Below, piece after piece: positions 1 to 64,000 of a stretch of DNA of 64,000 bases (within the stretch, counting starts at the first letter, position 1; each line of letters opens with the position of its first letter). The position numbers were made by a program, and so were the translations under genes. This DNA comes from a virus. The stretch spans positions 45,555 through 109,554 of IMG/VR virus record IMGVR_UViG_3300020439_000003; one strand, 5' to 3'. The notes below the pieces were generated by a model. It was given only the letters and a program-made list of their open reading frames with translations. It made no database searches and was not told where the DNA came from.

Positions 1-1884
1 TTCGATGACGATTGAGGGATTTATGTACCCTCTACCACCATTGATGATAGAAATACTCTGGATTTCCCCATTCTTATTGACGATACACTCTACTTTTGCC
101 TCATCAATCGACTGTTGGTTGACCAATGCGGTCTTATCGATCTCTACTTTGTAGTATGTGATCTTCTTAGGGAACTCATATACACCAAAAAACCCTGCTC
201 GGTCGGGAACTCCGTACCCAGCAAGCACATTTGCACTCTTTCCAAAGCGTCCAGGGGCAGTAATGACCTGATTTGTGGTAAATTTATCGCCACTTCCGCG
301 CAGTTCCATGTAACCGCAACGTAATTTGTTACCAAAATACGCAACTTCGTTGATTTCCCACCCGTTGATAGTGTCTCCTGCCTCAAAACTATCACCATCG
401 CGGGTTGTATAGCGGAACAAGATGCGTTTTGTGTCAGTATCTACGTTCTTAAATGATTCATAGATGCCTCCACCACTTCCATCAGTGAGTTCTAGACGTG
501 TATTTGTCGTTTTCCAACTGTCTTCACGGATTTCATAGAAGTGAGAATGATATTCCTGAGTAGGAGTGATCAGATTTTCATCACATACGCAAGTATTTCG
601 CCCCGAACCATCACTCAATGAGACAGATTTGTTCGGACAACAGTTACGATTAGACAGAGAATACTGGATGGAAAAGATCGGACCTTTCCATGGATATGAA
701 GTATCGTAGATGTAATAACAGAACTGAGAATCAAATAGAGTATGGAATTCTAGGTACTTTGGCACTGCTGCCTTGACAGCACCGTTCTTACCATAGATCC
801 ATTCAAAGTATGCATCAGTATTAGTATTAGGACATTTCTGTGGATCACCCCAACCAAAGTCTGGGTGGTGGTGTACAGAAGGAGAACCCCAGTATCTGTA
901 ACCCCTACGTTGTACGGGATCGGGGTTTAGTGGTCCTGCATCAGCATCATACTGATACTCATAGTTTTTATGAGTGTAGATACCTGATCCATCATAGTTC
1001 CAGTTATACCAACCTGCCCTTGTACCATATCCAACAGGTGATCCATATCCCACAGGTCCAATCAAACCTTGGTCACGAACGTTCTTACGGTTACCCTGTC
1101 CTAGGTCTTCTTTGAATACCCATCCAACAATACCAACATAACTGTAATCCTGATCTCTGGGGTCCTTACAATCAGGCACACCCGAGACGCCAGTCTGCAA
1201 GTTTACTTCTTGCGTCGGGTCGGCGGTGTAAAAATGGTCCCTTTTTGCGTTGCTAGTTCCCCTGTAATACTCATACAGAGGTACAGCTGATTCATCAGCA
1301 TCCGCGAAATCGTTTGCATGGCTTTGACTTGTGTAAATGTATCCAACAATTCCTACCTGAACATATCCACTACCATAACTGCTCTGAGTGGATAGTACAG
1401 AGTCATTACGATCGTTCTCATAGTGATGATACAGAGGTTGTGTCTTACTACCCTTATCACTACGAGCGATATAGAATGCAGGTCTTCCATTACGAGGTTC
1501 ATGGTTATATCCCTTAGAGACATTACCACTCTCCCCTGGGAAGTCCTCAGGAAATCTTAATTCTTCTTTATTGGTGTACTTGTGGTCTCTATTACTGCTA
1601 TCACCTGATCCGCGATAGTAGCGGTAGATGGGCATTCTCTCGTAGTCGCACTCACCTACACACTGCTGCTCTTGATCACCAATGTAGTATACCTTATCCT
1701 CACCAAAAATTGACGTACCAGGTCCTTCATCATTGAAGGTGATTTGATAGTTCGTTCCTGGTCCGCTATGGTGGGCGTATGATTCATATTTACCGTAAGA
1801 CGGGCGATCCCAATTCTTTTGGTATTCATTCCCCGAATCGATGTTCGGGAAAGATCGCCCTGTCTCACTGATAAAAATACTCAT
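1..1884 (-). CDS. Large virion-like protein, 5' part (runs off window)
   Basis: The frame is open from an ATG at 1884 to the first base of the window (628 codons), so the C-terminus is missing. The ATG overlaps the stop of the upstream gene (TAATG). The translation is rich in Tyr, Gly, Asp and Asn. It carries at least two modules of the type PIYRYYRG...HKYT and VPLYEYYRG...DHFYT, each followed by a GIVGYIYT or GIVGWVF-like strand. This resembles the DUF5648-type beta repeat found on bacterial and phage surface proteins. The 1498-residue protein at 58611-63107 has a related module (VPLYRFY). I infer a tail-fibre or other virion surface protein; no enzymatic motif is visible. Confidence 0.75.
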   Translation of the reverse strand, partial: MSIFISETGRSFPNIDSGNEYQKNWDRPSYGKYESYAHHSGPGTNYQITFNDEGPGTSIFGEDKVYYIGDQEQQCVGECDYERMPIYRYYRGSGDSSNRDHKYTNKEELRFPEDFPGESGNVSKGYNHEPRNGRPAFYIARSDKGSKTQPLYHHYENDRNDSVLSTQSSYGSGYVQVGIVGYIYTSQSHANDFADADESAVPLYEYYRGTSNAKRDHFYTADPTQEVNLQTGVSGVPDCKDPRDQDYSYVGIVGWVFKEDLGQGNRKNVRDQGLIGPVGYGSPVGYGTRAGWYNWNYDGSGIYTHKNYEYQYDADAGPLNPDPVQRRGYRYWGSPSVHHHPDFGWGDPQKCPNTNTDAYFEWIYGKNGAVKAAVPKYLEFHTLFDSQFCYYIYDTSYPWKGPIFSIQYSLSNRNCCPNKSVSLSDGSGRNTCVCDENLITPTQEYHSHFYEIREDSWKTTNTRLELTDGSGGGIYESFKNVDTDTKRILFRYTTRDGDSFEAGDTINGWEINEVAYFGNKLRCGYMELRGSGDKFTTNQVITAPGRFGKSANVLAGYGVPDRAGFFGVYEFPKKITYYKVEIDKTALVNQQSIDEAKVECIVNKNGEIQSISIINGGRGYINPSIVIE

Positions 1885-2132
1885 TAGGGTTCTAAGACTT
1901 TGATGCGCTCTTCCAACATATTTAGACGCACATACAGGTCATCTAGTAGTTCCCGCATATTGAGATAGTCTTCATACCCCTCTGGTTTATATTTAATCAT
2001 CTCTGCGCCAGGAGGAGGGATTTTTGCAAGGACCCCTTCTACCGTAGCAATACGAGTCGCAAGATTCTCTAATCCCTTAGAGATCATCTTAATATGCTCA
2101 ACGTACGACTCTTCAAATGTTTTCTCAGACAT
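1884..2132 (-). CDS. Small coiled-coil-like protein, unknown
   Basis: An 82-residue acidic protein with heptad-like spacing in two stretches (about residues 8-38 and 60-80) separated by a short Pro/Gly segment, consistent with a helical hairpin or coiled coil. Its stop overlaps the ATG of the downstream large virion-like protein, so the two are translationally linked. It could be a chaperone or assembly partner of that protein, but only position supports this. I do not recognise a family. Confidence 0.65.
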   Translation of the reverse strand: MSEKTFEESYVEHIKMISKGLENLATRIATVEGVLAKIPPPGAEMIKYKPEGYEDYLNMRELLDDLYVRLNMLEERIKVLEP

Positions 2133-2152
2133 AATAAGGTTGAACGCGGTTT

Positions 2153-2353
2153 TTACGGTTTTTCTGTACCCTCGGATTTTTTTAGAACGACAGACCCATC
2201 AGTCTCTTCGCTCCACTCTAACTCAGTCCCCTCATACCATCCAAGATCTTCCATCAATTCAGCAGGCAGAGTAATAGACATATCTCCGAAGTCGTCTACC
2301 TCCACAGGTAGCGTAAATCTTTTGCTCATAGCACATATAGTGGCTAGTGTCAT
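2153..2353 (-). CDS. AbrB/MazE-like swapped-hairpin protein
   Basis: A 66-residue ORF starting two bases after the stop of the NlpC/P60 gene; a second in-frame ATG at 2329 gives a 58-residue form. The core reads SITLPAELMEDLGWYEGTEL followed by VVLKKSEG, the pattern of AbrB/MazE DNA-binding antitoxin-like domains (strand, Leu-Pro turn, Leu-Gly-Trp, strand). No toxin ORF is adjacent. It may act as a small transcription regulator or as a phage-borne antitoxin. The family resemblance is good; the role is inferred. Confidence 0.65.
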   Translation of the reverse strand: MTLATICAMSKRFTLPVEVDDFGDMSITLPAELMEDLGWYEGTELEWSEETDGSVVLKKSEGTEKP

Positions 2354-2355
2354 TT

Positions 2356-2874
2356 TTATATAGGAGCAGGATAATTTACAGCGTGTGGAGAACGTAACAC
2401 TAACTCTGTCATTCTATGATAGAAAGAGTGTATAGTCAAGTCTACAATCTTGCTTGGATCCAACCATGCATGATGTAGCATATATCCATGTCCCAGGTAA
2501 ATACCGCTATGATTGCATAATCTATCCTGCTTGCTGGAATAACCCCCTTCTAGGCGCTCTAAGTGCAGTCTCATGACCATCATGTCACCATACTGTAAGT
2601 CTGAGAAAGGTGGGGGATCACTATCACATGTACCTGTATAGACATGAATGACTCCATCCTCTAATCGCTCTGCCTGATCCTCAATAAACGATGGGTCAAA
2701 CAATGCCCGCCGATGTAACTTCGGATAGTCTCTGAGTGTTAGATTAAACTTCTTCTGATAAAACTCCATGCAGATGCCATAACAGTCACCTACCTTCATC
2801 TTATCTTTATACCATGGACGACCTACCCATTCGCCCCAGACCTCATTCATTTCATCTAAGGTAGGTCTAGACAT
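2356..2874 (-). CDS. NlpC/P60-type cysteine peptidase, tail-associated
   Basis: A 172-residue protein with the layout of NlpC/P60 cell-wall peptidases. A GDCYG motif places the likely nucleophile at Cys31, an NHSGIYLG motif gives His122, and a further His pair lies at 134-135. The YGDMMVMR stretch just before matches the strand that precedes the catalytic His. Members in tailed phages cut peptide cross-links of peptidoglycan and sit at the tail tip or hub. The gene overlaps the HNH gene upstream by 8 bp and is followed closely by the AbrB-like gene. I am fairly sure of the fold, less so of a virion location. Confidence 0.75.
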   Translation of the reverse strand: MSRPTLDEMNEVWGEWVGRPWYKDKMKVGDCYGICMEFYQKKFNLTLRDYPKLHRRALFDPSFIEDQAERLEDGVIHVYTGTCDSDPPPFSDLQYGDMMVMRLHLERLEGGYSSKQDRLCNHSGIYLGHGYMLHHAWLDPSKIVDLTIHSFYHRMTELVLRSPHAVNYPAPI

Positions 2875-3313
2875 TCTTCTTGCCTACAATCGTAGTGCCA
2901 ACATGTTTCATATGAGGTGTAACAGTTTTATTCCTTTTCCTACCCTTAGTTCTATCCTTCTCTTCCCTCGTCTTTTCCTTATGACAGTCAACACATAACA
3001 ACTGACATTTACTTAATTCCTCCATAATACTATCATGCCTCCTTAACCACATACTACTGGTTCTTAATGTCTTATCCTCTGGACGCTTATGATCGATTTC
3101 CAGATTCTCTGTGGTGCCACACTTCACACACTTACCACCCATCACACCAACATAGTACGCTCTATTCTCTCTCATCTTAATCTTATTGCGTTCTCGGTAA
3201 TAATCCTTATGGCATTGCTTACAGTGACCTAAATGTCCGTCCCTGGTGCAACTGTAATACTCTGTGAGTGGTTTGGTCTTGTGACACCATTTACATGTTT
3301 TCTCTTGGGTCAT
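2867..3313 (-). CDS. HNH endonuclease with zinc-ribbon N-terminus
   Basis: A 148-residue basic protein. The N-terminal third has two CxxC pairs (CKWC, CKQC) like a zinc ribbon. The central part has CVKCG, then EIDHKRPEDK and LLCVDCHKEKTR, which is the His-Asn/His metal-finger arrangement of HNH nucleases. The C-terminal 30 residues are strongly basic. Free-standing HNH genes of this kind are common mobile passengers in T-even-like phages. It sits between a tail peptidase gene and a non-coding gap, which fits an insertion, but no intron boundary is visible. Confidence 0.85.
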   Translation of the reverse strand: MTQEKTCKWCHKTKPLTEYYSCTRDGHLGHCKQCHKDYYRERNKIKMRENRAYYVGVMGGKCVKCGTTENLEIDHKRPEDKTLRTSSMWLRRHDSIMEELSKCQLLCVDCHKEKTREEKDRTKGRKRNKTVTPHMKHVGTTIVGKKNV

Positions 3314-3523
3314 GGGGGTCTTTCGTGAATATGATACGTAGAGTCTCTACGAGACAATCCCAGATATATGCAAGCTCGACCCTGAGGGTGATCTTACTAC
3401 CTGGGAAATTTTTTGTGGATGGGGTTTGCGAATTCATGAATAATATATCGACCGCTCTGGGATACTGTTATAGCTTAGAAAGAAGGTACTTTCTTAATAA
3501 CCGCCCACGGCGGGGTCAACGAA

Positions 3524-3544
3524 GGGGACAAATTAACTGTCCCC
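3524..3544 (-). terminator. Stem-loop at end of 64-residue gene
   Basis: GGGGACA at 3524-3530 pairs with TGTCCCC at 3538-3544 (7-bp stem, 7-nt loop). It overlaps the stop of the minus-strand gene at 3533-3727. On the minus strand the stem is followed by a short TTCGTT rather than a clear U-tract, so it may stabilise an RNA 3' end rather than be a strong terminator. The surrounding 3314-3523 gap contains no convincing gene but holds other short inverted repeats, such as CGTAGAG/CTCTACG near 3340. Confidence 0.45.
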
Positions 3545-3727
3545 AGTGACTACTTCATAACAGAATCCTTCTAAGATCATGTACTCACACCACTGTGTAT
3601 ATTGGTGGAGTTGTTGATACAGATCTGTGTCAATTAGGAACTGCGCTAACTCTATCTGTTCATCGGGTGGGAGTGATCCAGAGTCATAAAGATCGAGGAG
3701 AACTTCATACTTAGTCGGGATGTTCAT
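3533..3727 (-). CDS. Small acidic phage protein, unknown
   Basis: A 64-residue acidic protein with a helical pattern (LLDLYDSGSLPPDEQIELAQ then LIDTDLYQQL). I believe I have seen similar short sequences in other cyanophages but cannot name a family. It is the last member of a chain of four tiny genes (4188 down to 3533) joined by start-stop overlaps; its ATG overlaps the stop of the 55-residue gene before it (ATGA). Confidence 0.7.
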   Translation of the reverse strand: MNIPTKYEVLLDLYDSGSLPPDEQIELAQFLIDTDLYQQLHQYTQWCEYMILEGFCYEVVTGDS

Positions 3728-3891
3728 TGTGTTGAATAGTTGAGTGAATCTTTCAGTGCTTGTTGATAAGAACTAAATGGTCCATACTTAGGACAGTTGT
3801 CGTAATCGTATCGCCAAAAGTGTTTACGTCTGTCCTCCCATATTCTAACACAAACTGGGGGAGATGTGTCAAGTTGTATGGATTTACTCAT
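3724..3891 (-). CDS. Small protein, unknown
   Basis: A 55-residue ORF (ATG at 3891). Its stop overlaps the next start (ATGA) and its own start overlaps the stop of the preceding 43-residue gene. The protein is Trp/Tyr/Asp rich in the middle (RKHFWRYDYDNCP). Function unknown. The double overlap on both sides is the main support that it is translated. Confidence 0.6.
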   Translation of the reverse strand: MSKSIQLDTSPPVCVRIWEDRRKHFWRYDYDNCPKYGPFSSYQQALKDSLNYSTQ

Positions 3892-4019
3892 GTGCAATCG
3901 CCGATGGATTCTTCTTCAATAGTCTCGTAATACATGTCCTCATAAGTTAGACCATCGTCCTCATCATCTGGTTCATCGAGGATGTCGTCAATCCAGTCAA
4001 ATTGGGCAAATTCATTCAT
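3888..4019 (-). CDS. Very acidic mini-protein, unknown
   Basis: A 43-residue ORF from ATG 4019 (alternative ATG at 4015). About a third of residues are Asp or Glu (DEPDDEDDG, ETIEEES). It overlaps the preceding gene by 8 bp and the following one by 4 bp. Small acidic phage proteins often bind and inhibit nucleic-acid-binding host proteins, but nothing here shows that directly. Confidence 0.55.
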   Translation of the reverse strand: MNEFAQFDWIDDILDEPDDEDDGLTYEDMYYETIEEESIGDCT

Positions 4020-4188
4020 AGTCAGTCTGGTCTAATCGTTGGTTCTTTTGTGTGTACTTAGTGTTGTAGTCTGTGGAAAACTCATCATCATAGTTGGATG
4101 ATTTCTTGGGGTTAAACTGTCGCTTTTCTCGGATAGATTTGGGGCGTCTGCTGTTATGCAGATCATTGCGTTTGTATGTCCGACCCAT
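4012..4188 (-). CDS. Small basic/polar protein, unknown
   Basis: A 58-residue ORF starting at ATG 4188. The N-terminal half is basic (RTYKRNDLHNSRRPKSIREKR) and the C-terminal half polar. It is the first gene of a four-gene chain and lies 34 bp downstream of the predicted start site of a sigma-70-like promoter (4229-4257). That promoter fits early expression. No family recognised. Confidence 0.55.
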   Translation of the reverse strand: MGRTYKRNDLHNSRRPKSIREKRQFNPKKSSNYDDEFSTDYNTKYTQKNQRLDQTDYE

Positions 4189-4228
4189 GGGAATTGCTCA
4201 GGTTGTGTTAACTGTGTAGAACTCTGTT

Positions 4229-4257
4229 AATGTAATCGATCTGGGCGAAACTGTCAA
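4229..4257 (-). promoter_or_regulatory. Sigma-70-like promoter for small-gene chain
   Basis: On the minus strand TTGACA (4257-4252) and TACATT (4234-4229) are separated by exactly 17 bases. The predicted start near 4222 lies about 34 bases before the ATG at 4188. This is the pattern used by host RNA polymerase, so the four tiny genes downstream may be expressed early. Confidence 0.55.
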
Positions 4258-4293
4258 GTGTTACTGACAGTGAAAAATGTGTCCTCTATGTGT

Positions 4294-4322
4294 TTGACAA
4301 GGTGGGCGTGATAGGTTACACT
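4294..4322 (+). promoter_or_regulatory. Divergent plus-strand sigma-70-like promoter
   Basis: TTGACA at 4294-4299 and TACACT at 4317-4322 with a 17-base spacer on the plus strand. No plus-strand gene follows. A transcript from about 4329 would run through three stem-loops (4399-4423, 4446-4455 and 4459-4502) and then antisense into the oxygenase gene at 4508-5137. This may mark a small or antisense RNA. Confidence 0.4.
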
Positions 4323-4343
4323 CCAAGGTGACAACAAATGTGC

Positions 4344-4351
4344 TATTTATT
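4344..4351 (-). promoter_or_regulatory. Late-promoter-like AATAAATA
   Basis: The minus-strand octamer AATAAATA fits the relaxed T4-type late promoter used by cyanomyoviruses (NATAAATA). It is about 155 bases upstream of the small-gene chain beginning at 4188. The location in an AT-rich gap weakens the case. Confidence 0.35.
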
Positions 4352-4398
4352 GAACTAAATGGAACACACATTTATATTTAATTGTATATTTAATTATT

Positions 4399-4502
4399 CC
4401 ACAGATTTGGGTGTTATCTGTGGAAAACTCATGTGTGAGTTACTGTGAAGTAACTGGGGAAATACTCGGGAGACGCTGATGCGTAAGGGAAGTGAGTATT
4501 TC
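4399..4502. other. Structured non-coding region with nested stem-loops
   Basis: The 4189-4507 gap has no credible gene but holds several inverted repeats. CCACAGAT (4399-4406) pairs with ATCTGTGG (4416-4423). A 9-bp outer stem GAAATACTC (4459-4467) pairs with GAGTATTTC (4494-4502) and encloses an inner ACGC/GCGT stem (4473-4476 with 4481-4484). The nested structure ends five bases from the stop of the oxygenase gene. It could be a 3' RNA element of that gene or part of a small RNA read from the plus strand. Confidence 0.5.
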
Positions 4503-4507
4503 TTACA

Positions 4508-5137
4508 TCATACGGGAATAACATTGAAAGTCAATGTAATTCTATTCTCTGATGGGTTAGACTCATAACCATGTGTAAGATTAGATGGATAGATGAGACA
4601 ATCTCCCTGAGAGTAAGGAACAGTTGCTTCTTGAAGATTGAATGCTGTCATTTGTTCAAACGGGAGCATCATTACAGGATACATTGCACTAACTACATTT
4701 CGTTTGAATTTAAGATAGGAGTGCGATTGATCGTTGTAGGAGATAAAGAACGTGCCTGAAAAAAGACAGTTTGAATGTTCATGAGGTGCATAGATTGCAC
4801 CTTGGTGTGCTACTTCTAGGTAGCAATCTGAGATCTCAAAGTTTGAAGCATAGCACAATCCTGATTCATTGTGTTTTCTTACTGCTTCAAGTAGTGTTGA
4901 TTTAAGGGCGGGAAGATCTGCGAGAATTTGATTCGTTTCGCCAATCTGTTGGACATTGTGACATAAAACCTGACGTTCTTTAATGTCTACAAAGTCTTGA
5001 TTTCTTGCCCATTTCAGAACATCATCAACATGATCTTTCATCTTATACTTTGTAACTGGGGTCATGAAAAGACCGTAAGTTTCAAAGTCGATTGCCTCAT
5101 TAAGATTAGAGGACAGATTAACAGGTTGCTGAGTCAT
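4508..5137 (-). CDS. 2OG-Fe(II) oxygenase-like protein (2OG-FeII_Oxy_5 type)
   Basis: A 209-residue protein with the double-stranded beta-helix pattern of putative phage 2OG-Fe(II) oxygenases. Likely iron ligands are H119-E-H121 in the first strand pair, H189 in the LTHG motif, with R199 of RITLTFN as 2-oxoglutarate anchor. The preceding GDCLIYPSNLTHG block is typical of this family. The usual HxD is replaced by HxH, as in the other members here. Substrate unknown. It has its own extended -10 promoter upstream and a nested RNA hairpin just after the stop, so it looks like a single-gene unit. Confidence 0.75.
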   Translation of the reverse strand: MTQQPVNLSSNLNEAIDFETYGLFMTPVTKYKMKDHVDDVLKWARNQDFVDIKERQVLCHNVQQIGETNQILADLPALKSTLLEAVRKHNESGLCYASNFEISDCYLEVAHQGAIYAPHEHSNCLFSGTFFISYNDQSHSYLKFKRNVVSAMYPVMMLPFEQMTAFNLQEATVPYSQGDCLIYPSNLTHGYESNPSENRITLTFNVIPV

Positions 5138-5172
5138 TTTAATTGAATGATGTAATCAATGCTGTACTATGT

Positions 5173-5181
5173 AGTATAACA
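5173..5181 (-). promoter_or_regulatory. Extended -10 promoter
   Basis: The minus strand reads TGTTATACT (5181-5173), an extended -10 element (TGn plus TATACT). A poor -35 lies 17 bases upstream. Start would be near 5166, about 29 bases before the ATG at 5137. Confidence 0.45.
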
Positions 5182-5274
5182 TGAAATGGGGGCATTGTAG
5201 GCGCTTGTAGGTGTCACTGAGAGCGTCAATCGTATTGTGTAGGATAGAGGGGAAATAGTTCTGACCAGTGATAA

Positions 5275-5430
5275 TTAACCGACGAACGCTGATTGTGTTG
5301 AATTCGTGGTGTAGGGGATGTCAAAATCTTCTCCGAACATTTCATAGTAGAATTGCGAGAAGATTGCGAAGTCGTCAGTTGCATTGTTGTTCCAGACTTT
5401 AAGGATTTCGTTGTAAGTTTGCTCAGTCAT
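5275..5430 (-). CDS. Small acidic protein, unknown
   Basis: A 51-residue ORF (ATG 5430). Aromatic and acidic (FAIFSQFYYEMFGEDFDIPY). It follows the 107-residue gene by 36 bases. Function unknown; kept because it fits the spacing and strand of the cluster. The 5138-5274 gap downstream shows no gene. Confidence 0.5.
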   Translation of the reverse strand: MTEQTYNEILKVWNNNATDDFAIFSQFYYEMFGEDFDIPYTTNSTQSAFVG

Positions 5431-5466
5431 AACGTTTGAGTAAGATGAATTGAAGAATGGAAATAA

Positions 5467-5790
5467 TCATGCGAAAGTGTAACCGTTGACGAAATCATGG
5501 GTGACGTTGTTGTCACGAACGAACCACTCAAAGTTCTTTTGAAAAACACCATCAGTGACGCCATTGCAGAAGCGGTTGATGATAGCATTGAGGCGAGATT
5601 TGGTGGTGTTAGTCTGCCAACCGCCATCAAATACGCGGAGGAAGTCATCACCGACTTCTGCAATTTTGTTGCCGTGAAGACGAACAACGGAAATGTTCTC
5701 TTCTTCGTTGAAGTGAACTGTGGTGTTGCCTGATGTCCAGTTTTTGGAATTAGCGATGGCGGTGTTCATTGCCTGCTCGATTTTACGCAT
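5467..5790 (-). CDS. Conserved cyanophage protein, unknown function
   Basis: A 107-residue protein. Residues 15-70 read as a small beta fold with motifs TSGNTTV, VVRLHGNKIA and VFDGGWQTNTTKSRLNAI, which I recall as shared by many cyanophage hypothetical proteins. The C-terminus (VFQKNFEWFV) is aromatic. No catalytic signature. A CGTGTATTATTA element lies 26 bases upstream of the ATG. Confidence in it being a gene is high; function is unknown. Confidence 0.8.
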   Translation of the reverse strand: MRKIEQAMNTAIANSKNWTSGNTTVHFNEEENISVVRLHGNKIAEVGDDFLRVFDGGWQTNTTKSRLNAIINRFCNGVTDGVFQKNFEWFVRDNNVTHDFVNGYTFA

Positions 5791-5815
5791 TTTTGTGTGA
5801 ATTTCTTTGACTCTT

Positions 5816-5827
5816 TAATAATACACG
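5816..5827 (-). promoter_or_regulatory. CGTGTATTATTA promoter-like element
   Basis: The exact 12-mer occurs here and at 10258-10269, each time 25-26 bases upstream of a small-gene start. It contains a TG followed directly by a TATTAT -10-like hexamer. A shorter relative (CGTGTATTCTAT) is at 8281-8292. I read it as an early or middle promoter element of this phage. Confidence 0.5.
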
Positions 5828-5833
5828 ATTTTG

Positions 5834-5846
5834 GGTGCTTAGCACC
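5834..5846 (-). terminator. GGTGC-TTA-GCACC stem-loop
   Basis: A 5-bp stem with a 3-base loop between the end of the 64-residue gene at 5861 and the CGTGTATT element. A second inverted repeat, TGTGCC/GGCACA (5853-5858 with 5871-5876), spans the stop of that gene. On the minus strand the hairpin is followed by CCCAAAATC, so termination would be weak. Confidence 0.4.
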
Positions 5847-5860
5847 ATGTTGTGTGCCGC

Positions 5861-6055
5861 TTATTTGATTGGCACAGGTTCGCACTCGTATCTGATGTTA
5901 TTCGGATAGGTTTTTCGTGCCCAATTAAGTACACGATTGTTCTGTGCTTTAATGCCCTTAGATGTCTTCGGAGTTGTGGGCATTGTCTTCGTCACTTGCA
6001 TCATTGTGAACTGGTCGTACATCCGAACCAGATACATTTGCGCGGTCGTTTTCAT
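5861..6055 (-). CDS. Small basic protein, unknown
   Basis: A 64-residue frame from ATG 6055 (a second ATG at 6037 gives 58 residues). Pattern MYLVRMYDQFTMMQVTK resembles the first beta hairpin of small phage proteins, and the C-terminus (WARKTYP, EPVPIK) looks natural. It overlaps the acidic 59-residue frame (5958-6137) by about 98 bases, so one of the two may not be translated. Function unknown. Confidence 0.5.
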   Translation of the reverse strand: MKTTAQMYLVRMYDQFTMMQVTKTMPTTPKTSKGIKAQNNRVLNWARKTYPNNIRYECEPVPIK

Positions 6056-6137
6056 TGTAAGAATCGGTGAATGAGTTCCAAAAATCCTCCCAATCTTTCG
6101 GGGAGTTAGTGACATCGACGATGTTCTTATTGTCCAT
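5958..6137 (-). CDS. Small acidic protein, unknown
   Basis: A 59-residue frame from ATG 6137, overlapping the stop of the preceding gene by 11 bases. Starts MDNKNIVDVTNSPKDWEDFW and ends in a low-complexity acidic tail. The long overlap with the basic frame downstream is unusual; either may be spurious. Confidence 0.45.
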   Translation of the reverse strand: MDNKNIVDVTNSPKDWEDFWNSFTDSYNENDRANVSGSDVRPVHNDASDEDNAHNSEDI

Positions 6138-6360
6138 TGAGAAAGTCATGCAATGCTTCATCGTATTCTGCTTGGGTTTGATACACTCTCCCGTGAATGT
6201 TGAGGGGGAAAGTCTTATCAACTCCTGCTGCTGCTACTGTCTCACAGTCAGCACGATCGTAACCCATTTCAATGAGATTTTCGACGTAAGGATTAGTCAC
6301 TGGTTTGTAGATAGAAAGGTTTGCTAATTCTTGGTTGAGATTGTTGAAAATGTCTTGCAT
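6127..6360 (-). CDS. Small protein, unknown
   Basis: A 77-residue ORF (ATG 6360, sharing its first base with the previous stop). Helical, with motif LIEMGYDRADCETVAAAGVDKTF and a C-terminal YQTQAEYDEALHDF helix. Reads as a compact globular phage protein; no family recognised. Confidence 0.65.
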   Translation of the reverse strand: MQDIFNNLNQELANLSIYKPVTNPYVENLIEMGYDRADCETVAAAGVDKTFPLNIHGRVYQTQAEYDEALHDFLNGQ

Positions 6361-6596
6361 TATACGATTTGAAATGTGTTGAGGTCGTTGCGATTGTCAC
6401 ATGCTTCCCATGCATTATAGAAAGAATCCCATGCGACTTCGTTATCAACAAACGAGGAAATATCCAGTTGCTCACATACCCAATCATATGCCATATCGAT
6501 GTCTGCATTTGTATCATTCACAAATGCTTCGAGTTGAGTGATAACATCGTTCCATGCTTCGATGTCATTGAAAGGGGAGAAGATTGGCGTTGCCAT
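6360..6596 (-). CDS. Small acidic protein, unknown
   Basis: I place the start at ATG 6596 (78 residues). The frame is open further upstream (to a TTG at 6743), but that extension is basic, overlaps the previous gene and looks non-coding. The protein is helical and Trp/Asp rich (IEAWNDVITQLEAF, YDWVCEQLD, WDSFYNAWEACDN). Function unknown. Confidence 0.65.
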   Translation of the reverse strand: MATPIFSPFNDIEAWNDVITQLEAFVNDTNADIDMAYDWVCEQLDISSFVDNEVAWDSFYNAWEACDNRNDLNTFQIV

Positions 6597-6682
6597 GTCG
6601 TTTCGTTTGATTGATCTTAGTATTGCAGATCTCAGCGCCTGCGGTAGTTCACGGTGATACAAAACCGTGAAATTGGGTCCAG

Positions 6683-7276
6683 TTAGATGACTGGCACCTC
6701 GGTGAGGTTGCTCACGCTGATTTCTTGATAATCTGCCTTGCAATTCTTTCCCTTAACATCATCAATGTCAAAATATAGGTCGATGATCTTAACAACCTTG
6801 CCATATTGTACGAAGAGAACATCATCAATCTTCGTGCGACTCTTTGCACTTACAACATCATCAAAACCTGCGATTTCACCAGTTGTTTTGAATCGTGGTG
6901 CAACTCGTGGGAGTACACTAACAAATAAAATCTTCTTGCAGTTCTTAGCGAGTGGAGAATAATAGAGTCTTGCTGCCTCTCCGATGGTAGTATTTGCGTA
7001 ATTCTTGATATTCTTGTTGACATTGCTGTTCATTGCCTTTGCAAGAATAGCACACACTAATTCACCATTATCATCAAAACCTGCGATGTCAATGTCAAAC
7101 GTGCCGCCGAATGCATCCTCGGGGAGTTTATACTCAAACTGCCAGTTTAGTTCAGCGAGATCAGGATTTGCGTTCAGAACCTCATTTAGGAGCACAGTGT
7201 GCAGTTCATCAGTACGCTTTGAAGAGCGAACATTTTGGAAGGAAGTTGTGAGAAAGTTTTCAAGAATCATTGCCAT
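6683..7276 (-). CDS. Unknown protein, possible PD-(D/E)XK-like fold
   Basis: From ATG 7276 (alternative ATG 7270) the protein is about 197 residues. The centre reads FEYKLPEDAFGGTFDIDIAG, then a Gly/Asp turn and LVCAILAKAMNSN. That is a Glu, an Asp-Ile-Asp strand, and a strand ending in Ala-x-Ala-Lys, resembling the core of restriction-like nucleases but lacking the second acid of the usual ExK. A later strand (KKILFVSVLPRVAPRF) fits an alpha/beta fold. I cannot assign a function; the nuclease idea is tentative. Confidence 0.6.
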   Translation of the reverse strand: MAMILENFLTTSFQNVRSSKRTDELHTVLLNEVLNANPDLAELNWQFEYKLPEDAFGGTFDIDIAGFDDNGELVCAILAKAMNSNVNKNIKNYANTTIGEAARLYYSPLAKNCKKILFVSVLPRVAPRFKTTGEIAGFDDVVSAKSRTKIDDVLFVQYGKVVKIIDLYFDIDDVKGKNCKADYQEISVSNLTEVPVI

Positions 7277-7299
7277 TTGTTTAACTTGAATACACAATA

Positions 7300-7318
7300 A
7301 AATGTGCTAAGCACATTT
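7300..7318 (-). terminator. AAATGTGC-TTA-GCACATTT stem-loop
   Basis: A perfect 8-bp stem with a 3-base loop. On the minus strand it is followed by TATTG, and it lies 24 bases after the stop of the gene at 7342. Immediately downstream comes a TGTATTC element 5' of the next gene. It is plausible as a weak terminator separating two units; the loop matches the hairpin at 5834-5846. Confidence 0.5.
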
Positions 7319-7341
7319 GCAACCGATCTTGTGACAGTTCA

Positions 7342-7752
7342 TCAATCGTCCATGGGGTTGCCTGTTCGCCAGTGTGTTCCCGCGCCTTTGTAATTTATCT
7401 CTTTTTTCTGTGAAAGTTTCATGATTTCTTGTGTCACTGGTTCATTGATATATGCTTCGATGAATTCTTTGCACTCACAAACTGTCTGACCAGTGTAACA
7501 TTGAACATATGAAAATTGTGGGTTCCGCGCTCTCACAATATAACGCGCATTGTCATCAATTCCTTCAATAATAAATGCGGCGAGTGGTTCACTCCATCCG
7601 CCCAACTCCGTAGGATCAGGGTAAATAACATCATCCTCAGTTACCCACACATATTCAATGTATTTGTGGCGGTCGATACGCAATGTGCGCTCAATGATGA
7701 GTTGGTCAGTCATTCTTTCAAGTTCGAGAAGTTTGTGTTTAATTCTACCCAA
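7342..7752 (-). CDS. Unknown protein
   Basis: 136 residues if translation begins at TTG 7752, which follows the previous stop immediately and has a GAGG about nine bases upstream; an ATG at 7713 would give 123 residues. Motifs: YIEYVWVTEDDVIYPD, WSEPLAAFIIEGID, YIVRARNPQFSY. The middle third looks like a beta sheet. No family recognised. Confidence 0.6.
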   Translation of the reverse strand: MGRIKHKLLELERMTDQLIIERTLRIDRHKYIEYVWVTEDDVIYPDPTELGGWSEPLAAFIIEGIDDNARYIVRARNPQFSYVQCYTGQTVCECKEFIEAYINEPVTQEIMKLSQKKEINYKGAGTHWRTGNPMDD

Positions 7753-7962
7753 TTATCTGCCCTCGCTTAATTCATCTTCTAGCAAGTCAGGATAATACTC
7801 CTCGACTTCATTGATGAGTTCATTGACACTGTATTTCTCAAAGTTCTGCTCCAAAGTATCATAAACGAATTGCCACAAGTTCTTGTGATCCATGCCATCA
7901 ATGATGCGCTCAATGTAAGCGTCTTGCAATTCGTCGCGGTCGATGATGTTATCAGTGGTCAT
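7753..7962 (-). CDS. Conserved small acidic protein, unknown
   Basis: 69 residues from ATG 7962; an upstream ATG (7986) would add eight residues. Helical, with the sequence RDELQDAYIERIIDGMD followed by LWQFVYDTLEQNFEKYS and a very acidic C-terminus. I recall similar short proteins in other cyanomyoviruses. Function unknown. Confidence 0.7.
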   Translation of the reverse strand: MTTDNIIDRDELQDAYIERIIDGMDHKNLWQFVYDTLEQNFEKYSVNELINEVEEYYPDLLEDELSEGR

Positions 7963-8001
7963 GAGAATAACAGAAGGAAGGAGCATTGAATAAAGATAAT
8001 A

Positions 8002-8253
8002 TCAGCAAGCGAGACACATTGCTGAGTTGAAAAGTTGAGGTTCAGTGTGCATGTCGGTTACTTCGTAACCATAACCCTCCACACGGGAGTATACTTCACG
8101 ATTGAAATCTTTCTTCAACACATAACGCTTCGATTGAGATTGTCCCATGAATGTAACAGTCTTCAAAATGTAGCGGGTGCTGATCTCACCGTCAGCAAAC
8201 TTGACGGGGTAGAAGTCAACAACCATGTTTCCAGATTTGGCGGTGAGTTGCAT
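8002..8253 (-). CDS. Small beta-rich protein, unknown
   Basis: 83 residues from ATG 8253. The frame extends to a TTG at 8310, but a CGTGTATTCTAT promoter-like element at 8281-8292 sits between, favouring 8253. Strand-rich sequence (MVVDFYPVKF, RYILKTVTFMG, KRYVLKKDFNREVY). Ends with a Cys-containing tail. Function unknown. Confidence 0.6.
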   Translation of the reverse strand: MQLTAKSGNMVVDFYPVKFADGEISTRYILKTVTFMGQSQSKRYVLKKDFNREVYSRVEGYGYEVTDMHTEPQLFNSAMCLAC

Positions 8254-8280
8254 GAAATTCTCAAAATTTCTTTGACCCTT

Positions 8281-8292
8281 ATAGAATACACG
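8281..8292 (-). promoter_or_regulatory. CGTGTATTCTAT promoter-like element
   Basis: A relative of the 12-mer at 5816 and 10258 (first eight bases identical), about 28 bases before ATG 8253. It supports choosing that start. Confidence 0.4.
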
Positions 8293-8306
8293 AGAATCTG
8301 CCCAGA

Positions 8307-8894
8307 TCAAGGATCAGTGGACAGTTCTCCTGGTGTCACATTCAAATTAAAACTTAGCGTCAATCGGTTAGTGTCATTTTTCTGCAATCTTACGCCATGA
8401 CGTACAAACGAAGGGAACACAATCAGGTCGCCTTCATTGATATTGGGTTCATGAACAGGTGACTGCTCAAAAATGTGAGTATATCCGAGGATTGTATGAT
8501 CCAAGTTCATATTCTCAAAATAGAATCGTCCATCCTTATCTCTATCGAACTGGATGAAGATCACACCAGAGAAGTTCACGAACTCAGGATAGTTCACATG
8601 ATGATGAGGTTCTTGCGAATGTCCACTGTTATACAGATTCAACCATGAGTTTACGATTTCAATCTCACAATCAGGAGGGAAATACTGATACAAATAAGGT
8701 GCTAGGACTTGTCCAAGTTCTTCGGGCGGGACGACATCTTTCTCTTCAAAATGTGTCGTGTGAACACTACAATTCCACCTACCCTCAGCATCAGTAAGGA
8801 GATGCCTAGCAGACTCCAAAAGGGATCCGAATGTCTCCTTGTGATTGTGAATGTGTGCTTGGTGGTATTTGATTGGGAATAGAATTGTTTGCAT
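8307..8894 (-). CDS. 2OG-Fe(II) oxygenase-like protein (2OG-FeII_Oxy_5 type)
   Basis: 195 residues. The motif NSWLNLYNSGHSQEPHHH, a following SGVIFIQFD strand, GDLIVFPSFVRHGV and NRLTLSFN are the ordered hallmarks of this putative 2OG-Fe(II) family: first His cluster, third His in FVRHG, Arg of NRLTLSF for 2-oxoglutarate. The presumed HxD is HxH here. Substrate unknown. Its 5' end overlaps the lysozyme gene by 89 bases in another frame, much longer than other overlaps in this genome. Confidence 0.78.
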   Translation of the reverse strand: MQTILFPIKYHQAHIHNHKETFGSLLESARHLLTDAEGRWNCSVHTTHFEEKDVVPPEELGQVLAPYLYQYFPPDCEIEIVNSWLNLYNSGHSQEPHHHVNYPEFVNFSGVIFIQFDRDKDGRFYFENMNLDHTILGYTHIFEQSPVHEPNINEGDLIVFPSFVRHGVRLQKNDTNRLTLSFNLNVTPGELSTDP

Positions 8895-9387
8895 CAGGTG
8901 TAATTTTAATCAGTTTCTTGGTGTAATCATATGCATATTTTGTACGATTACCATGTATACCCCATCCTAACCATTGATAGGCATGATGCATATAATGTTC
9001 AACAGTTTGTCCACGTCCTTGTAAAACAAGAGCATAACGTGTCCACTGTGGTTCATTCACCATGTAACGAAGTTGTGTCCCCAGTGTGCTCGGGTCTCCC
9101 CCGTATGCGCGGGCAAAATGGGCAAGTCCGTCATATCTGCCCTGTGAGGTCCACTGAATGAGACCATATCCACCAACCAAACATGCATCGTAAGGTAGAA
9201 TTGCACCGCCTTCACATACATTTGGACGGAAGTTTGATTCTTGTTTGATGTTACCCATGACTGTTGCCAGTGCATTAACATCATGAATCCCCCTCGATTG
9301 TAGGAATTCAAGTGTCTGATTCTCTGCTGGTGAGCAGTCTACACACTTGATAATCGGAGGGGGAGTTGGTGTTGTTGTCAATAACAT
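8806..9387 (-). CDS. Tail-type lysozyme / peptidoglycan glycosidase
   Basis: 193 residues. Residues about 23-150 match the phage tail lysozyme layout: ENQTLEFL...ATVMGNIKQESNF with the probable catalytic Glu, then GGYGLIQWTSQGRYDGL and a C-terminal helical part ending near AYDYTKK. It would cleave peptidoglycan during entry or lysis. The last 30 residues overlap the start of the downstream oxygenase in another frame. A TGA in the alternate frame sits exactly at the oxygenase ATG (CTGATG), so the natural C-terminus may once have ended there and been extended by a frameshift. No signal peptide is seen. Confidence 0.8.
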   Translation of the reverse strand: MLLTTTPTPPPIIKCVDCSPAENQTLEFLQSRGIHDVNALATVMGNIKQESNFRPNVCEGGAILPYDACLVGGYGLIQWTSQGRYDGLAHFARAYGGDPSTLGTQLRYMVNEPQWTRYALVLQGRGQTVEHYMHHAYQWLGWGIHGNRTKYAYDYTKKLIKITPDANNSIPNQIPPSTHSQSQGDIRIPFGVC

Positions 9388-9422
9388 AATTTAGATTCGA
9401 GAGATCAACTAATGAAAGAATG

Positions 9423-9626
9423 TCAAGATTGCTCTGTATCCAACTGGGACAACTGTGGGGATCGCAGCAACTCGTGTTGGTATTCAAGTTCATTCCACAA
9501 ACTGTCAATGAGACCATCGATATATGTACGATGGTTGAGATGTTGAGCAACTCTTTTGAGTTCTAATACCTGCTGTTTTGCAGACTCAATATGATAACAT
9601 TCTCTACTTCTTACGTCAATGCTCAT
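9423..9626 (-). CDS. Small helical protein, unknown
   Basis: 67 residues from ATG 9626, which overlaps the previous stop by 4 bases (ATGA). Predicted mainly helical (SAKQQVLELKRVAQHL, LIDSLWNELEYQHELL). No recognised family. The overlap with the preceding gene supports translation. Confidence 0.6.
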   Translation of the reverse strand: MSIDVRSRECYHIESAKQQVLELKRVAQHLNHRTYIDGLIDSLWNELEYQHELLRSPQLSQLDTEQS

Positions 9627-9823
9627 GCGAAACCGCCTCCTTTTGTCTTTTGATCGATCACATCCACAGTAACACAATACTGTGGATAGTTCCACCATGC
9701 CTCCATAACTCGCATGTAATCATCAACAATCTTCACACTACCATCGGCACAGTGTATTTTGTATCTATGCCGATCGTAAGGTTTCTCACATGTTTGCTTA
9801 AAGAAACTTGGCAAACCTGTCAT
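9623..9823 (-). CDS. Small conserved phage protein, unknown
   Basis: 66 residues. Contains YKIHCADGSVKIVDDYMRVMEAWWNYP, a pattern I have seen in short cyanophage proteins: a strand pair followed by a Trp-Trp helix. Overlaps both neighbours by four bases. No function known. Confidence 0.65.
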   Translation of the reverse strand: MTGLPSFFKQTCEKPYDRHRYKIHCADGSVKIVDDYMRVMEAWWNYPQYCVTVDVIDQKTKGGGFA

Positions 9824-9972
9824 GATCGTGGATCCATGTTAGTACAGAGATCAGGATCAATCTTACAAAGACGATCCATCTTTTGATCTTGAATTGATTG
9901 AACTTTGTTCATTGCAGTGATGCCAATGTTAGCACCAATCAAAACAATGATGAAAGCGAGGGCGATTCTCAT
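9820..9972 (-). CDS. Small membrane-anchored or secreted protein
   Basis: 50 residues from ATG 9972. The first 20 residues (MRIALAFIIVLIGANIGITA) are a hydrophobic segment preceded by one Arg, suitable as a signal anchor. The rest is polar with two Cys (LCKIDPDLC). The open frame continues upstream to 10017, but the extra residues lack a good start. Probably an inner-membrane peptide; role unknown. Confidence 0.6.
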   Translation of the reverse strand: MRIALAFIIVLIGANIGITAMNKVQSIQDQKMDRLCKIDPDLCTNMDPRS

Positions 9973-10044
9973 GATAATAAAAGAATGAAAGAGGGGAGGT
10001 CTCGCGGCAGGAGACACAATTATATAGACCCTCTATGTGATAGT

Positions 10045-10233
10045 TCAGCGTTGGAACTTGCCGTGCTTAAATGTAGCAAATTCAGGATTGTTGACCCAGC
10101 GACCCTGAGTGCAATCCCACACGATGGGCAGCGGTTCGGTCTGAGGAGTGTTCGGTGATGCCTTAGCGAGGACCTCACGGGACTGGGCAAACAGTTCGTC
10201 GAGAGTGTAGCGAGCAGGGCGGACGCCGTACAT
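10045..10233 (-). CDS. Small protein, unknown
   Basis: 62 residues. Starts MYGVRPARYTLDELFAQSRE, with a C-terminal DCTQGRWVNNPEF block. It stands alone between a promoter-like element (10258-10269) and the next gene, and a late-type octamer (CATAAATA) lies a little further upstream, so it could be expressed in both phases. No family recognised. Confidence 0.6.
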   Translation of the reverse strand: MYGVRPARYTLDELFAQSREVLAKASPNTPQTEPLPIVWDCTQGRWVNNPEFATFKHGKFQR

Positions 10234-10257
10234 GTGTTGTCTCCGTTGATTACCTAG

Positions 10258-10269
10258 TAATAATACACG
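10258..10269 (-). promoter_or_regulatory. CGTGTATTATTA promoter-like element
   Basis: Second exact copy of the 12-mer found at 5816-5827, here 25 bases upstream of ATG 10233. Confidence 0.5.
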
Positions 10270-10288
10270 CTCAGGGCGTGGTCACCAC

Positions 10289-10296
10289 TATTTATG
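10289..10296 (-). promoter_or_regulatory. Late-promoter-like CATAAATA
   Basis: One mismatch to the T4 late octamer TATAAATA. Lies between the P4H-like gene (ends 10301) and the 62-residue gene (starts 10233). Confidence 0.45.
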
Positions 10297-10300
10297 GACA

Positions 10301-10831
10301 CTAGGAGAACTGGACCCCAAGGTGTGGACAGATCGCACCGAGTGAGATACGAATATCTTTTGTAGGTGGATCTCCATCATGTTCTAGTCTTGAATCAAAG
10401 TAGATAATTCTACCTTGTTTGAATTCCACTTTCTCACCCGTTGCAAATGTCGTAGCACCACTATCCCCATAAGCATGGTAAATAACTGACGTTGCGGCAT
10501 GATTGTAATCAGTGTGGGTTTGACTAACATGCCCAGGATTTTGTGCATTGACCAATAACCTATGGACATGAGACAAAGGTAGATCAGCACATACATCTTT
10601 AATGATGCATTCATTGAAGTATGCGAAGAACCAGTACCAAGGAGTCTCCTCAGTAAATTCATTGTTTCTGATGACAGTATTACCCCAGAATCTTGCCTTT
10701 GAATAGTCACCATATGGAGTATTATTATAGAAGAAGGGGAAGTCTGTTGAGAGATAGTTACCTACGTCTCTCACCATCCAACTGGGGAAATAGTCATCAA
10801 TGACTGTTACTGTGGTATCTAAATGTGTCAT
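10301..10831 (-). CDS. Prolyl-4-hydroxylase-like 2OG-Fe(II) dioxygenase
   Basis: 176 residues with a full classical facial triad: H106-T-D108, H151 (LEHDG) and R161 (DIRISLGA) for 2-oxoglutarate. The strand GRIIYFDSRLEHDGD is typical of small P4H or phytanoyl-type phage dioxygenases. The N-terminus (TVIDDYFPSWMVRDV) matches the opening of many such proteins. It starts within the last four bases of the neighbouring oxygenase gene (ATGA), so the two are likely co-translated. Reaction: hydroxylation coupled to 2-oxoglutarate decarboxylation; the substrate is unknown. Confidence 0.82.
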   Translation of the reverse strand: MTHLDTTVTVIDDYFPSWMVRDVGNYLSTDFPFFYNNTPYGDYSKARFWGNTVIRNNEFTEETPWYWFFAYFNECIIKDVCADLPLSHVHRLLVNAQNPGHVSQTHTDYNHAATSVIYHAYGDSGATTFATGEKVEFKQGRIIYFDSRLEHDGDPPTKDIRISLGAICPHLGVQFS

Positions 10832-11439
10832 CGTTTAATCAATGGAATCTCAGTGCTCATTATGAAATTAGCAGATACAGTGATACGTTCACTATCCTCA
10901 CGTTGTGTGTCCACTTGGTGATGCAAATATGATGGGAAGATGAGTATATCACCTTCCTTACATTCAGGGAACCATGTATTAACCACTGGATAATGCTTAG
11001 AGAAGTATCCGAGGTGCATATTCTGATCTGGATTATAGAAGATGAACTTAGCATCTACCTCAGGATCATATTGTAAGAGGTATGCACAACTAAACGTGGT
11101 GTTATCTCCTCCACAATGTGTATGCACCTCCTGTGAATCACCCTTCTTATATACATTGATCCAACTTTCCGTCATTTCTATTCGCACGGTGGGTTTCCCA
11201 CCCAGTTGCTCATGCATATCATCTAAATTAGGACGTATTGCCTTAGCAAACACGTCCCACGAGAAGTCTTCATTATTGGTATCACTCTCAAAGGAGGATT
11301 GCAGTGTGCAATTCCACTCCCTCGGTTGTGATGTATTAGCGAATGCTAATTCTGATAGAAGTAATCCTTTGAGATACTGGTGTGCTTCAACTTCACCATG
11401 ATAGTAGAACTTAGGAAATAAACCTTGAACTTTACCCAT
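10828..11439 (-). CDS. 2OG-Fe(II) oxygenase-like protein (2OG-FeII_Oxy_5 type)
   Basis: 203 residues. Motifs in order: SWINVYKKGDSQEVHTH, a CAYLLQYD strand, GDILIFPSYLHHQV and SERITVSANF. These give an HxH pair, a third His and the 2-oxoglutarate Arg. Its ATG overlaps the helicase stop (TAATG) and its stop overlaps the P4H-like gene (ATGA), so it is locked between them. Substrate unknown. Confidence 0.8.
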   Translation of the reverse strand: MGKVQGLFPKFYYHGEVEAHQYLKGLLLSELAFANTSQPREWNCTLQSSFESDTNNEDFSWDVFAKAIRPNLDDMHEQLGGKPTVRIEMTESWINVYKKGDSQEVHTHCGGDNTTFSCAYLLQYDPEVDAKFIFYNPDQNMHLGYFSKHYPVVNTWFPECKEGDILIFPSYLHHQVDTQREDSERITVSANFIMSTEIPLIKR

Positions 11440-12683
11440 TATGCAACAAGAGAGAGGGGAGGAATGCCTTTGACGAAGATAGCATCAACAACATTTTGTA
11501 GACGCTTGACAACGTGAGCACCATAAGTCTTGTGGACAGGGACAGTAACGAAACCAGTTGGTTTGTTGTACAATCCCCACTCACATGCATTGAGTTCACC
11601 AGACTTCAAACGTGCAGCATCATCTTTATCTAGGCGAATAACACGACCGATAGTCTGTGCCATCTCAACAACATTCAAGTTGCGAAGAAGGATGCAGTGA
11701 GTGAGACCAGGGACGTTGATACCTTCGCTGAGGATAGAATAGTGGAACACGATGAACTTCTTAGAAGCATCCTTACCCCACTCAGTGAGAGTATTGAAGA
11801 ATACTTCACGAGATACTTTCACACCGTCGATGATAGCACCAAACTTAGATGTGACGTGCATGACACTGTAACCACGCTCTGCAAGTTGAAGCAGGAGTGT
11901 AGTCTTAGAGATCATGTTACCTAGCACGCGACTGCTAGGGACAGCGACGAGAACTTTGCTGGCGTGAGTATCATCGAGATTGTCAATGATGTCACGCACA
12001 GTGTCAGCATCAACGTCATGAATGTTGTGCTTTGTGCGAGTGTTGTCTGTTTCAAAGGGAACGATAGTTGGAGGGAGGATGTGACCCTGCTCAATCAACT
12101 CAGGTGCAGGAACGTTACAAATAACAGGACCATACACGTCGCTGTTGTTCATGGAACGACCATGCTTGCGAGCGATACGAGGAGTAGCAGTGAAGAAGTA
12201 TGCACGCTCAGAGAGATCAGAACATGCAGCAGTAGCAGCAAAGAAGTGACGAGTCACACTGTTGTGAGACTCATCAAAGTATGCAGCATTGATCTCAATA
12301 CCAGCATCAACAACTTTGTTCAAAGAGTGATAGGTAGTGAAGATAATGCAAGACTCACCTGCTGCACGCGCAGTGTTAGCGAACAGTGCAATCTTGTCAG
12401 ACTTGGTGCTGCTGAAATGCTGTGTCTCACCTGAGTGAGCATGACATACATGTGTCCATGTAGATGAAATAAACTGCATGAACTCGTCACACAGTTGATT
12501 AGCGAGCAGGATACGAGGAGCAACAACAACAATAGTCTGGGGACCGTTGTTGAGCAGTTGACGAGCGTGCTCGATCATGATGATGGTTTTGCCACCACCA
12601 GTAGGCACGATGACCTGACCCTTGTCAGCGGACTGCATAGCAGCGAGAGCGCGGGACTGGTGAGGGCGTAGGGTGATGGTCAA
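11439..12683 (-). CDS. Superfamily II DNA/RNA helicase (DEAD/DEAH-type)
   Basis: 414 residues. Motif I PTGGGKT (27-33), motif II DESH (137-140), motif III FTATP, and motif VI QTIGRVIRLD near residue 355 mark a complete SF2 helicase. The conserved RPHQ start lies at residues 6-9, so the N-terminus is right although it uses TTG; an in-frame TGA sits five codons upstream. It is shorter than T4 UvsW and lacks the UvsW N-terminal domain, so it is closer to type III restriction-like SF2 enzymes. Likely role: branch migration, recombination or RNA unwinding. A TATAAT -10 lies in its leader. Confidence 0.88.
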   Translation of the reverse strand: MTITLRPHQSRALAAMQSADKGQVIVPTGGGKTIIMIEHARQLLNNGPQTIVVVAPRILLANQLCDEFMQFISSTWTHVCHAHSGETQHFSSTKSDKIALFANTARAAGESCIIFTTYHSLNKVVDAGIEINAAYFDESHNSVTRHFFAATAACSDLSERAYFFTATPRIARKHGRSMNNSDVYGPVICNVPAPELIEQGHILPPTIVPFETDNTRTKHNIHDVDADTVRDIIDNLDDTHASKVLVAVPSSRVLGNMISKTTLLLQLAERGYSVMHVTSKFGAIIDGVKVSREVFFNTLTEWGKDASKKFIVFHYSILSEGINVPGLTHCILLRNLNVVEMAQTIGRVIRLDKDDAARLKSGELNACEWGLYNKPTGFVTVPVHKTYGAHVVKRLQNVVDAIFVKGIPPLSLVA

Positions 12684-12706
12684 GGCGTGTCTGTGTCAGT
12701 ACATAT

Positions 12707-12714
12707 ATTATACA
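12707..12714 (-). promoter_or_regulatory. TG-TATAAT -10 element before helicase
   Basis: A perfect TATAAT (12712-12707) preceded directly by TG, 24 bases upstream of the helicase TTG. No good -35 is seen. It overlaps the stop of the 44-residue gene. Confidence 0.4.
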
Positions 12715-12849
12715 TCACTCCTCGTCTTCCACCACCTCTTTGTGCCACTTCCTACACTGGACCTTGTATTCATAATATGGATCAATCCTTGCTTGTCTCT
12801 CCCACTCTTCACATTTCAAAATCTCTTTATAGAGTTTGTCATCATACAT
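12715..12849 (-). CDS. Small charged protein, unknown
   Basis: 44 residues; ATG 12849 overlaps the previous stop (TAATG). Rich in Tyr, Lys and Glu (YKEILKCEEWERQAR, DPYYEYKVQCRKWHKE). Function unknown. Overlap and codon pattern support it. Confidence 0.55.
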   Translation of the reverse strand: MYDDKLYKEILKCEEWERQARIDPYYEYKVQCRKWHKEVVEDEE

Positions 12850-13181
12850 TAGCGTGCCTCCATGTCTGGTAACATTTCATTGCCTGGGTGGTCATTAGTC
12901 TTACCACGGTATGCTTTCTTATGTTGAAAGTATGCTGGATCTAATTCTAAATCATCCCAGTCTTCTTCAAATATAACAATACAGCATTTAATCCATGGTG
13001 ACAATGCATGTGGATCCTCGTTAGGTTTCTTACTTATACACAGTGTGATGTATTCATCACTAACAAATTCAATAGTTCCCTCAAAACCCTGATACCTAGC
13101 AGGACACCCAGGTTGTACTGCTTTGATGATGTTCCTGATCTCGATAGGAACTGACTCGGAAATAAAGAGGGGAGTGCTCAT
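12849..13181 (-). CDS. Conserved phage protein, unknown
   Basis: 110 residues. Residues 15-60 look like a small SH3-like beta barrel (GCPARYQGFEGTIEFVSDEY, ITLCIS). A WIKCCIVIFEEDWDDLEL strand-turn follows. The tail is polar. The ATG overlaps the stop of the oxygenase gene upstream (ATGA). No enzymatic residues stand out. Confidence 0.7.
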   Translation of the reverse strand: MSTPLFISESVPIEIRNIIKAVQPGCPARYQGFEGTIEFVSDEYITLCISKKPNEDPHALSPWIKCCIVIFEEDWDDLELDPAYFQHKKAYRGKTNDHPGNEMLPDMEAR

Positions 13182-13795
13182 AGTGTTAGAAACGAAGTTG
13201 GGTTGCCATAGTTACCTTTGACCATGACATTAAATGCTAGTGAGTAACGTCTATTGTGATCCATGTTTGCTTCAACACAATGGACTAACTCACTAGGGAA
13301 TATGAGTACCATGCCTGTCTGTGGTGTGATTCTCCACGACTTAGCATTATATACATTTGTAGCATCACGACGTGGGTCAAGGTGTCGATGGCGTTGATCC
13401 ATGAACATAATATCACCACAATTAGGATGTGTCCTCAGATACACCACACCACTATACAAACTGTTACGATGTGAATGATCGTTAGCACGTTCCATGTGTT
13501 GATGCATGTTAATCCATGAACATGTGAAGTCAGTAGTGTGTGATATTGCATCAACACCCTGCACACCAAATACATATTCATCAACGTGTTCTTTTAACCA
13601 CGACTTGAAATCTAGGAACTTGTCTAGTATCTGTTGTTCAACAGTTTGAGCACCTAGATTATATCCTGATCTATCGTAGTTTCTAAATTCCAACTCATCA
13701 ACAGCATCCATGATGTTGGGCATCTCCTCATCAACTGTCACATATATTGGTGATGAGAACAGAGGGATAATCTCAGTCGGTAGTGAAGTTTGCAT
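13178..13795 (-). CDS. 2OG-Fe(II) oxygenase-like protein (2OG-FeII_Oxy_5 type)
   Basis: 205 residues. Begins with the family-typical IIPLFSSPIYVT. Later come SWINMHQHMERANDHSHRN (HxH), YSGVVYLRTHP, TGMVLIFPSELVHCVE and RRYSLAFNVM. This is one of seven members of this family in the window. Substrate unknown. It overlaps the P4H-like gene upstream by about 23 bases. Confidence 0.82.
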   Translation of the reverse strand: MQTSLPTEIIPLFSSPIYVTVDEEMPNIMDAVDELEFRNYDRSGYNLGAQTVEQQILDKFLDFKSWLKEHVDEYVFGVQGVDAISHTTDFTCSWINMHQHMERANDHSHRNSLYSGVVYLRTHPNCGDIMFMDQRHRHLDPRRDATNVYNAKSWRITPQTGMVLIFPSELVHCVEANMDHNRRYSLAFNVMVKGNYGNPTSFLTL

Positions 13796-14270
13796 TGATT
13801 AGAATTCTGTTCTTATGATATTTTGGTGAGTGTCCAGTATGCATGTGTTGACCATTAAATGTCAATAGTCTGTTTGCCTTTGGTTGTACCCGTTGAAAAC
13901 GACTGTCGGAAGGATCGCCAAGGATAATAGTATCTCCATCTGAATCATTAACATAGTAGATACACACACGATGAGGTTCTTTGCAATCAGTGTGAAAGTC
14001 ATGTCTGTATCCCTCTGGGTTATATAACGTCATATCTGCACGCACACGAAGACATGCAGAAGACCTAATAGTCTCCTGCATCTTCGCAACTAACTCACAG
14101 AACTGTGGATCACCTTCATCACTCAACCAGTGATTAAATCCATGTGCTTGTATATCATCACACCCATTGGTGAGAGTTTGTTGGTAGAACCAAGGAAACT
14201 CCCACCCAGTGAGTATAGATAACAGTTCTGCATGATAGTCATCATCAAGGAAGTTATCGATGATGTTCAT
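13773..14270 (-). CDS. P4H-like 2OG-Fe(II) dioxygenase (copy 2 of a duplicated type)
   Basis: 165 residues from ATG 14270; an upstream ATG at 14303 is less likely because it overlaps the previous gene more. The triad is H93-T-D95, H144 and R155. The block IYYVNDSDGDTI is almost identical to YYVNDSDGDTI in the gene at 15128-15691, and both start with a hydrophobic-acidic stretch then FPW(F/Y). The two are clear paralogues. Together with the adjacent JmjC-type genes they form a repeated cassette. Confidence 0.82.
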   Translation of the reverse strand: MNIIDNFLDDDYHAELLSILTGWEFPWFYQQTLTNGCDDIQAHGFNHWLSDEGDPQFCELVAKMQETIRSSACLRVRADMTLYNPEGYRHDFHTDCKEPHRVCIYYVNDSDGDTIILGDPSDSRFQRVQPKANRLLTFNGQHMHTGHSPKYHKNRILINANFTTD

Positions 14271-14433
14271 CTCTGAGATGTAAGGAGGTCGCAATTTCAT
14301 CAATTAGATTCCTTTTATGATCTGGAAGGTGACCAATCTTGTTGTAATAGTCTTTTTGAAGTAGGAATAGTGCGTGGCGCAGAAGCACCTTCTGCTCTGG
14401 ATTTAGTGTTGCAGTTTTAAGAAACATGGTCAT
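14254..14433 (-). CDS. Small helical protein, unknown
   Basis: 59 residues from ATG 14433 (GTG 14448 and ATG 14427 are alternatives). Helical (NPEQKVLLRHALFLLQKDYYNK). It sits between the two halves of the repeated dioxygenase cassette, overlapping the P4H-like gene. No family known. Confidence 0.5.
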   Translation of the reverse strand: MTMFLKTATLNPEQKVLLRHALFLLQKDYYNKIGHLPDHKRNLIDEIATSLHLRDEHHR

Positions 14434-14454
14434 AGGTGCAGAGACCACTACTAT

Positions 14455-15162
14455 TTAACGGTGGACCACTAAATTATAGCGTTTCCTGTCAGAACAGCAA
14501 CACCTTTTAGGGGTCCAAATTGGAAGAGATAATGAAAGTCTCGGTCCTTTGGTGTGTCGGGTGTTGTGGTATGCCCTTGCAGGAAAGTATAGCACATCCC
14601 CAGGCGTAAGTAAAGTGTCTATTGCTATTGTCAACTCATCCTCACTTGGTGTGTAGGGAGGATCTTCTCCTTCAATAAGATGTGATGCTCGTTCGTTATA
14701 TACTTGCCACCTCGTTTCTCCATCCATTTGTATGATGAAGTTGACGGGTTTGTCCCAGTGTGGTTTGAAACTTGGGTGCGAATTGTCAGCGCCATTAGTA
14801 ATAAAAATGTGACAGTCAGCACATCCATCAAAGGTCTCTTCAATCTTTGACAGTAACTCATCAACTTGTGGTTTACCATGACCATATTTACATATGTTAA
14901 TAGTATAACCCATATTAGCAAGTTCAAAGAGTTCTTGCTTCTTTGGTACACCCATATAAAACCATGGTTCTTCCACCTGTTCCAGATCCATACGTCTACC
15001 ATTATCATCAATCACTGTGATAACGTGATTCCATGGAGCATTCAGGGCATCTTCGGCATCTTGCCATGTAACAAATGGTTCAATAGCATTGCGCCACACT
15101 CGTGGACGATCGTCTGCCTGATATACCTCAGGATTGAGAAACTCTGGGTTTGAAATTAACAT
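14455..15162 (-). CDS. JmjC/cupin-type Fe(II)/2OG oxygenase (copy 2)
   Basis: 235 residues from ATG 15162, chosen because it aligns with the start of the paralogue at 15675 (FLNP at residues 8-11 and (R/K)VWR at 21-24 in both). Likely iron ligands are H135-W-D137 and H199 (ARAYH), with the strand NFIIQMDGETRWQVY between, as in the JmjC/ROXA-type ribosomal oxygenases and cupin_4 proteins. Such enzymes hydroxylate protein side chains such as Arg, His and Asn, which makes a protein substrate attractive. It overlaps the upstream P4H-like gene by 35 bases. Confidence 0.8.
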   Translation of the reverse strand: MLISNPEFLNPEVYQADDRPRVWRNAIEPFVTWQDAEDALNAPWNHVITVIDDNGRRMDLEQVEEPWFYMGVPKKQELFELANMGYTINICKYGHGKPQVDELLSKIEETFDGCADCHIFITNGADNSHPSFKPHWDKPVNFIIQMDGETRWQVYNERASHLIEGEDPPYTPSEDELTIAIDTLLTPGDVLYFPARAYHNTRHTKGPRLSLSLPIWTPKRCCCSDRKRYNLVVHR

Positions 15163-15691
15163 TGAGTGCAATCCTATATCCTGTGGTGGGTGATGATGAT
15201 GCATGTAATACATCACCTTTGAATACAACCATCTTGCCACGCTCAGGTGACACTCTCAACTGACATTGACGTTGAAATATACTCATCTCATCAGTGAAGA
15301 AGATAGTATCACCATCACTATCATTCACATAATATAATGCAGTGATGTGTTCTTCTTCAAAGTCTACATGTGGACAGTGATGTTCTAGTTTGTCAGGTAG
15401 TAGGCAACCAAGGCGAACGCGATAAACATCAGAAAAATCTTGACCAGCAGCATCAGCAATAATCCTCAAAGCAGATTCAAATAGATCGTAGTATTGTGAG
15501 ACAGGTTCATAGTCCATCACCACAACATGTGAGAATGAACTGTTATCAAACCTACCTTCATATGGTCGATACCCACCATCAGCAAACGTGGTCTCTTTAA
15601 CAAGATACCATGGGAACTGTTGTTGTGTTACAAGTCCCTCAATCTGATCCTGAATAATATCAGGCAATGGATAATCAGAACTCAATAACAT
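15128..15691 (-). CDS. P4H-like 2OG-Fe(II) dioxygenase (copy 1)
   Basis: 187 residues from ATG 15691. Iron and 2OG residues: H108-V-D110, H163 (VLHASSS) and R173 (GYRIALNV). Shares YYVNDSDGDTI with its paralogue at 13773-14270. The open frame continues upstream inside the JmjC gene but has no better start. Predicted to hydroxylate an unknown substrate together with its JmjC partner. Confidence 0.82.
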   Translation of the reverse strand: MLLSSDYPLPDIIQDQIEGLVTQQQFPWYLVKETTFADGGYRPYEGRFDNSSFSHVVVMDYEPVSQYYDLFESALRIIADAAGQDFSDVYRVRLGCLLPDKLEHHCPHVDFEEEHITALYYVNDSDGDTIFFTDEMSIFQRQCQLRVSPERGKMVVFKGDVLHASSSPTTGYRIALNVNFKPRVSQS

Positions 15692-16379
15692 ATTGCTTAC
15701 GGTCGCTGGGTACATCACGGGGATACATGCAAGGGATAGACATTGATAGACGCTTACCACCAGGGAATGGTTTGTGATACGTTCTAGCAGGGATGTACAT
15801 AACATCTCCCTCCTGTAATACTGTATCCAGAGCGATAGTTAGTTCCTGACCTGCCTTGTCTGGTAGATAAGGTTCGTCTGTCATTTCGATCAGACCACTA
15901 CATCTCTCCTCGTATACATTCCAGTGTGTTTCACCTTCAATCTGACAAATAAAGTTAGGTGGTAGATCCCAGTGAGCACCAAATGACTTGCTGCCCTCCT
16001 TAGCACTACCAAATATATGTGCGTCACAATTACAATCAAACATCGCTTCAATGTTCTCCAACAGATTATCTACTGCTGGATTGTAATGACCATACTGTTC
16101 AATGATAAATGTATGACCTTCATTGATTGCTTGGAATAGTTCTTCCTTGTGTGCCACACCTTGTTCATACCATACTTCAAATTTCTCAGGTAGCATCAAT
16201 CGACGACCCTCAAAGTTGAGGATCTGGGTTCTATAATACCATGGATTATTAAAACAGTGTGTGACTGTATCCCAGTTGACATACTGTGAGAGATTATCTA
16301 ATGCCTTACGCCATACCTTTGGTTTATCACCACACACAAACTCCTTAGGATTGAGGAATGGTAGTATCAATTTATTCAT
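15675..16379 (-). CDS. JmjC/cupin-type Fe(II)/2OG oxygenase (copy 1)
   Basis: 234 residues from ATG 16379. Ligands H136-W-D138 and H202 (PARTYHKP). Shared blocks with the copy at 14455: NFI.Q..GET.W.VY.ER, ELTIA.DT.L and GDV.Y.PAR.YH. The C-terminus ends in a short RKQYVIEF strand. Its stop-proximal end overlaps the P4H-like partner by 17 bases, the same arrangement as in the second cassette copy. Confidence 0.8.
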   Translation of the reverse strand: MNKLILPFLNPKEFVCGDKPKVWRKALDNLSQYVNWDTVTHCFNNPWYYRTQILNFEGRRLMLPEKFEVWYEQGVAHKEELFQAINEGHTFIIEQYGHYNPAVDNLLENIEAMFDCNCDAHIFGSAKEGSKSFGAHWDLPPNFICQIEGETHWNVYEERCSGLIEMTDEPYLPDKAGQELTIALDTVLQEGDVMYIPARTYHKPFPGGKRLSMSIPCMYPRDVPSDRKQYVIEF

Positions 16380-17037
16380 GTAAATCACCCTCAGATTGGT
16401 CAATAGAACAACCTGCTACATTGATACTAATAGCAATACGTTCACCTACTGCTGGTTGTGTGCGATGCTTCAACCATGATGGGAAGATGAAGTAATCAAA
16501 TGATTTTGAAGGTTGTGTGTTCCACTTCAAATCACTACCACAATGTGTTCCATCGTCAGAAATATCATAGTCAAATTCTAGTGGTGTCATGCGAAGAATA
16601 TCTTCCAGAGGATTCTTGAATTGAAGATGACCATGCTCTGGATCTTTCTGCAAGTGATAAACAATACTCACATGTGATTTACTACGTTGACCACTGATGT
16701 GACAATGTTCTCCTGTTGTATCACCATCGTTATGCAAATTTGCCCACATACTATCAATGTAGACATGCAAATCTCTCCTATAATTTAGTGTCCACTTCCA
16801 ATACTCATGAGCAGCAACCATCACTGGATGTAGCATCCAGTCAAACTCTTCATGGTCAAATAGTTCTTTACCACCTAACAATCCACCAGTAGACTTACCG
16901 TCTTCTAGTGCCCATGAACCACGAGTAGTTTTCGACCAGTATTCATCGTAGAGTAATCTCTTAGTTGCTTCTAACTGCTCGGGGGTTGGTTCTATGCTGC
17001 CACGACAGATAGGAGTATCAAATAGTCTGCTTAGCAT
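16372..17037 (-). CDS. 2OG-Fe(II) oxygenase-like protein (2OG-FeII_Oxy_5 type)
   Basis: 221 residues. N-terminus LFDTPICRGSIEPTPEQLEA. Core motifs: SMWANLHNDGDTTGEHCH (HxH), SIVYHLQKDPEHGHLQF, FDYFIFPSWLKHRTQP and ERIAISINVAG. Longer insertion between the first strand and the third His than its relatives. Overlaps both neighbours. Substrate unknown. Confidence 0.8.
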   Translation of the reverse strand: MLSRLFDTPICRGSIEPTPEQLEATKRLLYDEYWSKTTRGSWALEDGKSTGGLLGGKELFDHEEFDWMLHPVMVAAHEYWKWTLNYRRDLHVYIDSMWANLHNDGDTTGEHCHISGQRSKSHVSIVYHLQKDPEHGHLQFKNPLEDILRMTPLEFDYDISDDGTHCGSDLKWNTQPSKSFDYFIFPSWLKHRTQPAVGERIAISINVAGCSIDQSEGDLHE

Positions 17038-17695
17038 TCTTCCTAATAGTATTGTACAAGTTTTCCTTGTTTCTCACTGGTACGAAATTAAATGAGATAC
17101 TAATTCTATCATCCTCTGTCTGATTGTCTCGCACAGCATGAGGAACCCATGCAGGAAATAAGAATAGTCTACCAGCAAGTGGTGGATATTCATATGTAGT
17201 ATCAGTATGTGGCACTGCTGCGGTAGACATATCCTCAGCAATACCAAGAGAATGGATTAGATAACCCTCAGTATGATCCTTATAGAATACTAACTTACCA
17301 CACTCACCCTCTGGTACTTTGACATAAAAGACACCAGACATCACAGCACCAGGATGTACATGGACCTCGTTATATCCTCCATGTCCATTGATGTTCATCC
17401 AGACATTTGCATACTCAATATGTGACATCTCTGCCCCATATGTACCAAATGCTATCTCTGCATTCTTTTTAATAACATACAGCAGTTTCTTAAACTCATC
17501 ACCTTCAAGTGATTCGTCATTCAATATCTGCTCACCCAAATAATCGGGAGACTGATAGTTCAGTTCTCCACGATTACTACGGTATTGACCTTCATTATTG
17601 TTCGCAATATCGAGAACAATATCAGTCATTGCATTGACATCAATATCTAGATCAGTCCACCACACAGGCGTGGGGAAAATATAATCAAGATTCAT
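17018..17695 (-). CDS. 2OG-Fe(II) oxygenase-like protein (2OG-FeII_Oxy_5 type)
   Basis: 225 residues and the most canonical member of the set. Starts with YIFPTPVWWTDLDID; then NVWMNINGHGGYNEVHVHPG (HxH), SGVFYVKVPEGECGKLVF, GRLFLFPAWVPHAVRDN and DDRISISFNFVP. It follows the 159-residue coiled-coil protein with a shared base at the start-stop junction. Substrate unknown. Confidence 0.85.
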   Translation of the reverse strand: MNLDYIFPTPVWWTDLDIDVNAMTDIVLDIANNNEGQYRSNRGELNYQSPDYLGEQILNDESLEGDEFKKLLYVIKKNAEIAFGTYGAEMSHIEYANVWMNINGHGGYNEVHVHPGAVMSGVFYVKVPEGECGKLVFYKDHTEGYLIHSLGIAEDMSTAAVPHTDTTYEYPPLAGRLFLFPAWVPHAVRDNQTEDDRISISFNFVPVRNKENLYNTIRKNAKQTI

Positions 17696-18174
17696 TACTT
17701 AGTCTTATTCAGTTCTTCGTCAGTTGCTGCTTGATTGCTCTCCCAGTTACTAAACTTGGAGTAATCCTTACCTTTCTTACTGTAAGGAGAGTTGGTCTTA
17801 ACTTTGACCAACTTACGCTTCTCTTGGATCTCACTTTCAATCCAAGGTTCAGGATCAACACCCATGACAAACTGACGGTAGAGGTTAAGTGTTTCCAGTC
17901 CACCTTCCAGTTTCACAATCTCATCACGAAGTGCATTCATTTGAGTGAAGTCAACACGAGTCTCTTCTCTATCAAATGACATTGCACTCAATGCTTCTTG
18001 GAGTTTAGAATACTCATTGTATTTCTCACGATGTTGATACATCAGGTTACGCCAGAGATCATCAAAAGACTTGACTGCTTCCTTTGCAGATTCAACTTCT
18101 TCGATGAGTTCGGGCGGAAGGTCCACTTCAAGTGCTTCTTCTAGCACTTCTTGTGATACATTTTCCTCAGACAT
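17695..18174 (-). CDS. Coiled-coil-like protein, unknown
   Basis: 159 residues from ATG 18174, two bases after the halogenase stop (the frame is open up to 18237 inside the halogenase). Residues 20-95 are charged helices with heptad character; the C-terminus is polar and basic (KKGKDYSKFSNWESN). Similar short helical proteins beside tail-fibre genes can be attachment-site or assembly proteins, but that is only context. No known domain. Confidence 0.65.
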   Translation of the reverse strand: MSEENVSQEVLEEALEVDLPPELIEEVESAKEAVKSFDDLWRNLMYQHREKYNEYSKLQEALSAMSFDREETRVDFTQMNALRDEIVKLEGGLETLNLYRQFVMGVDPEPWIESEIQEKRKLVKVKTNSPYSKKGKDYSKFSNWESNQAATDEELNKTK

Positions 18175-18176
18175 AA

Positions 18177-19766
18177 TCATTCCTTGTAAATAGTGTTCTT
18201 TTGGAACTGGTAGGACGACGGTAAAGTCATACACCAATCATACATCTCTTTGTCCCATTCGTCAAACCTCAGTTCTGCTGTTAGTAGTTCTTCGGCATCG
18301 ACTCGCGGATCGAGACTGTTCTGTAACCTTTTCAGGGTCAACGTGTGATTATTTAGTGGGTTGAATCCCATGCCTGCTGCAATATACCTCAACCCATCAT
18401 TGTGTGCTGGATCACCAGCAAACTCATAGAGCACATGCTTCTCGGATGCATATCTCATGAAGAGATTATCAAGGGCACCAGTAGAGAAATCATAATCTAT
18501 TTCATTAGAAACATACTGCCAGTATTCTGTCTCTCTATTAGAGAAAGCATAATGGGCAGCAATGAAGTTTTTGAATCCTTCAATCTCTAAATCGTTGACT
18601 ATATTTAGCATGTCAACTTCTACCCTAGGAACGAATCCTTGACGCCCTGAGAGGTTATTACATAGGCGTATGATCTGTTCATGGGTAACAAGCAGTCCCG
18701 TCGCTTCTAGGGGTTCTACGAAGCAGTTAGAGAGACCAACTGCACATACATTCTTGACCCATGATTTCTCATGTTTACCATTTCTAAATGGTACATGGTT
18801 GAATGATGCTTTATCAGCACGTTCTTTACCTCTGGTCTTAATCAGATAGTTATACAGTTGATGTTCTGCCTCACCCTTAGTTGCAAACCCAGATGAGTAT
18901 ACATATCCAACACCAGATCTCTCCCACAGTGGTACATCCCACACCCAACCATTATCAATGGCAGTGCAATTTGTACTGTTAGTAATCTCTGTCTCCTTAT
19001 CTACATGTGGCATGTGACATGTCACAGCACTATCATTAAGAAGGCAACCACCACCATCTTTGTGGAATGAAACAAAATCTTGCTTCATGAATCCACCAAG
19101 TAAGAGTGATTTGAATCCAGTACAATCAATATACAGATCATACTCAAACTCACGATCATCGTCAGTGATTAGTTTAGTAATATATCCTTGACTGTCTTTC
19201 TCACAACGAGCAATGTTACCTTGATGATAATCAAGACCCAAAGGTAGACACCAGTTGTTCTTCAACCACTGACCAAACTTAATGGCATCCATGTGGTATG
19301 CAGTGTCTGCTTCAAAGTGAAACCTAGGGTCATCAGTTAGTTTATTATGATGCGCCAGTTGTCCCACTAAGTTGTGAAGACGTGCGAATGATTGTCTTGG
19401 ATACTTCTCTGGATTCTGTAAATTAAGAGAGAACCATGACATCCACCCATGTGGACATAGTTCTAGTCTCTCTTGTGCAGATCCAAAAGGATAATCCCAG
19501 GTCTCTCCTTCCTTATAGAAATCATTGAACCTGATATTAGTTTTATATGTGGATCCAGTATCTTTCATCCACATATGATCTTCTAAACCAAGAATGGCAA
19601 AGAAGTCATTGATCTGACCCAAAGTAGATTCACCTACACCAATAACAGGGTAGTCTGGTGATTCAATCAGTGAAGTTTTAATATGTGGGCAAAGTTTCAA
19701 AAGGGCGGCAGCGGTCATCCAACCAGCAGTGCCGCCCCCCACGATGAGGACATTACGAATTTGCAT
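18177..19766 (-). CDS. Flavin-dependent tryptophan-halogenase homologue
   Basis: 529 residues, the usual length. FAD-binding GGGTAG (10-15) follows VLIV; GVGEST at 43-48. Lys75 in TYKTNIRF aligns with the catalytic Lys of tryptophan halogenases. The halogenase-diagnostic WxWxIP motif is present as W274-V-W276-D-V-P. DCTGF at 214-218 fits the FAD site. These enzymes use FADH2, O2 and halide to make HOCl or HOBr held by the Lys, then halogenate an indole. No flavin reductase is seen nearby, so it would rely on host FADH2. It lies between adhesin-type genes and a block of hydroxylases, which hints at a Trp residue on a protein as substrate; this is inference. Confidence 0.9.
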   Translation of the reverse strand: MQIRNVLIVGGGTAGWMTAAALLKLCPHIKTSLIESPDYPVIGVGESTLGQINDFFAILGLEDHMWMKDTGSTYKTNIRFNDFYKEGETWDYPFGSAQERLELCPHGWMSWFSLNLQNPEKYPRQSFARLHNLVGQLAHHNKLTDDPRFHFEADTAYHMDAIKFGQWLKNNWCLPLGLDYHQGNIARCEKDSQGYITKLITDDDREFEYDLYIDCTGFKSLLLGGFMKQDFVSFHKDGGGCLLNDSAVTCHMPHVDKETEITNSTNCTAIDNGWVWDVPLWERSGVGYVYSSGFATKGEAEHQLYNYLIKTRGKERADKASFNHVPFRNGKHEKSWVKNVCAVGLSNCFVEPLEATGLLVTHEQIIRLCNNLSGRQGFVPRVEVDMLNIVNDLEIEGFKNFIAAHYAFSNRETEYWQYVSNEIDYDFSTGALDNLFMRYASEKHVLYEFAGDPAHNDGLRYIAAGMGFNPLNNHTLTLKRLQNSLDPRVDAEELLTAELRFDEWDKEMYDWCMTLPSSYQFQKNTIYKE

Positions 19767-19769
19767 AAA

Positions 19770-20378
19770 TTAGTCTTCTCTGACTGTCTCAGGATGTTCA
19801 GTTACTGCTTCACCTAGTTCGGGGTTAGTATCTACTGCTTCGGCAGATGCAGGGGCAGTAGTAACAGGTTGATCTGCCATAGTTTCAGCGGCAGGTGCAT
19901 CATGAAGATCAGGGTTGTATGCACCAACCTTGAACTCTTTCTGTGCTTCCACAGGAATCTCAAACTCAGTCAACCATGAAGGAATCTCTTCACTATGAGG
20001 GAAGGGTTCGTTAGGCAGAACTTTGTTACCTTCTTCATCATATTCAACCTCAGGGAGTTCAGTCTTCACACCAGCAATGTGCTTGAAGAATTCACCACCC
20101 TTAGCAGCATCGCCGAAGAGTCCTGCTTCAATATCTTTATACAACTTGGACAGTTGCATACCAGGATCACCATATGCAACGATACGGAGAGTCTCAGGAT
20201 CATGGAATTCAAAGTCAGGAATCCACTCACCAAGTTCAAGTTTCCAGTCGATAGTACCTTCGTCAGGAATATCGATCCATCTCAAACCAGAACCAGGTCC
20301 AGTGTAGACTTCAAACTCTTCACCTTCGTTGATGATGTCTGTAATAAATCCGTCTGCGCGGACAAGTGCTCTTTTCAT
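19770..20378 (-). CDS. Unknown protein with acidic Ala/Glu/Pro tail
   Basis: 202 residues. Residues 1-60 begin KRALVRADGFITDIINEGEEFEVYTGPG and include RWIDIPDEGTIDWKLELGEW, a beta-rich start of the sort seen in tail-fibre-associated phage proteins. The last 45 residues are low-complexity (Ala, Thr, Glu, Pro). Lies three bases before the halogenase gene and directly after the glycine-rich adhesin, so it could be a fibre assembly factor or a fibre part. No catalytic motif. Confidence 0.65.
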   Translation of the reverse strand: MKRALVRADGFITDIINEGEEFEVYTGPGSGLRWIDIPDEGTIDWKLELGEWIPDFEFHDPETLRIVAYGDPGMQLSKLYKDIEAGLFGDAAKGGEFFKHIAGVKTELPEVEYDEEGNKVLPNEPFPHSEEIPSWLTEFEIPVEAQKEFKVGAYNPDLHDAPAAETMADQPVTTAPASAEAVDTNPELGEAVTEHPETVRED

Positions 20379-20384
20379 TGTTCT

Positions 20385-21185
20385 TTAATCGAATTCGTAA
20401 ACGACAACAATACCCTGACGACCGTCGCCGCCACGTTCTCTGTTTCTAGCAGAAGAACCGCCAGCACCGTAAGCAGCATGACCTCTATGGCGCTGCGCCC
20501 ACTGTTGCTGTCTGTGAGAAGTTGGTGAAGAACCACCCCAGAAGGAGTGTCCACCATGACCGAGACCAGGAGGATTACGGTGACCCTGTGAAGAACCACC
20601 ATAGATTCTTACAGCACCCTGAGAGGGGTTACCACCAGTAGATCCATCATGTTGTTGTCTACGGTTGGCACCCTGTCCACCACCAGATGAACAGTAGTTA
20701 CCGAAACTTGATGTACCACCATTGCCACCACGTTGAGAATAGTTAGTACCACCACCTGCACCACCCACGGTCACAGAGATAGAGTTAATGTTCTGAACGT
20801 TGACAATCTGCTCAGTGTGTGCGCCAGCAGCACCAGATTCTCCATAACCTGATCCACCGCCACCACCAGCAGTACACATAACCCAGATACGTTTAATACC
20901 TGTGGGTTTGTTCCAAGTGGAGTTACTATTGTACACTGAGATAGACTTAGGTCCACCACCAGTTTGTACAGTTGCCCACGACATCGATGTGCCGTTGGTA
21001 GAGAGATACTTACCTGATTGTCCCGAGATAGATGGGATAACCTGAGAAGATGAACCACCGATAGTTCCATTGATTACGATGTTACTAACGGTAAGAGTAC
21101 CGTTCACAGTAATAGAACCAGAACTGAGGTTAAGTCCACCAGAACCAGATAGGTCTCTAATTGAAGATACTTTAAGGGTACTCAT
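20385..21185 (-). CDS. Glycine-rich tail adhesin-like protein, copy 1
   Basis: 266 residues. N-terminal 70 residues are repetitive beta (SSGSITVNGTLTVSNIVING), followed by an STWNKPTGIKRIWVMCTAGGGGGSGYG block. The C-terminal half is extremely rich in Gly, Ser, Asn, Arg and Gln. It resembles the Gly-rich receptor-binding proteins (gp38-type) of T-even phages. A near-identical paralogue precedes it. A perfect late promoter (TATAAATA, 21217-21210) and an AAGGAG ribosome-binding site precede the ATG. Predicted virion tip adhesin. Confidence 0.8.
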   Translation of the reverse strand: MSTLKVSSIRDLSGSGGLNLSSGSITVNGTLTVSNIVINGTIGGSSSQVIPSISGQSGKYLSTNGTSMSWATVQTGGGPKSISVYNSNSTWNKPTGIKRIWVMCTAGGGGGSGYGESGAAGAHTEQIVNVQNINSISVTVGGAGGGTNYSQRGGNGGTSSFGNYCSSGGGQGANRRQQHDGSTGGNPSQGAVRIYGGSSQGHRNPPGLGHGGHSFWGGSSPTSHRQQQWAQRHRGHAAYGAGGSSARNRERGGDGRQGIVVVYEFD

Positions 21186-21209
21186 TGATTACTAGGTCTC
21201 CTTCGTTGT

Positions 21210-21217
21210 TATTTATA
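21210..21217 (-). promoter_or_regulatory. T4-type late promoter TATAAATA
   Basis: Perfect octamer on the minus strand 25 bases upstream of the ATG at 21185; it overlaps the last codons of the upstream paralogue at 21218-22021. AAGGAG lies between it and the start. Confidence 0.75.
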
Positions 21218-22021
21218 TCAAATGAATTCGTAGACTACGATGATGCCTTGGCGTCCATCACCACCACGTTCTCTGTTACGACCTGAGGAACCACCAGCAC
21301 CATAGGCAGCATGTCCTCTGTGACGTTGTGCCCATTGCTGCTGTCTGTGTGCAGTTGGAGATGCACCGCCCCAGAATGATCCACCACCATGTCCTAGACC
21401 TGGGGGATTTCTGTGACCTTGACTTGACCCTCCATAAATTCTAACAGAACCTTGTGATGGGTTCCCGCCTGTGGATCCATCGTGCTGCTGTCTGCGATTT
21501 GCGCCTTGACCGCCGCCTGATGAGCAGTAGTTACCAAATGATGACGTTCCACCATTGCCAGCGCGACCACTGTAATTAACACCACCACCACCGCCACCAA
21601 CTGTAACACTAATCGAGTTGATATTTGTGACATCTACAAAAGACTCCGTGTGAGCACCAGCAGCACCTGATTCACCATAACCTGAACCACCACCGCCACC
21701 AGCAGTACATTTAACCCAGATACGCTTAACTCCACTAGGTTTGTTCCAAGTGGAGTTACTATTGTATACCGAAATACTATTAGGAAGACCTAAGTTACCA
21801 CCACCTTGTTGCCAAGAGATAGTAGAACCATTGGTGTAAAGGAACTTACCGCCTTGACCCGACTGTGATGGAATAATATATCCAGAGGATCCAGTTACGT
21901 TTCCGTTAATAACAATATGAGTTACATTGAGAGTCCCGTTCGCAGTAATAGAACCACCAGAGAAGGACATACCCCCTTGGTTACCTAGATCTTTTACTTG
22001 TGCTACATTTAGTCGAGTCAT
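21218..22021 (-). CDS. Glycine-rich tail adhesin-like protein, copy 2
   Basis: 267 residues, same length and layout as copy 1. Blocks such as NSTWNKP, the Gly-rich AAGAHTE region, SSFGNYCSSGGGQGANRRQQ and GRQGI.VVYEF are shared nearly unchanged. Differences concentrate in residues 1-90 and in a few loop positions. This is a recent tandem duplication. The ATG overlaps the stop of the 247-residue oxygenase gene. Confidence 0.8.
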   Translation of the reverse strand: MTRLNVAQVKDLGNQGGMSFSGGSITANGTLNVTHIVINGNVTGSSGYIIPSQSGQGGKFLYTNGSTISWQQGGGNLGLPNSISVYNSNSTWNKPSGVKRIWVKCTAGGGGGSGYGESGAAGAHTESFVDVTNINSISVTVGGGGGGVNYSGRAGNGGTSSFGNYCSSGGGQGANRRQQHDGSTGGNPSQGSVRIYGGSSQGHRNPPGLGHGGGSFWGGASPTAHRQQQWAQRHRGHAAYGAGGSSGRNRERGGDGRQGIIVVYEFI

Positions 22022-22761
22022 TGTTGTTGATCTAACTCTTTTCTTTTATTTAGTTGTTCAGCACCTACATGTTGAAGTGGAACAACCCTGAACGCATACT
22101 TACCATTATCTAGGATCTCGGGAATAAAGTTCATACTAATAGTAGTACGTCCCTTCCAGAGATTGAAGACACCTTCATAACCATGCACAGTCTCTGCTGA
22201 CCATATAAACAGACAACCTTCTTGTGGTTTGGTCTGGTGAACTTCCTTTGTATATTTATTACCCTCGTTTGCTATACGAGGTGATCTCATCTGTTGAATA
22301 ACTGGATGTCCCTCTTTCTGAGGTACACGATAGAAATCCAAAGGTGAATGAATCTTGGGATCAAAGTCAACAAAATATGTACCAACGATGATACAGTTGT
22401 TGTGATTGTGTTTGATCTGCCAACAATGCTCTTTCGAGCAATGATTCAACCAACAGTCAGTAATCAATAGATTAGATCCATTGAGTTCATATTCTAACAC
22501 ATCAGTGAAGTAGTCAGTCGCTGCGTCTAACAGAAACTTCTCAAAGTCTTTGAATCGATCATCATAACGTAAAAGATTACTATTAGAGATATTAAAGTAA
22601 TGGTGCAGATTCTCCTCTGCTACATTACTATTCCACTCAGGATGCCCTGGTTGTATCTCATCAATGATCTTATGACATACTTCCTTGATAACCTCATTGT
22701 CGCCATCATAATAATACTTCCCAAAGACTTGTGGGAAGTATTCTTCAAGTTCACGTTTCAT
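22018..22761 (-). CDS. 2OG-Fe(II) oxygenase-like protein (2OG-FeII_Oxy_5 type)
   Basis: 247 residues, embedded between two tail genes with 4-base overlaps on both sides. Motifs: ITDCWLNHCSKEHCWQIKHN, HNH triplet (HxH), IVGTYFVDFDPK, EGCLFIWSAETVHGYE and GRTTISMNF. The iron-site order is as in its relatives. Its position between a fibre and a glycine-rich adhesin makes a virion protein a reasonable substrate candidate. Confidence 0.8.
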   Translation of the reverse strand: MKRELEEYFPQVFGKYYYDGDNEVIKEVCHKIIDEIQPGHPEWNSNVAEENLHHYFNISNSNLLRYDDRFKDFEKFLLDAATDYFTDVLEYELNGSNLLITDCWLNHCSKEHCWQIKHNHNNCIIVGTYFVDFDPKIHSPLDFYRVPQKEGHPVIQQMRSPRIANEGNKYTKEVHQTKPQEGCLFIWSAETVHGYEGVFNLWKGRTTISMNFIPEILDNGKYAFRVVPLQHVGAEQLNKRKELDQQQ

Positions 22762-24011
22762 CTATTATGTTGATTAGTTGATAACAAATAGTAACTTCCG
22801 ATACTGTATGCACCACCGTCATTGAATCCGATGTTGCTAAGGTTTTTCAAGTTGTTTCTTGATCCACCGTACATATTTAGATAACCGCTGTCAGAGTAGT
22901 CACCGTTAGGTTCAGAGTGGGTGTTGTCTCTCAACCACCACTTTCCACCATCAGGTACACGCCACTCACCAACATTGTTACCACCATAGTCAGATGACCT
23001 CATAATACGAGAGGTGTAGTTACCTCCACCACCGTTCTTGAAGACAGCGCCACACCCAACAAAGAAGTTAGGCCAGTTACCTCCGTTGACGATTGTAGCA
23101 TAGTTAGCAGCAGCACGCCATGCATACTTGGAGCGACCATAGAACATATCAAGACCAAAGTCAACACCAGAGTGATACTGACCATTGTAATTCACACTAC
23201 GACCACCACCATTGATGGGATAGAAGTCATAACCACCACCATCCTCTGTGGTATCAACATACATTTGCAGTGCGTTGGGCATACTGTGTGACTGGATCCA
23301 GTATGTTCCATTGCTATTGCAGTGTCCATATTCTACACCAAACTTACCAGATTCAAGTGGAGAACTAGGTGAACTACCATTACCAAAGTTTAGTTCAGAT
23401 GCATTAACAATCTCTAACTTAGCATGGGAGATATAATATGCTTCGTCGCCTCTACTTTGGTTCAGTCCAGTATAGTGTTCAATACTAATACTATTAGAGG
23501 TATGTTGTCTCCAACCAGATGAAAACTTAATATACCCCATTGATGAGTCATTAGAACCGTTCCATGGTTCATAACTATAATCAACGTTGAAACGTGCTAA
23601 CAATACAGGAGAAGTTTCAGACTGGTTATGGTCACAGTTCATCTCTCTGAATCTGTTCTCATTCCAGATCTTACGCCAGTTAGCAATACGATTGCCATCA
23701 ATGTTGACGTATTGATACTCATTATCCCATGAGTCAACATGGTGAATAACACACGAATACTTAATGTATTGGTGTGATGGTAATCCACTCAGGTTGAGTG
23801 TATAGGATCTAGGAGATCCACCCCAACCGTGCCAATATCCTGTGCTAGAAAACTCAGGACGTGCGTACATACTGGAATACTCACTACGATTCCAGTTAGA
23901 GAGATAGTTACGACAGTCGTTTCCTTCGTCGTACCAAACTTCTCGTTGAGCAAAACCTCCGCCACCACCGCCGCCGATAGTAGCAATTTTAGCGAGTCCA
24001 ATACTAGGCAT
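22758..24011 (-). CDS. Tail-fibre-like protein with fibrinogen-like C-terminal region
   Basis: 417 residues. A Gly-rich N-terminus (IGGGGGGG) is followed by a beta-rich section with HHVDSWDNEYQYVNIDG and RFNVDYSYEPWNGSND. Residues about 225-275 read GTYWIQ, then ALQMYVDTTEDGGGYDFY, which matches the start of fibrinogen-related domains (YWI...YCDMxTDGGGW). The remaining part is rich in Trp, Gly and Asn. Such domains bind sugars in eukaryotes. I infer a receptor-binding fibre. Overlaps the oxygenase gene by four bases. Confidence 0.7.
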   Translation of the reverse strand: MPSIGLAKIATIGGGGGGGFAQREVWYDEGNDCRNYLSNWNRSEYSSMYARPEFSSTGYWHGWGGSPRSYTLNLSGLPSHQYIKYSCVIHHVDSWDNEYQYVNIDGNRIANWRKIWNENRFREMNCDHNQSETSPVLLARFNVDYSYEPWNGSNDSSMGYIKFSSGWRQHTSNSISIEHYTGLNQSRGDEAYYISHAKLEIVNASELNFGNGSSPSSPLESGKFGVEYGHCNSNGTYWIQSHSMPNALQMYVDTTEDGGGYDFYPINGGGRSVNYNGQYHSGVDFGLDMFYGRSKYAWRAAANYATIVNGGNWPNFFVGCGAVFKNGGGGNYTSRIMRSSDYGGNNVGEWRVPDGGKWWLRDNTHSEPNGDYSDSGYLNMYGGSRNNLKNLSNIGFNDGGAYSIGSYYLLSTNQHNR

Positions 24012-24013
24012 AA

Positions 24014-24880
24014 TTAGTCGTTATCTTCAAATCCTTGTGGGTTCAAGAACACTCTCCATGTAGCACCATCTAGGTAGAAGAAGAAGTTCAAGAGATCATA
24101 TCCATTACCAGGCGAGTATCCACCGTTTAATGTAGCAGTCTGACCGTTGATTTGTACACCATTGAGGTTACCAGACGTAGCAGTTGCTTGTCTAATTAGA
24201 ACCTGTGCAACATACATAAAACCAGCAATGTTAGGGACATTCTGGAAATTCAATGTAAAGTTGTTAGTATATGTAGTGGGATTTTGAGTTTCAAAGATTT
24301 GTGCCTGTGAATGATCCAAAGCAACTGTACTTGACAGTGCGAAAGAAATCATTCTTTCCTTGGTTTGACCAAACTCAAAGGTCGAACCAGCAACCATTCT
24401 CAGATGGTTGTTAACAGCAGCGTAGTTGAAATATCTATATGCTGAGAGATCTTCGTCAACACCAATCAGTGTCCACGTTGCATTATTCTCAATAGTAACA
24501 GTACGACCGTTAGCAATAGTAATAGGAGCAGCAGAGAAACCGTTGCTAAACTCTATACCATTGTTAGCACTTGGACCAATAGTTAAGTTTTCATTGATAG
24601 TAGTACCGTTAGTTCTGATAATAGAATCCTCACCAACAGATGGTCCACCACCACCAACATCGTCCCAACCAGGAGAACCAGGACCGTTGACATCAGGGAG
24701 ATAACCCTGAATCATTTTCTCAGTTTCGTTATATACAATCGTACCGAGAGCAACAGTGCCTAGTGCATTGATTTCAGTCTGGTTGAGATTAGGCAAGTTG
24801 ATCTGCTCTGTGACAGTCAGGGCGGTGATGATCGCCCTTGTCGCATCGCTAATCTGATTACCTATAATTTTTGTGGACAT
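24014..24880 (-). CDS. Tail-fibre-like structural protein
   Basis: 288 residues. Starts with a helical-turn segment (DATRAIITALTVTEQINLPNL). IVYNETEKMIQGYLPDVNG matches a motif common in phage fibre tips and trimeric adhesins (a Tyr/Asn-based strand). The C-terminal part is beta. It precedes the fibrinogen-like protein in transcription order. Exact role unknown. Confidence 0.7.
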   Translation of the reverse strand: MSTKIIGNQISDATRAIITALTVTEQINLPNLNQTEINALGTVALGTIVYNETEKMIQGYLPDVNGPGSPGWDDVGGGGPSVGEDSIIRTNGTTINENLTIGPSANNGIEFSNGFSAAPITIANGRTVTIENNATWTLIGVDEDLSAYRYFNYAAVNNHLRMVAGSTFEFGQTKERMISFALSSTVALDHSQAQIFETQNPTTYTNNFTLNFQNVPNIAGFMYVAQVLIRQATATSGNLNGVQINGQTATLNGGYSPGNGYDLLNFFFYLDGATWRVFLNPQGFEDND

Positions 24881-24900
24881 TAGATTCTCTTGCTAATTGT

Positions 24901-27900
24901 TTAGATAACAAGTTCACGAATTTGAATCACGTCACCTGTGGCAGGAATAGTCGCGCCACCAATAGAGAAGTCAACAGCATTACCAGTTACGGTGTAGTCA
25001 ACACCAGGGACTTGACATACACCATTCAAGAATACAAGTACAGAGTATGCAGTATGACCAGGAGAGATTGCAAAGGTAACAGTAGAACCGTTGCCATTGT
25101 AAGTGATACCATTGTTACCACTACTTAAACCTGTCGCTAATCTATATTTATCTGCACAACCATACTTTCCTGATACGTCAATGTCACCATTAAAGTAGGT
25201 GTTACCACTAACCTTCAATCGGTTAGAGGCATCAGGTGCCATACCAATACCATAATTAGTGACACCAGAATAGCGTTGGGATGTAATCGGAGCAGTATCA
25301 CTCAGACCCATCTTATACCATGTACCAGCATCATATACCCAACCAAGTGATTGACCAGGGGTCCAATCAATGTTATAGCAGATGTCTCCACTGTTAAATG
25401 CAAGACCAGCATCAAGATCAGGGAGTCCAGCAACTTCTTCTGCGAGGAAAGTCTGTTTCAGAACAGTACCATCATCGTTAGAATAAGTAAACTTCAACGA
25501 CTGGATCTCATCCTGTGATGTCAGTTTCTTCTGCATGGTCACAGGACCAGAGAATACTGACTCCAACTGGTTAGATGCACCACCAATCACGGTGAGTTTA
25601 TCAGTCAGCACCAACTCAGAGAACGTCTCAATAGTTGTACCTTCCTCACCCAACACATTCAACTGTGCAATATCTTCGTTAGTGATCTGACCCGTAACAG
25701 GGTTAATCACCTGGTTACCCACGAAGAGTTCACCATCACTGTTCACACCAGAGTAGTATGCAACACCTGCTGCTTCTTTGAGTGACTGTGATAGTCTAAC
25801 CTGTTCAGGTTTGAGCACTTCCACCTGGGTAGATGGGAATGCAGTTGAATAGTTACCAGGACCGAAACCAAGATACTCAAACGTGTGACCAGATGCTCTA
25901 AGAATAGAGTATCTTCTCAGTTCGATTGAGAGAGGAGCAACAGAGTTATCAGGGTTAAGTTGGAGAGGAATCTTTCTCTCTTCCTCATCACCCAGACGTG
26001 CAGTCACAACAATACCAGTCAATGTGTTCGTGGTAGTAGTGTAACCTAGGTTGTTCTCAGTTTCTTGTAGGAAGAACTGTGCTGTCTCCTTAGTAATAGA
26101 CAACTGAGTGTCTTCATTGGGAGTAGGAGTTGCACCATCAGTAGTTCTAACCAGACCCAGAGTCTCGTTATCTGCCACAGATACAGATGCAGCGGGGTCA
26201 GCAACAGGATTGTCTCTGTCAAATGCAGGGTAGATGTCTACTGTCTGCTGTGAGAATTCAAAGTCATTGAAGTTCTGTGCAGCAGGAGATACAGATGCAG
26301 AAAGCATCGTGAGATAGTAGATACCATCAGCAACACCACGCTCAAATGTTTGGAACGTCTCTACATCATAGATGTAGTATGTCTTACTATATGATGGTGA
26401 GTTAGTTTCAGACGATCTTGGTTGCATAACGAAACCAGTGATCGGAGGACGAGGAACAGGGAATGCATCCTTGTCCAATACATATCTGAAACGATAGGTT
26501 CTGTCATTCAAGTCACGAGCATCAGGGATACGACGGATGAACGTAGTAGGTGTAAATCCGAGGTTCTGATACAGCGAGTTCGCTTGAAGTGTGGTGTAGA
26601 TAGTGTTAGCAGCACTGTCTACTTGCAGATACCACTGACTACGATTACTATCCCATTTCAGTGGGTTGTCATCATCACCTGCTCTTGTACCAGTAACGGT
26701 AGGACCAGAGGGTGAAATGTTTGCGTAGTGAGTAGTTGGGTCGGACGCGCCAGACGCGACGAGTGAAACGTAGATCTTATCAGGAGTATTGACATCATCG
26801 CGTCTTGCGCCAATAGTATAACCCTGGATCTTACTGGGCGGTCTACCTGCTTCGGAAGTATATCCATACAGATAGAGTCTAGAAGCATCTGCTTCTGCCT
26901 TTGTAGTTGTAATATCAATAGTCACCCAGTTAATGGAGATCTCTTCTACATCTGATAGAGACTTGGGTGGGATGATGTGAGTAATTTGCCCTGCTTTGTC
27001 CTTGGTAAATGACGCAGCTTTGAACCCTTTGGATCGTAGGGATGTGTTACCGAAGTTTGAGTTAGAGTTCGTGATAGAGAGGTCACCACCACTGTCGGAG
27101 AAGAAGTGGTCACCGAATCCCACGGCGAACACTGACACAACCTGGATAAAAGAGTCATTGGATGCTTTAATATGAACGTGTCGCCATCCACGTCTATACT
27201 CTGCTAGACCGTTGATGTGAGCACCTGAACCTGCCGCTTGTGGTTCATATTGTCCAGTCGATTGGTTATATACAACGAATGCACGGTCATCCTTTTGTAG
27301 GGAGATACCCGTGAACTGTGCAACCACCATCGATTTGAAACCAGTTGCCTGGGAACCATCGGCGTGCATACCATTGATACCCCATACAGAACGTAGGGAG
27401 CAGTTGAACACATATGGTGAGGCAGAGTCAACGGTATCAATCTCAACCTTCACGAGGATGTTTGAACCAATAGCATTACCGCTAGGTTCAGATGACATTT
27501 GATAGGTGAATTGGTTACCCTGTGCTGAGGTTACCAAGAACGATCCATTATAGAGTAGTTGATCCTGCTCAGTAGGACCAGTAACGCCAGATATATTAAC
27601 AGCGACACCCACGGAGAATCCGTGATTCTTCGGGTTGCCAAGTTCATCCACCGTAAATGCCGTGGCAGTTTGTCCATTACGGATAATCTGAGATACAGCA
27701 AATTCGTCAGAAATAGGACCAACGATCCTGTTTTCTTCGATTCTTGCCTGCAACTGGTCTTGTGCAACAACGCCAGAAGAGTCAGGAATAGTAGCGTATG
27801 CTTTCGAGATCTTCTGATAGTAGAGACTCAGATCTTCGGGGTTAGCATACTCAAAGCAAGTAATCTTGTGGTGAGAGAAGTTAGGTGCAATAGTAGCGAT

Positions 27901-28479
27901 GTCATCACCACGATAATATACACCGTTGTTGTCCCCATCAAAGAAGGACATCTGCCAGAAATAGCAACCACCAGTCAGTCTAAAAATCGCAGAAGGACCA
28001 GGCTCATTGACAGCAGTAATACCGAGACTACCCTGTACTGTGGGATAAGGGACGTATTTTGGAATGATTTTGGTTCTACGAAGGTCCGAACCAACAACAG
28101 AGACACCACGAGGGCAAATAATACCACCGCGAGTTGAATTAAATTTATAAAGAACATTACTACTACTCGTTAGATCGAAGTTAGTATTAGCGTCAAACGG
28201 TTGGACATCATTATAGTCCGCAACCCCTGGTCTGTTATCGAGAACATACTCAGAGGGATACAGATAGATTGAAAATGCGTCGAATTCGTCATTACTCAGA
28301 CCAACACGATAGGAGAATCGTGCCACTTCAAGGAATGCTCTCTGCAACGTCTTAAATGGACGCAACGCAGAGTTACCCCTATTGTCATATGCATCCGATG
28401 CATCAAAGTCGTCAGGGTTGACGTAGATAATACGTCCTGTCCTCGACGTAATGATATTTTTAAGACGAGTAAGTGCCAT
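24901..28479 (-). CDS. Large virion structural protein with beta-helix-like repeats
   Basis: 1192 residues. Begins IITSRTGRIIYVNPDDFDASDAYDN, followed by ALRPFKTLQRAFLEVARFS, the pattern of right-handed beta-helix (pectate-lyase-like) phage proteins. Later sections contain repeated strand-turn sequences and a C-terminal GDIDVSGKYG..YRLATGL plus a final beta domain. Conserved, usually as a tail-fibre or baseplate-proximal protein, in cyanomyoviruses. A late-promoter variant and an AGAGGA ribosome-binding site precede the start. Confidence 0.82.
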   Translation of the reverse strand: MALTRLKNIITSRTGRIIYVNPDDFDASDAYDNRGNSALRPFKTLQRAFLEVARFSYRVGLSNDEFDAFSIYLYPSEYVLDNRPGVADYNDVQPFDANTNFDLTSSSNVLYKFNSTRGGIICPRGVSVVGSDLRRTKIIPKYVPYPTVQGSLGITAVNEPGPSAIFRLTGGCYFWQMSFFDGDNNGVYYRGDDIATIAPNFSHHKITCFEYANPEDLSLYYQKISKAYATIPDSSGVVAQDQLQARIEENRIVGPISDEFAVSQIIRNGQTATAFTVDELGNPKNHGFSVGVAVNISGVTGPTEQDQLLYNGSFLVTSAQGNQFTYQMSSEPSGNAIGSNILVKVEIDTVDSASPYVFNCSLRSVWGINGMHADGSQATGFKSMVVAQFTGISLQKDDRAFVVYNQSTGQYEPQAAGSGAHINGLAEYRRGWRHVHIKASNDSFIQVVSVFAVGFGDHFFSDSGGDLSITNSNSNFGNTSLRSKGFKAASFTKDKAGQITHIIPPKSLSDVEEISINWVTIDITTTKAEADASRLYLYGYTSEAGRPPSKIQGYTIGARRDDVNTPDKIYVSLVASGASDPTTHYANISPSGPTVTGTRAGDDDNPLKWDSNRSQWYLQVDSAANTIYTTLQANSLYQNLGFTPTTFIRRIPDARDLNDRTYRFRYVLDKDAFPVPRPPITGFVMQPRSSETNSPSYSKTYYIYDVETFQTFERGVADGIYYLTMLSASVSPAAQNFNDFEFSQQTVDIYPAFDRDNPVADPAASVSVADNETLGLVRTTDGATPTPNEDTQLSITKETAQFFLQETENNLGYTTTTNTLTGIVVTARLGDEEERKIPLQLNPDNSVAPLSIELRRYSILRASGHTFEYLGFGPGNYSTAFPSTQVEVLKPEQVRLSQSLKEAAGVAYYSGVNSDGELFVGNQVINPVTGQITNEDIAQLNVLGEEGTTIETFSELVLTDKLTVIGGASNQLESVFSGPVTMQKKLTSQDEIQSLKFTYSNDDGTVLKQTFLAEEVAGLPDLDAGLAFNSGDICYNIDWTPGQSLGWVYDAGTWYKMGLSDTAPITSQRYSGVTNYGIGMAPDASNRLKVSGNTYFNGDIDVSGKYGCADKYRLATGLSSGNNGITYNGNGSTVTFAISPGHTAYSVLVFLNGVCQVPGVDYTVTGNAVDFSIGGATIPATGDVIQIRELVI

Positions 28480-28503
28480 TTACTTGGGTTCCTCTTACCT
28501 ATG

Positions 28504-28511
28504 TATTTATT
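28504..28511 (-). promoter_or_regulatory. Late-promoter-like AATAAATA
   Basis: Minus-strand AATAAATA, 25 bases before the ATG at 28479, overlapping the stop region of the gene at 28510-30720. One base from the T4 consensus. Confidence 0.6.
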
Positions 28512-30720
28512 ATGGTGTCGCGCCGCCACCGCCAGAATCAGCGGCTTTGGTGTTAACGACCACCGCGAAATCATCAGAAACTGATTCAAATCCAGTGACG
28601 TTGTATGCAATATCACCAGCAGAAGAATATACCAAGATGTTCTGACCAGGACCAACCACAATGCCAGTAGTTCTGTCTACTGAATTTGCAGCGATTGCCT
28701 TGTCATAAGCAATATAATCTTCGGCGTTAGTATATGTTTCAGCAGTTGCACCTGCCTTATCACCTGTACCAATACCATTGATGTCAAAAGTGAGGTTAGC
28801 AGCGCCACCACCACCAAGGACAGCATCAGTTGCAGTTAGAGTTTCACCATCAACATAATCTTTACCACCATTGACCAGAGTTACAGTAGCAGCACCAGAT
28901 CCATCTACTACAATAGAAACAGTACAACCAGATCCAGTGCCACCAGTAGGAGATACACTGTAAGTACCAGCAGAGCGAGATGCATCGGCAGCGCCAACAC
29001 TATCAAAAGCAAGAATCTTACCAGCAACTACCTCCGCCATGTAACGATTCTCGTTAGCACGAGTCGGAGTGTCATAGAAAGTATCACCAACTGCGAAAGC
29101 AGGAGATCCAATATCCAGAGAGATCTTCAACACGTTGCGTGCAGGATCCCAGTCATGGACATATCCATACTTACCAGGTGTTACACCATTGTTTTGAACA
29201 GTGTAAGTAACACCACCAAGGTCAAAAGTATCAGCAGCAGCGAAAGTCTCACCTGCTACCTTATAGATATAAATTTCTTCGTACTCAGGATTGTTGGCAA
29301 TACTAATAGCATGACCAAACTGAGCATTACCATCCTCAGTGTTAGCAACTGCGGGTTCAGCGTAGGTGTTAAGTGACAGAGGAGTTGCCTCATCAATCAC
29401 AATTTCCAAATAACCATTAGATCCAGCAGTACCTACCTTGGTAACACCAGTAGTATATTCAACACCAGTCAGCGTTTGGGTTCCATCGACTTCTTCCGAA
29501 AGGCGAAGTGGATGACCAGTATTACTACTATCAGATTGAATATAACGGTAAGTCCGTTCGTTATCAAATCCAGCGGCAAGCGGAAACTCATAAGTTCCTG
29601 TGCTAGATCCCTCAGCAATGATAAATTTATCACGGTTTTCAACAGGGGTAGAACCCTGTGAGAAGTTTGCAGGTACAGTAGCATTAGAAGTACCACCTGT
29701 CAAGGTCTCACCCTCAGTCAGGAAGTTCAAATAATAGTCACCAGCATCAGTCAACTGAGTAACAGCAGAACCATCGGTGTGGTCAACAGCAGAAGTACCA
29801 TACACACCACGGATCACACCCAGATCGTTACCAGCAACAGACTCAACTTGAAGGAGTTCGTTGCCAATTCTGATGAAAGATCCTTCAAGGAATCCAGTTG
29901 CATCAGTCAGAGTCAAGGTAGCATCAGCAGCAGCGTACGTTGCACCTTCGTTAATGGTAGATGCAGTAGCAGAGTCGATGAAAGACTTAACATACTCACC
30001 AGCAGGAATAGCAGATGCCGTCGTACCATACACACCACGAGTAACAGTCAGTGTGTTGTTAGTAGTGTTAATACCACCAACGTTGATAGAAAGAATCTCA
30101 GTACCAGTATCAGTCGGAGCGTCACTTCTCATCAAGAGAGTATTCTCAGCAAGACCAGTGTTACGAGATACCTTAACACTTGTAGCACCAGATGCTACGT
30201 CTGCCATGGCAAAAGTCAGACCACCCGTGGTGTTATCAAACGCACGAACAGTAGCAGTCAGACCAGAAGTACCGCCAGTAATAGTCTCACCTGCCACCAA
30301 CAAACCAATAAGGTTATCTACGTTGGTCTCAGTCGTGAGAAGTTTCTCAACTTTAACGTATCTCATCACGGTAGCAGTGTCCTTGAATACGTCAAGGAGT
30401 TTTGCAGTTGCACCGCTAGTCGATACAATATCAGCACCAGGAGTTGCATCAGCAAATGCAATACCAGGAGTGACTTTCAACTTGTAAGTTGAAATTGGAT
30501 TACCTTTTGTGAATTCTAAGTTATTCGTGGTTGCACCTTCATCACCATTCATGGTGAGAATTTGGTCGTAATCACGAATTGCAGCACGGTAGGTAACTCC
30601 GCTACCACTAGCATTGGTGGCAGTCAGGACCGTGGATGCAGTGTTATCGATGTTGCATCGATACAGTGATGTATTTGTAGTTGCCGCTGGTTTTGCAGCG
30701 GCGAGTCTTCCTGCTGTCAT
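28510..30720 (-). CDS. Large virion structural protein
   Basis: 736 residues with strong Thr/Ala/Gly/Asp bias and no hydrophobic segment. Repeated LLVAGETITGGTSGLTATV and FLTEGETLTGGTSNATV units and VTRGVYGTTA / VIRGVYGTSA pairs indicate internal repeats of an immunoglobulin-like or beta-roll type. I recall long proteins of this style as virion components of cyanomyoviruses. Lies between two other tail genes with tight spacing. Function unknown. Confidence 0.75.
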   Translation of the reverse strand: MTAGRLAAAKPAATTNTSLYRCNIDNTASTVLTATNASGSGVTYRAAIRDYDQILTMNGDEGATTNNLEFTKGNPISTYKLKVTPGIAFADATPGADIVSTSGATAKLLDVFKDTATVMRYVKVEKLLTTETNVDNLIGLLVAGETITGGTSGLTATVRAFDNTTGGLTFAMADVASGATSVKVSRNTGLAENTLLMRSDAPTDTGTEILSINVGGINTTNNTLTVTRGVYGTTASAIPAGEYVKSFIDSATASTINEGATYAAADATLTLTDATGFLEGSFIRIGNELLQVESVAGNDLGVIRGVYGTSAVDHTDGSAVTQLTDAGDYYLNFLTEGETLTGGTSNATVPANFSQGSTPVENRDKFIIAEGSSTGTYEFPLAAGFDNERTYRYIQSDSSNTGHPLRLSEEVDGTQTLTGVEYTTGVTKVGTAGSNGYLEIVIDEATPLSLNTYAEPAVANTEDGNAQFGHAISIANNPEYEEIYIYKVAGETFAAADTFDLGGVTYTVQNNGVTPGKYGYVHDWDPARNVLKISLDIGSPAFAVGDTFYDTPTRANENRYMAEVVAGKILAFDSVGAADASRSAGTYSVSPTGGTGSGCTVSIVVDGSGAATVTLVNGGKDYVDGETLTATDAVLGGGGAANLTFDINGIGTGDKAGATAETYTNAEDYIAYDKAIAANSVDRTTGIVVGPGQNILVYSSAGDIAYNVTGFESVSDDFAVVVNTKAADSGGGGATP

Positions 30721-30727
30721 TTGTTAA

Positions 30728-32062
30728 TTACCATCCTGCCTGGAAAAATGTTTGGAGTCGGAGTCTACCCCCGAAGGTTGGTGCCGCGAGAGGACCACCG
30801 AAACTAACACCCACCGCGTCGATGTTGTTAGTGGAGAGAAGCGTTGCGTCGCCATCAGGGAACTGAATTTGTACAGAACCAGTGATGTTCGTGGTGTCAA
30901 TGTTGATAATACCGTTGACATTATCAGGGTTATTGATCGCCACATACTCCAACGTCTTATAAGCAAGCGTTTGAGTTGCTCGCTCTGCAACCAAGACATT
31001 TGGATCCGTACCATTATTTAGAGGGGCAGTAACACTGCCGCCTGGGAAACTGAATACGAGGTTATTGTTAGTTGGGATGTTCTCCATCTCCAACGTAACC
31101 TTCTTACTATTATCGTCTGTATCCTGGAAGATAGCACCTTCGTAGGTTTTGTTCGTCAGGATTTGTGTAGACGCTTCACCAACAACTTTGACGTTCAAGT
31201 CAGGGAACGTAACAGTTCTATCCTGAGTCAGTTCTGATTGGTCGAAGATAACATAACGAGTTGGATCGTTCTCATCATTAGAAGGAGTATTAGAGAACGT
31301 GGGGTTAACCATGTTCTTATTATATACATCCTGCTCAGTAACGTCATCCAAGATAGTAGACTGAGTAATGGCGGCACCGAAATCGGGCAGTCTGTATGTA
31401 TGCAGACCAGGTGCATCCCATGCGTCAGTCTCAAACTTTGCGATCTTTGCAGCGTTAGTAGAACCAGTAATACTCAGATCACTATCCTTAATAATGATCG
31501 TCTTATTAGTGATAGTCTGGTTCGTATCAGTAGCAAGAAAGGTGGTCGTAGTGTTCGCACCCAAGTTAGGGAAGTCGAAACGCTTCGTGCCACCTGCTGT
31601 TGATACAGTACCAACGTTGAAAAATACTCTCTTGCCAGGGTTCTGATCGTCCTCAAAGAACAGCGTGTTGTCGGTAAAGATTGTAGTACCGTCAACCGTA
31701 AAGTAACCACTACCCTGCGGAGTGATCTCTACGTTAGCATTTGCCGATGCAGTATCAATAGCACGGATTTCCAGAGTGGAGGATCCATCCGAGTTTGCAT
31801 TCCGACTATTATATAATGCTGCCGTACCAAATGTGATACCAATTTCATTTACATTGGATTGGTACAAACCAGTGTCACGGTCCAAATTGAAAGCCATACC
31901 TGGGGCGGTCTGACTTCCTGCCGATACTGATCGAAAGAGTTGATTAACTCTTGCCTTCCTGTTGGGGATGAGTGGGTCAGAAATGACAATAGGAAGAACT
32001 GCTTCTCCCGTTACCAGGTCGTCGCCAACAGTTTGAAGTTGTGATATTCTTTTAGTTCCCAC
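30728..32062 (-). CDS. Virion structural protein
   Basis: 444 residues starting at GTG 32062. Starts MGTKRISQLQ, then a DLVTGEAVLPIV strand. There are several TNKTI / LTNKTY / LAYKTL repeats (about residues 188, 300 and 370), each near a FPD or FPGG strand. This fits a repeated fibre-like fold. A perfect late promoter lies 31 bases upstream. Probably a fibre or neck/baseplate part. Confidence 0.75.
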   Translation of the reverse strand: MGTKRISQLQTVGDDLVTGEAVLPIVISDPLIPNRKARVNQLFRSVSAGSQTAPGMAFNLDRDTGLYQSNVNEIGITFGTAALYNSRNANSDGSSTLEIRAIDTASANANVEITPQGSGYFTVDGTTIFTDNTLFFEDDQNPGKRVFFNVGTVSTAGGTKRFDFPNLGANTTTTFLATDTNQTITNKTIIIKDSDLSITGSTNAAKIAKFETDAWDAPGLHTYRLPDFGAAITQSTILDDVTEQDVYNKNMVNPTFSNTPSNDENDPTRYVIFDQSELTQDRTVTFPDLNVKVVGEASTQILTNKTYEGAIFQDTDDNSKKVTLEMENIPTNNNLVFSFPGGSVTAPLNNGTDPNVLVAERATQTLAYKTLEYVAINNPDNVNGIINIDTTNITGSVQIQFPDGDATLLSTNNIDAVGVSFGGPLAAPTFGGRLRLQTFFQAGW

Positions 32063-32092
32063 TACACTCTCACGGGCGCTGTTGTTCCAAGT

Positions 32093-32100
32093 TATTTATA
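32093..32100 (-). promoter_or_regulatory. T4-type late promoter TATAAATA
   Basis: Perfect minus-strand octamer 31 bases upstream of GTG 32062, overlapping the stop of the small gene at 32096. It marks the start of the fibre/virion block downstream. Confidence 0.75.
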
Positions 32101-32335
32101 ACGTTACAGACCTGTGTCCCATGAGAAGAGTCAATAGCGAGTTTGCTTTCTCTCGCATTTTGTCGTGATAGTCACGGGCACTAATGACCTCTGCGATGAT
32201 CTCTTCGTAGCACTGCCGAGGATCAAAATCATCAAAACACATGTAATCGTTAATAGCGTCACTTAGACGTTCCCTCCTTTGTTGTTCGTAAGTTTTATCG
32301 GGTCCGAGATTAGGGCGTCCCTCAGTCGGGGACAT
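32096..32335 (-). CDS. Small helical protein, unknown
   Basis: 79 residues from ATG 32335 (a TTG at 32350 would add five). Basic N-terminus (KTYEQQRRERLSDAINDY) and helical C-terminus (YHDKMREKANSLLTLL). Overlaps the previous gene by 14 bases. No family known. Confidence 0.6.
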   Translation of the reverse strand: MSPTEGRPNLGPDKTYEQQRRERLSDAINDYMCFDDFDPRQCYEEIIAEVISARDYHDKMREKANSLLTLLMGHRSVTL

Positions 32336-32588
32336 CTTGGAAGTTGTCAATGTATTCCTCCATATTAAAGACGATGGGATGGCACTCTTCCATAATTAAG
32401 TAAGATGACCATCGATAAAGATCTTCCATTGTGATCTTTGGATTGTTCTCTGCCTGTATGATGACCTGTGGGTCATTGGGATCAAATCCCTCGTCCTCAA
32501 ATGTGAACGGTAACCCAGAGATCAAAAACATCTTAACTATGCCACATGTATCAAGATAACAATACTGCTCAGTTACGTTGAACTTCAT
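32322..32588 (-). CDS. Small acidic protein, unknown
   Basis: 88 residues. Sequence CGIVKMFLISGLPFTFEDEG then EDLYRWSSYLIMEE, an acidic alpha/beta protein. Overlaps both neighbours by 14 to 20 bases. Function unknown. Confidence 0.55.
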   Translation of the reverse strand: MKFNVTEQYCYLDTCGIVKMFLISGLPFTFEDEGFDPNDPQVIIQAENNPKITMEDLYRWSSYLIMEECHPIVFNMEEYIDNFQDVPD

Positions 32589-32793
32589 GCGCTTCCTCTT
32601 GCATCATCGATGCGATCTTGCCTTCTAAGATAAGACAGACCTCTTTAACGGTCTGTGCCTTAATACTATGTAGGTGTGTTGCGTCTTCATAACCTAATAC
32701 AGTACCATGCCAGTGCTGGTCGATGTCAGAGAACCACAGTTTAATATCAACTGTTAAGTTCTTCTTGCATGGCGCTGAGTTCTTCATTGACAT
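32569..32793 (-). CDS. Small protein, unknown
   Basis: 74 residues from ATG 32793 (ATG 32787 also possible); this start overlaps the Phd-like gene by 47 bases. Motif VDIKLWFSDIDQHWHGTV then SIKAQTVKEVCLILEGKIA suggests a small alpha-beta protein. No family recognised. Confidence 0.55.
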   Translation of the reverse strand: MSMKNSAPCKKNLTVDIKLWFSDIDQHWHGTVLGYEDATHLHSIKAQTVKEVCLILEGKIASMMQEEAHEVQRN

Positions 32794-33025
32794 ACTGTGC
32801 TACTCCTGCGGGATCTGGTTTCCAGTCACTTGGCATGGGCAAATCGGGCGGAAGATCGTCATTTGCCTGCGCGTAACTGTTTACGTATTCAGGTACAGGA
32901 ACCATCAATACTGAGGGTTTGCCCTCCTGAACGATCTTGATTGTATGACCTCTTTCTACGAGTGTCAAGCAGAAGTCCAAGTTTTCTTGCACTTCTTCAA
33001 TTTTCAATTCAAGTAGACTAGACAT
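32747..33025 (-). CDS. Phd/YefM-like antitoxin domain protein
   Basis: 92 residues from ATG 33025, overlapping the previous stop (TAATG). Residues 1-45 (LLELKIEEVQENLDFCLTLV then GHTIKIVQEGKPSVLMVPV) match the Phd/YefM fold: helix-helix followed by two strands with a Gly-Lys-Pro turn. The rest is a disordered acidic tail. No toxin gene is adjacent. It may be a regulator or an anti-toxin-defence factor of the phage. Confidence 0.7.
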   Translation of the reverse strand: MSSLLELKIEEVQENLDFCLTLVERGHTIKIVQEGKPSVLMVPVPEYVNSYAQANDDLPPDLPMPSDWKPDPAGVAQYVNEELSAMQEELNS

Positions 33026-33219
33026 TAGAAACAATAGGTACGTTGATCAGATTCAAGGTTGTCTTGAAGCAACTCGGTAATCACCTGGAAACTTTCAGCA
33101 CCATCGGTATCGAAGGTGAATTGGACAGTTTCATCATAACCCTCATCATCTTGTACGACGATGCGGCGCTCAGGGAAGTGGAAGTAAGCGTGAGCGATAA
33201 AGCGAGGTTCAGTGTTCAT
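33025..33219 (-). CDS. Small protein, unknown
   Basis: 64 residues. Beta-rich N-terminus (FIAHAYFHFPERRIVVQDDEG) and acidic C-terminus. ATG and stop overlap neighbours on both sides, the upstream one being gp5. Function unknown. Confidence 0.6.
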   Translation of the reverse strand: MNTEPRFIAHAYFHFPERRIVVQDDEGYDETVQFTFDTDGAESFQVITELLQDNLESDQRTYCF

Positions 33220-35795
33220 TAGTTAAGCATTACAGGGAGACCGTAGATCTGAGTAGGACCGAGACCCGAACCCAGAGCAGCAAGACCAGTACCGACGCCG
33301 TAGGAGACGAGACCAGTAGTACACTGGTTAATAATAGCACCTGATCCGCCCGTGACAATCTCGCCTATGCCACCTGTTGGAGTGGCTATCATGGTCATAT
33401 GAGCACCAGGCGATCCACCAGTAACGATGTCTGCCATAGCACCAGGTTTGGTGTTGCCCACCGACATACGAATATGTGCAGGAGGAGTAACACCAGGGAA
33501 TGGTGCGTCCATTGTCACGTCAACGATAGCACCTTTCACCAGACTGTACTGACCAGTCACCACACCAGGGATCATGGAGAAGATACCAATAACATCGAAT
33601 CTACCACATGCAAGGAAACTGGTGATCCAGTTTGCTTCGTTGATGATCTCACCACTTGCTTTGTTAGTGATGACGTTTGCCTGATTATTGATCTCAGGTG
33701 CATCAAGAGAGATAGCGTTAATACCTTTGATGTTAACACGAGCACCCTGGATAGTAATGTCACCCTGATAAGAAATATCGTGGTCACCTGCTTTGGTTTG
33801 TACAGACTTCGCTTCTTTCTCACCATGATCTACGTCAAAGTGACTACCGCCACTCTTAGCAGTCATGAGATTGTTGAGAGTATCGCTTGCCTGATCCAAC
33901 CACTTGTCACCACCCTTGAAGAATGATGAATCACTATTAGACTTTGCCTTAGCACCAGGACCGTTAGAGGTGTGCTCGTTCATAGAACCAGAAACTTCCA
34001 AGTGGAAGTCACCCATCACTTTCAGGTAGTAATCACCTTCAACAGTGTGAACGAGGTTGTTCTTGACGTTCTGCACAAGGTCGCGACCATAGATAGCAGT
34101 CTCGTTGTTAGGAACGTTGACGTGCTTATTGCCACGCTTATCTTCAAACGAAGTAACACCACCAGGACCAGAACGAACACGCTTCTCCTTGCCAGGAGTT
34201 GCATCATCAATATCTCTTGCACCATTCAAGAACATTTGAGTCTGTTGCAAGAACGGATTCATCTCCTGGAAGAAGGAATCAAAGATGTTACCACCTGTCG
34301 ATCCACCAAAGTCACCAGCTCCACAGTCTGCGTAGTTACCGCCACCAGGACCAGCAAGTGCTTCACCAATATCGGTACATTCGGTGGTCCCCAATAATGG
34401 TAACCACCCTTTCGCTCGCGGTTTTCGACTCTTCCTTCCACACGATATGAACCCAGCAATAAAACCAATGATTGCAGAAATGATGTCAAGGATACTAGAA
34501 AAATTCAGTGAGGTAAAGTCTACCGAGAAGATACTACTAATACCATCAGCAACTTTCTTCAAATCCTTGAAAGTATTGATTGCTTTCAACACAGTGTCAG
34601 CAATCTTATTGAACATTGCTAGTGCCTTACAGATCTTCTTCTGAATACCTGCCATTGCCTTCTCAACGAAGTCAAGCACACCAGCAATCATGTCATCGAT
34701 CTTGTCCATGACATAATCAAATATACTCTGTAAGAATCCTCCTAGGTCTCCTACTATATTTGCGATTGCCGACAAGAAACCAGGAACAGGTTGGCAGAAA
34801 ATATCTTGAATGATCTGCATGATGATGTCCATGATCTTCTTCACGATGATCAGAGGGACAAAGTTAGAAACAACCTGCATGATCTTATCGATCAAGAGTT
34901 GCATCTTCTGTGCAAGGAATTCTTTCAGTGGTGCCAACATACCACTGATTGCATTAGTAATAAAGTTAGTAAGGTTACTCAGTTGGTTCAGGATTGCCTT
35001 ACCCTGCATCACATGTCCAGTGATAGCAGATACCATATTGCCATCTTCATCCTTGGCAATAGAACCAACACCGATACCCAGATCAGTGAGCATACGCTTC
35101 AAGTCTTTCGTGAAACCTTCGTTAGCAGGTCCAGTCGTACCATCAGCGATACCACCTTCATTAGAAGGAACACCAATAGGGTTGGTGAACACGTTGAAGG
35201 GAGTCTCAACTTCTGCTCTACTTACAGCACCACGAGATGCCTCCTCACCACCAGTAACACTACCAGGCGTTTGACCCTGTGCTTTCACAAAGGGGTTACC
35301 ACCCATCGCAGGAGTATTGTTCAGACTCGTCTGTGAAGGAGTGTTGGTTTTGTTTTCGTTCGCCTTTGTAGGATCAGCGAACACAGTGCGTGCCATCTCA
35401 TTAGGAGTGCCACGACCACCGTCCTTAGAACCCGTGTTCTCAGGGTTCTTCATAGTTCTGAATGAACCCAATACGCAAGGAAGTTGTGCCTCTTCACCAT
35501 CAAGGAAGAAACCAAGCACCTGTGCGCCAGGTTGCAGTTCAGTTGTAGTGCCAGCGTTTTTGGTCTGGGGTTGGTCAGTTGGGAGAAGTACCGTTGCCCA
35601 CGGCAGCATATCCGTAGGGAGTGTCTGCAAGTGAGATGATGATCCGTCTTCGGAGGTTTCTGATTGGGTATACCATCCAAGAATACGAACTTTAACCCTA
35701 CCTAATTGAGCAGGGTCCATGTGGTCTTCAACTTCACCAATCCACCAGTGAAATCCATCTCTGCCAGCAAAGTCAGTTTTTGATCCTAGTGCCAT
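33219..35795 (-). CDS. gp5: Baseplate hub spike protein, gp5-like, without lysozyme domain
   Basis: 858 residues. Residues 10-120 are a gp5/VgrG OB-fold (GFHWWIGEVEDHMDPAQLGRVKVRIL, ELQPGAQVLGFFLDG). A long amphipathic helical insert (about 230-470) follows, then a repetitive beta part with KRGNKHVNVPNNETAIYGRD and VEGDYYLKVMGDFHLEV, typical of the spike beta-helix, with a Gly/Pro-rich end. T4 gp5 has a lysozyme domain between OB and helix; I see no such motif here. The gene precedes the small Phd-like cluster and follows the cpeT gene (shared base). Confidence 0.88.
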   Translation of the reverse strand: MALGSKTDFAGRDGFHWWIGEVEDHMDPAQLGRVKVRILGWYTQSETSEDGSSSHLQTLPTDMLPWATVLLPTDQPQTKNAGTTTELQPGAQVLGFFLDGEEAQLPCVLGSFRTMKNPENTGSKDGGRGTPNEMARTVFADPTKANENKTNTPSQTSLNNTPAMGGNPFVKAQGQTPGSVTGGEEASRGAVSRAEVETPFNVFTNPIGVPSNEGGIADGTTGPANEGFTKDLKRMLTDLGIGVGSIAKDEDGNMVSAITGHVMQGKAILNQLSNLTNFITNAISGMLAPLKEFLAQKMQLLIDKIMQVVSNFVPLIIVKKIMDIIMQIIQDIFCQPVPGFLSAIANIVGDLGGFLQSIFDYVMDKIDDMIAGVLDFVEKAMAGIQKKICKALAMFNKIADTVLKAINTFKDLKKVADGISSIFSVDFTSLNFSSILDIISAIIGFIAGFISCGRKSRKPRAKGWLPLLGTTECTDIGEALAGPGGGNYADCGAGDFGGSTGGNIFDSFFQEMNPFLQQTQMFLNGARDIDDATPGKEKRVRSGPGGVTSFEDKRGNKHVNVPNNETAIYGRDLVQNVKNNLVHTVEGDYYLKVMGDFHLEVSGSMNEHTSNGPGAKAKSNSDSSFFKGGDKWLDQASDTLNNLMTAKSGGSHFDVDHGEKEAKSVQTKAGDHDISYQGDITIQGARVNIKGINAISLDAPEINNQANVITNKASGEIINEANWITSFLACGRFDVIGIFSMIPGVVTGQYSLVKGAIVDVTMDAPFPGVTPPAHIRMSVGNTKPGAMADIVTGGSPGAHMTMIATPTGGIGEIVTGGSGAIINQCTTGLVSYGVGTGLAALGSGLGPTQIYGLPVMLN

Positions 35796-36286
35796 TATGT
35801 TAGCGTAAAGTCTAGTTGCCTTCCATTATTTAGACGCTCAAACTGAAACAGACCTTCTTCTGGTTCTTTACCCCATTGGAACTTACCTGTCTCAATATCA
35901 TATCCTGTATCACGAGAGCGATAAAAGACACCATTAAATTGGATCTCAGATACTACTCTCGTATTCCTCAGAATACATTCGTCTTGGACTTCTCCAAACC
36001 ACCATCCATCAAAGTAACCCCATTGTAATGTGCAACCATCTGTACCAGTCTGTTGATTGACTGGATGTGTAATCACAGTATGGTCATCAAGATATTCACA
36101 GGTTATATGATAATGACGGTATGGATCATCCTCAGTTTGGTAATTATACCATTGTTTTAATTCTAGCACATTATTGTCAATCTTGGTATACAAGACATTG
36201 ATCTGTGGCCATTTACTAGGGTCTGTGAATGCTTGCTTTCTATTACGCCAGTGCCCCAGGATCATCTTTTCATATAATGAGGTCAT
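35795..36286 (-). CDS. cpeT: CpeT/CpcT-type phycobiliprotein lyase homologue
   Basis: 163 residues. Motifs ILGHWRNRKQAFTDPSKWPQI, a QWYNYQTEDDPYR stretch, and SEIQFNGVFYRSRDTGYDIE followed by QFQWG-like (GKFQWGKEPEEGLFQFERL) match the CpeT family: beta-barrel lyases that attach bilins to phycobiliprotein cysteines. It is slightly shorter than bacterial forms (about 190-200). A known kind of auxiliary metabolic gene in cyanophages. Lies between gp5 and a P4H-like gene and would be transcribed from the sigma-70-like promoter at 36912. Confidence 0.85.
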   Translation of the reverse strand: MTSLYEKMILGHWRNRKQAFTDPSKWPQINVLYTKIDNNVLELKQWYNYQTEDDPYRHYHITCEYLDDHTVITHPVNQQTGTDGCTLQWGYFDGWWFGEVQDECILRNTRVVSEIQFNGVFYRSRDTGYDIETGKFQWGKEPEEGLFQFERLNNGRQLDFTLT

Positions 36287-36875
36287 ACCATCCAGTCACA
36301 ATAATCTTCTCTTCATTAGGTGCAGGCAGTCCCTTATGCATATGGGTCCAATCTGCTGGCCAGATCAATGTCAGACCTTTCTTTGGTTTTATCTTAGCAC
36401 CCTGCACGTCAAAGAATGTCTCACCACCTTCTTTAATATCATTGAGATAGGTCATCCATGCCATAACACGATTAGCACATTCAGGATTAGCAGAGTTCCT
36501 TTCACAATGCAAAGCAAAAAATCCCCCATTAGGAGGATACCATTGCATATTGAAATCCTCTTGAAGATCCCAATGAATTGTACGCAACATAGGCCAATAG
36601 TTTACATATTCCCTAGTTACTTCTGCTAGTGCATCAATATAATCTGTGACCCTCTTATCTTTATGATAACGAGGAATGGTCATGTCAATAGAGTCCTTAA
36701 TGGTCTTATCAACCCCACCAGCACCACCATTAGCACCACCGCAGTGTCCCTCTGTCTTTTCTAAGTAGTCACAAGAATGCCAGAAATCTATGAGTCCATC
36801 ACAGATCTCTGGTTCGATTATGCCACCACCAATAAATGAGTTATGGGCATCAATATCAATGTATTCTCCAATCAT
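36270..36875 (-). CDS. Prolyl-4-hydroxylase-like 2OG-Fe(II) dioxygenase
   Basis: 201 residues. The sequence FFALHCERN gives H123-C-E125, followed by MAWMTYLNDIKEGGETFF (P4H-typical LND...GGETFF), THMHKG for the third His (178 or 180) and EKIIVTGWY with K190 in place of the usual Lys/Arg for 2-oxoglutarate. The HxE variant is allowed in this fold. Ends overlapping CpeT by 17 bases. A good sigma-70 promoter sits directly upstream. Substrate unknown. Confidence 0.85.
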   Translation of the reverse strand: MIGEYIDIDAHNSFIGGGIIEPEICDGLIDFWHSCDYLEKTEGHCGGANGGAGGVDKTIKDSIDMTIPRYHKDKRVTDYIDALAEVTREYVNYWPMLRTIHWDLQEDFNMQWYPPNGGFFALHCERNSANPECANRVMAWMTYLNDIKEGGETFFDVQGAKIKPKKGLTLIWPADWTHMHKGLPAPNEEKIIVTGWYDLII

Positions 36876-36911
36876 AGCTAAGAGACTGCCCTTTCAACCC
36901 TGACAGTGTTG

Positions 36912-36940
36912 AGTATAATGATTTATGGGTATGTTGTCAA
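36912..36940 (-). promoter_or_regulatory. Strong sigma-70-like promoter before the P4H-cpeT-gp5 genes
   Basis: On the minus strand a perfect TTGACA (36940-36935) and TATACT (36917-36912) with a 17-base spacer. Predicted start near 36905, 30 bases before ATG 36875. It starts just after the cp12 stop. The spacer also contains CATAAATC, close to a late box. It may give the hydroxylase and CpeT early or continuous expression independent of phage late factors. Confidence 0.7.
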
Positions 36941-36941
36941 G

Positions 36942-37169
36942 TCAGTTGTCGTGTGTCTTACACTCGGGGGCACCTGGTTCTTGATCGCAGTAGAGTTCTA
37001 GTGCAGTGGGGTCGTGATGGTCTCCTGCTTCGATTTCTTTCTTATGGTGCTCAACATACTCTTCAAGATCATGCAGTTCGCCTTCAATGTGACGACGCAT
37101 TTGAGGATTTGTGGTAGGATCTTCGAGGATCTTTTTGTCTTGTTCGATGTGTTGTTCGATACTATCCAT
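36942..37169 (-). CDS. cp12: CP12 homologue (Calvin-cycle inhibitor)
   Basis: 75 residues. The C-terminal block LELYCDQEPGAPECKTHDN has the Cys pair and acidic end of CP12, the redox-switched scaffold that binds and inhibits GAPDH and PRK. The N-terminal Cys pair of plastid CP12 is missing, as in other cyanophage forms; the helical middle (MRRHIEGELHDLEEYVEHHKKE) is kept. Expected to shut down carbon fixation while phage psbA keeps electron flow. A late-promoter variant lies upstream at 37195-37202. Confidence 0.85.
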   Translation of the reverse strand: MDSIEQHIEQDKKILEDPTTNPQMRRHIEGELHDLEEYVEHHKKEIEAGDHHDPTALELYCDQEPGAPECKTHDN

Positions 37170-37193
37170 GGTTTCTACCTCGGAGGTATAAAG

Positions 37194-38813
37194 TTATTTA
37201 TTCTTGGAAACAGGCAAACTGTCTCTACATAAGAACAACTGAGTAGTAATACCTGTTTTCTTATATGTATGGATCAGTCCTTTGATTACATACTTACCAG
37301 AATAAATTCTGTCTTTCTGAACCTTTCTGTTACCTTTTTGATTGGACGATGGTAGGTCCACCTTGATTATAGCGCCCGCATACAAACTTGTATTACCTGG
37401 TACACTGATTGTCAGCGTATGAGTATTAAGTAATGACCATCTAGCAGCAGAGTATGCTGAACAGATCACTGTATTATCGGATTGATCGCTCGCACCACCA
37501 TCATTCGCTGATGCTGTCTGGTGAGCATTCTTAGGTAAGATCTTAAATTTAGATCTGGTAGGTGCTTTCTCGGTATACTTCTCAACTAATTCTTTGTCGT
37601 AGGGGAATCCTTTCTCGACAGTTGATGCAGTCTCAAATAGTGAAAAGATGTTTGTAATATATGGTCCACCAGCAGTTCCACCTGGTTTACCCATCTTCTC
37701 CTGGGTGGCAATTTGTTGATCAGTAAGTTTCTTCTTACTACCTTCTTTACCCTTGTCCCATTTGAAACTCTGGGCATTACCAGCAGTAAAGAATCTATTC
37801 TCCTGCTTCTCTTCCTTGGCGTAGAGATCAGCTAATTGACTAGATGTTAATTGATTCAGTTTAGTATTAGAATCAAATGCTTGAAACTGATTATTGTTGT
37901 TTTGAAAATACTTGTCAAAGGTAAGTGAAGAGGATCCACCTGCTTGTGGTGCAAAACTGTCAGTAATCTGTGGGAATGAAATACCATAGGTTACAGTCTT
38001 GTATACACCTAGTCTTAGTTTTTCCAGTTGGTTTGTTCTTTCAGGGTATTGAACTGACTCAATCTTGTATGCATCTAGTGCTGGATTATTTTCATTGACG
38101 TTTGACTGACCATAGACATATTCACAGAGTGGTTTCTGTTCACACAAATAGTCCATGGAGAGAAAGTTGAATCCATTCTTATTTTCATAGAATAAGAATC
38201 CAGACTGTCTCTTGCCTGCCTTTTTGTCACCTTTATTCGCTTTGCGTTTCTTGTTGTTACCACCCTTGGTTCTAGCAACCTTGTCAGAAATATATGAGAT
38301 CAGGTCAACAGGACGCCAATTAGGTGATACACAGTTAGCGTTACTATATGGTTCGATATTTACTTTATCCTTAGGTACATCTAACTTCTTCAATAACATA
38401 CGCTCTACGATGTCTGTACGACCCGCCATGGGTCCAAAGGCACCAAATGCTCTGTTAGACTCGTTTGCATATATTTCTGGTGATGCACAGTGCAAGATAT
38501 ACATTTTAGTACGTTCTTGCTTCACCACACTACCAATTTGATATACACGCAATTTGTGTTTGATGCTCTTAAATTTGCCGTTGTTGATTGCGCCCGCAGC
38601 ATCTGTTTCAAACTGAATATGAACCTCCTCAGATCCTCTGAGGTTATCATCAAAGTTCACTGAGTCTAGAATAGCAATATCACACCTAATAAAAGGTGAG
38701 TCAATCGACTCCATCCAGTTGAATTCACCAACCATATCGATGATGTCAGCTTTCTCACCATCATCGAATACGATGTCAACTTTTTGTAACTTGTATGACT
38801 TGGTATAACTCAT
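37194..38813 (-). CDS. Baseplate hub protein, gp27-like
   Basis: 539 residues. Begins with SYKLQKVDIVFDDGEKADII and a domain with FIRCDIAILDSVNF and EEVHIQFETD. Further on come YPERTNQLEKLRLGVYKTVT and a C-terminal LTISVPGNTSLYAGAIIKVDL strand pair plus YVIKGLIHTYK. This matches the tail-hub barrel architecture of gp27-type proteins, longer than T4 gp27 (391) owing to Lys/Gln-rich inserts. It precedes gp5 in function and order, which supports the call. Confidence 0.8.
   Translation of the reverse strand: MSYTKSYKLQKVDIVFDDGEKADIIDMVGEFNWMESIDSPFIRCDIAILDSVNFDDNLRGSEEVHIQFETDAAGAINNGKFKSIKHKLRVYQIGSVVKQERTKMYILHCASPEIYANESNRAFGAFGPMAGRTDIVERMLLKKLDVPKDKVNIEPYSNANCVSPNWRPVDLISYISDKVARTKGGNNKKRKANKGDKKAGKRQSGFLFYENKNGFNFLSMDYLCEQKPLCEYVYGQSNVNENNPALDAYKIESVQYPERTNQLEKLRLGVYKTVTYGISFPQITDSFAPQAGGSSSLTFDKYFQNNNNQFQAFDSNTKLNQLTSSQLADLYAKEEKQENRFFTAGNAQSFKWDKGKEGSKKKLTDQQIATQEKMGKPGGTAGGPYITNIFSLFETASTVEKGFPYDKELVEKYTEKAPTRSKFKILPKNAHQTASANDGGASDQSDNTVICSAYSAARWSLLNTHTLTISVPGNTSLYAGAIIKVDLPSSNQKGNRKVQKDRIYSGKYVIKGLIHTYKKTGITTQLFLCRDSLPVSKNK
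37195..37202 (-). promoter_or_regulatory. Late-promoter-like AATAAATA before cp12
   Basis: Minus-strand AATAAATA 25 bases before ATG 37169, overlapping the stop of the hub gene. The sequence between contains an ACCTCCGAGGT inverted repeat. Confidence 0.55.
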
Positions 38814-41500
38814 GTCAGTGATTTAGGTGGAGTAGAGATGTCAGATAACCAACCCATGCGTGGCATTAAGAAGTCAGAAGCAGGATTCTTATATCCACCA
38901 CTATTGCCAGCAACTACTGGTGGGGGTGGTTCTACTGGTGGGGGTGGTTGATCTGGAAGTTGCTGAGTAGAGACTTGTGTTCCATTCTGCCTCTCTGCTT
39001 GTGCTTCTTTCTTTGCCAATGCTGCATCACTGATCTTGGTGCCCTTACCATCATTGTTAATATCATCAATATAACTTTGCATCAATTCCTTACCACCCAA
39101 GTTGTTGAAGATCGACATTGGATCAATCTTCTTAGGTCCTTGGGCAACCTCTGGATCTGCCTGAGTGCCCGCAGGTGAATCGCTACCCTGACCAGGAGTC
39201 TGGGCAGAGGCAAGGTTGAGGTTGGGATCATCACTGACCATTGCAGCGCCACCACGAGCACCGTTAAGTGCTGCTTTGACTTCCGCTACGCTATGTAGCG
39301 CCTTATTGCCGTTGCCATATACACTTTCACCAGTAGCGGGATCAGGCAGTGATGCCCACTCTCTTGCCAGTTCCAGCAATGCACCATTTTCATCATTATG
39401 CTGCTTCTGGATATACTGCCACGCATATGGTCTCTTGTATTTAATAAGACCAACACCTAATTTATCTTGAAGACTCTTATCATACTTTGCTTCCTTATCA
39501 ATGTTCATCTCCTTCACAATATATTTCATTGTGTCGGGAATAATCTGATAACGACCAGCAGCAAACAACTTACCAGATGACTGCTGAGACATAACCTCAC
39601 CGACTGTCATGTCAGTTAGGTTCTTACCTAGAATCTCAGATGCATTGTGAGTGCTACCGACAATGCGACCACCACGAGTACCTTGGTTCATAGAGTTATA
39701 TCCACCCTCACCAGATGCAATGAAGTCCAGCAGACCACCTGCTGCCATTCTCTTCTTATTACACCAAGTGCATCCTTTAACGAATCCACCTTTTGCTTTA
39801 TTTGCTGCCTCGCCCATGTCAGAGATATATGATCCCATGAGATCAGCACCACCCATGTTCTGGAATACCTTGGCGATGTCAATCTTTTGAGGACCAGTTG
39901 CAGCGTTCTTACTGCCCTTGGAAGTACCCGAACCCATAGGTTCTTTGGTTACGTGGACCTTATCTTGTCCACCCCTCTTCAAAACTTGTGACTTGGACGC
40001 AACTTCGCGTGCCATGTCCTCAATACTTCTCTGACTCTCTGGTTTCTTCCAGTAGTCAGGGTTACCACCAAGCATGTTGACAGACATGCCAACACCTTTC
40101 TTAGCAAGACCAAACAGGACAGGATCCATCGTCTTGTTAAGACCCAGAAGGTTCTTAGCACCATCAATCATACCACCCAGGAACATCTGGGGGATTTCGC
40201 CACCCTTAGAGAATGGCATAGGAAGACCAAACCCAGAGCGAGATGCTTCCGCTAGTCTTGTATTAGTAAGACCAGGATTACCTCTGGTTGCAGGAGTGTC
40301 GAATGGAACAACGAATGCTTTACCTAGACCGCCACCATCTGCCTTTGTTGCAACGTATTCTGTGCCATGACCAATAAATGCAGTAGATCTACCACCATCC
40401 AGTGATACAGGATACCCAGACTGAGGTCCATGGATCCAACCACCAGCAGCGAACTGTGGTAGAGGACCACCACGAGCGAATCCAAGCATCTCTGCACTGA
40501 TGGGAGCACCAGTCATGCCACCAGATTCTCTGATCTCGTCTGCCTGAGACTTGTTGGGATCGTCTGGATCCTCTATGACTGCTGTACCATCCTGATTGGC
40601 GTTGACTGCTGCAACAGCAGTACCAACAACAATAGCGCCAGCACCAAGGGCGAGCATACCACCAAGACCCATGCCCTTGACAAATGCTATGAGTCCTTTG
40701 ACCATGCCACCGATCCCTCGGAAGAGACCCATAAGCATCTTCTTCAATCCACCGCCCTTCACCAACTTCATGATGGCACCGCCAGCGGCGAGACCAAACT
40801 TAGCGAGGGCAACAGGGGCAAAGATTGCCCCTAATACAGTGATAAATTTAAGTAGACCAAATATCCCCTTGAAACTTAACGGGTTCTCTAAGAACTCTAC
40901 CAGTCCGTCAAGACCAAAGGTCACTAAGAAGTCGGCGATCTTCACGAACGCCTCAAACATACTCCTAAGAGCCTTGAATATCTTCTTTAACTTACCTTGA
41001 TTCTCTGGTTTCGACATCCAGTCGAGAACCGTATAGATGAGCAGAGACTTGAAGATCTGCTTTATAAGACCAGCAATGCCTTCAAAGAATCCTACTGACT
41101 TCTTGGCAGCACCAATAGTTTGCTTATCTTCCTCTTTGTTAGTCTTTTTCTCTTGAACCTTCTCAGATGCTCTATCTTTAACTAAACCTGCTTGTCTGAT
41201 AGCAGCACGCTTAGCATCTTTAATCCTTTTCTTTTCATCCTTAATATAGTCTTCACGCTGCTTCATCATGGACTCACGGAGTTCCATGTTCTTGAAGGTA
41301 TATTGAGCGAAGGAATCCTTCATCTCCTCCACCATAATCGCGATGGAGTTTACAGACGCACCAAGACTGTTGGTAGCAGCAATACTCTTTGCATACCCAG
41401 CAGCGGGTTGAGTAACAATCTTATCTCCTACCTTGACCGTGATACCGCCACCCTTAAACTTGGGTGGAGTGATCATTTTATATAGTCTTGCCTGTGCCAT
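38810..41500 (-). CDS. Tape-measure/hub protein with muramidase-like domain
   Basis: 896 residues. N-terminal 130 residues form a long charged coiled coil; then hydrophobic Gly/Ala helical segments (about 140-300). Repeat motifs PQKIDIAKVFQNMGGADLMGSYI (about 535) and PKKIDPMSIFNNLGGKELMQSYI (about 795) flank a domain that begins LLDFIASGEGGYN and continues with FAAGRYQIIPDTMKYIVKEM. That part looks like a lysozyme-type glycosidase. Two short Cys-rich CTWCNKK spots occur. Predicted to span or plug the tail tube and carry cell-wall-cutting activity. Confidence 0.75.
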   Translation of the reverse strand: MAQARLYKMITPPKFKGGGITVKVGDKIVTQPAAGYAKSIAATNSLGASVNSIAIMVEEMKDSFAQYTFKNMELRESMMKQREDYIKDEKKRIKDAKRAAIRQAGLVKDRASEKVQEKKTNKEEDKQTIGAAKKSVGFFEGIAGLIKQIFKSLLIYTVLDWMSKPENQGKLKKIFKALRSMFEAFVKIADFLVTFGLDGLVEFLENPLSFKGIFGLLKFITVLGAIFAPVALAKFGLAAGGAIMKLVKGGGLKKMLMGLFRGIGGMVKGLIAFVKGMGLGGMLALGAGAIVVGTAVAAVNANQDGTAVIEDPDDPNKSQADEIRESGGMTGAPISAEMLGFARGGPLPQFAAGGWIHGPQSGYPVSLDGGRSTAFIGHGTEYVATKADGGGLGKAFVVPFDTPATRGNPGLTNTRLAEASRSGFGLPMPFSKGGEIPQMFLGGMIDGAKNLLGLNKTMDPVLFGLAKKGVGMSVNMLGGNPDYWKKPESQRSIEDMAREVASKSQVLKRGGQDKVHVTKEPMGSGTSKGSKNAATGPQKIDIAKVFQNMGGADLMGSYISDMGEAANKAKGGFVKGCTWCNKKRMAAGGLLDFIASGEGGYNSMNQGTRGGRIVGSTHNASEILGKNLTDMTVGEVMSQQSSGKLFAAGRYQIIPDTMKYIVKEMNIDKEAKYDKSLQDKLGVGLIKYKRPYAWQYIQKQHNDENGALLELAREWASLPDPATGESVYGNGNKALHSVAEVKAALNGARGGAAMVSDDPNLNLASAQTPGQGSDSPAGTQADPEVAQGPKKIDPMSIFNNLGGKELMQSYIDDINNDGKGTKISDAALAKKEAQAERQNGTQVSTQQLPDQPPPPVEPPPPVVAGNSGGYKNPASDFLMPRMGWLSDISTPPKSLT

Positions 41501-44500
41501 TAGTTACCCGTGAGGAGTGGTGTCATCCCAGAACCTGGGGTTATGATCTGAGGTGCTGGTGGTGTTGCACCAAACACTTTCTTAGTAAGGATCATGACGT
41601 TGTTGCTTCCACCTTGCAAGTCTTCTTCACGTTGCTGAGAGTTCTCAGACTGTGTTTTCAATAGTTGACTCTTTCTATTTAGTTCGTCTTGTTCCTGTTT
41701 TATCTGTGCTGCACCTGATCCACCACCACCAGACACACTACTACCACTGGAACGTGCCTCATCATCCCTAATGTCTTGAATATAACTCTTCATCAAGTCA
41801 GCACCACCGAGACCCTTGAAGACCTCCATAATGTCAATCTTCTTGGGTTTTGGAGGTTCAGTCTGCTGAGGAGTACCATCAGCGTTCAATCTATCACCAG
41901 TGTTGTTTGTCGAACCACCTGGTGTATCGGAATCGGATCCTGCGTTTACATTATTAGTAGTACCATCATATCCAGACTTGTTGCCACCTGGATGTGTTAG
42001 AGCAACAATACCTCTGGTTCCTGCACCATACACAGCACCAACACCATTAACTCTTGCCTGCCAGTGTCCACTCCAAAGTTTCTGTCCACCTTCCTTAGCG
42101 ATAGCAGAGTCATTACCACTACTGCTAGCAGCATTGTTCCAGTCACTATGTCTGGTTGAGAAAATCAAAGCACCAGAAGGGATCTGCTTATCCTTAACTG
42201 CCTTTGTCCATGTAGGAAGATCCATCACATTGACATTTACATTACCATAAGGTGATGTGATTCTCTTAGAAGATCCTAAACCCTCAATGGATGCATACCC
42301 ATGCTCACCTACTGCCTGAGCCATCAAACCCCTAGGGTTGTTGGGGTCATTACCAGTGGCAACATGAGGAGCACCAATAGATGCCTTATTTCTTTCAGCG
42401 GTCAAGATAACACCAGTGGTACACATACCAGCGGCGGCATTTACCAATGCTGTGCCATCACCGAGTTTTGCAAGTTCTCCACCAGCAGCCCGCGATGGCA
42501 TGAACTGTTCTAATCTCTTTATCTCCCTCTTCCTCATGCCAGGGTGCTTAGATCGTCCCTTAGGATCATATTCACCACCACCATCAAAGTAGAGGAGTCC
42601 TCCTCTTGCCTTCTCTTCTTCTTTCTCACCGAATCCCAACAGATTCATCAGTTTACCGATGAGTTCACCAAGACCAGGTAACTTAGATAGCTGACTATCT
42701 AATTGACTCTTCAATCCACCAAGACCTAGGGTGTTGATGAGTGCATCTTCACCTTCTGCTAATGCTGGGATGAAATCTCTGGCAAACAGGTATCCATCAA
42801 GGAACATCGATGCCACGTTAGTAGCACCAGCAGTTGCAAGACCAGCAATATCCAGAACACCTGAGATAGATTCCAGCAGACCACCAACGCTATCACCAGC
42901 AGCAAAGCGATCGTATGCAAATGCTAGGTTAACAACACCACCAATGACAGGAAGAACAGCGGCAGCTCTCTTACCTAATTTACTACCAGCAGTGGCAACA
43001 TTAGTAATACCTTTCTCGGAGAACAGTTTACCTACCTTGTCATAACCAGGGATCTTCTGCAATCCCTCCATCAACTTTGCACCAACCTTGTTCGCTTGCT
43101 CTATGATTGGCTCAACGAACGGTTTGACTTTGGCGACAATCTCTTCCATGAAGAACTTCTTCGCCTTAGTGCCTAGACCATCGACAGTTTCAACTGCAAA
43201 GTTCTTGATACCAGTACCAAACTTTTGGGCAGTAGCAGTGGTTGCTTCCCAGGCACTCTTCATGCCCTTGTTAGCCCAATTACCAAACTTTATTGCCTTA
43301 TCGCCAATAAAATCAACACCTGCCTTAGCACCAGTCTTCAATCCCTCAACAGTATTGCTACCTGCTTTTTGAAGTTTCTGCCACCAGTTTAGTTTCTTGG
43401 GTGCTTTCTTGGTAACGTCAGTTGCTGCCTCTCCAAGGTCTACTGCTGTATTAGTTGCCTTTGCAGCGTCACCAACAGCATCTGCGTTCTTGGCAACGTT
43501 ATCTACGACATTCTTAGGTGTGTTGTCAGGTAGAAGATCCAGTGGGTTAGGGCACATACCCATGAGACCACCCAACATCCTCCTCTTTCTACCGCGAGGA
43601 CGAGGTTTCTTTCCAAACTTTCTGTTAGCAGCATCCTTACCGAAACGTCTTTCGTATCTTTCCCTGGATCCTGCTCTACGCTTACGACCATCAACATCAA
43701 CATCAGGACCACCCCTACGACCATCGCGGTCTGGTCGCATTCTTTGTTGATCTGCGCTAGAAACTGCCTTACCAAGTCCACGCATGAACTTGACATCACC
43801 AATGAGTTTCCAAGGCATCAAGACCCTAGAAGCAGCCCAAAGTGCAGCAAGACCCCCTACAAGTTGTAGGACGCCAAACATCTGTTCAAATATCCTAGCA
43901 ACACCAGTTTTATCAGACTCTCCAAAGATATTTGTGATACCCTTCATCACATTGTCGATACCCCACCCTGCTAGGGCACGACTAAACTTCCATACAGCAG
44001 AAAGAAATCCGAAGAGTTTCTTTAATGCTTCTCGATTCTCTTCTTTACTGACCCATTCCAGCAACTTCATTCCCAGAAGTGGTGCCAGAACCTTCATCAG
44101 CATAGCGCCGAGAGAGTTCAGGGGTGATAGCAGGTTCTTTAAGAACCCAAACTTACCCTTCTGTTTCTTTGCTAGTTTTTCTCCCTCTTTCTTCTTTTCA
44201 GCAGGTGCTTTCTGCTTCTCTTGTAACGCCTCTGATGCCTTATCCTTCTCTCTTCCTTTCTTTCTACCTAAAAGATCTTCCTGTGCCTCGATGACAGAGA
44301 CTTTATGCTTGTGCTCTTTCTCATCAAGTTCTTTCTCGCGCTGTAAAGCATCCAGTTCAAACCCAGTATGAACTTCTGCAATCTCTTTGAAATCTTGTAC
44401 AGCAGATCCCAAATAAGAAACAGCACCACCCAACCTATTCTTTGCAAAGACCTCGGTTCTAATTGCCTTACCGAGGTCATCTTGCCCAGTGCTAGGTGCC

Positions 44501-44535
44501 TTTACGCTGATATATTTTCTTAGGGTTGCTGCCAT
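41500..44535 (-). CDS. Tape-measure/hub protein with amidase or CHAP-like domain
   Basis: 1011 residues. N-terminal coiled coil (about 50-130, Lys/Glu rich), then hydrophobic helices like LLEWVSKEENREALKKLFGF, homologous in layout to the neighbour's VLDWMSKPENQGKLKKIFKAL. Residues about 690-850 begin GTALVNAAAGMCTTGVILT (a Cys) and include SGALIFSTRHSDWNN and WSGHWQARVNG, resembling NlpC/CHAP-type hydrolases. The motif PKKIDIMEVFKGLGGADLMKSYI is near residue 900. It likely acts as tape measure or hub with peptidoglycan-cutting ability. Confidence 0.75.
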   Translation of the reverse strand: MAATLRKYISVKAPSTGQDDLGKAIRTEVFAKNRLGGAVSYLGSAVQDFKEIAEVHTGFELDALQREKELDEKEHKHKVSVIEAQEDLLGRKKGREKDKASEALQEKQKAPAEKKKEGEKLAKKQKGKFGFLKNLLSPLNSLGAMLMKVLAPLLGMKLLEWVSKEENREALKKLFGFLSAVWKFSRALAGWGIDNVMKGITNIFGESDKTGVARIFEQMFGVLQLVGGLAALWAASRVLMPWKLIGDVKFMRGLGKAVSSADQQRMRPDRDGRRGGPDVDVDGRKRRAGSRERYERRFGKDAANRKFGKKPRPRGRKRRMLGGLMGMCPNPLDLLPDNTPKNVVDNVAKNADAVGDAAKATNTAVDLGEAATDVTKKAPKKLNWWQKLQKAGSNTVEGLKTGAKAGVDFIGDKAIKFGNWANKGMKSAWEATTATAQKFGTGIKNFAVETVDGLGTKAKKFFMEEIVAKVKPFVEPIIEQANKVGAKLMEGLQKIPGYDKVGKLFSEKGITNVATAGSKLGKRAAAVLPVIGGVVNLAFAYDRFAAGDSVGGLLESISGVLDIAGLATAGATNVASMFLDGYLFARDFIPALAEGEDALINTLGLGGLKSQLDSQLSKLPGLGELIGKLMNLLGFGEKEEEKARGGLLYFDGGGEYDPKGRSKHPGMRKREIKRLEQFMPSRAAGGELAKLGDGTALVNAAAGMCTTGVILTAERNKASIGAPHVATGNDPNNPRGLMAQAVGEHGYASIEGLGSSKRITSPYGNVNVNVMDLPTWTKAVKDKQIPSGALIFSTRHSDWNNAASSSGNDSAIAKEGGQKLWSGHWQARVNGVGAVYGAGTRGIVALTHPGGNKSGYDGTTNNVNAGSDSDTPGGSTNNTGDRLNADGTPQQTEPPKPKKIDIMEVFKGLGGADLMKSYIQDIRDDEARSSGSSVSGGGGSGAAQIKQEQDELNRKSQLLKTQSENSQQREEDLQGGSNNVMILTKKVFGATPPAPQIITPGSGMTPLLTGN

Positions 44536-44720
44536 TAAAGTGGGACACTATTGTTTTGTTTGTTCATGCGCCTTTCTTCTTCTTGTAAATGAGCAAGTAG
44601 AAGGTTCACATACACATCACGTTCCCAAGGCATCATATTATCTAGTTCGGTTAAACTATATTTGTGATGCTGCATCAATGCAAAGTTAGTCTTATAGTGA
44701 TTCATAAGACTATCGTGCAT
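44535..44720 (-). CDS. Small baseplate-hub/tail assembly protein (gp51-like position)
   Basis: 61 residues from ATG 44720. Helical motif YSLTELDNMMPWERDVYVNLLL followed by a Glu-rich helix and a short basic end, as in small tail-assembly chaperones (compare lambda T-type). Directly follows gp26 by five bases and precedes the tape-measure gene, the position where tailed phages encode tail-assembly chaperones. Assigning it to T4 gp51 is by position only. Confidence 0.65.
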   Translation of the reverse strand: MHDSLMNHYKTNFALMQHHKYSLTELDNMMPWERDVYVNLLLAHLQEEERRMNKQNNSVPL

Positions 44721-44725
44721 CAATG

Positions 44726-45427
44726 CTACCCGAAAAAACTTGCTAGACCCTCCAACAACACTTCATTCTCTACTCCTGTTTTAGGATTAGTAACAATGAG
44801 TGTGTGAGTGAGTTTCGGCATAGTTTCAAAGAACTTTTGAATCTTAGCGAACTGTTCATTATTCATCTCACCGATGAAGTCAGTTGCTTCTTTCTTAGTG
44901 AAAGAATCATAGATTTCATCACCATCATATACTTTATCAATACAGTCAGCAGCAAGTGCGAACACGTCATCAAGTGATGGTTCATCAGTCATGTTACGTT
45001 CAACAAAAACATCCAGAGCAGGATATTTCATTTGAATCTTGACTTCATCACTCAGTTTGACAATCTTCTTGTGATCCTTAGGAACTTGAACTTCAACCTC
45101 ATTAAGGTCAAGTTCAACATCTACCTCAGTTTCACCGTCATCTTGACAAACGACTTTGAATTCACTTGTCTCACCCACCGCCTTAGAACGGATTTGTAAG
45201 AACAGGTATTCCAACTCAAATGTAGGGAGATCATCAACAGATTTTAGGTCTGTGCAGTTTTTAAGAATAGTCTTAACTGCTTTGATCATCTCTTTCTCCT
45301 TCTGACTCTCCATAGCGAGGTAGAGGAGTTTCTCTTCTTTTACGAGGAACGGTCGAAAGTTAACTTTCTGACCGCTGACAGGCAGAGTACAATCATACTC
45401 TGGCACAGCAAGTTTTGGTAAAGGCAT
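44726..45427 (-). CDS. gp26: Baseplate hub protein gp26-like
   Basis: 233 residues. Sequence PLPKLAVPEYDCTLPVSGQKVNFRPFLVKEEKLLY matches the N-terminus of T4 gp26-type hub subunits (PF12322), and LPTFELEYLFLQIRSKAVGE follows as in the family. The C-terminus (FAKIQKFFETMPKLTH) is also typical. Acidic protein. A perfect late promoter lies 22 bases upstream. Function: hub assembly. Confidence 0.88.
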   Translation of the reverse strand: MPLPKLAVPEYDCTLPVSGQKVNFRPFLVKEEKLLYLAMESQKEKEMIKAVKTILKNCTDLKSVDDLPTFELEYLFLQIRSKAVGETSEFKVVCQDDGETEVDVELDLNEVEVQVPKDHKKIVKLSDEVKIQMKYPALDVFVERNMTDEPSLDDVFALAADCIDKVYDGDEIYDSFTKKEATDFIGEMNNEQFAKIQKFFETMPKLTHTLIVTNPKTGVENEVLLEGLASFFG

Positions 45428-45448
45428 AATGATAGATTACGATAAAAT

Positions 45449-45456
45449 TATTTATA
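45449..45456 (-). promoter_or_regulatory. T4-type late promoter TATAAATA
   Basis: Perfect minus-strand octamer, 22 bases upstream of the gp26 ATG at 45427. It overlaps the stop region of the tail-tube-like gene. Confidence 0.75.
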
Positions 45457-46192
45457 CACTATATCGCTGAACGTCTGGGTTACCAGAACCTTCAACTCGT
45501 AGTTGTACTTCTTGCCAAGTGAAGGCAGGTTGTTTCTGCCTATATTTAAGAGTCTTAGAAGCAACAGGATCCATTCTATATCTCTCAAAGTAGAACTCAA
45601 CTTCCATGATCAACAAACTCGTCTGTTCGTTATCCAGAGTCATAGTGCTGACATTTACTGGGAATGCACCATAGATCTGATATACAGCAGATGCCTGCAT
45701 CGGATTCAACGCACCTCTGTGCTCTTTATCCTTTTGATCATTGTTATCGTTGATGATTCTGAAATTAGCACCACTCTCCCATTTGACGACAGTCATATCA
45801 GTGACGTAATCATCATAGAATCCAACAGTATTGTCAGAATCAGAAGCGCAGTAGTGCATCCACTTCTCAAAGAACGCTCTGTGACTTTGGTCCTTAGTCA
45901 CAAGGAATGATACATTGATAGAAGAGTTCGTCTGTCCAGTGGCAAAACGACGAATCATACCGAAGTTATTAACTTCACCAGTAGTAACTGCTCTACTAGG
46001 CACAGTCACTGAATTAGCAAAATAGTTGATATTGCTTACAGTTTCTCTAATATCTGAGTTAAATCTACCAAACTGACTTGCCATGAAGACAGGCGGTGGC
46101 AGACGGAATTCCCACAGATTACTCGTAGCAGGTGCCAACCTGTTAGTGGCAATCTCTGCCCTGAATTGATTAAATCTATTAGGATTTCCCAT
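45452..46192 (-). CDS. Baseplate/tail-tube initiator-like protein (gp54-type)
   Basis: 246 residues from ATG 46192, which overlaps the previous stop (TAATG); an upstream TTG at 46207 is less likely. The sequence SNLWEFRLPPPVFM, a NINYFANSVTVPSRAVTTGEVNNFG strand, and NSSINVSFLVTKDQSHRAFFEKWMHY match tail-tube-fold proteins. QIYGAFPVNVSTMTLD is the classic tube-fold C-terminal strand. In T4 the gp48-gp54 pair starts tube assembly; here gp54-like and gp48 are close but on opposite strands. Confidence 0.75.
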   Translation of the reverse strand: MGNPNRFNQFRAEIATNRLAPATSNLWEFRLPPPVFMASQFGRFNSDIRETVSNINYFANSVTVPSRAVTTGEVNNFGMIRRFATGQTNSSINVSFLVTKDQSHRAFFEKWMHYCASDSDNTVGFYDDYVTDMTVVKWESGANFRIINDNNDQKDKEHRGALNPMQASAVYQIYGAFPVNVSTMTLDNEQTSLLIMEVEFYFERYRMDPVASKTLKYRQKQPAFTWQEVQLRVEGSGNPDVQRYSV

Positions 46193-46659
46193 TAGAGTCT
46201 GGACCAAATAAAACTACTAGGCACATCTATCCTCATACCCGCTCGTCTCATTGTAAATTGTTCTAGCGGTAAAGGAGTCATATCAAGGAGGTCTGCACGC
46301 CGAACAGTTTTGATGTTACTAGCATTTGACATAAAGTATTTATGATGGCAGCGAGAAGGATATGAAACAGACCCTCCACCCCATGACTTTGCTACGCTTC
46401 TACGTGCATCTGGTCTAAGATAATGCAAGTTTCCACCTGAGAACTGTAAGTTCTGCATATCTATGTCAGTAATCAATACCATAGGGAATCTGTCATAGAA
46501 GGGTAGATTCTCAGTAGCAGCAGCATATGCATAGTAGATTACATCACCCACCTTGAAACCTGTGGAGTCTTCTAACCCATAAAATGCCTGAGAACGATAC
46601 CAGTCCTTAGACTGCTTCTGTCCTCCTGCTAAATCTTTGATATCAGTAAAAATACTCAT
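46192..46659 (-). CDS. Conserved phage protein, possible baseplate/neck component
   Basis: 155 residues. Motif FPMVLITDIDMQNLQFSGGNLHYL plus PDARRSVAK resembles the 'GxNLHYLPxxxR' block of structural-type proteins in T4-like phages; CHHKYFMSNASNIKTVRR then follows. The core looks like a small beta barrel. It sits between gp4 and the tube-initiator gene and overlaps both. The exact role is not known to me. Confidence 0.65.
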   Translation of the reverse strand: MSIFTDIKDLAGGQKQSKDWYRSQAFYGLEDSTGFKVGDVIYYAYAAATENLPFYDRFPMVLITDIDMQNLQFSGGNLHYLRPDARRSVAKSWGGGSVSYPSRCHHKYFMSNASNIKTVRRADLLDMTPLPLEQFTMRRAGMRIDVPSSFIWSRL

Positions 46660-47090
46660 ACCTTTAACTCGTTTTCTGTAAGGATCTTGAACGTCATACG
46701 CCTGTCTTTACAATACTCCTCTGCTGCCTTCCATTTTGCCTCGTTGACAGCATAGGTCTTCACTTCACTTAGATACTGTTTTGTGATTCTCTTTTTCTTT
46801 TTGGGCGGAGCACATTGCGACTTCGGTTTAATCTCGATAATGAACTTCTGAGACCTTCCGTCCCTTGTTCTTGCTCGGACATAGAAGTCGGGAAAATAGC
46901 GATGAACCCTATTATCAACAGGAGAAATGTAGGGGATGATAATCTCTTCCGAACCCCATTCAACAATGTTTTCATTTTTGTCACACCATACCATGAACTT
47001 TCTTTCCCATAAACTCCTATAAATAATGTTTGTAGGGTCCCCTTTATATTTTTGTCTATTTGACGGACGGTATTTTCCCGAGTAACTCAT
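46656..47090 (-). CDS. gp4: Head completion protein gp4-like (TnsA-type nuclease fold)
   Basis: 144 residues from ATG 47090. Sequence RSLWERKFMVWCDKNENIVEWGSEEI then HRYFPDFYVRARTRDG and KFIIEIKPKSQ matches T4 gp4 (150 residues), with the PD...ExK-like site characteristic of TnsA-type nucleases (Asp in PDFYV, Glu and Lys in EIK). It caps filled heads before tail joining and may trim DNA. The start codon shares CATG with the divergent gp48. The late promoter for gp48 lies inside this gene. Confidence 0.88.
   Translation of the reverse strand: MSYSGKYRPSNRQKYKGDPTNIIYRSLWERKFMVWCDKNENIVEWGSEEIIIPYISPVDNRVHRYFPDFYVRARTRDGRSQKFIIEIKPKSQCAPPKKKKRITKQYLSEVKTYAVNEAKWKAAEEYCKDRRMTFKILTENELKV
47018..47025 (+). 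promoter_or_regulatory. Plus-strand late promoter TATAAATA inside gp4
   Basis: A perfect octamer on the plus strand 63 bases upstream of the gp48 ATG, located inside the coding sequence of gp4 on the other strand. It explains how gp48 and gp53 are transcribed although the two divergent starts share bases. Confidence 0.75.
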
Positions 47091-48132
47091 GGCAAGTAAT
47101 AGATTGATGTATCCGCTAATCGCACCTAGGGGCGGGGTGGGTTCTGATGGAGCCATATCGAGGAAATCTAGATATCCTACTAAGGTAATGGATTACCTTA
47201 AATTCACCATTTATGAGTCAGATGAGAATTCTAACTCATATACCTATGCTGGTAAAGGCAAGGGTGGTGGTGATAAGAAAAAGATTTACAAGACAGTATA
47301 CCTCTATTTACCACATCAACTAACTGAAACTTTCAATACTGCATATGATAGGGCAGCATTAGGTCCTTTCGGTAGTGCAGCAGTTGATGCTGTGTCTGGT
47401 AGAGGATCTATGGATACATTCGTAGATAAAATTCAAAATGGTGCTAACTCTGCTAAGTCGCAGGTTGCATTCGGTGCTGTTGCTGGTATCTTTACCAACC
47501 TTTCTGGTGCTATTGGTGTAGATGGTAACCTGAGTAAGAATCAACTAGCAGCACTAGCAAAAGGCAAAGTATTCAACCCATACGAAGAAACTGTATTCCG
47601 TGGTGTAAATTATCGTCAGCATAACTTTGACTTTGATATGGCACCTCGTAATGGTGAGGAAGCATCTTCTATTAGAGACATCATTTTAACCCTCAGAGAT
47701 TCGATGCTGCCAGATACATCTGATGGTGATAAATGGTTGACCGTACCTAGATTCTTCCGTGCTGAGATTGTTAGATATACTCCTGGTAAGTTAGGTAATC
47801 AGAATGGTAATAAAATCAGCAGACCTCAAAGTCTTGCAACTCTGTTGACCTATCCTGTCAACATGGTACTAACTGGATTACAAGTCAATATGACACCTAC
47901 TGGTCAAAATAACTCCATTAGACGTGGCGATGAACTTGAAGACTACGGTCCTGCTGCATACAAGATGTCATTAACCTTCGATGAGACCGCATTCATCACT
48001 CGCGGTATGTATAGCGGCAAGAAGAAGAAATCAGGAAACGAGCAATTCTTGCCTCCCAATACCTTCTCGCTTCCTGATGATGCTATCCCGAAAATTGGAA
48101 CTGGCGACACTAACTACTTCGATTTCACCTAA
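47089..48132 (+). CDS. gp48: Baseplate tail-tube cap gp48-like
   Basis: 347 residues. The N-terminus has the basic SYTYAGKGKGGGDKKKIYKTVYLYLP. Then come the helical Gly/Ala stretch and FNPYEETVFRGVNYRQHNFDFDMAPRNGEEASSI, diagnostic of the gp48/tube-initiator family (fold of tail-tube proteins: 'FRGVxxRxHxFxFxxxPRNxxE'). C-terminus MSLTFDETAFITRGMY matches the family end. Only this gene and gp53 are on the plus strand. ATG is preceded by no clear ribosome-binding site. Confidence 0.88.
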   Translation: MASNRLMYPLIAPRGGVGSDGAISRKSRYPTKVMDYLKFTIYESDENSNSYTYAGKGKGGGDKKKIYKTVYLYLPHQLTETFNTAYDRAALGPFGSAAVDAVSGRGSMDTFVDKIQNGANSAKSQVAFGAVAGIFTNLSGAIGVDGNLSKNQLAALAKGKVFNPYEETVFRGVNYRQHNFDFDMAPRNGEEASSIRDIILTLRDSMLPDTSDGDKWLTVPRFFRAEIVRYTPGKLGNQNGNKISRPQSLATLLTYPVNMVLTGLQVNMTPTGQNNSIRRGDELEDYGPAAYKMSLTFDETAFITRGMYSGKKKKSGNEQFLPPNTFSLPDDAIPKIGTGDTNYFDFT

Positions 48133-49085
48133 TGTCTTATTTTTCTTACTTACCTGACGTTAAAGTCCGTGTTTCGTCGTTCCGTAAAAATAACGTCGAA
48201 CCCTTTGTCATTGCTAAGAATATCTTCCGTCGCTGTAAACTGGTAGAAGATATTCAAGACGCTCTGTTGGGGTTCCAGCAATATACCATCATGAATAATC
48301 AAAGACCTGATCAGGTCGCTTTTGAGATATATGGCGACGCTGAACAGGACTGGGTGATCTTCCTCTGTAATAACATTACCAATATGTACAATGATTGGCC
48401 AATGTCAGAGAGAGAATTGACTGATTATGTAAAAACTAGATATGCAGGTCGTTTGAACGATATTCATCATTACGAAACTAGGGAAATCAGAGATGATAGT
48501 GGCAGAATCGTAATGAAAGAAGGAATTGAGGTAAATGCTAATTATCGCTATTATACACCTGATGGTAATCTAGTCCCAAATGCTTCTATTCCTATTTCTA
48601 ACTGGGAATACGAAAAAGACATAAATGACCAGAAATCCAATATCTGGTTATTAAAACCAGAATACGTTGAGACGTTTATTGACGAATTTGAACAACTAAT
48701 TGCATATGCACCAAATGACGAAATTGAGGATGTAACTGGTATTAAGTTTACACCTAATGCTGTCAATGAAACCTTTGTAATCAAGAAAGTTGATTATTCC
48801 ACAGAATACGGCAGAACAGCAGGCGTTTCGTTTGCTTCTGGTCTTGAATTGGTAAACAAAGTCGTTACTACAACTCAGACGGAAAGTGGAGCAACTGTTA
48901 CTACTTCTGTTTCTCAATCTGAGACCACAACATCTCCTGGCGTTAACAGCAGCGGTGTCGTCGCTGGAACAACTGACTCCTCTTCCACAAGTGGGACAGG
49001 CGGTACGTCCAGTGGAAGTTCCAGTGGATCGAGCAGTGGATCCAGTGGTTCTGGATCTAGCGGATCAGGTGGAGGAGGATACTGA
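48132..49085 (+). CDS. gp53: Baseplate wedge protein gp53-like
   Basis: 317 residues. N-terminal 110 residues (SYFSYLPDVKVRV, EDIQDALLGFQQYTIMNNQRPDQVAFEIYGDAEQDWVIFLCNN, MYNDWPMSERELTDYV) are the gp53 (PF11246) wedge domain. Longer than T4 gp53 (196): residues about 225-317 are a low-complexity Ser/Thr/Gly tail ending GGGGY. Start overlaps the gp48 stop (TAATG). Likely sheath/wedge junction. Confidence 0.87.
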   Translation: MSYFSYLPDVKVRVSSFRKNNVEPFVIAKNIFRRCKLVEDIQDALLGFQQYTIMNNQRPDQVAFEIYGDAEQDWVIFLCNNITNMYNDWPMSERELTDYVKTRYAGRLNDIHHYETREIRDDSGRIVMKEGIEVNANYRYYTPDGNLVPNASIPISNWEYEKDINDQKSNIWLLKPEYVETFIDEFEQLIAYAPNDEIEDVTGIKFTPNAVNETFVIKKVDYSTEYGRTAGVSFASGLELVNKVVTTTQTESGATVTTSVSQSETTTSPGVNSSGVVAGTTDSSSTSGTGGTSSGSSSGSSSGSSGSGSSGSGGGGY

Positions 49086-49241
49086 TTCTTCCTTCTTTAA
49101 CTTGAAGTAGAGTTTGTAAAATCTATCACACATCTCTCTGAGGACCTCATGGTCCTCGGTTAGACCGTATTTCTTTGTATATGTACAAGAACCCTCCATC
49201 TCAGAGATGAGAAGGAGGATTTCAACTGCTGAGGGTTTCAT
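49065..49241 (-). CDS. Small helical protein, unknown
   Basis: 58 residues from ATG 49241. Overlaps the glutaredoxin-like gene stop (ATGA) and the 3' end of the plus-strand gp53 by 21 bases (convergent). Helical (AVEILLLISEM, LREMCDRFYKLYFKLKKEE). Unknown function. Overlap with gp53 suggests compact ends without a separate terminator. Confidence 0.55.
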   Translation of the reverse strand: MKPSAVEILLLISEMEGSCTYTKKYGLTEDHEVLREMCDRFYKLYFKLKKEESVSSST

Positions 49242-49582
49242 ATGAGACCCTTTTCTTGTGCTAAATGTAGCAAATCCTTCAAATGCCCTACATGTTTCGC
49301 TCCAAGGGCGATTTGAGGATATGTGGCGTCTGGACCAAATTCCAGTTCAAACGCTCTTTGGTCAAAATGCTGATTTAGGCGATATTCGAGAAATTCGCCT
49401 TCTAGTGATTTGAGCAGTTGTGCTGCTCTTTCACATTCTTGTGATCCGTTGCTATAAATTACTGCTGTCTGTGGGATCATTCGTCGGTTGTCCTCTACTA
49501 ACTGCTTTTTTTCATCATCCCAGATATAGTGGGTTACTTTACCGTCTTTGTCTATTACACTGCACAGACTACGATTAGTCAC
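49238..49582 (-). CDS. Glutaredoxin-like protein without CxxC
   Basis: 114 residues from a GTG at 49582 that overlaps the previous stop; a GGAGG sits just upstream. (The frame extends to ATG 49642, but that part overlaps the previous gene.) Residues 40-114 have the glutaredoxin pattern AVIYSNGSQECERAAQLL, then YPQIALGAKHVGHLKDL with the family's cis-Pro strand. Only one Cys remains in the active-site loop. It could act as a monothiol carrier or have lost redox function. Confidence 0.7.
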   Translation of the reverse strand: MTNRSLCSVIDKDGKVTHYIWDDEKKQLVEDNRRMIPQTAVIYSNGSQECERAAQLLKSLEGEFLEYRLNQHFDQRAFELEFGPDATYPQIALGAKHVGHLKDLLHLAQEKGLI

Positions 49583-49886
49583 GTTGCCTCCAATCGTCGG
49601 GTTTGTCCCTTTTGAACCAATCAACAATTTCGTCTGCACCATCGAACCCCGTTCTGTGATTAGATGGGTCGGGGTCGCCTAATCCCATCTTATTCATAAA
49701 ATCATCCATACTGCCCTCCTCAATCCCATTAGATTGCCGACGTGCTTTCTGCAACCAGTCACGAGCGAGAGTGTGACTTTTGGCAAGTTTTTCCGCCCAG
49801 ATCATATCTGAGAGGGGCACCTCCTCGTTATTTGCAATGCAACGACAAATAGATTCGAGTCTGAGGCGATAAGCAGTTGAGAGCAT
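49575..49886 (-). CDS. Conserved cyanophage protein, unknown
   Basis: 103 residues. Starts with STAYRLRLESICRCIANNEEVPLSDMIWAEKLA, a helical domain, and ends in a Trp-containing polar tail (IVDWFKRDKPDDWRQRD). Stop overlaps the next start (GTGACTAA). I recall related short proteins in cyanomyoviruses. Function unknown. Confidence 0.7.
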   Translation of the reverse strand: MLSTAYRLRLESICRCIANNEEVPLSDMIWAEKLAKSHTLARDWLQKARRQSNGIEEGSMDDFMNKMGLGDPDPSNHRTGFDGADEIVDWFKRDKPDDWRQRD

Positions 49887-49890
49887 ACTA

Positions 49891-50088
49891 TCACTCGCGA
49901 AGTTTAAGTTCTAAGTCTTCCAGTTTATGGTACTCAGCATGTGCGCGTTCTTGACGCTCACACACTATATTTAGGATATCTTCCATAATGACAGCGTTAT
50001 CTGCACCGTCATCAAGATATTTCTCGATCGCTTCGCGTAAGTAACGATGTCTATGCCATTCAGGGGAATAAGGTTTGTAGTGTGCCAT
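49891..50088 (-). CDS. Small helical conserved phage protein
   Basis: 65 residues, MAHYKPYSPEWHRHRYLREAIE, then a helix and a Glu-rich coil (HAEYHKLEDLELKLRE). A common cyanomyovirus short protein in my memory. No function. Confidence 0.7.
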   Translation of the reverse strand: MAHYKPYSPEWHRHRYLREAIEKYLDDGADNAVIMEDILNIVCERQERAHAEYHKLEDLELKLRE

Positions 50089-50180
50089 GGTATAAAATTA
50101 TGAAAAACCCTGGGGGTCAAAAAATACTGGGAATTTTTTTCCGACCTTTTGGTAAATGAAAGTCGAAATAATATATGGGG

Positions 50181-50549
50181 TTAAAATGCTGGGTGAACGC
50201 GGTAACGTCTACGACACCTAACCCTTACCAGTTTTTCTTTGTAGTACCCAGGGTGACCGTAGTAATCAGGTTCATAGTAGAAAGTCCTGTACCCCCAGCA
50301 ACGCTTTGGTCTGTGGTGATGACCACGGTAGTGTACATGATGATGGTGATGATCATCATTGAACGGTTCCCAGAACTCCGCCCAGGTCAGTGCCTGGGCA
50401 GGAGAAGCAAACCCAACTAGCAGCACCGAAGCAGCGGCTAGTTTTGCTTTGAGAGCAGAACGACGCTTCTTTGCTTGACGCAGTGCTTGGGGTTTCAAGG
50501 TACGCTTTGCCTCTTTTTTAGAGTGGTGTTGCCAGTTGGGTACTTTCAT
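50181..50549 (-). CDS. Secreted His/Tyr-rich protein, unknown
   Basis: 122 residues. A basic N-terminus then a clear signal-peptide core (AKLAAASVLLVGFASPAQA) with a likely cut after AQA near residue 53. The mature part has DDHHHHHVHYRGHHHRP, Tyr-rich repeats and a basic end (RRRYRVHP). It could bind metals or the cell envelope. Not a known family. Confidence 0.7.
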   Translation of the reverse strand: MKVPNWQHHSKKEAKRTLKPQALRQAKKRRSALKAKLAAASVLLVGFASPAQALTWAEFWEPFNDDHHHHHVHYRGHHHRPKRCWGYRTFYYEPDYYGHPGYYKEKLVRVRCRRRYRVHPAF

Positions 50550-51454
50550 TACTCCTCTGCAAGTTTAGCGAAGTAAGAGAGATCAGGATCTTCTTCCTCT
50601 TTCATAGATGATACCGCAGATCCAAACCCACTGGGTTCAGGAGTGGACGGTTCATTGAATGACACAGGGGTATCAAGTTCCTGCTCTTCCTCTTGGACAA
50701 CAGCAGCACGAGAGGTGCGACCGAGTACAAGGTTCAAGCGTGCTTCCAGTTCCTCGTAAGACTTGAAGTTCTTAGGATCAGTGAAGTCAGAGAGTGAATA
50801 CTCCTGATTGTAGATCGCTTCCAACTGTTCGTCATCGAAGTCACCCAGTGTACCAGGTGCAGAGAACTCAGAGCGATCATAGTTCCAGTAACCATCTTGC
50901 TTGACGATCTTCAACTTGAAGTCAGCACCTTTCCAGAAGCAGAAAGGATCGATGGGTTGTTCATCTTCAAACTGAGGTTTCAGTGCCTCAACAATCTTAT
51001 CATGAATCTTCTTGCCATACTTGTAGAGGAAGACTTTGCCTTCGTTCTCAGGGTGAAGAGGATCCTTCACAACATAGATGTTGGAGTAGTATGACAGTTT
51101 ACGTTTCTGTTTGCGGGCGACATCTTTGTCTGAATCAAGTCCGCTGTTCCAAAGCACACGGTTCAGGTCACCGACAGGATCTTTCTGTTCCAGAGTGGTC
51201 AGAGAGTTCTCGATGTACCAACCGCCAGGACCTTTGAATGCGTGAGACCAGACTTGTGCCCAGGGCAGTTCCTCCTTTGCAGGTGCAGGAAGGAATCGGA
51301 TAACAGCATAACCGTTACCTGCTTTATCGACTTCGGGTTTCCACAGACGCTCGTCGGGTCCGCGACCACCACCAGTCTTGTTCATCTTGTCCAACTCCTT
51401 AGTCAGATTACTGATGCTAGAAGTGCTGGATTTTTTGAGGGATGAAAAGGACAT
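50549..51454 (-). CDS. gp32: Single-stranded DNA-binding protein gp32
   Basis: 301 residues, matching T4 gp32 (301). The N-terminal basic region (SFSSLKKSSTSSISNLTKEL) corresponds to the cooperativity domain; the core (KAGNGYAVIRFLPAPAKEELPWAQVWSH, GKVFLYKYGKKIHDKI) forms the OB-fold; the C-terminus is acidic. The zinc-binding Cys cluster of T4 gp32 is absent (only one Cys in FCFWKGADF). Covers ssDNA in replication and recombination. A hairpin and -10 element lie in its leader. Confidence 0.92.
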   Translation of the reverse strand: MSFSSLKKSSTSSISNLTKELDKMNKTGGGRGPDERLWKPEVDKAGNGYAVIRFLPAPAKEELPWAQVWSHAFKGPGGWYIENSLTTLEQKDPVGDLNRVLWNSGLDSDKDVARKQKRKLSYYSNIYVVKDPLHPENEGKVFLYKYGKKIHDKIVEALKPQFEDEQPIDPFCFWKGADFKLKIVKQDGYWNYDRSEFSAPGTLGDFDDEQLEAIYNQEYSLSDFTDPKNFKSYEELEARLNLVLGRTSRAAVVQEEEQELDTPVSFNEPSTPEPSGFGSAVSSMKEEEDPDLSYFAKLAEE

Positions 51455-51491
51455 TCGTATTCTCCGTATTGGGTTTTGTATTTGGCGTGTG

Positions 51492-51530
51492 TGCCATGAG
51501 TATCATGGCATATTATATAGGTGTTGTCAA
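51492..51530 (-). promoter_or_regulatory. Leader hairpin and -10/-35-like elements of gp32
   Basis: On the minus strand TATAAT (51517-51512) precedes an inverted repeat TGCCATGA-TAC-TCATGGCA (51510-51492), an 8-bp stem with a 3-base loop, which would be in the gp32 leader. A TTGACA (51530-51525) is only 7 bases before the TATAAT, so it is not a normally spaced pair. In T4 the gp32 leader carries an RNA structure for autoregulation; this may be a counterpart. Confidence 0.45.
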
Positions 51531-51892
51531 GCGTTCTCTTCTTGGAGATCCCGCTTCCAACCCAGCAGTTTGTCCTCCATGACTTGGAGGATCTGCATCA
51601 GGTTGCTTCCACCAGAGTAGATAGAGGACAGGTTGTCGATGCGATCTTTCATCTGTGCAACCTCTGATGGTTCATCACCATCTTCCTCAACATAATTGAC
51701 CATCATCTGCAAGCGTGAGTAGAACACCTTCTGTTTAGAGATGAGTTCCAACGTCTTGTTGATGTGGTCAATGCGTTCTTGTGGATCAAAATCCTGAAAG
51801 TTCTGTGACATTTTCAGGAGTTCTGTGTATGTTCCTTGAAGGTCATCAAGTTCTTCCTTGACGACCTCACTCTTAAAGAAGTCTTCGGTCAT
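51527..51892 (-). CDS. DUF1825-like protein
   Basis: 121 residues. N-terminus EDFFKSEVVKEELDDLQGTYTELL then FDPQERIDHINKTLELISKQKVFYSRLQ aligns in pattern with the cyanobacterial DUF1825 family (FFDSEIVQQEA..., KFDREGKKLFIEQMEALMERYRIFMKR). The C-terminus is also helical (MEDKLLGWKRDLQ). DUF1825 is widespread in cyanobacteria with unknown role. Placement between gp33 and gp32 suggests a role in replication or late transcription of the phage. Confidence 0.7.
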   Translation of the reverse strand: MTEDFFKSEVVKEELDDLQGTYTELLKMSQNFQDFDPQERIDHINKTLELISKQKVFYSRLQMMVNYVEEDGDEPSEVAQMKDRIDNLSSIYSGGSNLMQILQVMEDKLLGWKRDLQEENA

Positions 51893-52233
51893 AGTTTTCC
51901 TCCTACCACTCCGTTATTAACGACGCGAGTGTAGTCGTCGATGGTTCCATCTTGAATAGATTTGAGATGCCAGCGTGTCATTTGAAGAACACCATCCTCA
52001 GTACCACCAGTGATGAAGTGAGCACCAAGGGGACGCTTCAAGATAGATGTGAAGAGTCCAAAGCGTGTCTTCTTTATATAGAAAGCGTCATCAATCCACT
52101 CTTGGTCTGGTGGAATGATCTTCTCAATAGTATTGTTTGGTCCCAGCGATTGCTTCAACTTGGGGTGAATCATCTCCTCAGATGGGGAGGATTCCACGAC
52201 TGGTTCGTTTGATGCAGTTGAGTTGCTGTGCAT
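51889..52233 (-). CDS. Conserved phage protein, unknown
   Basis: 114 residues from ATG 52233, which overlaps gp33 by 56 bases; ATG 52173 would give 94 residues and abut the gp33 stop. Sequence LKQSLGPNNTIEKIIPPDQEWIDDAFYIKKTRFGLFTSI followed by GAHFITGGTEDGVLQMTRWHLKS. Lies between gp33 and the DUF1825-like gene. Function unknown; likely conserved in T4-like cyanophages. Confidence 0.65.
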   Translation of the reverse strand: MHSNSTASNEPVVESSPSEEMIHPKLKQSLGPNNTIEKIIPPDQEWIDDAFYIKKTRFGLFTSILKRPLGAHFITGGTEDGVLQMTRWHLKSIQDGTIDDYTRVVNNGVVGGKL

Positions 52234-52399
52234 TTGCTTTGATCTTATCTTTGAGCGGTTTACTAATTAGTTTACTTACCATTTCAACTTCGATCTCATA
52301 CTCTTCACACACCGCTGCTACTGCTTCGATGTAATTGATCAGACCGTTGTTGTTCTGGACAGCATGTTCTACGAGAGCACTGAACTTGTTCTGAGTCAT
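52178..52399 (-). CDS. gp33: Late-transcription co-activator gp33-like
   Basis: 73 residues from ATG 52399. NNGLINYIEAVAAVCEEYEIEVEMVSKLISKPLKDKIKANAQQLN matches the gp33 co-activator pattern shared with the sigma-like gp55 ends. gp33 bridges the sliding clamp to RNA polymerase for late promoters, in keeping with the TATAAATA boxes found in this window. Shorter than T4 gp33 (112). Confidence 0.75.
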   Translation of the reverse strand: MTQNKFSALVEHAVQNNNGLINYIEAVAAVCEEYEIEVEMVSKLISKPLKDKIKANAQQLNCIKRTSRGILPI

Positions 52400-52419
52400 A
52401 AAGTTTTCTTCTAGATTCT

Positions 52420-53100
52420 TCACACTTTGCTCCCTAGAAAGTAACGGAATTCCTTGATCCATTCACACAACGTATCGATATAAGGTATCTTATCATACTT
52501 TTGAACCACTTGGGTCTGTCCATCCTCTGCGATGGAAAGTGTAACAAGTTTCTTTACCTCACATCCAGTGCGCTCCCAGTACATGTAAGAGTATGCTGCT
52601 TCCTGGACAAAGTATTTCTCCAACCACGCTTCCTGTTTCAGAGTACCCGTGGTCTTGAAGTCAATTATAGCAAGCTCGCCATCAAACTCAGCAATACAAT
52701 CAACCCTGCCAGCAAGACATAGATCGTTACTATAAAGAGGGGCTTCAATACAGTGAATGTTATCAATACGATCAAGATCCTTACGAGCAAACCCAAAAAG
52801 GTACGCGGGAAGACCCTCGCTTTTCTCCACCTTTTGAAGGTCACCTTTAAGGTACGACTCAACGATTCCATGATACTTTGATCCTCTCAATGATGATGTA
52901 CGTCTGATTTTCTCTGCCTTCTCCCAACCTACACGTTCTTCCCATGCTTTGATGGTGGGTGCAGAGATATGACTCGTGACTGTTGTCACTGAGGGATACC
53001 ATTTGTCGTCAGGCGTCTTGTAAAAACGATGCCCTTCAACTTGGGTCGCAGTGAGTTCAATGATCTCACTTGCGGGTCCCACATAATTAAATTGTTTCAT
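52420..53100 (-). CDS. PD-(D/E)XK exonuclease
   Basis: 226 residues from ATG 53100 sharing a base with the phoH stop (TGATG). Signature: HGIVESYLKG, then AGRVDCIAEFDGELAIIDFKTT with the Asp and Asp-x-Lys pair of RecB/Cas4-type nucleases, and EKYFVQEAAYSYMYWERTG (Gln-Tyr motif equivalent). Probably a 5' or 3' exonuclease in recombination or host DNA breakdown; common in T4-like cyanophages. Confidence 0.85.
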   Translation of the reverse strand: MKQFNYVGPASEIIELTATQVEGHRFYKTPDDKWYPSVTTVTSHISAPTIKAWEERVGWEKAEKIRRTSSLRGSKYHGIVESYLKGDLQKVEKSEGLPAYLFGFARKDLDRIDNIHCIEAPLYSNDLCLAGRVDCIAEFDGELAIIDFKTTGTLKQEAWLEKYFVQEAAYSYMYWERTGCEVKKLVTLSIAEDGQTQVVQKYDKIPYIDTLCEWIKEFRYFLGSKV

Positions 53101-53852
53101 CAATTAAATCCTAGATTGATCTTGCTGACGAGATACTCACGTACCATACCAGATCTAACAATGTCTTCAATACCAAACTCTACGCACTCAAACGAGGGCA
53201 TGGTTTGAAGAATCTTCATGAAGTCTAGCACACCAGTACGTTCATTGCTCTTCACAAGGTCTGACTGGGTGTAGTCACCAGAGAAAATGATCTTCGCATC
53301 TTCACCCACACGAGTGATGATGGAGTCAAGTTCGTGGAAGTTAAGGTTAGAGAACTCATCCACAATGATAACACATTTGTCAAGGGTTACGCCACGAATG
53401 AATGACGTAGACCAGAACGAGACAGTCTCCTGTGCTCTCAGGTTATCGTATAGCATCTCAAAGGATGCATCATCAGGCATGGTAAACATATACTTCACCA
53501 TGTTCTTGTAAGGAATCTGATACAGATTACTCTTATCCTCATGGTCGCCAGGAAGGAACCCAATCTCTCGGGTAGGCACCAGTGAACGAACCATGTAGAT
53601 CTTCTCGTAAGGAGACTCAGGATCTAGTACCTGTTGCATAGCAAGGTAGAGACTGATGAAGGTTTTACCTGTACCAGCAGCACCATGAAGAACAATGTTC
53701 TTTCCTTCTGCATATGCATCAAAGACTTTTCTCTGATTATCAGTCAGAGGTTCAATCTGTTTAAGGTGTTCTAGATTGATCGGTTTCTTCCGACGCATTT
53801 GCTTTGCAGTCATACCTTTTCCGACAGTTTTGGATTTACTTTTGATAGGCAT
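53100..53852 (-). CDS. phoH: PhoH-like ATPase
   Basis: 250 residues. Walker A GAAGTGKT (57-64), Walker B CVIIVDEFSN (about 158-167), and PhoH-type motifs (LTDNQRKVF, IFSGDYTQSD) are all visible. Short basic N-terminus. In bacteria phoH responds to phosphate starvation; in phages it may aid RNA or energy metabolism, role unclear. Located in the replication block between the exonuclease and a small protein gene. Confidence 0.9.
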   Translation of the reverse strand: MPIKSKSKTVGKGMTAKQMRRKKPINLEHLKQIEPLTDNQRKVFDAYAEGKNIVLHGAAGTGKTFISLYLAMQQVLDPESPYEKIYMVRSLVPTREIGFLPGDHEDKSNLYQIPYKNMVKYMFTMPDDASFEMLYDNLRAQETVSFWSTSFIRGVTLDKCVIIVDEFSNLNFHELDSIITRVGEDAKIIFSGDYTQSDLVKSNERTGVLDFMKILQTMPSFECVEFGIEDIVRSGMVREYLVSKINLGFN

Positions 53853-53855
53853 AGA

Positions 53856-54086
53856 TCAAGTGTATCTACTAAGGTTGGCACCTGGGTGCTCAGATTGAAT
53901 CTTGGACATGACTTCTTTGAATCCGTCCGACTGTTTAGGTTTACCGTAGGTGGTGCCAGCGACACCTGCCTGCCAGTCCTTATCCCAGTCAGGGTTCTGT
54001 TCTCGCCATTCCGTGTACTCTTTCATGGTCTTGATGAAAGTCTGTTTCTCACCAGTGACCTTATTTATTACACTGTAAGTAGGCAT
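53856..54086 (-). CDS. Conserved phage protein, unknown
   Basis: 76 residues from ATG 54086 with an AGGAG upstream. PTYSVINKVTGEKQTFIKTMKEYTEWREQNPDW is a pattern I know from T4-like phages (FmdB-like zinc ribbon without Cys). C-terminal basic tail. The frame is open further upstream, but that part overlaps the 57-residue gene. Function unknown. Confidence 0.75.
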   Translation of the reverse strand: MPTYSVINKVTGEKQTFIKTMKEYTEWREQNPDWDKDWQAGVAGTTYGKPKQSDGFKEVMSKIQSEHPGANLSRYT

Positions 54087-54087
54087 G

Positions 54088-54261
54088 TTAGATGCTCCTG
54101 TTTTGTGGTAGTGCGATAGCGCAGATGTATTTACACGATGGCATATCTGCTTCAAATAGTTTCTTTGCCTCACTCTGACAGGATGCCATGTACGGTTTGT
54201 AATGGTGGCGGTTGCCTGTGCTATTCATGGTGTAGCAAATCTGATAGGGGTATTGTTTCAT
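54088..54261 (-). CDS. Small Cys-containing protein, unknown
   Basis: 57 residues. ATG 54261 overlaps the ThyX stop (TGATG). Sequence QYPYQICYTMNSTGNRHHYKPY then CQSEAKKLFEADMPSCKYICAIAL. Four Cys could form two disulfides or bind zinc. No family recognised. Its stop is one base before the next ATG. Confidence 0.6.
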   Translation of the reverse strand: MKQYPYQICYTMNSTGNRHHYKPYMASCQSEAKKLFEADMPSCKYICAIALPQNRSI

Positions 54262-54962
54262 CATGGGATAAGAAGCGCAGATTGATAACAGTGATCGTCT
54301 TGTTCATGGCATTCACAGTCGCCGTCACACCAACCCAATGCCTCAGAGACAGTAGGGAACTGGCATACGAAGTGACGCTTACAGAGTTCAGCGATCTCCA
54401 TGTGTTCTTTCTGTGTACCATTAGCAGTACGCAGATTGATGTAATGGATCCATGACCTAAGATTTCCTGTCATGTAGAGTTTTGTTCCTACGGCGAGGGG
54501 GAGTACAAAACGAGCACACTCCTTTGCGATTCCTTCTTCAAGCATCTGCTGGTAGAGTTCCATACCCTGCTTGAAATGATTCTGCATCAGGATCTCAAAC
54601 TTCTGAACCACAAAAGGATCCAGATCATCAATACTATTCTGACGATTCTTTGTGTCCTGCCTACGCAGTTCAGGCAGTTGGATGTCACCCAGAGCAGAGG
54701 AGTCTGCATATCGTTGGGAAAACTCTTGGAAGCAGAACGAACGGTGCCTCAGGATTTGAGCTCCCAGTCCCCTGGTAGTCTCAATTTGTAGAGTCATAGT
54801 TGCTTGTTCAAACACAGACCAGTGTCCATGTTGGATGCAATACTTCAATAGACCAGCAACCTTAGGGTTGTCTTGGTTTGCTGGGTTGCTTACACGGGCG
54901 ATGTACCCGATAGTTTTCTCTGCATCAGGAGTTACAGAGACAAGGCATACTTTTGGTTTCAT
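54261..54962 (-). CDS. thyX: Flavin-dependent thymidylate synthase
   Basis: 233 residues, normal length. Contains the ThyX motif RHRx7S as RHRSFCFQEFS (residues 72-82) followed by QRY. Makes dTMP from dUMP with FAD and methylene-THF and frees THF, supplying dTTP for phage replication. Adjacent to a small membrane protein gene. Sure assignment. Confidence 0.95.
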   Translation of the reverse strand: MKPKVCLVSVTPDAEKTIGYIARVSNPANQDNPKVAGLLKYCIQHGHWSVFEQATMTLQIETTRGLGAQILRHRSFCFQEFSQRYADSSALGDIQLPELRRQDTKNRQNSIDDLDPFVVQKFEILMQNHFKQGMELYQQMLEEGIAKECARFVLPLAVGTKLYMTGNLRSWIHYINLRTANGTQKEHMEIAELCKRHFVCQFPTVSEALGWCDGDCECHEQDDHCYQSALLIP

Positions 54963-55207
54963 TTAATTAGAAGTCTACTCAGAATATAAAGACCAACTGA
55001 ATGGAACCAGTTGATAGCAGGAAGACCAAAGATGAATGGCATAGAGATGTTCCATGCCAACCAGATAACAAAGGGTAGAGTCAACAATCCCAAAAAGAAT
55101 GCCACCATTTCCATTCCCATTTGTTGTCCCTGAATAAAGGCAGGGTCCTTAGTCTCATCTTCTTCCTCTGTCTTCTTTAAGTTGAAGGTGTAAGGATGAT
55201 TACTCAT
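54959..55207 (-). CDS. Small membrane protein, two helices
   Basis: 82 residues. Two hydrophobic segments (MVAFFLGLLTLPFVIWLAW and MPFIFGLPAINWF...LYILSRLLI). Polar N-terminus with Glu-rich stretch. Overlaps ThyX start by four bases. Could be a holin-like or envelope peptide; it also resembles other two-helix phage proteins of unknown role. Confidence 0.65.
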   Translation of the reverse strand: MSNHPYTFNLKKTEEEDETKDPAFIQGQQMGMEMVAFFLGLLTLPFVIWLAWNISMPFIFGLPAINWFHSVGLYILSRLLIK

Positions 55208-55461
55208 TTCTTTTTCTTGTCTTTACTTTGATAACCCCAGAGTTTAGGATTGATTCTACCCTCTGTTTGTTTCATATCAATTAGATCATGGCGATAGTTG
55301 TCCCAGTAGTGATCAAAGATCTCTACCTTTTTGGAACCCATCGCAATGTCATAACATACTTTACCATCTAATTTGTAAGTTATCAAGTAAGTAGTATATG
55401 GAAGGGATGTATCGTTAGCGAGTTCTGGATTACAATCTTGATGTAGGATTTTAATCTTCAA
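55204..55461 (-). CDS. Small protein, unknown
   Basis: 85 residues from TTG 55461, which overlaps the previous stop (TTGA) and has GGGGAGG six bases upstream; the longer frame to GTG 55506 would overlap by 48 bases. Sequence TTYLITYKLDGKVCYDIAMGS then FDHYWDNYRHDLIDM and a Lys-rich C-terminus. Function unknown. Confidence 0.6.
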   Translation of the reverse strand: MKIKILHQDCNPELANDTSLPYTTYLITYKLDGKVCYDIAMGSKKVEIFDHYWDNYRHDLIDMKQTEGRINPKLWGYQSKDKKKK

Positions 55462-55889
55462 GAACGACCTCCCCACTGGATAGAGGGGAATGCTTCGGAC
55501 ACACACGCTTTGGTGATTTTGTATCGCTTGTTCAGTTTCTTATCCTTAGCGAGGATAACAACGTTTGCCTCATCAGGATGAAGACCTTCAAGCATCTGGA
55601 TCAACATGGATTCACGTTTGATACCAGGAATGTTTGAACCTCCCTTGAAGAAGTGGTGAAGCAATCGTGCCTCCTTCTCCAACACGTTATGTTCAGTGCC
55701 GATAGGTGCTGCATTCTTCTCGAAAGGAGGAGCACCTTCGGGGAGCAGAGAGACGATGCTCTCATCGTAATTGATGATGAAGATAGACTTCAATGCCTGA
55801 GATTCATTCTCCCTCAGGATAGCAATCTTTTCTGCCTTAGTCTTAGCGTTATGTGCTTTCTGTAAGATTTCAGAAATCAAAAGTTTCAT
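55458..55889 (-). CDS. Conserved phage protein, DUF6433-like
   Basis: 143 residues. KLLISEILQKAHNAKTKAEKIAILREN, then EARLLHHFFKGG and RESMLIQMLEGLHPDEANVVILAKDKKL match my memory of the DUF6433 family in T4-like phages. Helical, basic end. Function unknown. Sits directly after RNase H. Confidence 0.75.
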   Translation of the reverse strand: MKLLISEILQKAHNAKTKAEKIAILRENESQALKSIFIINYDESIVSLLPEGAPPFEKNAAPIGTEHNVLEKEARLLHHFFKGGSNIPGIKRESMLIQMLEGLHPDEANVVILAKDKKLNKRYKITKACVSEAFPSIQWGGRS

Positions 55890-55891
55890 TG

Positions 55892-56770
55892 TCAGAACTC
55901 AGTAATGTGGTCAAGCATTTCATTCAACTCATGTCGAGCGAAATAAGGATACATCTTACCCCTAGGATTGGGGTCAATAGATTCAAATGTATTTATGATG
56001 TCAGTGTAAACCTGATCTGGGATACATGCAAAGTCAATGAGTTTACGATTACGTTCATAGTTCTGCATAGTTTTCTCATCACAGAACTCTTCGGGTGACA
56101 TGTCAATCCACCGTGCAAGTTTTACTTTACTCAGTGGACGCTGCCTCTTCTCAGAGACAAAGGTGTCATCATCAGAGAGGAAGTTAGGGATGCCATCACC
56201 ACGGTCACCCTTGATGATGTGTTCCAGAAGGTAGACCTTAGGGTCAATACCATTCATGAACTTCTTCTGGATAGGATTGTACTGATTGACAAACTTGTAG
56301 CGTTGCAACTGTACGAAGTCCTTATCACCTGACAAGATCAATACTTTCTTAGCAGGTTGCATGTTGTTCTGCAATCTGATGTTACGCATTGCTTGGTCTC
56401 TCACAAGAGATGCAATAACATCATCTGCTTCTGCACCATCAACCTCCACTACCTTGTATGGCATGTGGTCTCTGATCTCATCGCGGATCTTGTTTAGCAG
56501 TTCAAAGATCTCGTTCCAATCAAGAGAGGACTTCTGCCTGTCTTTCTTACGAGTACCTTTGTAGTATGGGAATTCTTTTCGTCGCCAGTAATGCTTACTG
56601 TCGTAACACAAAACAAGTTCGCCATATTCTGAGAAGAACTTACTACGGTAGAACCGTAGGGACTTCATCACCATGTGGCGAACCAGGGATTCACTTAGTT
56701 TGTTGTTGGTTGTAGTCAAGGATACCATCAGGTTGCTGATGCAGACCTGATTCATGTCAACAAGGATCAT
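55892..56770 (-). CDS. rnh: RNase H / 5'-3' exonuclease
   Basis: 292 residues (T4 RNase H has 305). Flap-nuclease residues visible: Asp in MILVDMNQ, Asp in VLCYDSKHYWR, the EADDVI motif, SGDKDF and GDRGDGIP. Removes RNA primers of lagging-strand fragments. T4-like order then continues to gp33 and gp32. Confidence 0.92.
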   Translation of the reverse strand: MILVDMNQVCISNLMVSLTTTNNKLSESLVRHMVMKSLRFYRSKFFSEYGELVLCYDSKHYWRRKEFPYYKGTRKKDRQKSSLDWNEIFELLNKIRDEIRDHMPYKVVEVDGAEADDVIASLVRDQAMRNIRLQNNMQPAKKVLILSGDKDFVQLQRYKFVNQYNPIQKKFMNGIDPKVYLLEHIIKGDRGDGIPNFLSDDDTFVSEKRQRPLSKVKLARWIDMSPEEFCDEKTMQNYERNRKLIDFACIPDQVYTDIINTFESIDPNPRGKMYPYFARHELNEMLDHITEF

Positions 56771-56774
56771 TCGA

Positions 56775-57020
56775 TCACTCTTCGTCTTCGTCGTCTAGCG
56801 TATCATAAGGTTGCTGATAACGCAAGTAGATCATGGCATCATCGGTGATCAGATCACCATCTTCATCATACATCTCAGGATGCATAACGATACGTGCATA
56901 GTCTGCACGCTCACGCCACTCATCGTAGACATCTTTCACGTTCCATACAACAATGGAACCGAGAAGGAAGGAACCAACAGTAAGGAAGAACGCAATATAA
57001 AGAAATGATGCATCTGCCAT
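56775..57020 (-). CDS. Small membrane-anchored protein
   Basis: 81 residues. One N-terminal hydrophobic helix (FLYIAFFLTVGSFLLGSIVVW) then a charged cytoplasmic part with an acidic end (DTLDDEDEE). Lies four bases before RNase H. Function unknown. Confidence 0.7.
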   Translation of the reverse strand: MADASFLYIAFFLTVGSFLLGSIVVWNVKDVYDEWRERADYARIVMHPEMYDEDGDLITDDAMIYLRYQQPYDTLDDEDEE

Positions 57021-57044
57021 AGCAATCCTCCTATGTTTGTGTAG

Positions 57045-57416
57045 TTATTTAGTCAGTTTCTTGCGGTTCTTTGAACCAGGTTTCCGACCAGGTTTCTTTT
57101 CAGCATGATACTTCCATGCATCTTCGAGGATACTGTACAGATAGTCTCGGATCTTCCTCGCTTTTGGTTTGGGGATGTGACTGTATGCCTCTCGAAGAGT
57201 CTTGTCACCACCCTTGATATATCCTTCTAGTTCAAGGATAGTATTGTTCAATGTTGCTGCTGAGGCAGACTCAATGAACTCGTTCGTCATGCGACGAGTC
57301 CATTTATTACCGCGTAGGTATGAGTCCATCTTGAAGAGAAACTTGTGCTCAGTCATGGCAATATCTACTGCCTTGTCAACTAAGATATAGAGTTCGTCTT
57401 CGTTGGTCTGTTTCAT
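57045..57416 (-). CDS. DNA-binding-like protein with AT-hook tail
   Basis: 123 residues. Helical body with ELYILVDKAVDIAM and LNNTILELEGYIKGG; the C-terminus KKPGRKPGSKNRKK resembles an AT-hook. Start overlaps the glutaredoxin stop (TGATG). May bind AT-rich phage DNA. No family known. Confidence 0.65.
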   Translation of the reverse strand: MKQTNEDELYILVDKAVDIAMTEHKFLFKMDSYLRGNKWTRRMTNEFIESASAATLNNTILELEGYIKGGDKTLREAYSHIPKPKARKIRDYLYSILEDAWKYHAEKKPGRKPGSKNRKKLTK

Positions 57417-57667
57417 CAGAGAAATGCGCCTTCACGTAGGTACTTGATGGTTTCAGTACAACCACCCATCCTCTGTCCATTGATGAGGACCTGAGGGAAG
57501 GTAGCGCCTCCACCGAACTCGGTCTTGAATTGTTCACGAGTGAACTGTGCCCCGAGTTTGTACTCAGTATACGACCAACCACGCATTCTGTAAACCTCTT
57601 TGATCTTGATGCAATAAGGACACCCATCACGAGTGTAGATTACAGTGCCGCCAGGATTCTTTGCCAT
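57416..57667 (-). CDS. nrdC: Glutaredoxin
   Basis: 83 residues with active site C16-P-Y-C19 preceded by VIYTRDG, and the cis-Pro strand FPQVLINGQRMGGCTETIKYL. Normal glutaredoxin size. Supplies electrons to ribonucleotide reductase and others in phage nucleotide synthesis. The symbol follows phage usage. Confidence 0.9.
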   Translation of the reverse strand: MAKNPGGTVIYTRDGCPYCIKIKEVYRMRGWSYTEYKLGAQFTREQFKTEFGGGATFPQVLINGQRMGGCTETIKYLREGAFL

Positions 57668-57683
57668 GATAATTTATAGGATG

Positions 57684-57707
57684 AAAAAAGGGAGCGAATG
57701 CTCCCTT
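57684..57707 (-). terminator. Rho-independent terminator
   Basis: On the minus strand AAGGGAGC-ATTC-GCTCCCTT (8-bp stem, 4-base loop) is followed directly by TTTT. It lies 29 bases downstream of the porin-like gene and upstream of the glutaredoxin. The best terminator in the window. Confidence 0.8.
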
Positions 57708-57735
57708 GTATATATTATATTGTATCTACGTTGGA

Positions 57736-58113
57736 TCAGAAGGCGTACTTCACACCCAATTTACCGCCGTAACCACGGTCCACGTCGCTGTCGCCAGAAC
57801 CTTGGAAGGAGACCTCACCATAGACACCCAGTGCCTCGGTAGCAGCAACGGAGATACCTGCCTTACCAGAAGGAACAGTGTCATCAGCAGCACCGTCAGG
57901 AGCGACGTAGCTAGCACCACCTTGTACGTACCATGCAGCAGACTCGCCGAGGGCACCCTCGTAGCCTACGTGGAAATCAGTCGTGGCACCAGTGTAATCC
58001 GTGCCCGTCCAACCTGCATTGGTTTCCACGTTCACGTAGGGTCCTGCAAGGGCAGCACCAGGAGCAGCGAAAGCAGCAGCAGCAGCGGCGGCAGCGAAAG
58101 CAGTTTTGATCAT
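57736..58113 (-). CDS. Porin-like outer-membrane beta-barrel protein
   Basis: 125 residues. An Ala-rich signal peptide (TAFAAAAAAAAFAAPGAALA) is followed by a mature part of alternating strands (TDFHVGYEGAL, AWYVQGGASYVA, AGISVAATEALGVYGEVSFQG) ending in Tyr-Ala-Phe, the C-terminal signature of outer-membrane barrels. Too short for a large porin, suited to an eight-strand barrel. Could alter the host outer membrane. It has its own late promoter and a terminator. Confidence 0.8.
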   Translation of the reverse strand: MIKTAFAAAAAAAAFAAPGAALAGPYVNVETNAGWTGTDYTGATTDFHVGYEGALGESAAWYVQGGASYVAPDGAADDTVPSGKAGISVAATEALGVYGEVSFQGSGDSDVDRGYGGKLGVKYAF

Positions 58114-58166
58114 TTGTTGTTTACCTTTAAGTATGTTTACTCATGGAGTTTAACCCATGGATGGCA

Positions 58167-58229
58167 GAGGACTCGACATGTCCTCGTCTTTGTTACAGAT
58201 CGTTACGCGCATAACGATCTTTATTTATA
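58167..58229 (-). promoter_or_regulatory. Late promoter plus two inverted repeats before the porin-like gene
   Basis: Minus-strand TATAAATA at 58229-58222, immediately followed by a perfect 9-bp inverted repeat AGATCGTTA/TAACGATCT (58220-58197). Then a second stem GAGGAC/GTCCTC at 58185-58167. The predicted start lies in the first arm. The leader to ATG 58113 is about 100 bases and ends with an AAAGG. It may bind a regulator or protect the RNA 5' end. No gene lies in the 58114-58311 gap. Confidence 0.65.
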
Positions 58230-58311
58230 CACTTTTGTTCTCAAAAATGCACACCCTTGTGACAGTTGAGACTCAGATATACTTAGTAACAAGTACATCC
58301 GAATTGTGACA

Positions 58312-58614
58312 TTAGTCCTTGTTCAGGTAGTCACGGATGTCGTCGGCAACCTGCTCGGAAACAGGTGCCTCAGGGGTCTCAGCAGGAAGGATTTGGATCT
58401 CTTCTGACTGAGGAGGTAATTCTACCTCCTTCATGTCAATCCTGTCAAGCTCTCCTCTCCAACCATGATAGTATTTCTTCATCGCTTTGAGCATCTTGCG
58501 CTTACCACGAGGGTCATGCTCGTATTTTTCCAGCACTTTTCTCAGTGCGTTCATGCGTCTGGCAGAGTGCATAAGACTTCTGTCAGCAGCAGAGTTGCCA
58601 AATCCTTGACTCAT
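58312..58614 (-). CDS. Conserved phage protein, unknown
   Basis: 100 residues. Basic helical N-terminus (MHSARRMNALRKVLEKYEHDPRGKRKMLKAM) and acidic Pro-rich C-terminus (LPPQSEEIQILPAETPEAP). Start overlaps the stop of the 1498-residue gene (ATGA). Possibly virion or nucleic-acid associated; no family known. Confidence 0.7.
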   Translation of the reverse strand: MSQGFGNSAADRSLMHSARRMNALRKVLEKYEHDPRGKRKMLKAMKKYYHGWRGELDRIDMKEVELPPQSEEIQILPAETPEAPVSEQVADDIRDYLNKD

Positions 58615-61600
58615 TCTACTTCGTCGATAATAATTTTGAACTTAACTCGATCAACCTTACCACCTGTCTGACACATATACCAGATGTTTGAATCTCTGTT
58701 GTGTGACTCTTGGTAGAAGATTTCACGAGGTGTGTACCTATCCTCGCTAAACTTACGAGCAGTACGATCACTCATACCGATAGTTGTTACGTCAATTTCC
58801 TTAGGAAGAGGAACATTAGCACCAGCATCCCTAGGGAAATAAGGAGTGACAGAACCGTTTGAGTTCTGGTACTTAGGTTTCTTCGGTTGTTCAGGTGGCC
58901 ATACCATTTCAAACTCTTGTCCGACCTGATATGCCTGACCACGATCAACGATGTCGAATACTTCCACGGCACACCCCCAGTATATATTATTACCGTAGCG
59001 TGAACCACCTGTGTACCACTGATCGGGGATTGAATATGGCCAGAACGCCATCCGAATCTTTCCTAAGTTGGAGTTTTCGATTGCTCGTTCCTTGTTACCA
59101 TACTCACCTACCACATAGTCATGCATGAATGACATCTTACTGTACTGTCCATTAGATGTGATGGCAGTACCCTTAGGATGAGCACCCTGATTGCCTTGGT
59201 TGATACCCTTTGCATAGTAAGCATCAATGTCGGCAAACAAAGATGCTTCATATCCATAGGACACAGAGCGATACTGTGCGAACCAGGCATTGAAACCATG
59301 ACTATTTGATAGATGATAGTAGTTTCTCTTCAACTTGTCAACCTCTACGGCAGGGCGACAGATCAAACCACGTCCATGCTCGAACAGAGTGTTGTAGAAG
59401 ATGCCACGGACACGACCTCTGGGGTTGTTGTAGGTATACACGTTATCCCACTCACCCTGAGCGTCATGCTGGGTACTCAGGATCATACCCCATCTATCAT
59501 CTGTGCCACCCTCATAGAAACCAGGCGGTGAATTCTGTGGTGAGAACTCTGCCCAGTCATCACCACCATAATAGATGTCATCCCAGTCAGCACTCTGACC
59601 GTTACCATTATTAGTATTGACCTGACCATTGTTCCATACAGTCACAGGGTCAGTCCACTTGTCCTCACGGTGATCCCAGAGAGCAATCTTCAACTTCTTG
59701 ATCCTACCCTGATCACTGTCAGGTGAAGAAGTATTCTGTGAAGATGTTCTACCAACACCATAGGTATTGGATCGTCCTGCACCCTCACCTGCACCACCAG
59801 CGGTAGTCAAGCTGACATTCCATGGTTTCTCAAACTTGTTGTCACCAGTGTCCATGAGAATGAATCCAACCGAAGCATTACCATAGGCAGGACCACGTAG
59901 AGGACCATCAATTATAAATTTAAGTTCATCACCTTCGGAAATGGAGAAGGAAGCAAGATCAACACCAACGTTCGGCCAATCTCCGATGTCTAACTGGCGA
60001 TTAACTATATCAACATTGTTCTTTTGCAACCTGTATCTGAACTTGATGTCCATGGATTCAGGTGCATTGATGAAGGAACCGAATGCTTTTAACTTAAACG
60101 ATGCAGACTTGTATGCTTTGATGGTTTGGGTCTTGTTGACCTCAACCAAGTATTCACCATCACACTTACCAACGTTTGAGTTCTTAAACTTGTTGATCTT
60201 GTTTTCGGGTACAGGTTTACCACAACCAGCACGAGTCGTGGTTACATCAGCAAAGTAACCATCGAAGTTGGGATTAGAACACTGTTCCTTGACGATGATA
60301 TCCATCATCACTTTCTCTGGTGATGGTTGATCAAACACATAGCATTCGATGCCATCATATTTGTAGTCACCACCAGGTTGCAGCATCTCGTAGTAGATCT
60401 TGAAGTCATCGTAATCATCATCACCATTCAACAGATCTTCCCACCACTGCCAGTTATTACTCTTGAACTTTACCTTAGATGTAGAGGCAGATCCCTGAGA
60501 TTCTGTCGGGTTCATCTTCCTATTAGAGAAGAACACCCATCCATTTTCTGTGGATGCACTGTGCTTGTATCCCCGACTCTGTGAATTGAATGTAATTGAC
60601 TGACCATTACTGACGCCACCATTACCATCAGGAATCAAGAAGAATACAATGTCCTTATGTGGATACTGTTGCAACGTGCTGAGTTCAATTCTGAACTGCG
60701 TGGTCTCGATATCTCTGGTGGTATTTGCTTCAATAACTTTTGCCCAATGAATAGTTTCACCATCTCTATCAGCAATAGCAACACCCCAGGAGTTCTCATA
60801 CCCAGCGTTACCTTTGATGACGTTGTAGGAGATTACAATAGGTGATATAGGGTTAGCAGCAATCCTATATGCAAGACGTGATGGATCATAGCGAAGTGGT
60901 TTCTGTGGGTTTGCTTGCAGAACCGTGCTGTACTTGTGGTCAGTTCCAACCCCGAGAGCATTGCTTTCTCTCTGCCTACTACCAATGTTTACAGTGGCAT
61001 TACAATCATTACCATGACCATCACGTAGACACAGAGACTTGTTACCGTTCTGACGAACTGCATTGAACTTGATACCACCAACAGGGTAGGTCTGACCACC
61101 AGTGACAGTGATGTAACCTGATCCAGATCCTCTTCTACCTTCTCTCTGGATAGAGTAACCTGCCACAGTTAGATTATCAAATGCTGTACCAGCAGTGCTG
61201 GGGTTATCGTTCCATTTAACTTCAATCTTTAATTTAACACTACCACTACCAGTAACTACCAGTTGATTAGCACTATTGAACTCAGCAGTTACCTCTTCTG
61301 CTTCTCCACGTCGCACATACTCATGTAGTTCCTGAACTTCCTCGTTAGGTAACAGATAGTTTACTGCCTTAGCAGCATTCTTAAATGCATAACCTAGGAG
61401 ATTACCCTCAGTGTATCCATATTGATTGATGTATGCACGGATACCCTCACCAGGACCATCAGGTTTACCTGGGTTGATTGTCAAGAGAGTGTCTTGGAGA
61501 CTGCTGGAATAGAACCTATACAGAGGCACAGCACCGTCCTCTGGTGCCGCCATGATATAGAAGGCAGGAGTGTTGCTGACCAGGGTGTAACCAGGGTCAG

Positions 61601-63107
61601 GGGTGGTGCTGAGACCGTATCTGTGATCGTTTGCACCAGGTCCAGTGACCTCCAACTCAACAGTCAGGTCACGCTTACCAGCGTTCCATGTGTGAGTGGT
61701 CTTGGTGCCAGGAGAGGGCAGAGAACCCGACCAGGAGTCGATCCACCACTCGGAGTCATATTCATTACCATCAAGCACACCACGGCACTTGAAGGTCACT
61801 GAGGCACCGCCTAGGGAGACTGTACGAGTCTGGATGTTACTGCTATTGAAATACTTGTTGCCTGCTTCACAGAATACTTTACCACCGTTGTAGTTACCAG
61901 CGATGTCAGTGGTCACAACTCTCAGGTTGTGCTTCAAGAATGAACCAGACCCATTAACGCCATTGCTGATAGGTGAGAGCATGACATTACTAGATCCAGC
62001 ACCACTGGTGTATTCATAGATGGGAACACGTTCACCTTCACAATTTTGCACACAGATCTTACCAGTCGTGCTGTTCTGTCCTCTGAAATAGAACGTATCA
62101 CAATCAGCACCTGGTGTCTTCCATGTACCAGTGATGTATGGTTTGAAGATACATTCAACTGCATCCTTCACACACTTATCCCATCCACCATCATCACCAG
62201 GGTCATCGACATCTCTACCGATGGACTTACAATATAGTTTCTTACCGTTCTCTATGATGTAGAAGATACCTTCCTCTGCCTCATCAGGTTGAGAACTGAT
62301 CTCTACGGTGCCTGCTGCCAGTCCTTCCATGACCTCTTGACAATCATCTCCACCAGGGACAGGGAACGGACCTGGGGGATATGGTATGGGTCCAACAGGA
62401 AAGATGTCACAGATAGCAAGTTCAGGAAAAAGATCACACAACCAGTCAATAGGACCGACTGGATCCAGATCAATGATAGGTTGCGTACCTGGGAAGTCAT
62501 CTGGTGTCACATCAGGCACAGGGACCGATGGATAACAACGGTCTACAATCTGTCTGATGACCTCACCAGGATTGATTTCAGGTGCAGGTTCGGGTTCGCC
62601 CTGGCGAGGTCTAGGAGGACCAGGAGGGCGTGGTGTTAGTGGTTGATCAGGACCATAGCAGTTCTGTACGATCTGCCTAACCAGTTCCCCTGGTGGCATG
62701 GTCGGAGGTGGTTCTGGTTCACCCTGCCTACCTCGTGGATTCTGACCAGGGATTGGAGAGTCTGGACTCAGGGCAGGACCATCACCGTTATAGCAGTTGT
62801 CTACTACTGCACGGATGGTATCAGCAGCAGTAGCAGCAGGCAGAGGCGTACTGTCATCGATGGTAGGTGGTCTAGGGATGCTGACCCTAGGACTACCAGA
62901 TGCGTCTGGTGTGTTGTTAACAATAGGAACATCCGCCGCATAGCAGTTACCTACTGTGAGACGGATGTTAGCACCAGGATTAACGGGTGCAGGGGGTGGA
63001 GTATCACCCTGCCTGCTCCTCACGTATTGGTTTCCAGCAGGATTCGTGCTGCTAGGGAGCAGTGGAATGCCACTATCGCCAGAATAACAAGGGTTGCCCG
63101 CTACCAT
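58611..63107 (-). CDS. Very large virion-like protein with Pro-rich NCY repeats
   Basis: 1498 residues. The first 210 residues have five repeats of a unit such as IRLTVGNCYAADVP, IRAVVDNCYNGD, VRQIVQNCYGPD and IRQIVDRCYPS, separated by Pro-rich linkers (RQGEPEPPPTMPP). A long beta-rich body follows with Cys pairs. Near residue 530 a VPLYRFYSS...YGYTEGNLLGYAF module resembles the DUF5648-type unit found in the protein at 1-1884. No membrane segment. A late promoter variant lies 22 bases upstream. Likely a giant tail-fibre or virion-surface protein. Confidence 0.78.
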   Translation of the reverse strand: MVAGNPCYSGDSGIPLLPSSTNPAGNQYVRSRQGDTPPPAPVNPGANIRLTVGNCYAADVPIVNNTPDASGSPRVSIPRPPTIDDSTPLPAATAADTIRAVVDNCYNGDGPALSPDSPIPGQNPRGRQGEPEPPPTMPPGELVRQIVQNCYGPDQPLTPRPPGPPRPRQGEPEPAPEINPGEVIRQIVDRCYPSVPVPDVTPDDFPGTQPIIDLDPVGPIDWLCDLFPELAICDIFPVGPIPYPPGPFPVPGGDDCQEVMEGLAAGTVEISSQPDEAEEGIFYIIENGKKLYCKSIGRDVDDPGDDGGWDKCVKDAVECIFKPYITGTWKTPGADCDTFYFRGQNSTTGKICVQNCEGERVPIYEYTSGAGSSNVMLSPISNGVNGSGSFLKHNLRVVTTDIAGNYNGGKVFCEAGNKYFNSSNIQTRTVSLGGASVTFKCRGVLDGNEYDSEWWIDSWSGSLPSPGTKTTHTWNAGKRDLTVELEVTGPGANDHRYGLSTTPDPGYTLVSNTPAFYIMAAPEDGAVPLYRFYSSSLQDTLLTINPGKPDGPGEGIRAYINQYGYTEGNLLGYAFKNAAKAVNYLLPNEEVQELHEYVRRGEAEEVTAEFNSANQLVVTGSGSVKLKIEVKWNDNPSTAGTAFDNLTVAGYSIQREGRRGSGSGYITVTGGQTYPVGGIKFNAVRQNGNKSLCLRDGHGNDCNATVNIGSRQRESNALGVGTDHKYSTVLQANPQKPLRYDPSRLAYRIAANPISPIVISYNVIKGNAGYENSWGVAIADRDGETIHWAKVIEANTTRDIETTQFRIELSTLQQYPHKDIVFFLIPDGNGGVSNGQSITFNSQSRGYKHSASTENGWVFFSNRKMNPTESQGSASTSKVKFKSNNWQWWEDLLNGDDDYDDFKIYYEMLQPGGDYKYDGIECYVFDQPSPEKVMMDIIVKEQCSNPNFDGYFADVTTTRAGCGKPVPENKINKFKNSNVGKCDGEYLVEVNKTQTIKAYKSASFKLKAFGSFINAPESMDIKFRYRLQKNNVDIVNRQLDIGDWPNVGVDLASFSISEGDELKFIIDGPLRGPAYGNASVGFILMDTGDNKFEKPWNVSLTTAGGAGEGAGRSNTYGVGRTSSQNTSSPDSDQGRIKKLKIALWDHREDKWTDPVTVWNNGQVNTNNGNGQSADWDDIYYGGDDWAEFSPQNSPPGFYEGGTDDRWGMILSTQHDAQGEWDNVYTYNNPRGRVRGIFYNTLFEHGRGLICRPAVEVDKLKRNYYHLSNSHGFNAWFAQYRSVSYGYEASLFADIDAYYAKGINQGNQGAHPKGTAITSNGQYSKMSFMHDYVVGEYGNKERAIENSNLGKIRMAFWPYSIPDQWYTGGSRYGNNIYWGCAVEVFDIVDRGQAYQVGQEFEMVWPPEQPKKPKYQNSNGSVTPYFPRDAGANVPLPKEIDVTTIGMSDRTARKFSEDRYTPREIFYQESHNRDSNIWYMCQTGGKVDRVKFKIIIDEVE

Positions 63108-63115
63108 GTATAAAA

Positions 63116-63796
63116 TTACTTATCGATATATTTATTCTCTTCCAACCACTGCCTCGTCAGAGGTGTGGGTTCATAGTCTTCCCACATCTTACCACGAGCA
63201 CAGGACTCCAATGCTTTCTGAGTCATACCTTCGGTCTTACCTGCCCAGGTTGCTTCCTTCTCCCATGGTTGTGCTTCTGGTGGATAGGTGCGACGCACCA
63301 TCTCTTGCCAGATCTCAGGCACATCTTCTTCTGGTTTGATGATAGCAATCATGTTGTTCTCAATAGTACCTGCCATACAATCTTGTGCAGCGTGCCATCC
63401 TTCATGTCGCACAACACTCATCAACACATGTGGTCGATACATGTATGCACGATTGAGATAGAAATGATTACTCACAGTATGGTAGACACCACGATGACCA
63501 ACTGGGAAATACCTCTCATCAGCAAGATACACATTCACACCAATGTTCTTGAATGCAATCATAATAAAATCAAACTCTTCCTTGACTGCATTCCAATTTG
63601 AATCAGGATATGCATGTTCAAGATCAATAGATGAATTGATGCGGTGTACATCTTTTGTGCATTCTTTCAGCAGCATACAACCCATGGCATCCATGGAGTA
63701 GTAACCTTTGGTGATCTTTTCTTCACCTGCTGACACTGGAACAGTCATACCATGTGCTGCCCCCAACAAGAGACCAGCGATAATATATCTGAACAT
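63116..63796 (-). CDS. Secreted zinc metallopeptidase-like protein (HExxH)
   Basis: 226 residues from ATG 63796; an upstream extension to 63856 is not needed. N-terminal signal peptide (FRYIIAGLLLGAAHGMTVPVSAG). Motif VVRHEGWHAAQDC gives H131-E132-x-x-H135, the zincin core, and a downstream EKEATW (about 179-184) could supply the third ligand. Cys pairs suggest disulfides. Lies between psbA and the giant fibre-like gene. Peptidase activity is predicted, substrate unknown. Confidence 0.78.
   Translation of the reverse strand: MFRYIIAGLLLGAAHGMTVPVSAGEEKITKGYYSMDAMGCMLLKECTKDVHRINSSIDLEHAYPDSNWNAVKEEFDFIMIAFKNIGVNVYLADERYFPVGHRGVYHTVSNHFYLNRAYMYRPHVLMSVVRHEGWHAAQDCMAGTIENNMIAIIKPEEDVPEIWQEMVRRTYPPEAQPWEKEATWAGKTEGMTQKALESCARGKMWEDYEPTPLTRQWLEENKYIDK
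63129..63136 (-). promoter_or_regulatory. Late-promoter-like AATAAATA before the 1498-residue gene
   Basis: Minus-strand AATAAATA 22 bases before ATG 63107, overlapping the 3' end of the peptidase gene. Confidence 0.55.
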
Positions 63797-63877
63797 AAAA
63801 ATAGGGGTCATAAGACCCCAGAAGTATAGCACTTGACTTGGATTTTGCCAAGTCAATTTAGCGGCGACGATATCAAT

Positions 63878-63883
63878 TATTTA

Positions 63884-63885
<2 letters not shown>
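63878..63885 (-). promoter_or_regulatory. Late-promoter-like GATAAATA at the psbA stop
   Basis: Minus-strand GATAAATA spans the psbA stop. It is about 80 bases before the peptidase ATG at 63796. One mismatch to TATAAATA. No other gene is in the gap. Confidence 0.4.

Positions 63886-64000
<115 letters not shown>

Follow-up and report, generated by a model that had tools for sequence, protein, structure and literature searches.

Why would a cyanophage keep a halogenase and a crowd of oxygenase genes beside its tail adhesins? The question is raised by a 64,000-nt stretch of viral DNA (hereafter, the window), which comes from a cyanomyovirus contig of 109.6 kb. Between positions 10301 and 22761 of the window, all ORFs of the gene cassette lie on the minus strand with frequent overlaps (Table 1), and a sequence-only reading had proposed that they modify virion adhesins or the host surface. 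The answer we favour, with a probability of roughly 60%, is that these genes form an operon for tail-adhesin maturation, whose enzymes would hydroxylate and halogenate the adhesin tips before assembly.

Eight ORFs in this interval are of the 2OG-oxygenase type (10301, 10828, 13178, 13773, 15128, 16372, 17018 and 22018); the sequence-only reading had their type, strand and overlaps right but counted seven, the extra one being ORF 10301, which has no Pfam match and is called from its HTD...H...R motif and phrog_274. The Pfam cut-off for PF13759 is reached by five ORFs (10828, 13178, 16372, 17018 and 22018) and that for PF13640 by one (15128), with 13773 falling slightly under the latter. The two JmjC/cupin-type enzymes and the single complete tryptophan-halogenase homologue were found as described, and ORF 22018 indeed sits between a structural gene and the Gly-rich adhesins, a site also occupied in P-RSM6 and in contigs arranged 'V o A A'. 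The description of that structural protein (22758) as fibrinogen-like finds no support in Pfam at a threshold of E 0.05, and PHROGs assigns it as a virion structural protein. Because a helicase (11439-12683) and a 110-aa ORF (12849-13181) intervene, ORFs 10301 and 10828 are placed outside the core cassette; S-WAM1 carries a comparable 2OG pair past its own helicase.

Table 1. Genes of the cassette and its borders in the window, by descending position.
Symbol	Feature	Position	Strand	Support
F	Tail fibre protein, upstream cassette boundary	24901..28479	-	phrog_529, PHROGs E 0
	Fibre-associated protein	24014..24880	-	phrog_29506; counterpart of S-SZBM1_51 by position and size
V	Virion structural protein, optional (only some cassettes have it)	22758..24011	-	phrog_15727
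o	2OG oxygenase, optional, in the V/adhesin interval	22018..22761	-	PF13759 E 2.6e-8
A	Gly-rich adhesin 1, proposed substrate	21218..22021	-	Gly_rich_2 (PF21722) E 3e-8; phrog_863; gp38/Pam3 gp24-like tip
A	Gly-rich adhesin 2, paralogue of adhesin 1	20385..21185	-	Gly_rich_2/phrog_863
c	Chaperone-like protein (putative role)	19770..20378	-	phrog_1787
H	Predicted flavin-dependent halogenase, VirX1 type	18177..19766	-	PF04820 E 7e-93; 6QGM E 7e-110
u	Small helical-hairpin protein, kept in cassettes	17695..18174	-	AF2 model
o	2OG oxygenase	17018..17695	-	PF13759 E 1.5e-23
o	2OG oxygenase	16372..17037	-	PF13759 E 5e-9
J	JmjC_2 enzyme, HWD...H	15675..16403	-	PF08007 E 1.4e-16; PDB E 3e-5 (NO66, MINA)
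o	2OG oxygenase, HVD...H...R	15128..15805	-	PF13640 E 3e-7; phrog_274
J	Second JmjC_2 enzyme, HWD...H	14455..15240	-	PF08007 E 9e-18
o	2OG oxygenase, HTD...H...R	13773..14303	-	PF13640 26.2 bits (cut-off 27); phrog_274 E 1e-45
o	2OG oxygenase, core cassette end	13178..13795	-	PF13759 E 2e-20
	Two more 2OG-type ORFs past the helicase, membership uncertain	10301..11439 (10301-10831, 10828-11439)	-	

The same gene order, namely fibre, Gly-rich adhesins, c, one or more VirX1-type halogenases, then 2OG oxygenases with one or more JmjC enzymes, is common to many Kyanoviridae, including S-WAM1, S-SZBM1, P-RSM6, S-CREM1, Syn9, Syn10, S-RIM44, P-TIM40, Sf-FR1 and many IMG/VR contigs. When contigs were anchored on the tail fibre alone and had at least 4.5 kb downstream, adhesin, c and halogenase were present in 51 of 51. 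Gene c sits between adhesin and halogenase in every cassette examined, with median gaps over 139 loci of 10 nt (A-c) and 16 nt (c-H), and the order is stable down to ~36% halogenase identity. By tblastn, a fibre homologue occurs in 460 GenBank phage records and the adhesin in 19, all 19 of which hold a VirX1-clade halogenase. In a set of nine complete genomes with the cassette, the 16 kb that begin at the adhesins take in 30 of 56 PF13759 genes, where 4.8 would be expected, and 9 of 10 JmjC_2 genes, where 0.9 would be; the p-values are nominal as the genomes are related, but this enrichment and the invariant A-c-H arrangement rule out chance clustering.

Among S-RIM44 isolates, ~11 kb from the adhesins to the JmjC gene has been exchanged as a single unit: the module (5720-16469 of L121) is present in five records and replaced by other small ORFs in KX349297, and the gp13-side sequence is 96.6% identical right up to its boundary. 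In Sf-CH11, a related halogenase has Gly_rich_2 adhesin of a second type on both sides. Comparison of gene neighbourhoods had been put forward as a check on the adhesin link, with lack of linkage in related genomes counting against it; the linkage proved very strong and old. Altogether, the shared order across many genera, the fibre-anchored contigs, the S-RIM44 block replacement and Sf-CH11 support well a system tied to a virion adhesin, linkage being a sign of functional ties and not of chemistry.

The halogenase matches VirX1 (PDB 6QGM) over its full length and keeps the GGGTAG motif, WxWxxP (as WVWDVP), the catalytic lysine K75 and the EPLEATGLL segment; with its full-length PF04820 fold, GxGxxG motif and catalytic Lys and Glu, it is predicted to be a flavin-dependent halogenase of the VirX1 subfamily. 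VirX1, a crystallised iodinating enzyme with a wide active site, is itself CPUG_00131 of Syn10, the halogenase of this very operon in that phage. It differs from the role proposed here in being known as a biocatalyst that iodinates small molecules (halogenating activity is reported in PMC8407142), and the VirX1 literature that we found gives neither a natural substrate nor an operon context. No gene nearby was recognised as a flavin reductase that could supply the halogenase. A precedent for activity on peptide Trp reportedly comes from MibH and SrpI, flavin halogenases whose substrates are short ribosomal peptides and not virion proteins. Our search, which most subscription journals lie beyond, found no paper tying the halogenase or the oxygenases to tail proteins.

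Both JmjC_2 ORFs carry the domain and its HxD...H iron ligands, and the nearest solved relatives of ORF 15675 are the protein histidyl hydroxylases NO66 and MINA. Full-size ROXA, NO66 and MINA have C-terminal dimerisation and winged-helix domains. The phage ORFs are 242 and 261 aa long, against 341-489 aa in the solved relatives, and the likeness is therefore to the core domain only; in addition, the relatives hydroxylate ribosomal proteins, whereas the cassette enzymes are linked to a phage adhesin. Among the other oxygenases, HxD...H...R is found in the PF13640/phrog_274 members 13773, 15128 and 10301. The PF13759 members pass the Pfam cut-off, yet they show HxH...H...R instead of HxD...H, so that their activity is not assured, and their solved homologues 3BVC and 2RG4 are without assigned function.

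In an AF2 model (pLDDT 85.7), adhesin 1 resembles the Pam3 fibre (7ypx, Foldseek E 1.6e-8), and the predicted structure includes the Gly-rich distal domain of the gp38/Pam3 gp24 fibre-tip fold. The Pam3 fibre was reached by fold search only, as sequence searches of the adhesin or c against solved structures gave no significant match. In Pam3, the gene partner of the gp24 fibre is a two-domain chaperone, gp25, that covers the distal loops (PMC9608196). The cassette shares with Pam3 gp24/gp25 (7YPX) and with T-even/S16 gp38 the adhesin fold, the Gly-rich loop lattice and the chaperone-like gene immediately after; c has a short N-terminal domain and an 'AYGDxGxQLDMLYKDI' segment as in tail-fibre assembly (TFA) chaperones, and fits these in length, motif and position beside a fibre-tip gene, with no Pfam or PDB match. 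The small protein u is modelled as a helical hairpin (pTM 0.54), confident in its core helices (37-64 and 76-104) and poor at its ends.

The cassette tips differ from those of Pam3 gp24 and T-even/S16 gp38 in being conserved, His-rich and followed by oxidising enzymes. Hypervariable distal loops typical of such adhesins are not seen: the tips of the window paralogues are 90% identical (59% in the N-terminal 100 residues), and across paralogues and three phages tip identity is 84-92%, against 56-61% for the N-terminal part between paralogues. Histidine accounts for 5.0% of tip residues where the cassette has a JmjC gene, 3.2% where it has none and 1.4% in other Gly_rich_2 proteins, in sequences that are not phylogenetically independent, and N175, H180 and H203 are at least 92% conserved across 48 divergent adhesins. 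Judged from tip sequence, His, Asn, Tyr, Trp and Arg are plausible targets of modification; proline, which had also been put forward, has no special support at 1.7% of the tip. Virion mass spectrometry of S-SZBM1 detected fibre proteins 51-54, of which S-SZBM1_52 is a homologue of window fibre F, and its 30 listed virion proteins include neither adhesins 48 and 49 nor any cassette enzyme (PMC9146016, Table 1). The tips of 48 and 49 contain several tryptic peptides long enough for detection. As both proteins are absent from that list, the adhesins are taken here as putative virion components.

On these grounds, we propose that Gly-rich, gp38/Pam3 gp24-like adhesins are made for the fibre tip and that c acts as a dedicated TFA-like chaperone holding the unfinished tip. 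Tip side chains would then be oxidised in the host cytoplasm ahead of assembly, the JmjC and 2OG enzymes hydroxylating tip residues (His and Asn being the likeliest) and the VirX1-type halogenase adding sea-water halogen to aromatic residues (Tyr, Trp, perhaps His). None of these enzymes would be carried in the virion, the modified tip would bind the cyanobacterial surface, and the enzyme set would be exchanged together with the adhesin as one module. Alternatively, the enzymes could act on molecules of the host surface, or on small molecules inside the infected cell, for instance so as to alter LPS or capsule against superinfection or progeny trapping, and travel with the adhesin since both concern the same receptor. 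Exchange of the block with the adhesin suits any function in receptor specificity, in vitro VirX1 acts on many small aromatic compounds (PMC8407142), and cell-wall and glycan genes occur in cyanophages (PMC9602691). We nevertheless consider this unlikely: the operon has no annotated glycosyltransferase, transporter or export gene, the JmjC_2 relatives have protein substrates, a chaperone-like gene separates adhesin and halogenase, and the tips with their His content resemble a constrained protein substrate.

The arrangement has exceptions. S-B64 has the adhesin and c with the halogenase far off, and many contigs hold a related halogenase without this adhesin nearby, so that, with S-MbCM6, Syn1 and P-SSM2 also differing, the halogenase is not always paired with this adhesin; JmjC_2 genes are nearly but not fully confined to the cassette (exceptions in Syn30, S-P4, S-E7 and Sf-CH1b). 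Auxiliary genes might simply gather at a variable adhesin locus and have no function in common, given that the adhesin site differs between close relatives and that cyanophages, cassette-less ones included, carry numerous 2OG genes elsewhere. This would however predict varied cargo and order, against the fixed order observed, and it sits poorly with the ~10-nt gaps, the block exchange and the near confinement of JmjC_2 genes; we regard it as quite improbable. The abundance of 2OG genes in cassette-less cyanophages bears also on the outlying oxygenases of the window, the PF13759 genes at 4508 and 8307 and the PF13640 protein at 36270 beside cpeT (35795). They exist as the sequence-only reading reported, but nothing links them to the cassette, outside which they lie; they are accordingly not counted, and a single system of all window oxygenases was rejected.

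A halogenated, hydroxylated small metabolite or antibiotic acting to shield the host or poison competitors, as proposed for PrnA-like genes and the S-SSM6a cluster (PMC9964418, PMC2984593, PMC7824862) and as the halogenases of S-MbCM6, Syn1 and P-SSM2 (23-30% identity), lying among metabolic genes away from adhesins, might suggest, is the least probable account, since no scaffold-building enzyme is recognised in the operon, the halogenase is invariantly tied to the adhesin and the chaperone-like gene, and metabolite-type clusters use a different, distant halogenase group. The S-SSM6a-type cluster of jumbo cyanophages likewise combines halogenase, 2OGFeDO and cupin-like genes (PMC7824862), but it has carbamoyltransferases, a distant halogenase (~25% identity) and a proposed product that is a metabolite or glycan.

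Returning to adhesin maturation, this conserved cyanophage block suggests chemical decoration of the tail tips by the phage that bears them, with VirX1 serving that purpose. For the specific proposition that a dedicated operon provides receptor-binding tips with side chains that bear hydroxyl groups and iodine, bromine or chlorine, a virion adhesin being the natural substrate of VirX1, we see the odds as even. If true, it would name that substrate and explain the many 2OG oxygenases and the halogenase of these cyanophages, which until now have been assigned to DNA repair, nitrogen signalling or antibiotics. It would also mean that a virion protein can be halogenated, reveal a new means by which a phage sets host recognition, and open a supply of enzymes for halogenating and hydroxylating proteins. 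Finally, the phrog_274 genes of these clusters carry the label 'DNA endonuclease V' in public records; they look like 2OG oxygenases, toward which this mislabel is corrected.

The source virus record comprises 109,554 bases (IMG/VR), and the closest GenBank relatives of the window are the cyanomyoviruses S-WAM1 and S-SZBM1. The hydroxylase and halogenase block placed at 10.3-22.8 kb by the sequence-only reading is indeed present, with eight ORFs of 2OG type, two of JmjC_2 type and one complete halogenase, all on the minus strand; at 11.4-13.2 kb, a helicase gene and a small ORF set the two left-most oxygenases apart from the rest. The order of transcription is tail fibre (F), fibre-associated protein, virion structural protein (V), 2OG oxygenase (o), two Gly-rich adhesins (A-A), chaperone-like protein (c), halogenase (H), small helical protein (u) and then o-o-J-o-J-o-o, where J is a JmjC_2 enzyme. 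Elsewhere in the window, a PF08722 TnsA-like N-terminal endonuclease domain (E 3e-23) lies at 46656-47156, amid T4-like structural genes.

Coordinates of tail fibre, adhesin and phrog_274 genes
Feature	Location	Coordinates	Strand	Remark
F, tail fibre	window	28479-24901	minus	first of block in transcription direction
A, two Gly-rich adhesins	window	22021-20385	minus	
phrog_274 proteins	window	10301-10831, 13773-14303, 15128-15805		
phrog_274 proteins	Syn9 (L119)	16421-16939, 17544-18128		
phrog_274 protein	locus L117	17696-18226		

Gene order was read from all fetched loci, searched with profiles built on the window proteins. The cassette A-A(-A)-c-H(-H), followed by oxygenases, is common to S-WAM1, S-SZBM1, P-RSM6, S-CREM1, Syn9, Syn10, S-RIM44, P-TIM40, Sf-FR1 and many IMG/VR contigs, and its order is kept with adhesin-linked halogenases down to ~36% identity to the window halogenase. 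JmjC genes are part of most cassettes (that of Sf-FR1 is without). The u gene usually lies 3' of H; in the S-RIM44 type it closes the cassette. A rearranged form is seen in L071 and L072 (1-21461), where three halogenases and many 2OG genes are convergent with an opposite-strand c-A-V-A.

Linkage was sampled by anchoring on the adhesin, on the fibre protein and on gp13, which lies after the cassette site in the S-RIM44 group. All adhesin-anchored IMG/VR loci with at least 5 kb past the last adhesin have c, H, oxygenases and J. With the fibre anchor, which is independent of the halogenase, A, c and H were found in 51/51 contigs whose downstream sequence extends 4.5 kb or more, among the best 80 fibre matches, a set biased toward window-like fibres. 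The 50 informative gp13-anchored loci divided into 10 A+H+, 0 A+H-, 11 A-H+ and 29 A-H-; two of the 11 (L218, L220) are cassettes cut off upstream and the remaining nine are without a window-type adhesin. One of these nine, L236, carries a halogenase close in the tree to that of Sf-CH11, where a halogenase and three annotated oxygenases are flanked by two Gly_rich_2 adhesins of another type. By tblastn against GenBank, the adhesin occurs in 19 records, 19/19 of them with a VirX1-clade halogenase (VirX1 is the crystallised Syn10 enzyme), and the fibre homologue in 460. A halogenase next to the adhesin is not strictly required, since S-B64 keeps adhesin and c with no halogenase nearby. Linkage to adhesins in related genomes was the point on which the modification idea had been staked, and the idea survived with strong new support. 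The Pelagibacter phage HTVC008M, which infects a different host, may be a separate instance of the adhesin-enzyme association: a stretch of ~10 kb (L128 1665-9380; NC_020484 55083-65157) encodes a Gly_rich_2 protein together with a distant halogenase (27% identity) and five annotated 2OG oxygenases.

In S-RIM44 (NC_047734), three adhesins, c, two halogenases, oxygenases and JmjC together occupy a region of 10.9 kb; isolate KX349297 has a few other small ORFs in its place, and the gp13-side sequences of the two are 96.6% identical right to the boundary. Megablast with the region matched solely the five records that have it. Adhesins and enzymes are therefore gained or lost together.

Altogether, the block proposed by the sequence-only reading is confirmed and its linkage to adhesins strongly supported; the chemistry stays a prediction. 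We give a probability of about 0.62 that the block's enzymes modify the adhesin, and roughly even odds that the adhesin is specifically halogenated. Earlier publications have proposed DNA repair or 2OG sensing (PMC3037559), antibiotic protection (PMC2984593, PMC9964418), reprogrammed host metabolism (PMC9602691) and, for S-SSM6a, a metabolite cluster (PMC7824862); no publication tying halogenase or oxygenases to adhesins was found in the literature searched.

The iodinating enzyme VirX1 (PDB 6QGM) equals Syn10 CPUG_00131, the second halogenase of the Syn10 cassette, at all residues except the start. A review gives no biosynthetic cluster for it and emphasises its wide, accessible active site (PMC8407142), a feature that we would expect if VirX1 acted on a protein loop. 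The halogenase tree contains one strongly supported clade of 69 members (66 near the adhesin, two on fragments too short to judge, one not near); further adhesin-linked clades are first members of HH pairs.

Across nine cassette genomes, 30 of the 56 PF13759 genes lie inside the cassette (4.8 expected), as do 9/10 JmjC_2 genes. PF13759 members carry HxH...H...R and may not bind iron in the normal way. The HWD...H motif is intact in both JmjC proteins; 15675, the one searched, matches the histidyl hydroxylases NO66 and MINA, but the window proteins are much shorter. Members of phrog_274, annotated 'DNA endonuclease V' (PHROGs, RefSeq), keep HxD...H...R. This label looks wrong, because HTD/HVD...H...R is present in the window members, two of which show PF13640 similarity.

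The proteins identified by proteomics in S-SZBM1 virions include the adjoining fibre proteins 51-54, whereas both adhesins and all cassette enzymes went undetected (PMC9146016). The missing enzymes fit action before assembly; the missing adhesin peptides could reflect modification, low copy number or absence.

The AlphaFold2 adhesin model (mean pLDDT 85.7; each 10-residue block past residue 80 averaging at least 84) has its best match among solved structures in the Pam3 cyanophage fibre, and among predicted viral structures in Syn9 gp38. In Pam3, the chaperone gene directly follows the fibre gene, and its product pairs an N-terminal domain of 55 residues with a helical C-terminal one that covers the distal loops (PMC9608196). 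Size and layout of c are alike, but no significant database match to c was found, so that its chaperone role is inferred. Distal loops are hypervariable in Pam3 gp24 (PMC9608196) and T-even gp38, whereas the tips of window-type adhesins are conserved: paralogues, and the adhesins of three phages, are 84-92% identical there, but over the N-terminal 100 residues paralogues share 56-61% identity. A comparison of 48 divergent adhesins shows no variation at E117, Y150 or F162 and at least 92% conservation at N175, H180 and H203. Tips from JmjC-positive cassettes contain 5.0% His, compared with 3.2% for the Sf-FR1 type, which has no JmjC, and 1.4% for other Gly_rich_2 proteins, these being related rather than independent sequences. 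Conserved tip residues and His content suggest residues kept for modification. Syn9 gp39 (L119 6672-7850) is longer than its Syn10 counterpart, which is of normal length, and its adhesin tip seems to be partly duplicated in tandem, with shifted-frame stretches. One P-TIM40 adhesin (L122 5694-7283) bears a long C-terminal extension, fibrinogen-like by eye (GDGVYWIDLPG...), resembling parts of V (22758-24011).

Follow-up and report, generated by a model that had tools for sequence, protein, structure and literature searches.

A 417-aa protein encoded in the tail-fiber operon of a T4-like cyanophage is, in our preferred reading (probability of about 0.6), a two-module adhesin of the tail-fiber apparatus, and probably one that binds a receptor. 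By this reading, a short glycine-rich N terminus would lead into a predicted beta-sandwich resembling carbohydrate-binding modules (CBMs; N module), followed by a C module in which a short cap, homologous to the start of fibrinogen-related domains, precedes a head whose predicted fold resembles that of C-type lectins. The gene lies in the window, i.e., the whole 64,000-nucleotide stretch of DNA that was analyzed (positions 45,555 to 109,554 of the IMG/VR virus record IMGVR_UViG_3300020439_000003), and its features and neighbors are listed in Table 1.

Table 1. Position of the candidate adhesin, its modules and motifs, and the adjoining genes in the window
Feature	Position	Strand	Family or basis
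Tail fiber protein, 1192 aa	24901..28479	-	phrog_529
288-aa protein, probable fiber component, between fiber and adhesin	24014..24880	-	phrog_29506
Candidate modular adhesin, 417 aa	22758..24011	-	PHROG 15727, "virion structural protein"
N module, aa ~20-203 (DSWDNE, DYSYEPWNG, DEAYYISH)	23403..23954	-	predicted carbohydrate-module-like beta-sandwich, alignment A4
Fibrinogen-related (GGGWT-type) cap, aa ~204-263	23223..23402	-	profile and structure comparison
Predicted C-type-lectin-like head, aa 264-417	22761..23222	-	model, VIA-align, cysteine covariation, cap-less relatives
EPNGDY motif, aa 367-372	22896..22913	-	place of the C-type-lectin EPN motif
FND motif, aa 396-398	22818..22826	-	place of the C-type-lectin WND motif
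2OG-Fe(II) oxygenase	22018..22761	-	phrog_81, PF13759
Two paralogous glycine-rich fiber-tip/assembly proteins, downstream of insertion	20385..22021	-	PF21722, phrog_863

A conserved gene of the tail-fiber operon

The open reading frame starts with ATG, and in its product HHVDSWDNEYQYVNIDG begins at about residue 90 and the block GTYWIQ...ALQMYVDTTEDGGGYDFY spans about residues 235 to 265. We regard it as a real, conserved gene because it has a full-length match in P-RSM6 (CPXG_00189; 73% identity), relatives at 33 IMG/VR loci, and a dN below dS. The last was found in both modules against L002 and L005 (dN, 0.055 to 0.293; dS, 0.445 to 5.0, with values near 2 and above being saturated), i.e., in these comparisons both halves of the protein are under purifying selection. 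The P-RSM6 protein shares its architecture with the window protein over the full length, as well as its operon, but its annotation, like that of PHROG 15727, is that of a virion structural protein only, without fold or function. As a single query, the 417-aa protein recovered no Pfam match at an E value of ≤1 and no fibrinogen relative in the PDB, where the sole row was UvrA (E = 0.18). Its domain is present in a single copy in the whole 109,554-base virus record.

The sequence-only reading had called the product a tail-fiber-like cyanophage protein, and its gene does sit in a tail-fiber operon, where the order tail fiber, 288-aa protein, 417-aa protein, oxygenase, and two glycine-rich fiber-tip proteins is identical in P-RSM6. 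Downstream of the glycine-rich pair come one more gene and then a tryptophan halogenase (P-RSM6, two). The glycine-rich genes are tandem paralogs (20385 to 21185 and 21218 to 22021, minus strand) with 76% identity over 300 nt. The halogenase (18177 to 19766, minus strand) was recognized by PF04820 (E = 6.5e-93), and a run of open reading frames at 14455 to 17695 on the same strand looks by eye 2OG-Fe(II) oxygenase-like, as annotated in P-RSM6. In S-PM2 and S-CAM4, the gene for the head comes immediately after a giant tail-fiber gene; tail-fiber genes thus adjoin the 417-aa gene or its relative in four of four contexts (the window, P-RSM6, S-PM2, and S-CAM4). PHROG 15727 is nonetheless filed in the category "head and packaging."

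Two modules, with a cap and a predicted head

For the half of the protein around HHVDSWDNE, a beta-sandwich carbohydrate module had been proposed from sequence; the predicted fold bears this out, but no CBM family was matched. The N module, modeled from 16 sequences (alignment A4), was predicted with a pLDDT of 78 (<50 over the first 19 residues), and VIA-align comparisons placed it alongside CBM61, CBM27, and CBM22 (Z = 8.7 to 9.5 over 123 to 145 residues) at only 5 to 11% identity. Many beta-sandwich domains reached Z scores of 8 to 11, and the MAM domain of astacin (entry 8a28; Z = 11.1) and the ligand-binding domains of Eph receptors (about 9) scored as well as or better than the CBMs; hence, the comparison favors no single family or ligand. 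The N-module profile matched no PDB chain at an E value of ≤10, and among Pfam families neither a CBM nor any other rose above chance. The comparisons therefore support a carbohydrate-module-like beta-sandwich as a predicted fold, not as a family.

The C module begins with the cap, which is a homolog of the A subdomain, the start of fibrinogen-related domains. The cap carries the pattern of that subdomain (GxYxI ... DM..DGGGW), and in the predicted model 45 of its residues superpose on L-ficolin at 1.4 Å. A profile of 57 C-module sequences (hand-picked, mostly nonduplicate rows, with near-duplicate or truncated ones such as L008, L013, L015, L033, L045, and L066 left out) recovered FIBCD1 (E = 2e-7), intelectin-1 (2.8e-6), and ficolins (ficolin-2; about 1e-4) from the PDB, and a smaller profile of 17 sequences recovered FIBCD1 (4.4e-4) over two collinear stretches, the second of which is weak (GxWWxR....xxNGxY). 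With the bacterial-type profile A7, the intelectin alignment extends slightly past the cap. Pfam Fibrinogen_C (PF00147) matched 20 of the 57 members at an E value of ≤1 (best, 2.3e-6) but not the window protein, which is thus below the Pfam gathering score. The NCBIfam model NF040941 (GGGWT_bact, a fibrinogen-like YCDxxxxGGGW domain), which covers the cap with its 46 residues and is silent on the head, matched 56 of the 57 members at the same threshold (best E = 7e-17). The window protein scored 22.7 to 24.2 bits against it, under the curated cut-off of 30, which two other phage proteins exceeded (S-CAM4, 62 bits; L031, 42 bits).

The order of the block, likened in the sequence-only reading to the start of fibrinogen-related domains, is accordingly recovered by the profile hits to FIBCD1 and GGGWT_bact and by the superposition on the A subdomain; judged by these profiles, the likeness is more than chance and becomes visible only through the family. 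A search with fibrinogen_C and related models had been suggested as a check, and it came out divided, with the single protein below the thresholds and the family profiles matching. FIBCD1, ficolin-2, and human intelectin-1 resemble the cap in sequence, and fibrinogen domains do so also in 44 to 50 residues of structure, but their B and P subdomains are missing from the predicted head, and the window protein is without their canonical cysteines. As a separate observation, the S-CAM4 protein with 62 bits, gp159 (L036, 15760 to 16608), is a second GGGWT-capped protein of the same phage with a different continuation. Its relatives occur in 89 of 50,697 phage records, nearly all from cyanophages; among the 40 matches listed, they are named hypothetical, and one also overlaps a baseplate wedge gene.

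Beyond the cap, the predicted fold is another. The model of the C module (cap plus head; 214 residues) has a pLDDT of 94 and a pTM of 0.90. VIA-align compared it with 334 chains, and among the 50 listed, ficolin, fibrinogen, and procollagen-propeptide domains superposed over 44 to 57 residues (fibrinogen domains, 44 to 50). C-type lectins in the same list, including lithostathine, CEL-IV, CEL-I, CD23, langerin, LOX-1, mannose receptor, tetranectin, and others, superposed as nearly whole domains (121 to 138 residues at 3.2 to 4.8 Å), with Z scores of 5.9 to 6.7, a range (below 8) that may reflect a common arrangement only. Intelectin is absent from these 50 of 334 chains, an absence that does not argue for different folds. 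Foldseek searches of the PDB with the model matched the cap alone (best E = 0.05), and they mostly covered about 55 to 80 columns at a TM of about 0.2. Structure prediction, another check proposed with the original suggestion of a fibrinogen-like domain, thus upholds that suggestion for the first ~60 residues, where the cap superposes on fibrinogen domains over 44 to 50 residues, but not for the remainder of the head, which is predicted to be C-type-lectin-like. Since the head is not predicted to continue as a fibrinogen fold after those ~60 residues, the acetyl-sugar site of ficolins is not transferable to this protein. As far as the model holds, a whole fibrinogen fold (A, B, and P) was rejected for the C module, only 44 to 50 residues of the 214-residue model being superposable.

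Direct sequence proof of membership among the C-type lectins was also sought and set aside, as HMMER and hhalign were weak throughout. In Pfam searches with 35 head-only members, Lectin_C and Fibrinogen_C each matched one (E = 0.03 and 0.0026, respectively). Against bacterial Lectin_C, hhalign gave P values of 0.043 for alignment A6 and 0.07 for A7, neither significant. For heads lacking the cap, it aligned 93 columns at a P value of 0.0027, placing the two EPN motifs over each other and YND opposite WND. None of 150 column shuffles reached that score; the unrelated N-module alignment A4 also beat its 150, so this match is not decisive (with A2, the sister of A4, 14 of 150 shuffles reached the score).

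Because a Z score below 8 can reflect a common arrangement, we turned to cysteines and motifs. Across the alignment of 57 rows, cysteine columns (numbered by model position) covary as three pairs without a single unpaired row: C132 and C144 are both present in 18 rows and both absent from 39, C173 and C198 are present in 12 and absent from 45, and C79 and C207 are present in 13 and absent from 44. A phage row (L074) keeps C79/C207 without C173/C198, so these two pairs are separable; the window protein is without the paired cysteines. The EPNGDY motif is nearly invariant (E, P, N, G, D, and Y in 55, 57, 55, 57, 55, and 55 of the 57 rows), as is FND (N in 54 and D in 56 of 57), which has F instead of W. 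In C-type lectins, C1 is bonded to C4 and C2 to C3; the EPN motif precedes C2, and WND stands two residues ahead of C3. The head relatives present the order C79, EPN, C173, FNDGxC198, YLC207, as in C-type lectins; by this alignment, two of the three covarying pairs fall in C-type-lectin order. A relaxed form of the C-type-lectin signature (EPN..C..[WF]ND..C..C) is carried by 12 of the 13 rows in A7, the bacterial-type alignment, and by none of 26,000 residue shuffles; among bona fide Lectin_C rows from bacteria, 4 of 20 carry it, the others mostly being without a cysteine of the second pair.

Taken by its model, then, the head resembles a C-type-lectin-like fold with a weak sequence link. The predicted head is like the C-type lectin domains (PF00059) in overall arrangement, and its relatives are like them in the EPN and W/FND motifs and, to judge by covariation, probably in how the cysteines are paired and ordered, but it differs in having essentially no HMM match and a cap in front, and the phage members have lost most of the cysteines. 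In BFVD, whole-head structural matches were found to V5LRU8, G4YC55, and V5LNL2 (TM, 0.65 to 0.68) and a partial one to a membrane protein of Emiliania huxleyi virus 86 (Q4A2U1), so that the predicted head domain may perhaps occur in algal viruses too.

Separable modules and an adjoining oxygenase gene

The modules also occur apart. The N module is found without the C module in L019 to L022, L024, L096, and L097, the C module without the N module in S-CAM4, S-PM2, and many contigs, and both side by side as two genes in L009. In a tree of the 57 C-module rows, the eight fused rows group together as a single clade (support, 100/100), nested in a 19-row viral clade that is also supported at 100/100. 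In an alignment of full-length, head-only, and N-only rows (A3), the N-only rows were clearly misaligned (18 to 22% identity); hence, the two modules were modeled apart, and their relative placement lies outside the models.

Cap and head, in turn, are separable modules as far as these sequences tell. Heads without a cap occur in four viral contigs (L171 to L174; open frames of 209, 1061, 353, and 1066 codons), whose profile matches that of the head at 6e-19, and in myxobacterial-type genomes the matches (23 in G001, 20 in G003, 18 in G008, and 26 in G009) are mostly to the cap alone, on other proteins. In two of the four contigs, the cap-less head sits inside proteins of >1000 aa. Two bacterial observations may be added: one of the matches in G003 (L112) has a C-terminal stretch of 274 aa that, inspected by eye, resembles an entire bacterial intelectin, and an open frame from a bacterium, 2644 codons long (L086; G002:C952), holds seven or more capped heads in tandem.

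The head and the 2OG-Fe(II) oxygenase are present or absent as a unit. The oxygenase lies downstream of the head in seven of the eight fused contigs (the eighth, L008, breaks off within the gene) and in 13 of 13 more contigs from the same group (L009, L010 to L018, L026, L045, and L054), in one of which (L026) it is split across two reading frames; five of the matched contigs, together with the window, were input to the oxygenase profile and match by construction. It is not adjacent in seven of seven N-only contigs (L024 is cut off too early to judge), one of which, L019, has a weak oxygenase match (E = 2.8e-9) about 4 kb from the N-module gene. Nor did it turn up at 20 head-only viral loci that are more distantly related (several of these contigs stop soon after the head gene). 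The N-only contig L020 is syntenic with the window (identity of 89.9% for the fiber, 71.5% for the 288-aa protein, 52.6% for the N module, and 85.4% and 88.3% for the two glycine-rich proteins), and there head and oxygenase are missing together. The head, apparently inserted along with the oxygenase, therefore looks like a swapped-in cassette, although loss from the L020 lineage may account for the difference as well as gain in that of the window. In the window, the stop of the adhesin gene overlaps the start of the oxygenase gene (ATGA), and the oxygenase stop overlaps the next start likewise. We entertained the idea that the pair forms one functional cassette, exchanged jointly, in which the enzyme, probably cotranslated, would hydroxylate the head or the fiber and thereby let the phage set its own receptor specificity. 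Such oxygenases are common in these operons, so adjacency alone establishes no functional link, and we hold this idea to be improbable.

A probable adhesin and its alternatives

From operon position and annotation, we infer that the protein is part of the virion; it would also bind glycans and probably contribute to the choice of host. The most likely ligands of the two domains would be glycans on the outer surface of cyanobacteria, and the conserved EPNGDY/FND face of the predicted head would be a probable contact or metal site; exchange of the head would let other host strains be recognized. Of the other roles considered, that of a decoration or capsid-associated structural protein is unlikely, yet less so than the rest; it accords with the "head and packaging" filing of PHROG 15727 as a virion structural protein and with the same RefSeq name for the P-RSM6 and S-PM2 proteins, but the tail-fiber neighbors in all four contexts speak against it, and a locus at which domains are swapped is in keeping with receptor binding. 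We give little credence to a part in fiber assembly, as factor or chaperone, with the lectin folds being incidental. The adjoining glycine-rich proteins are indeed filed under tail fiber assembly, but this protein has two lectin-type modules with motifs conserved family-wide, and the syntenic relative in L020 does without the head.

That the C-terminal half is instead a complete, divergent fibrinogen-related lectin, binding acetyl sugars as ficolins do, is similarly doubtful: the homology of the cap, the weak collinear second match to FIBCD1, and the Fibrinogen_C hit of one head-only member would agree with it, but few residues superpose in a high-confidence model, the Foldseek alignments mostly cover about 55 to 80 columns at a TM of about 0.2, and the same head is found without a cap. 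Targets of diversity-generating retroelements include some phage fiber proteins with a C-type-lectin fold (the FGS case is described in PMC7824862), and a C-type-lectin-like C-terminal head on a fiber-operon protein would suit such a target. This is nevertheless a very improbable account of the 417-aa protein, as the 109,554-base record holds no reverse transcriptase (it is a fragment, and an element could lie outside) and positions 14000 to 33000 hold no template/variable repeat.

Fibrinogen-like proteins of phages have been listed before. Fibrinogen C-terminal domain proteins are entered in BFVD for P-SSM4 and PaBG, and two papers list fibrinogen-like coiled coil proteins on marine phage islands (PMC3909814) and mention a fibrinogen protein in roseophages (PMC12629253), respectively. 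In another paper, orthologs of detected proteins are marked in Fig. 1 (PMC3037559). A study of lamprey LSSL proposes that intelectins derive from a protein of a Pseudomonas phage that contains a fibrinogen-related domain (PMC9682848); the head behind the cap is here predicted to be C-type-lectin-like and not intelectin-like. Searches of the open literature, outside of which most subscription papers lie, yielded no description of this protein or of a C-type-lectin-like head that carries a fibrinogen cap.

A cap joined to a different head, if true, would explain why phage genes can look fibrinogen-like at the start and then like nothing known, and it would bear on the origin of intelectins and related animal lectins. 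As a modular adhesin, the protein offers marine virology a swappable host-range candidate for cyanophages of the P-RSM6, S-CAM4, and S-PM2 types, where its present annotation is only that of a virion structural protein.
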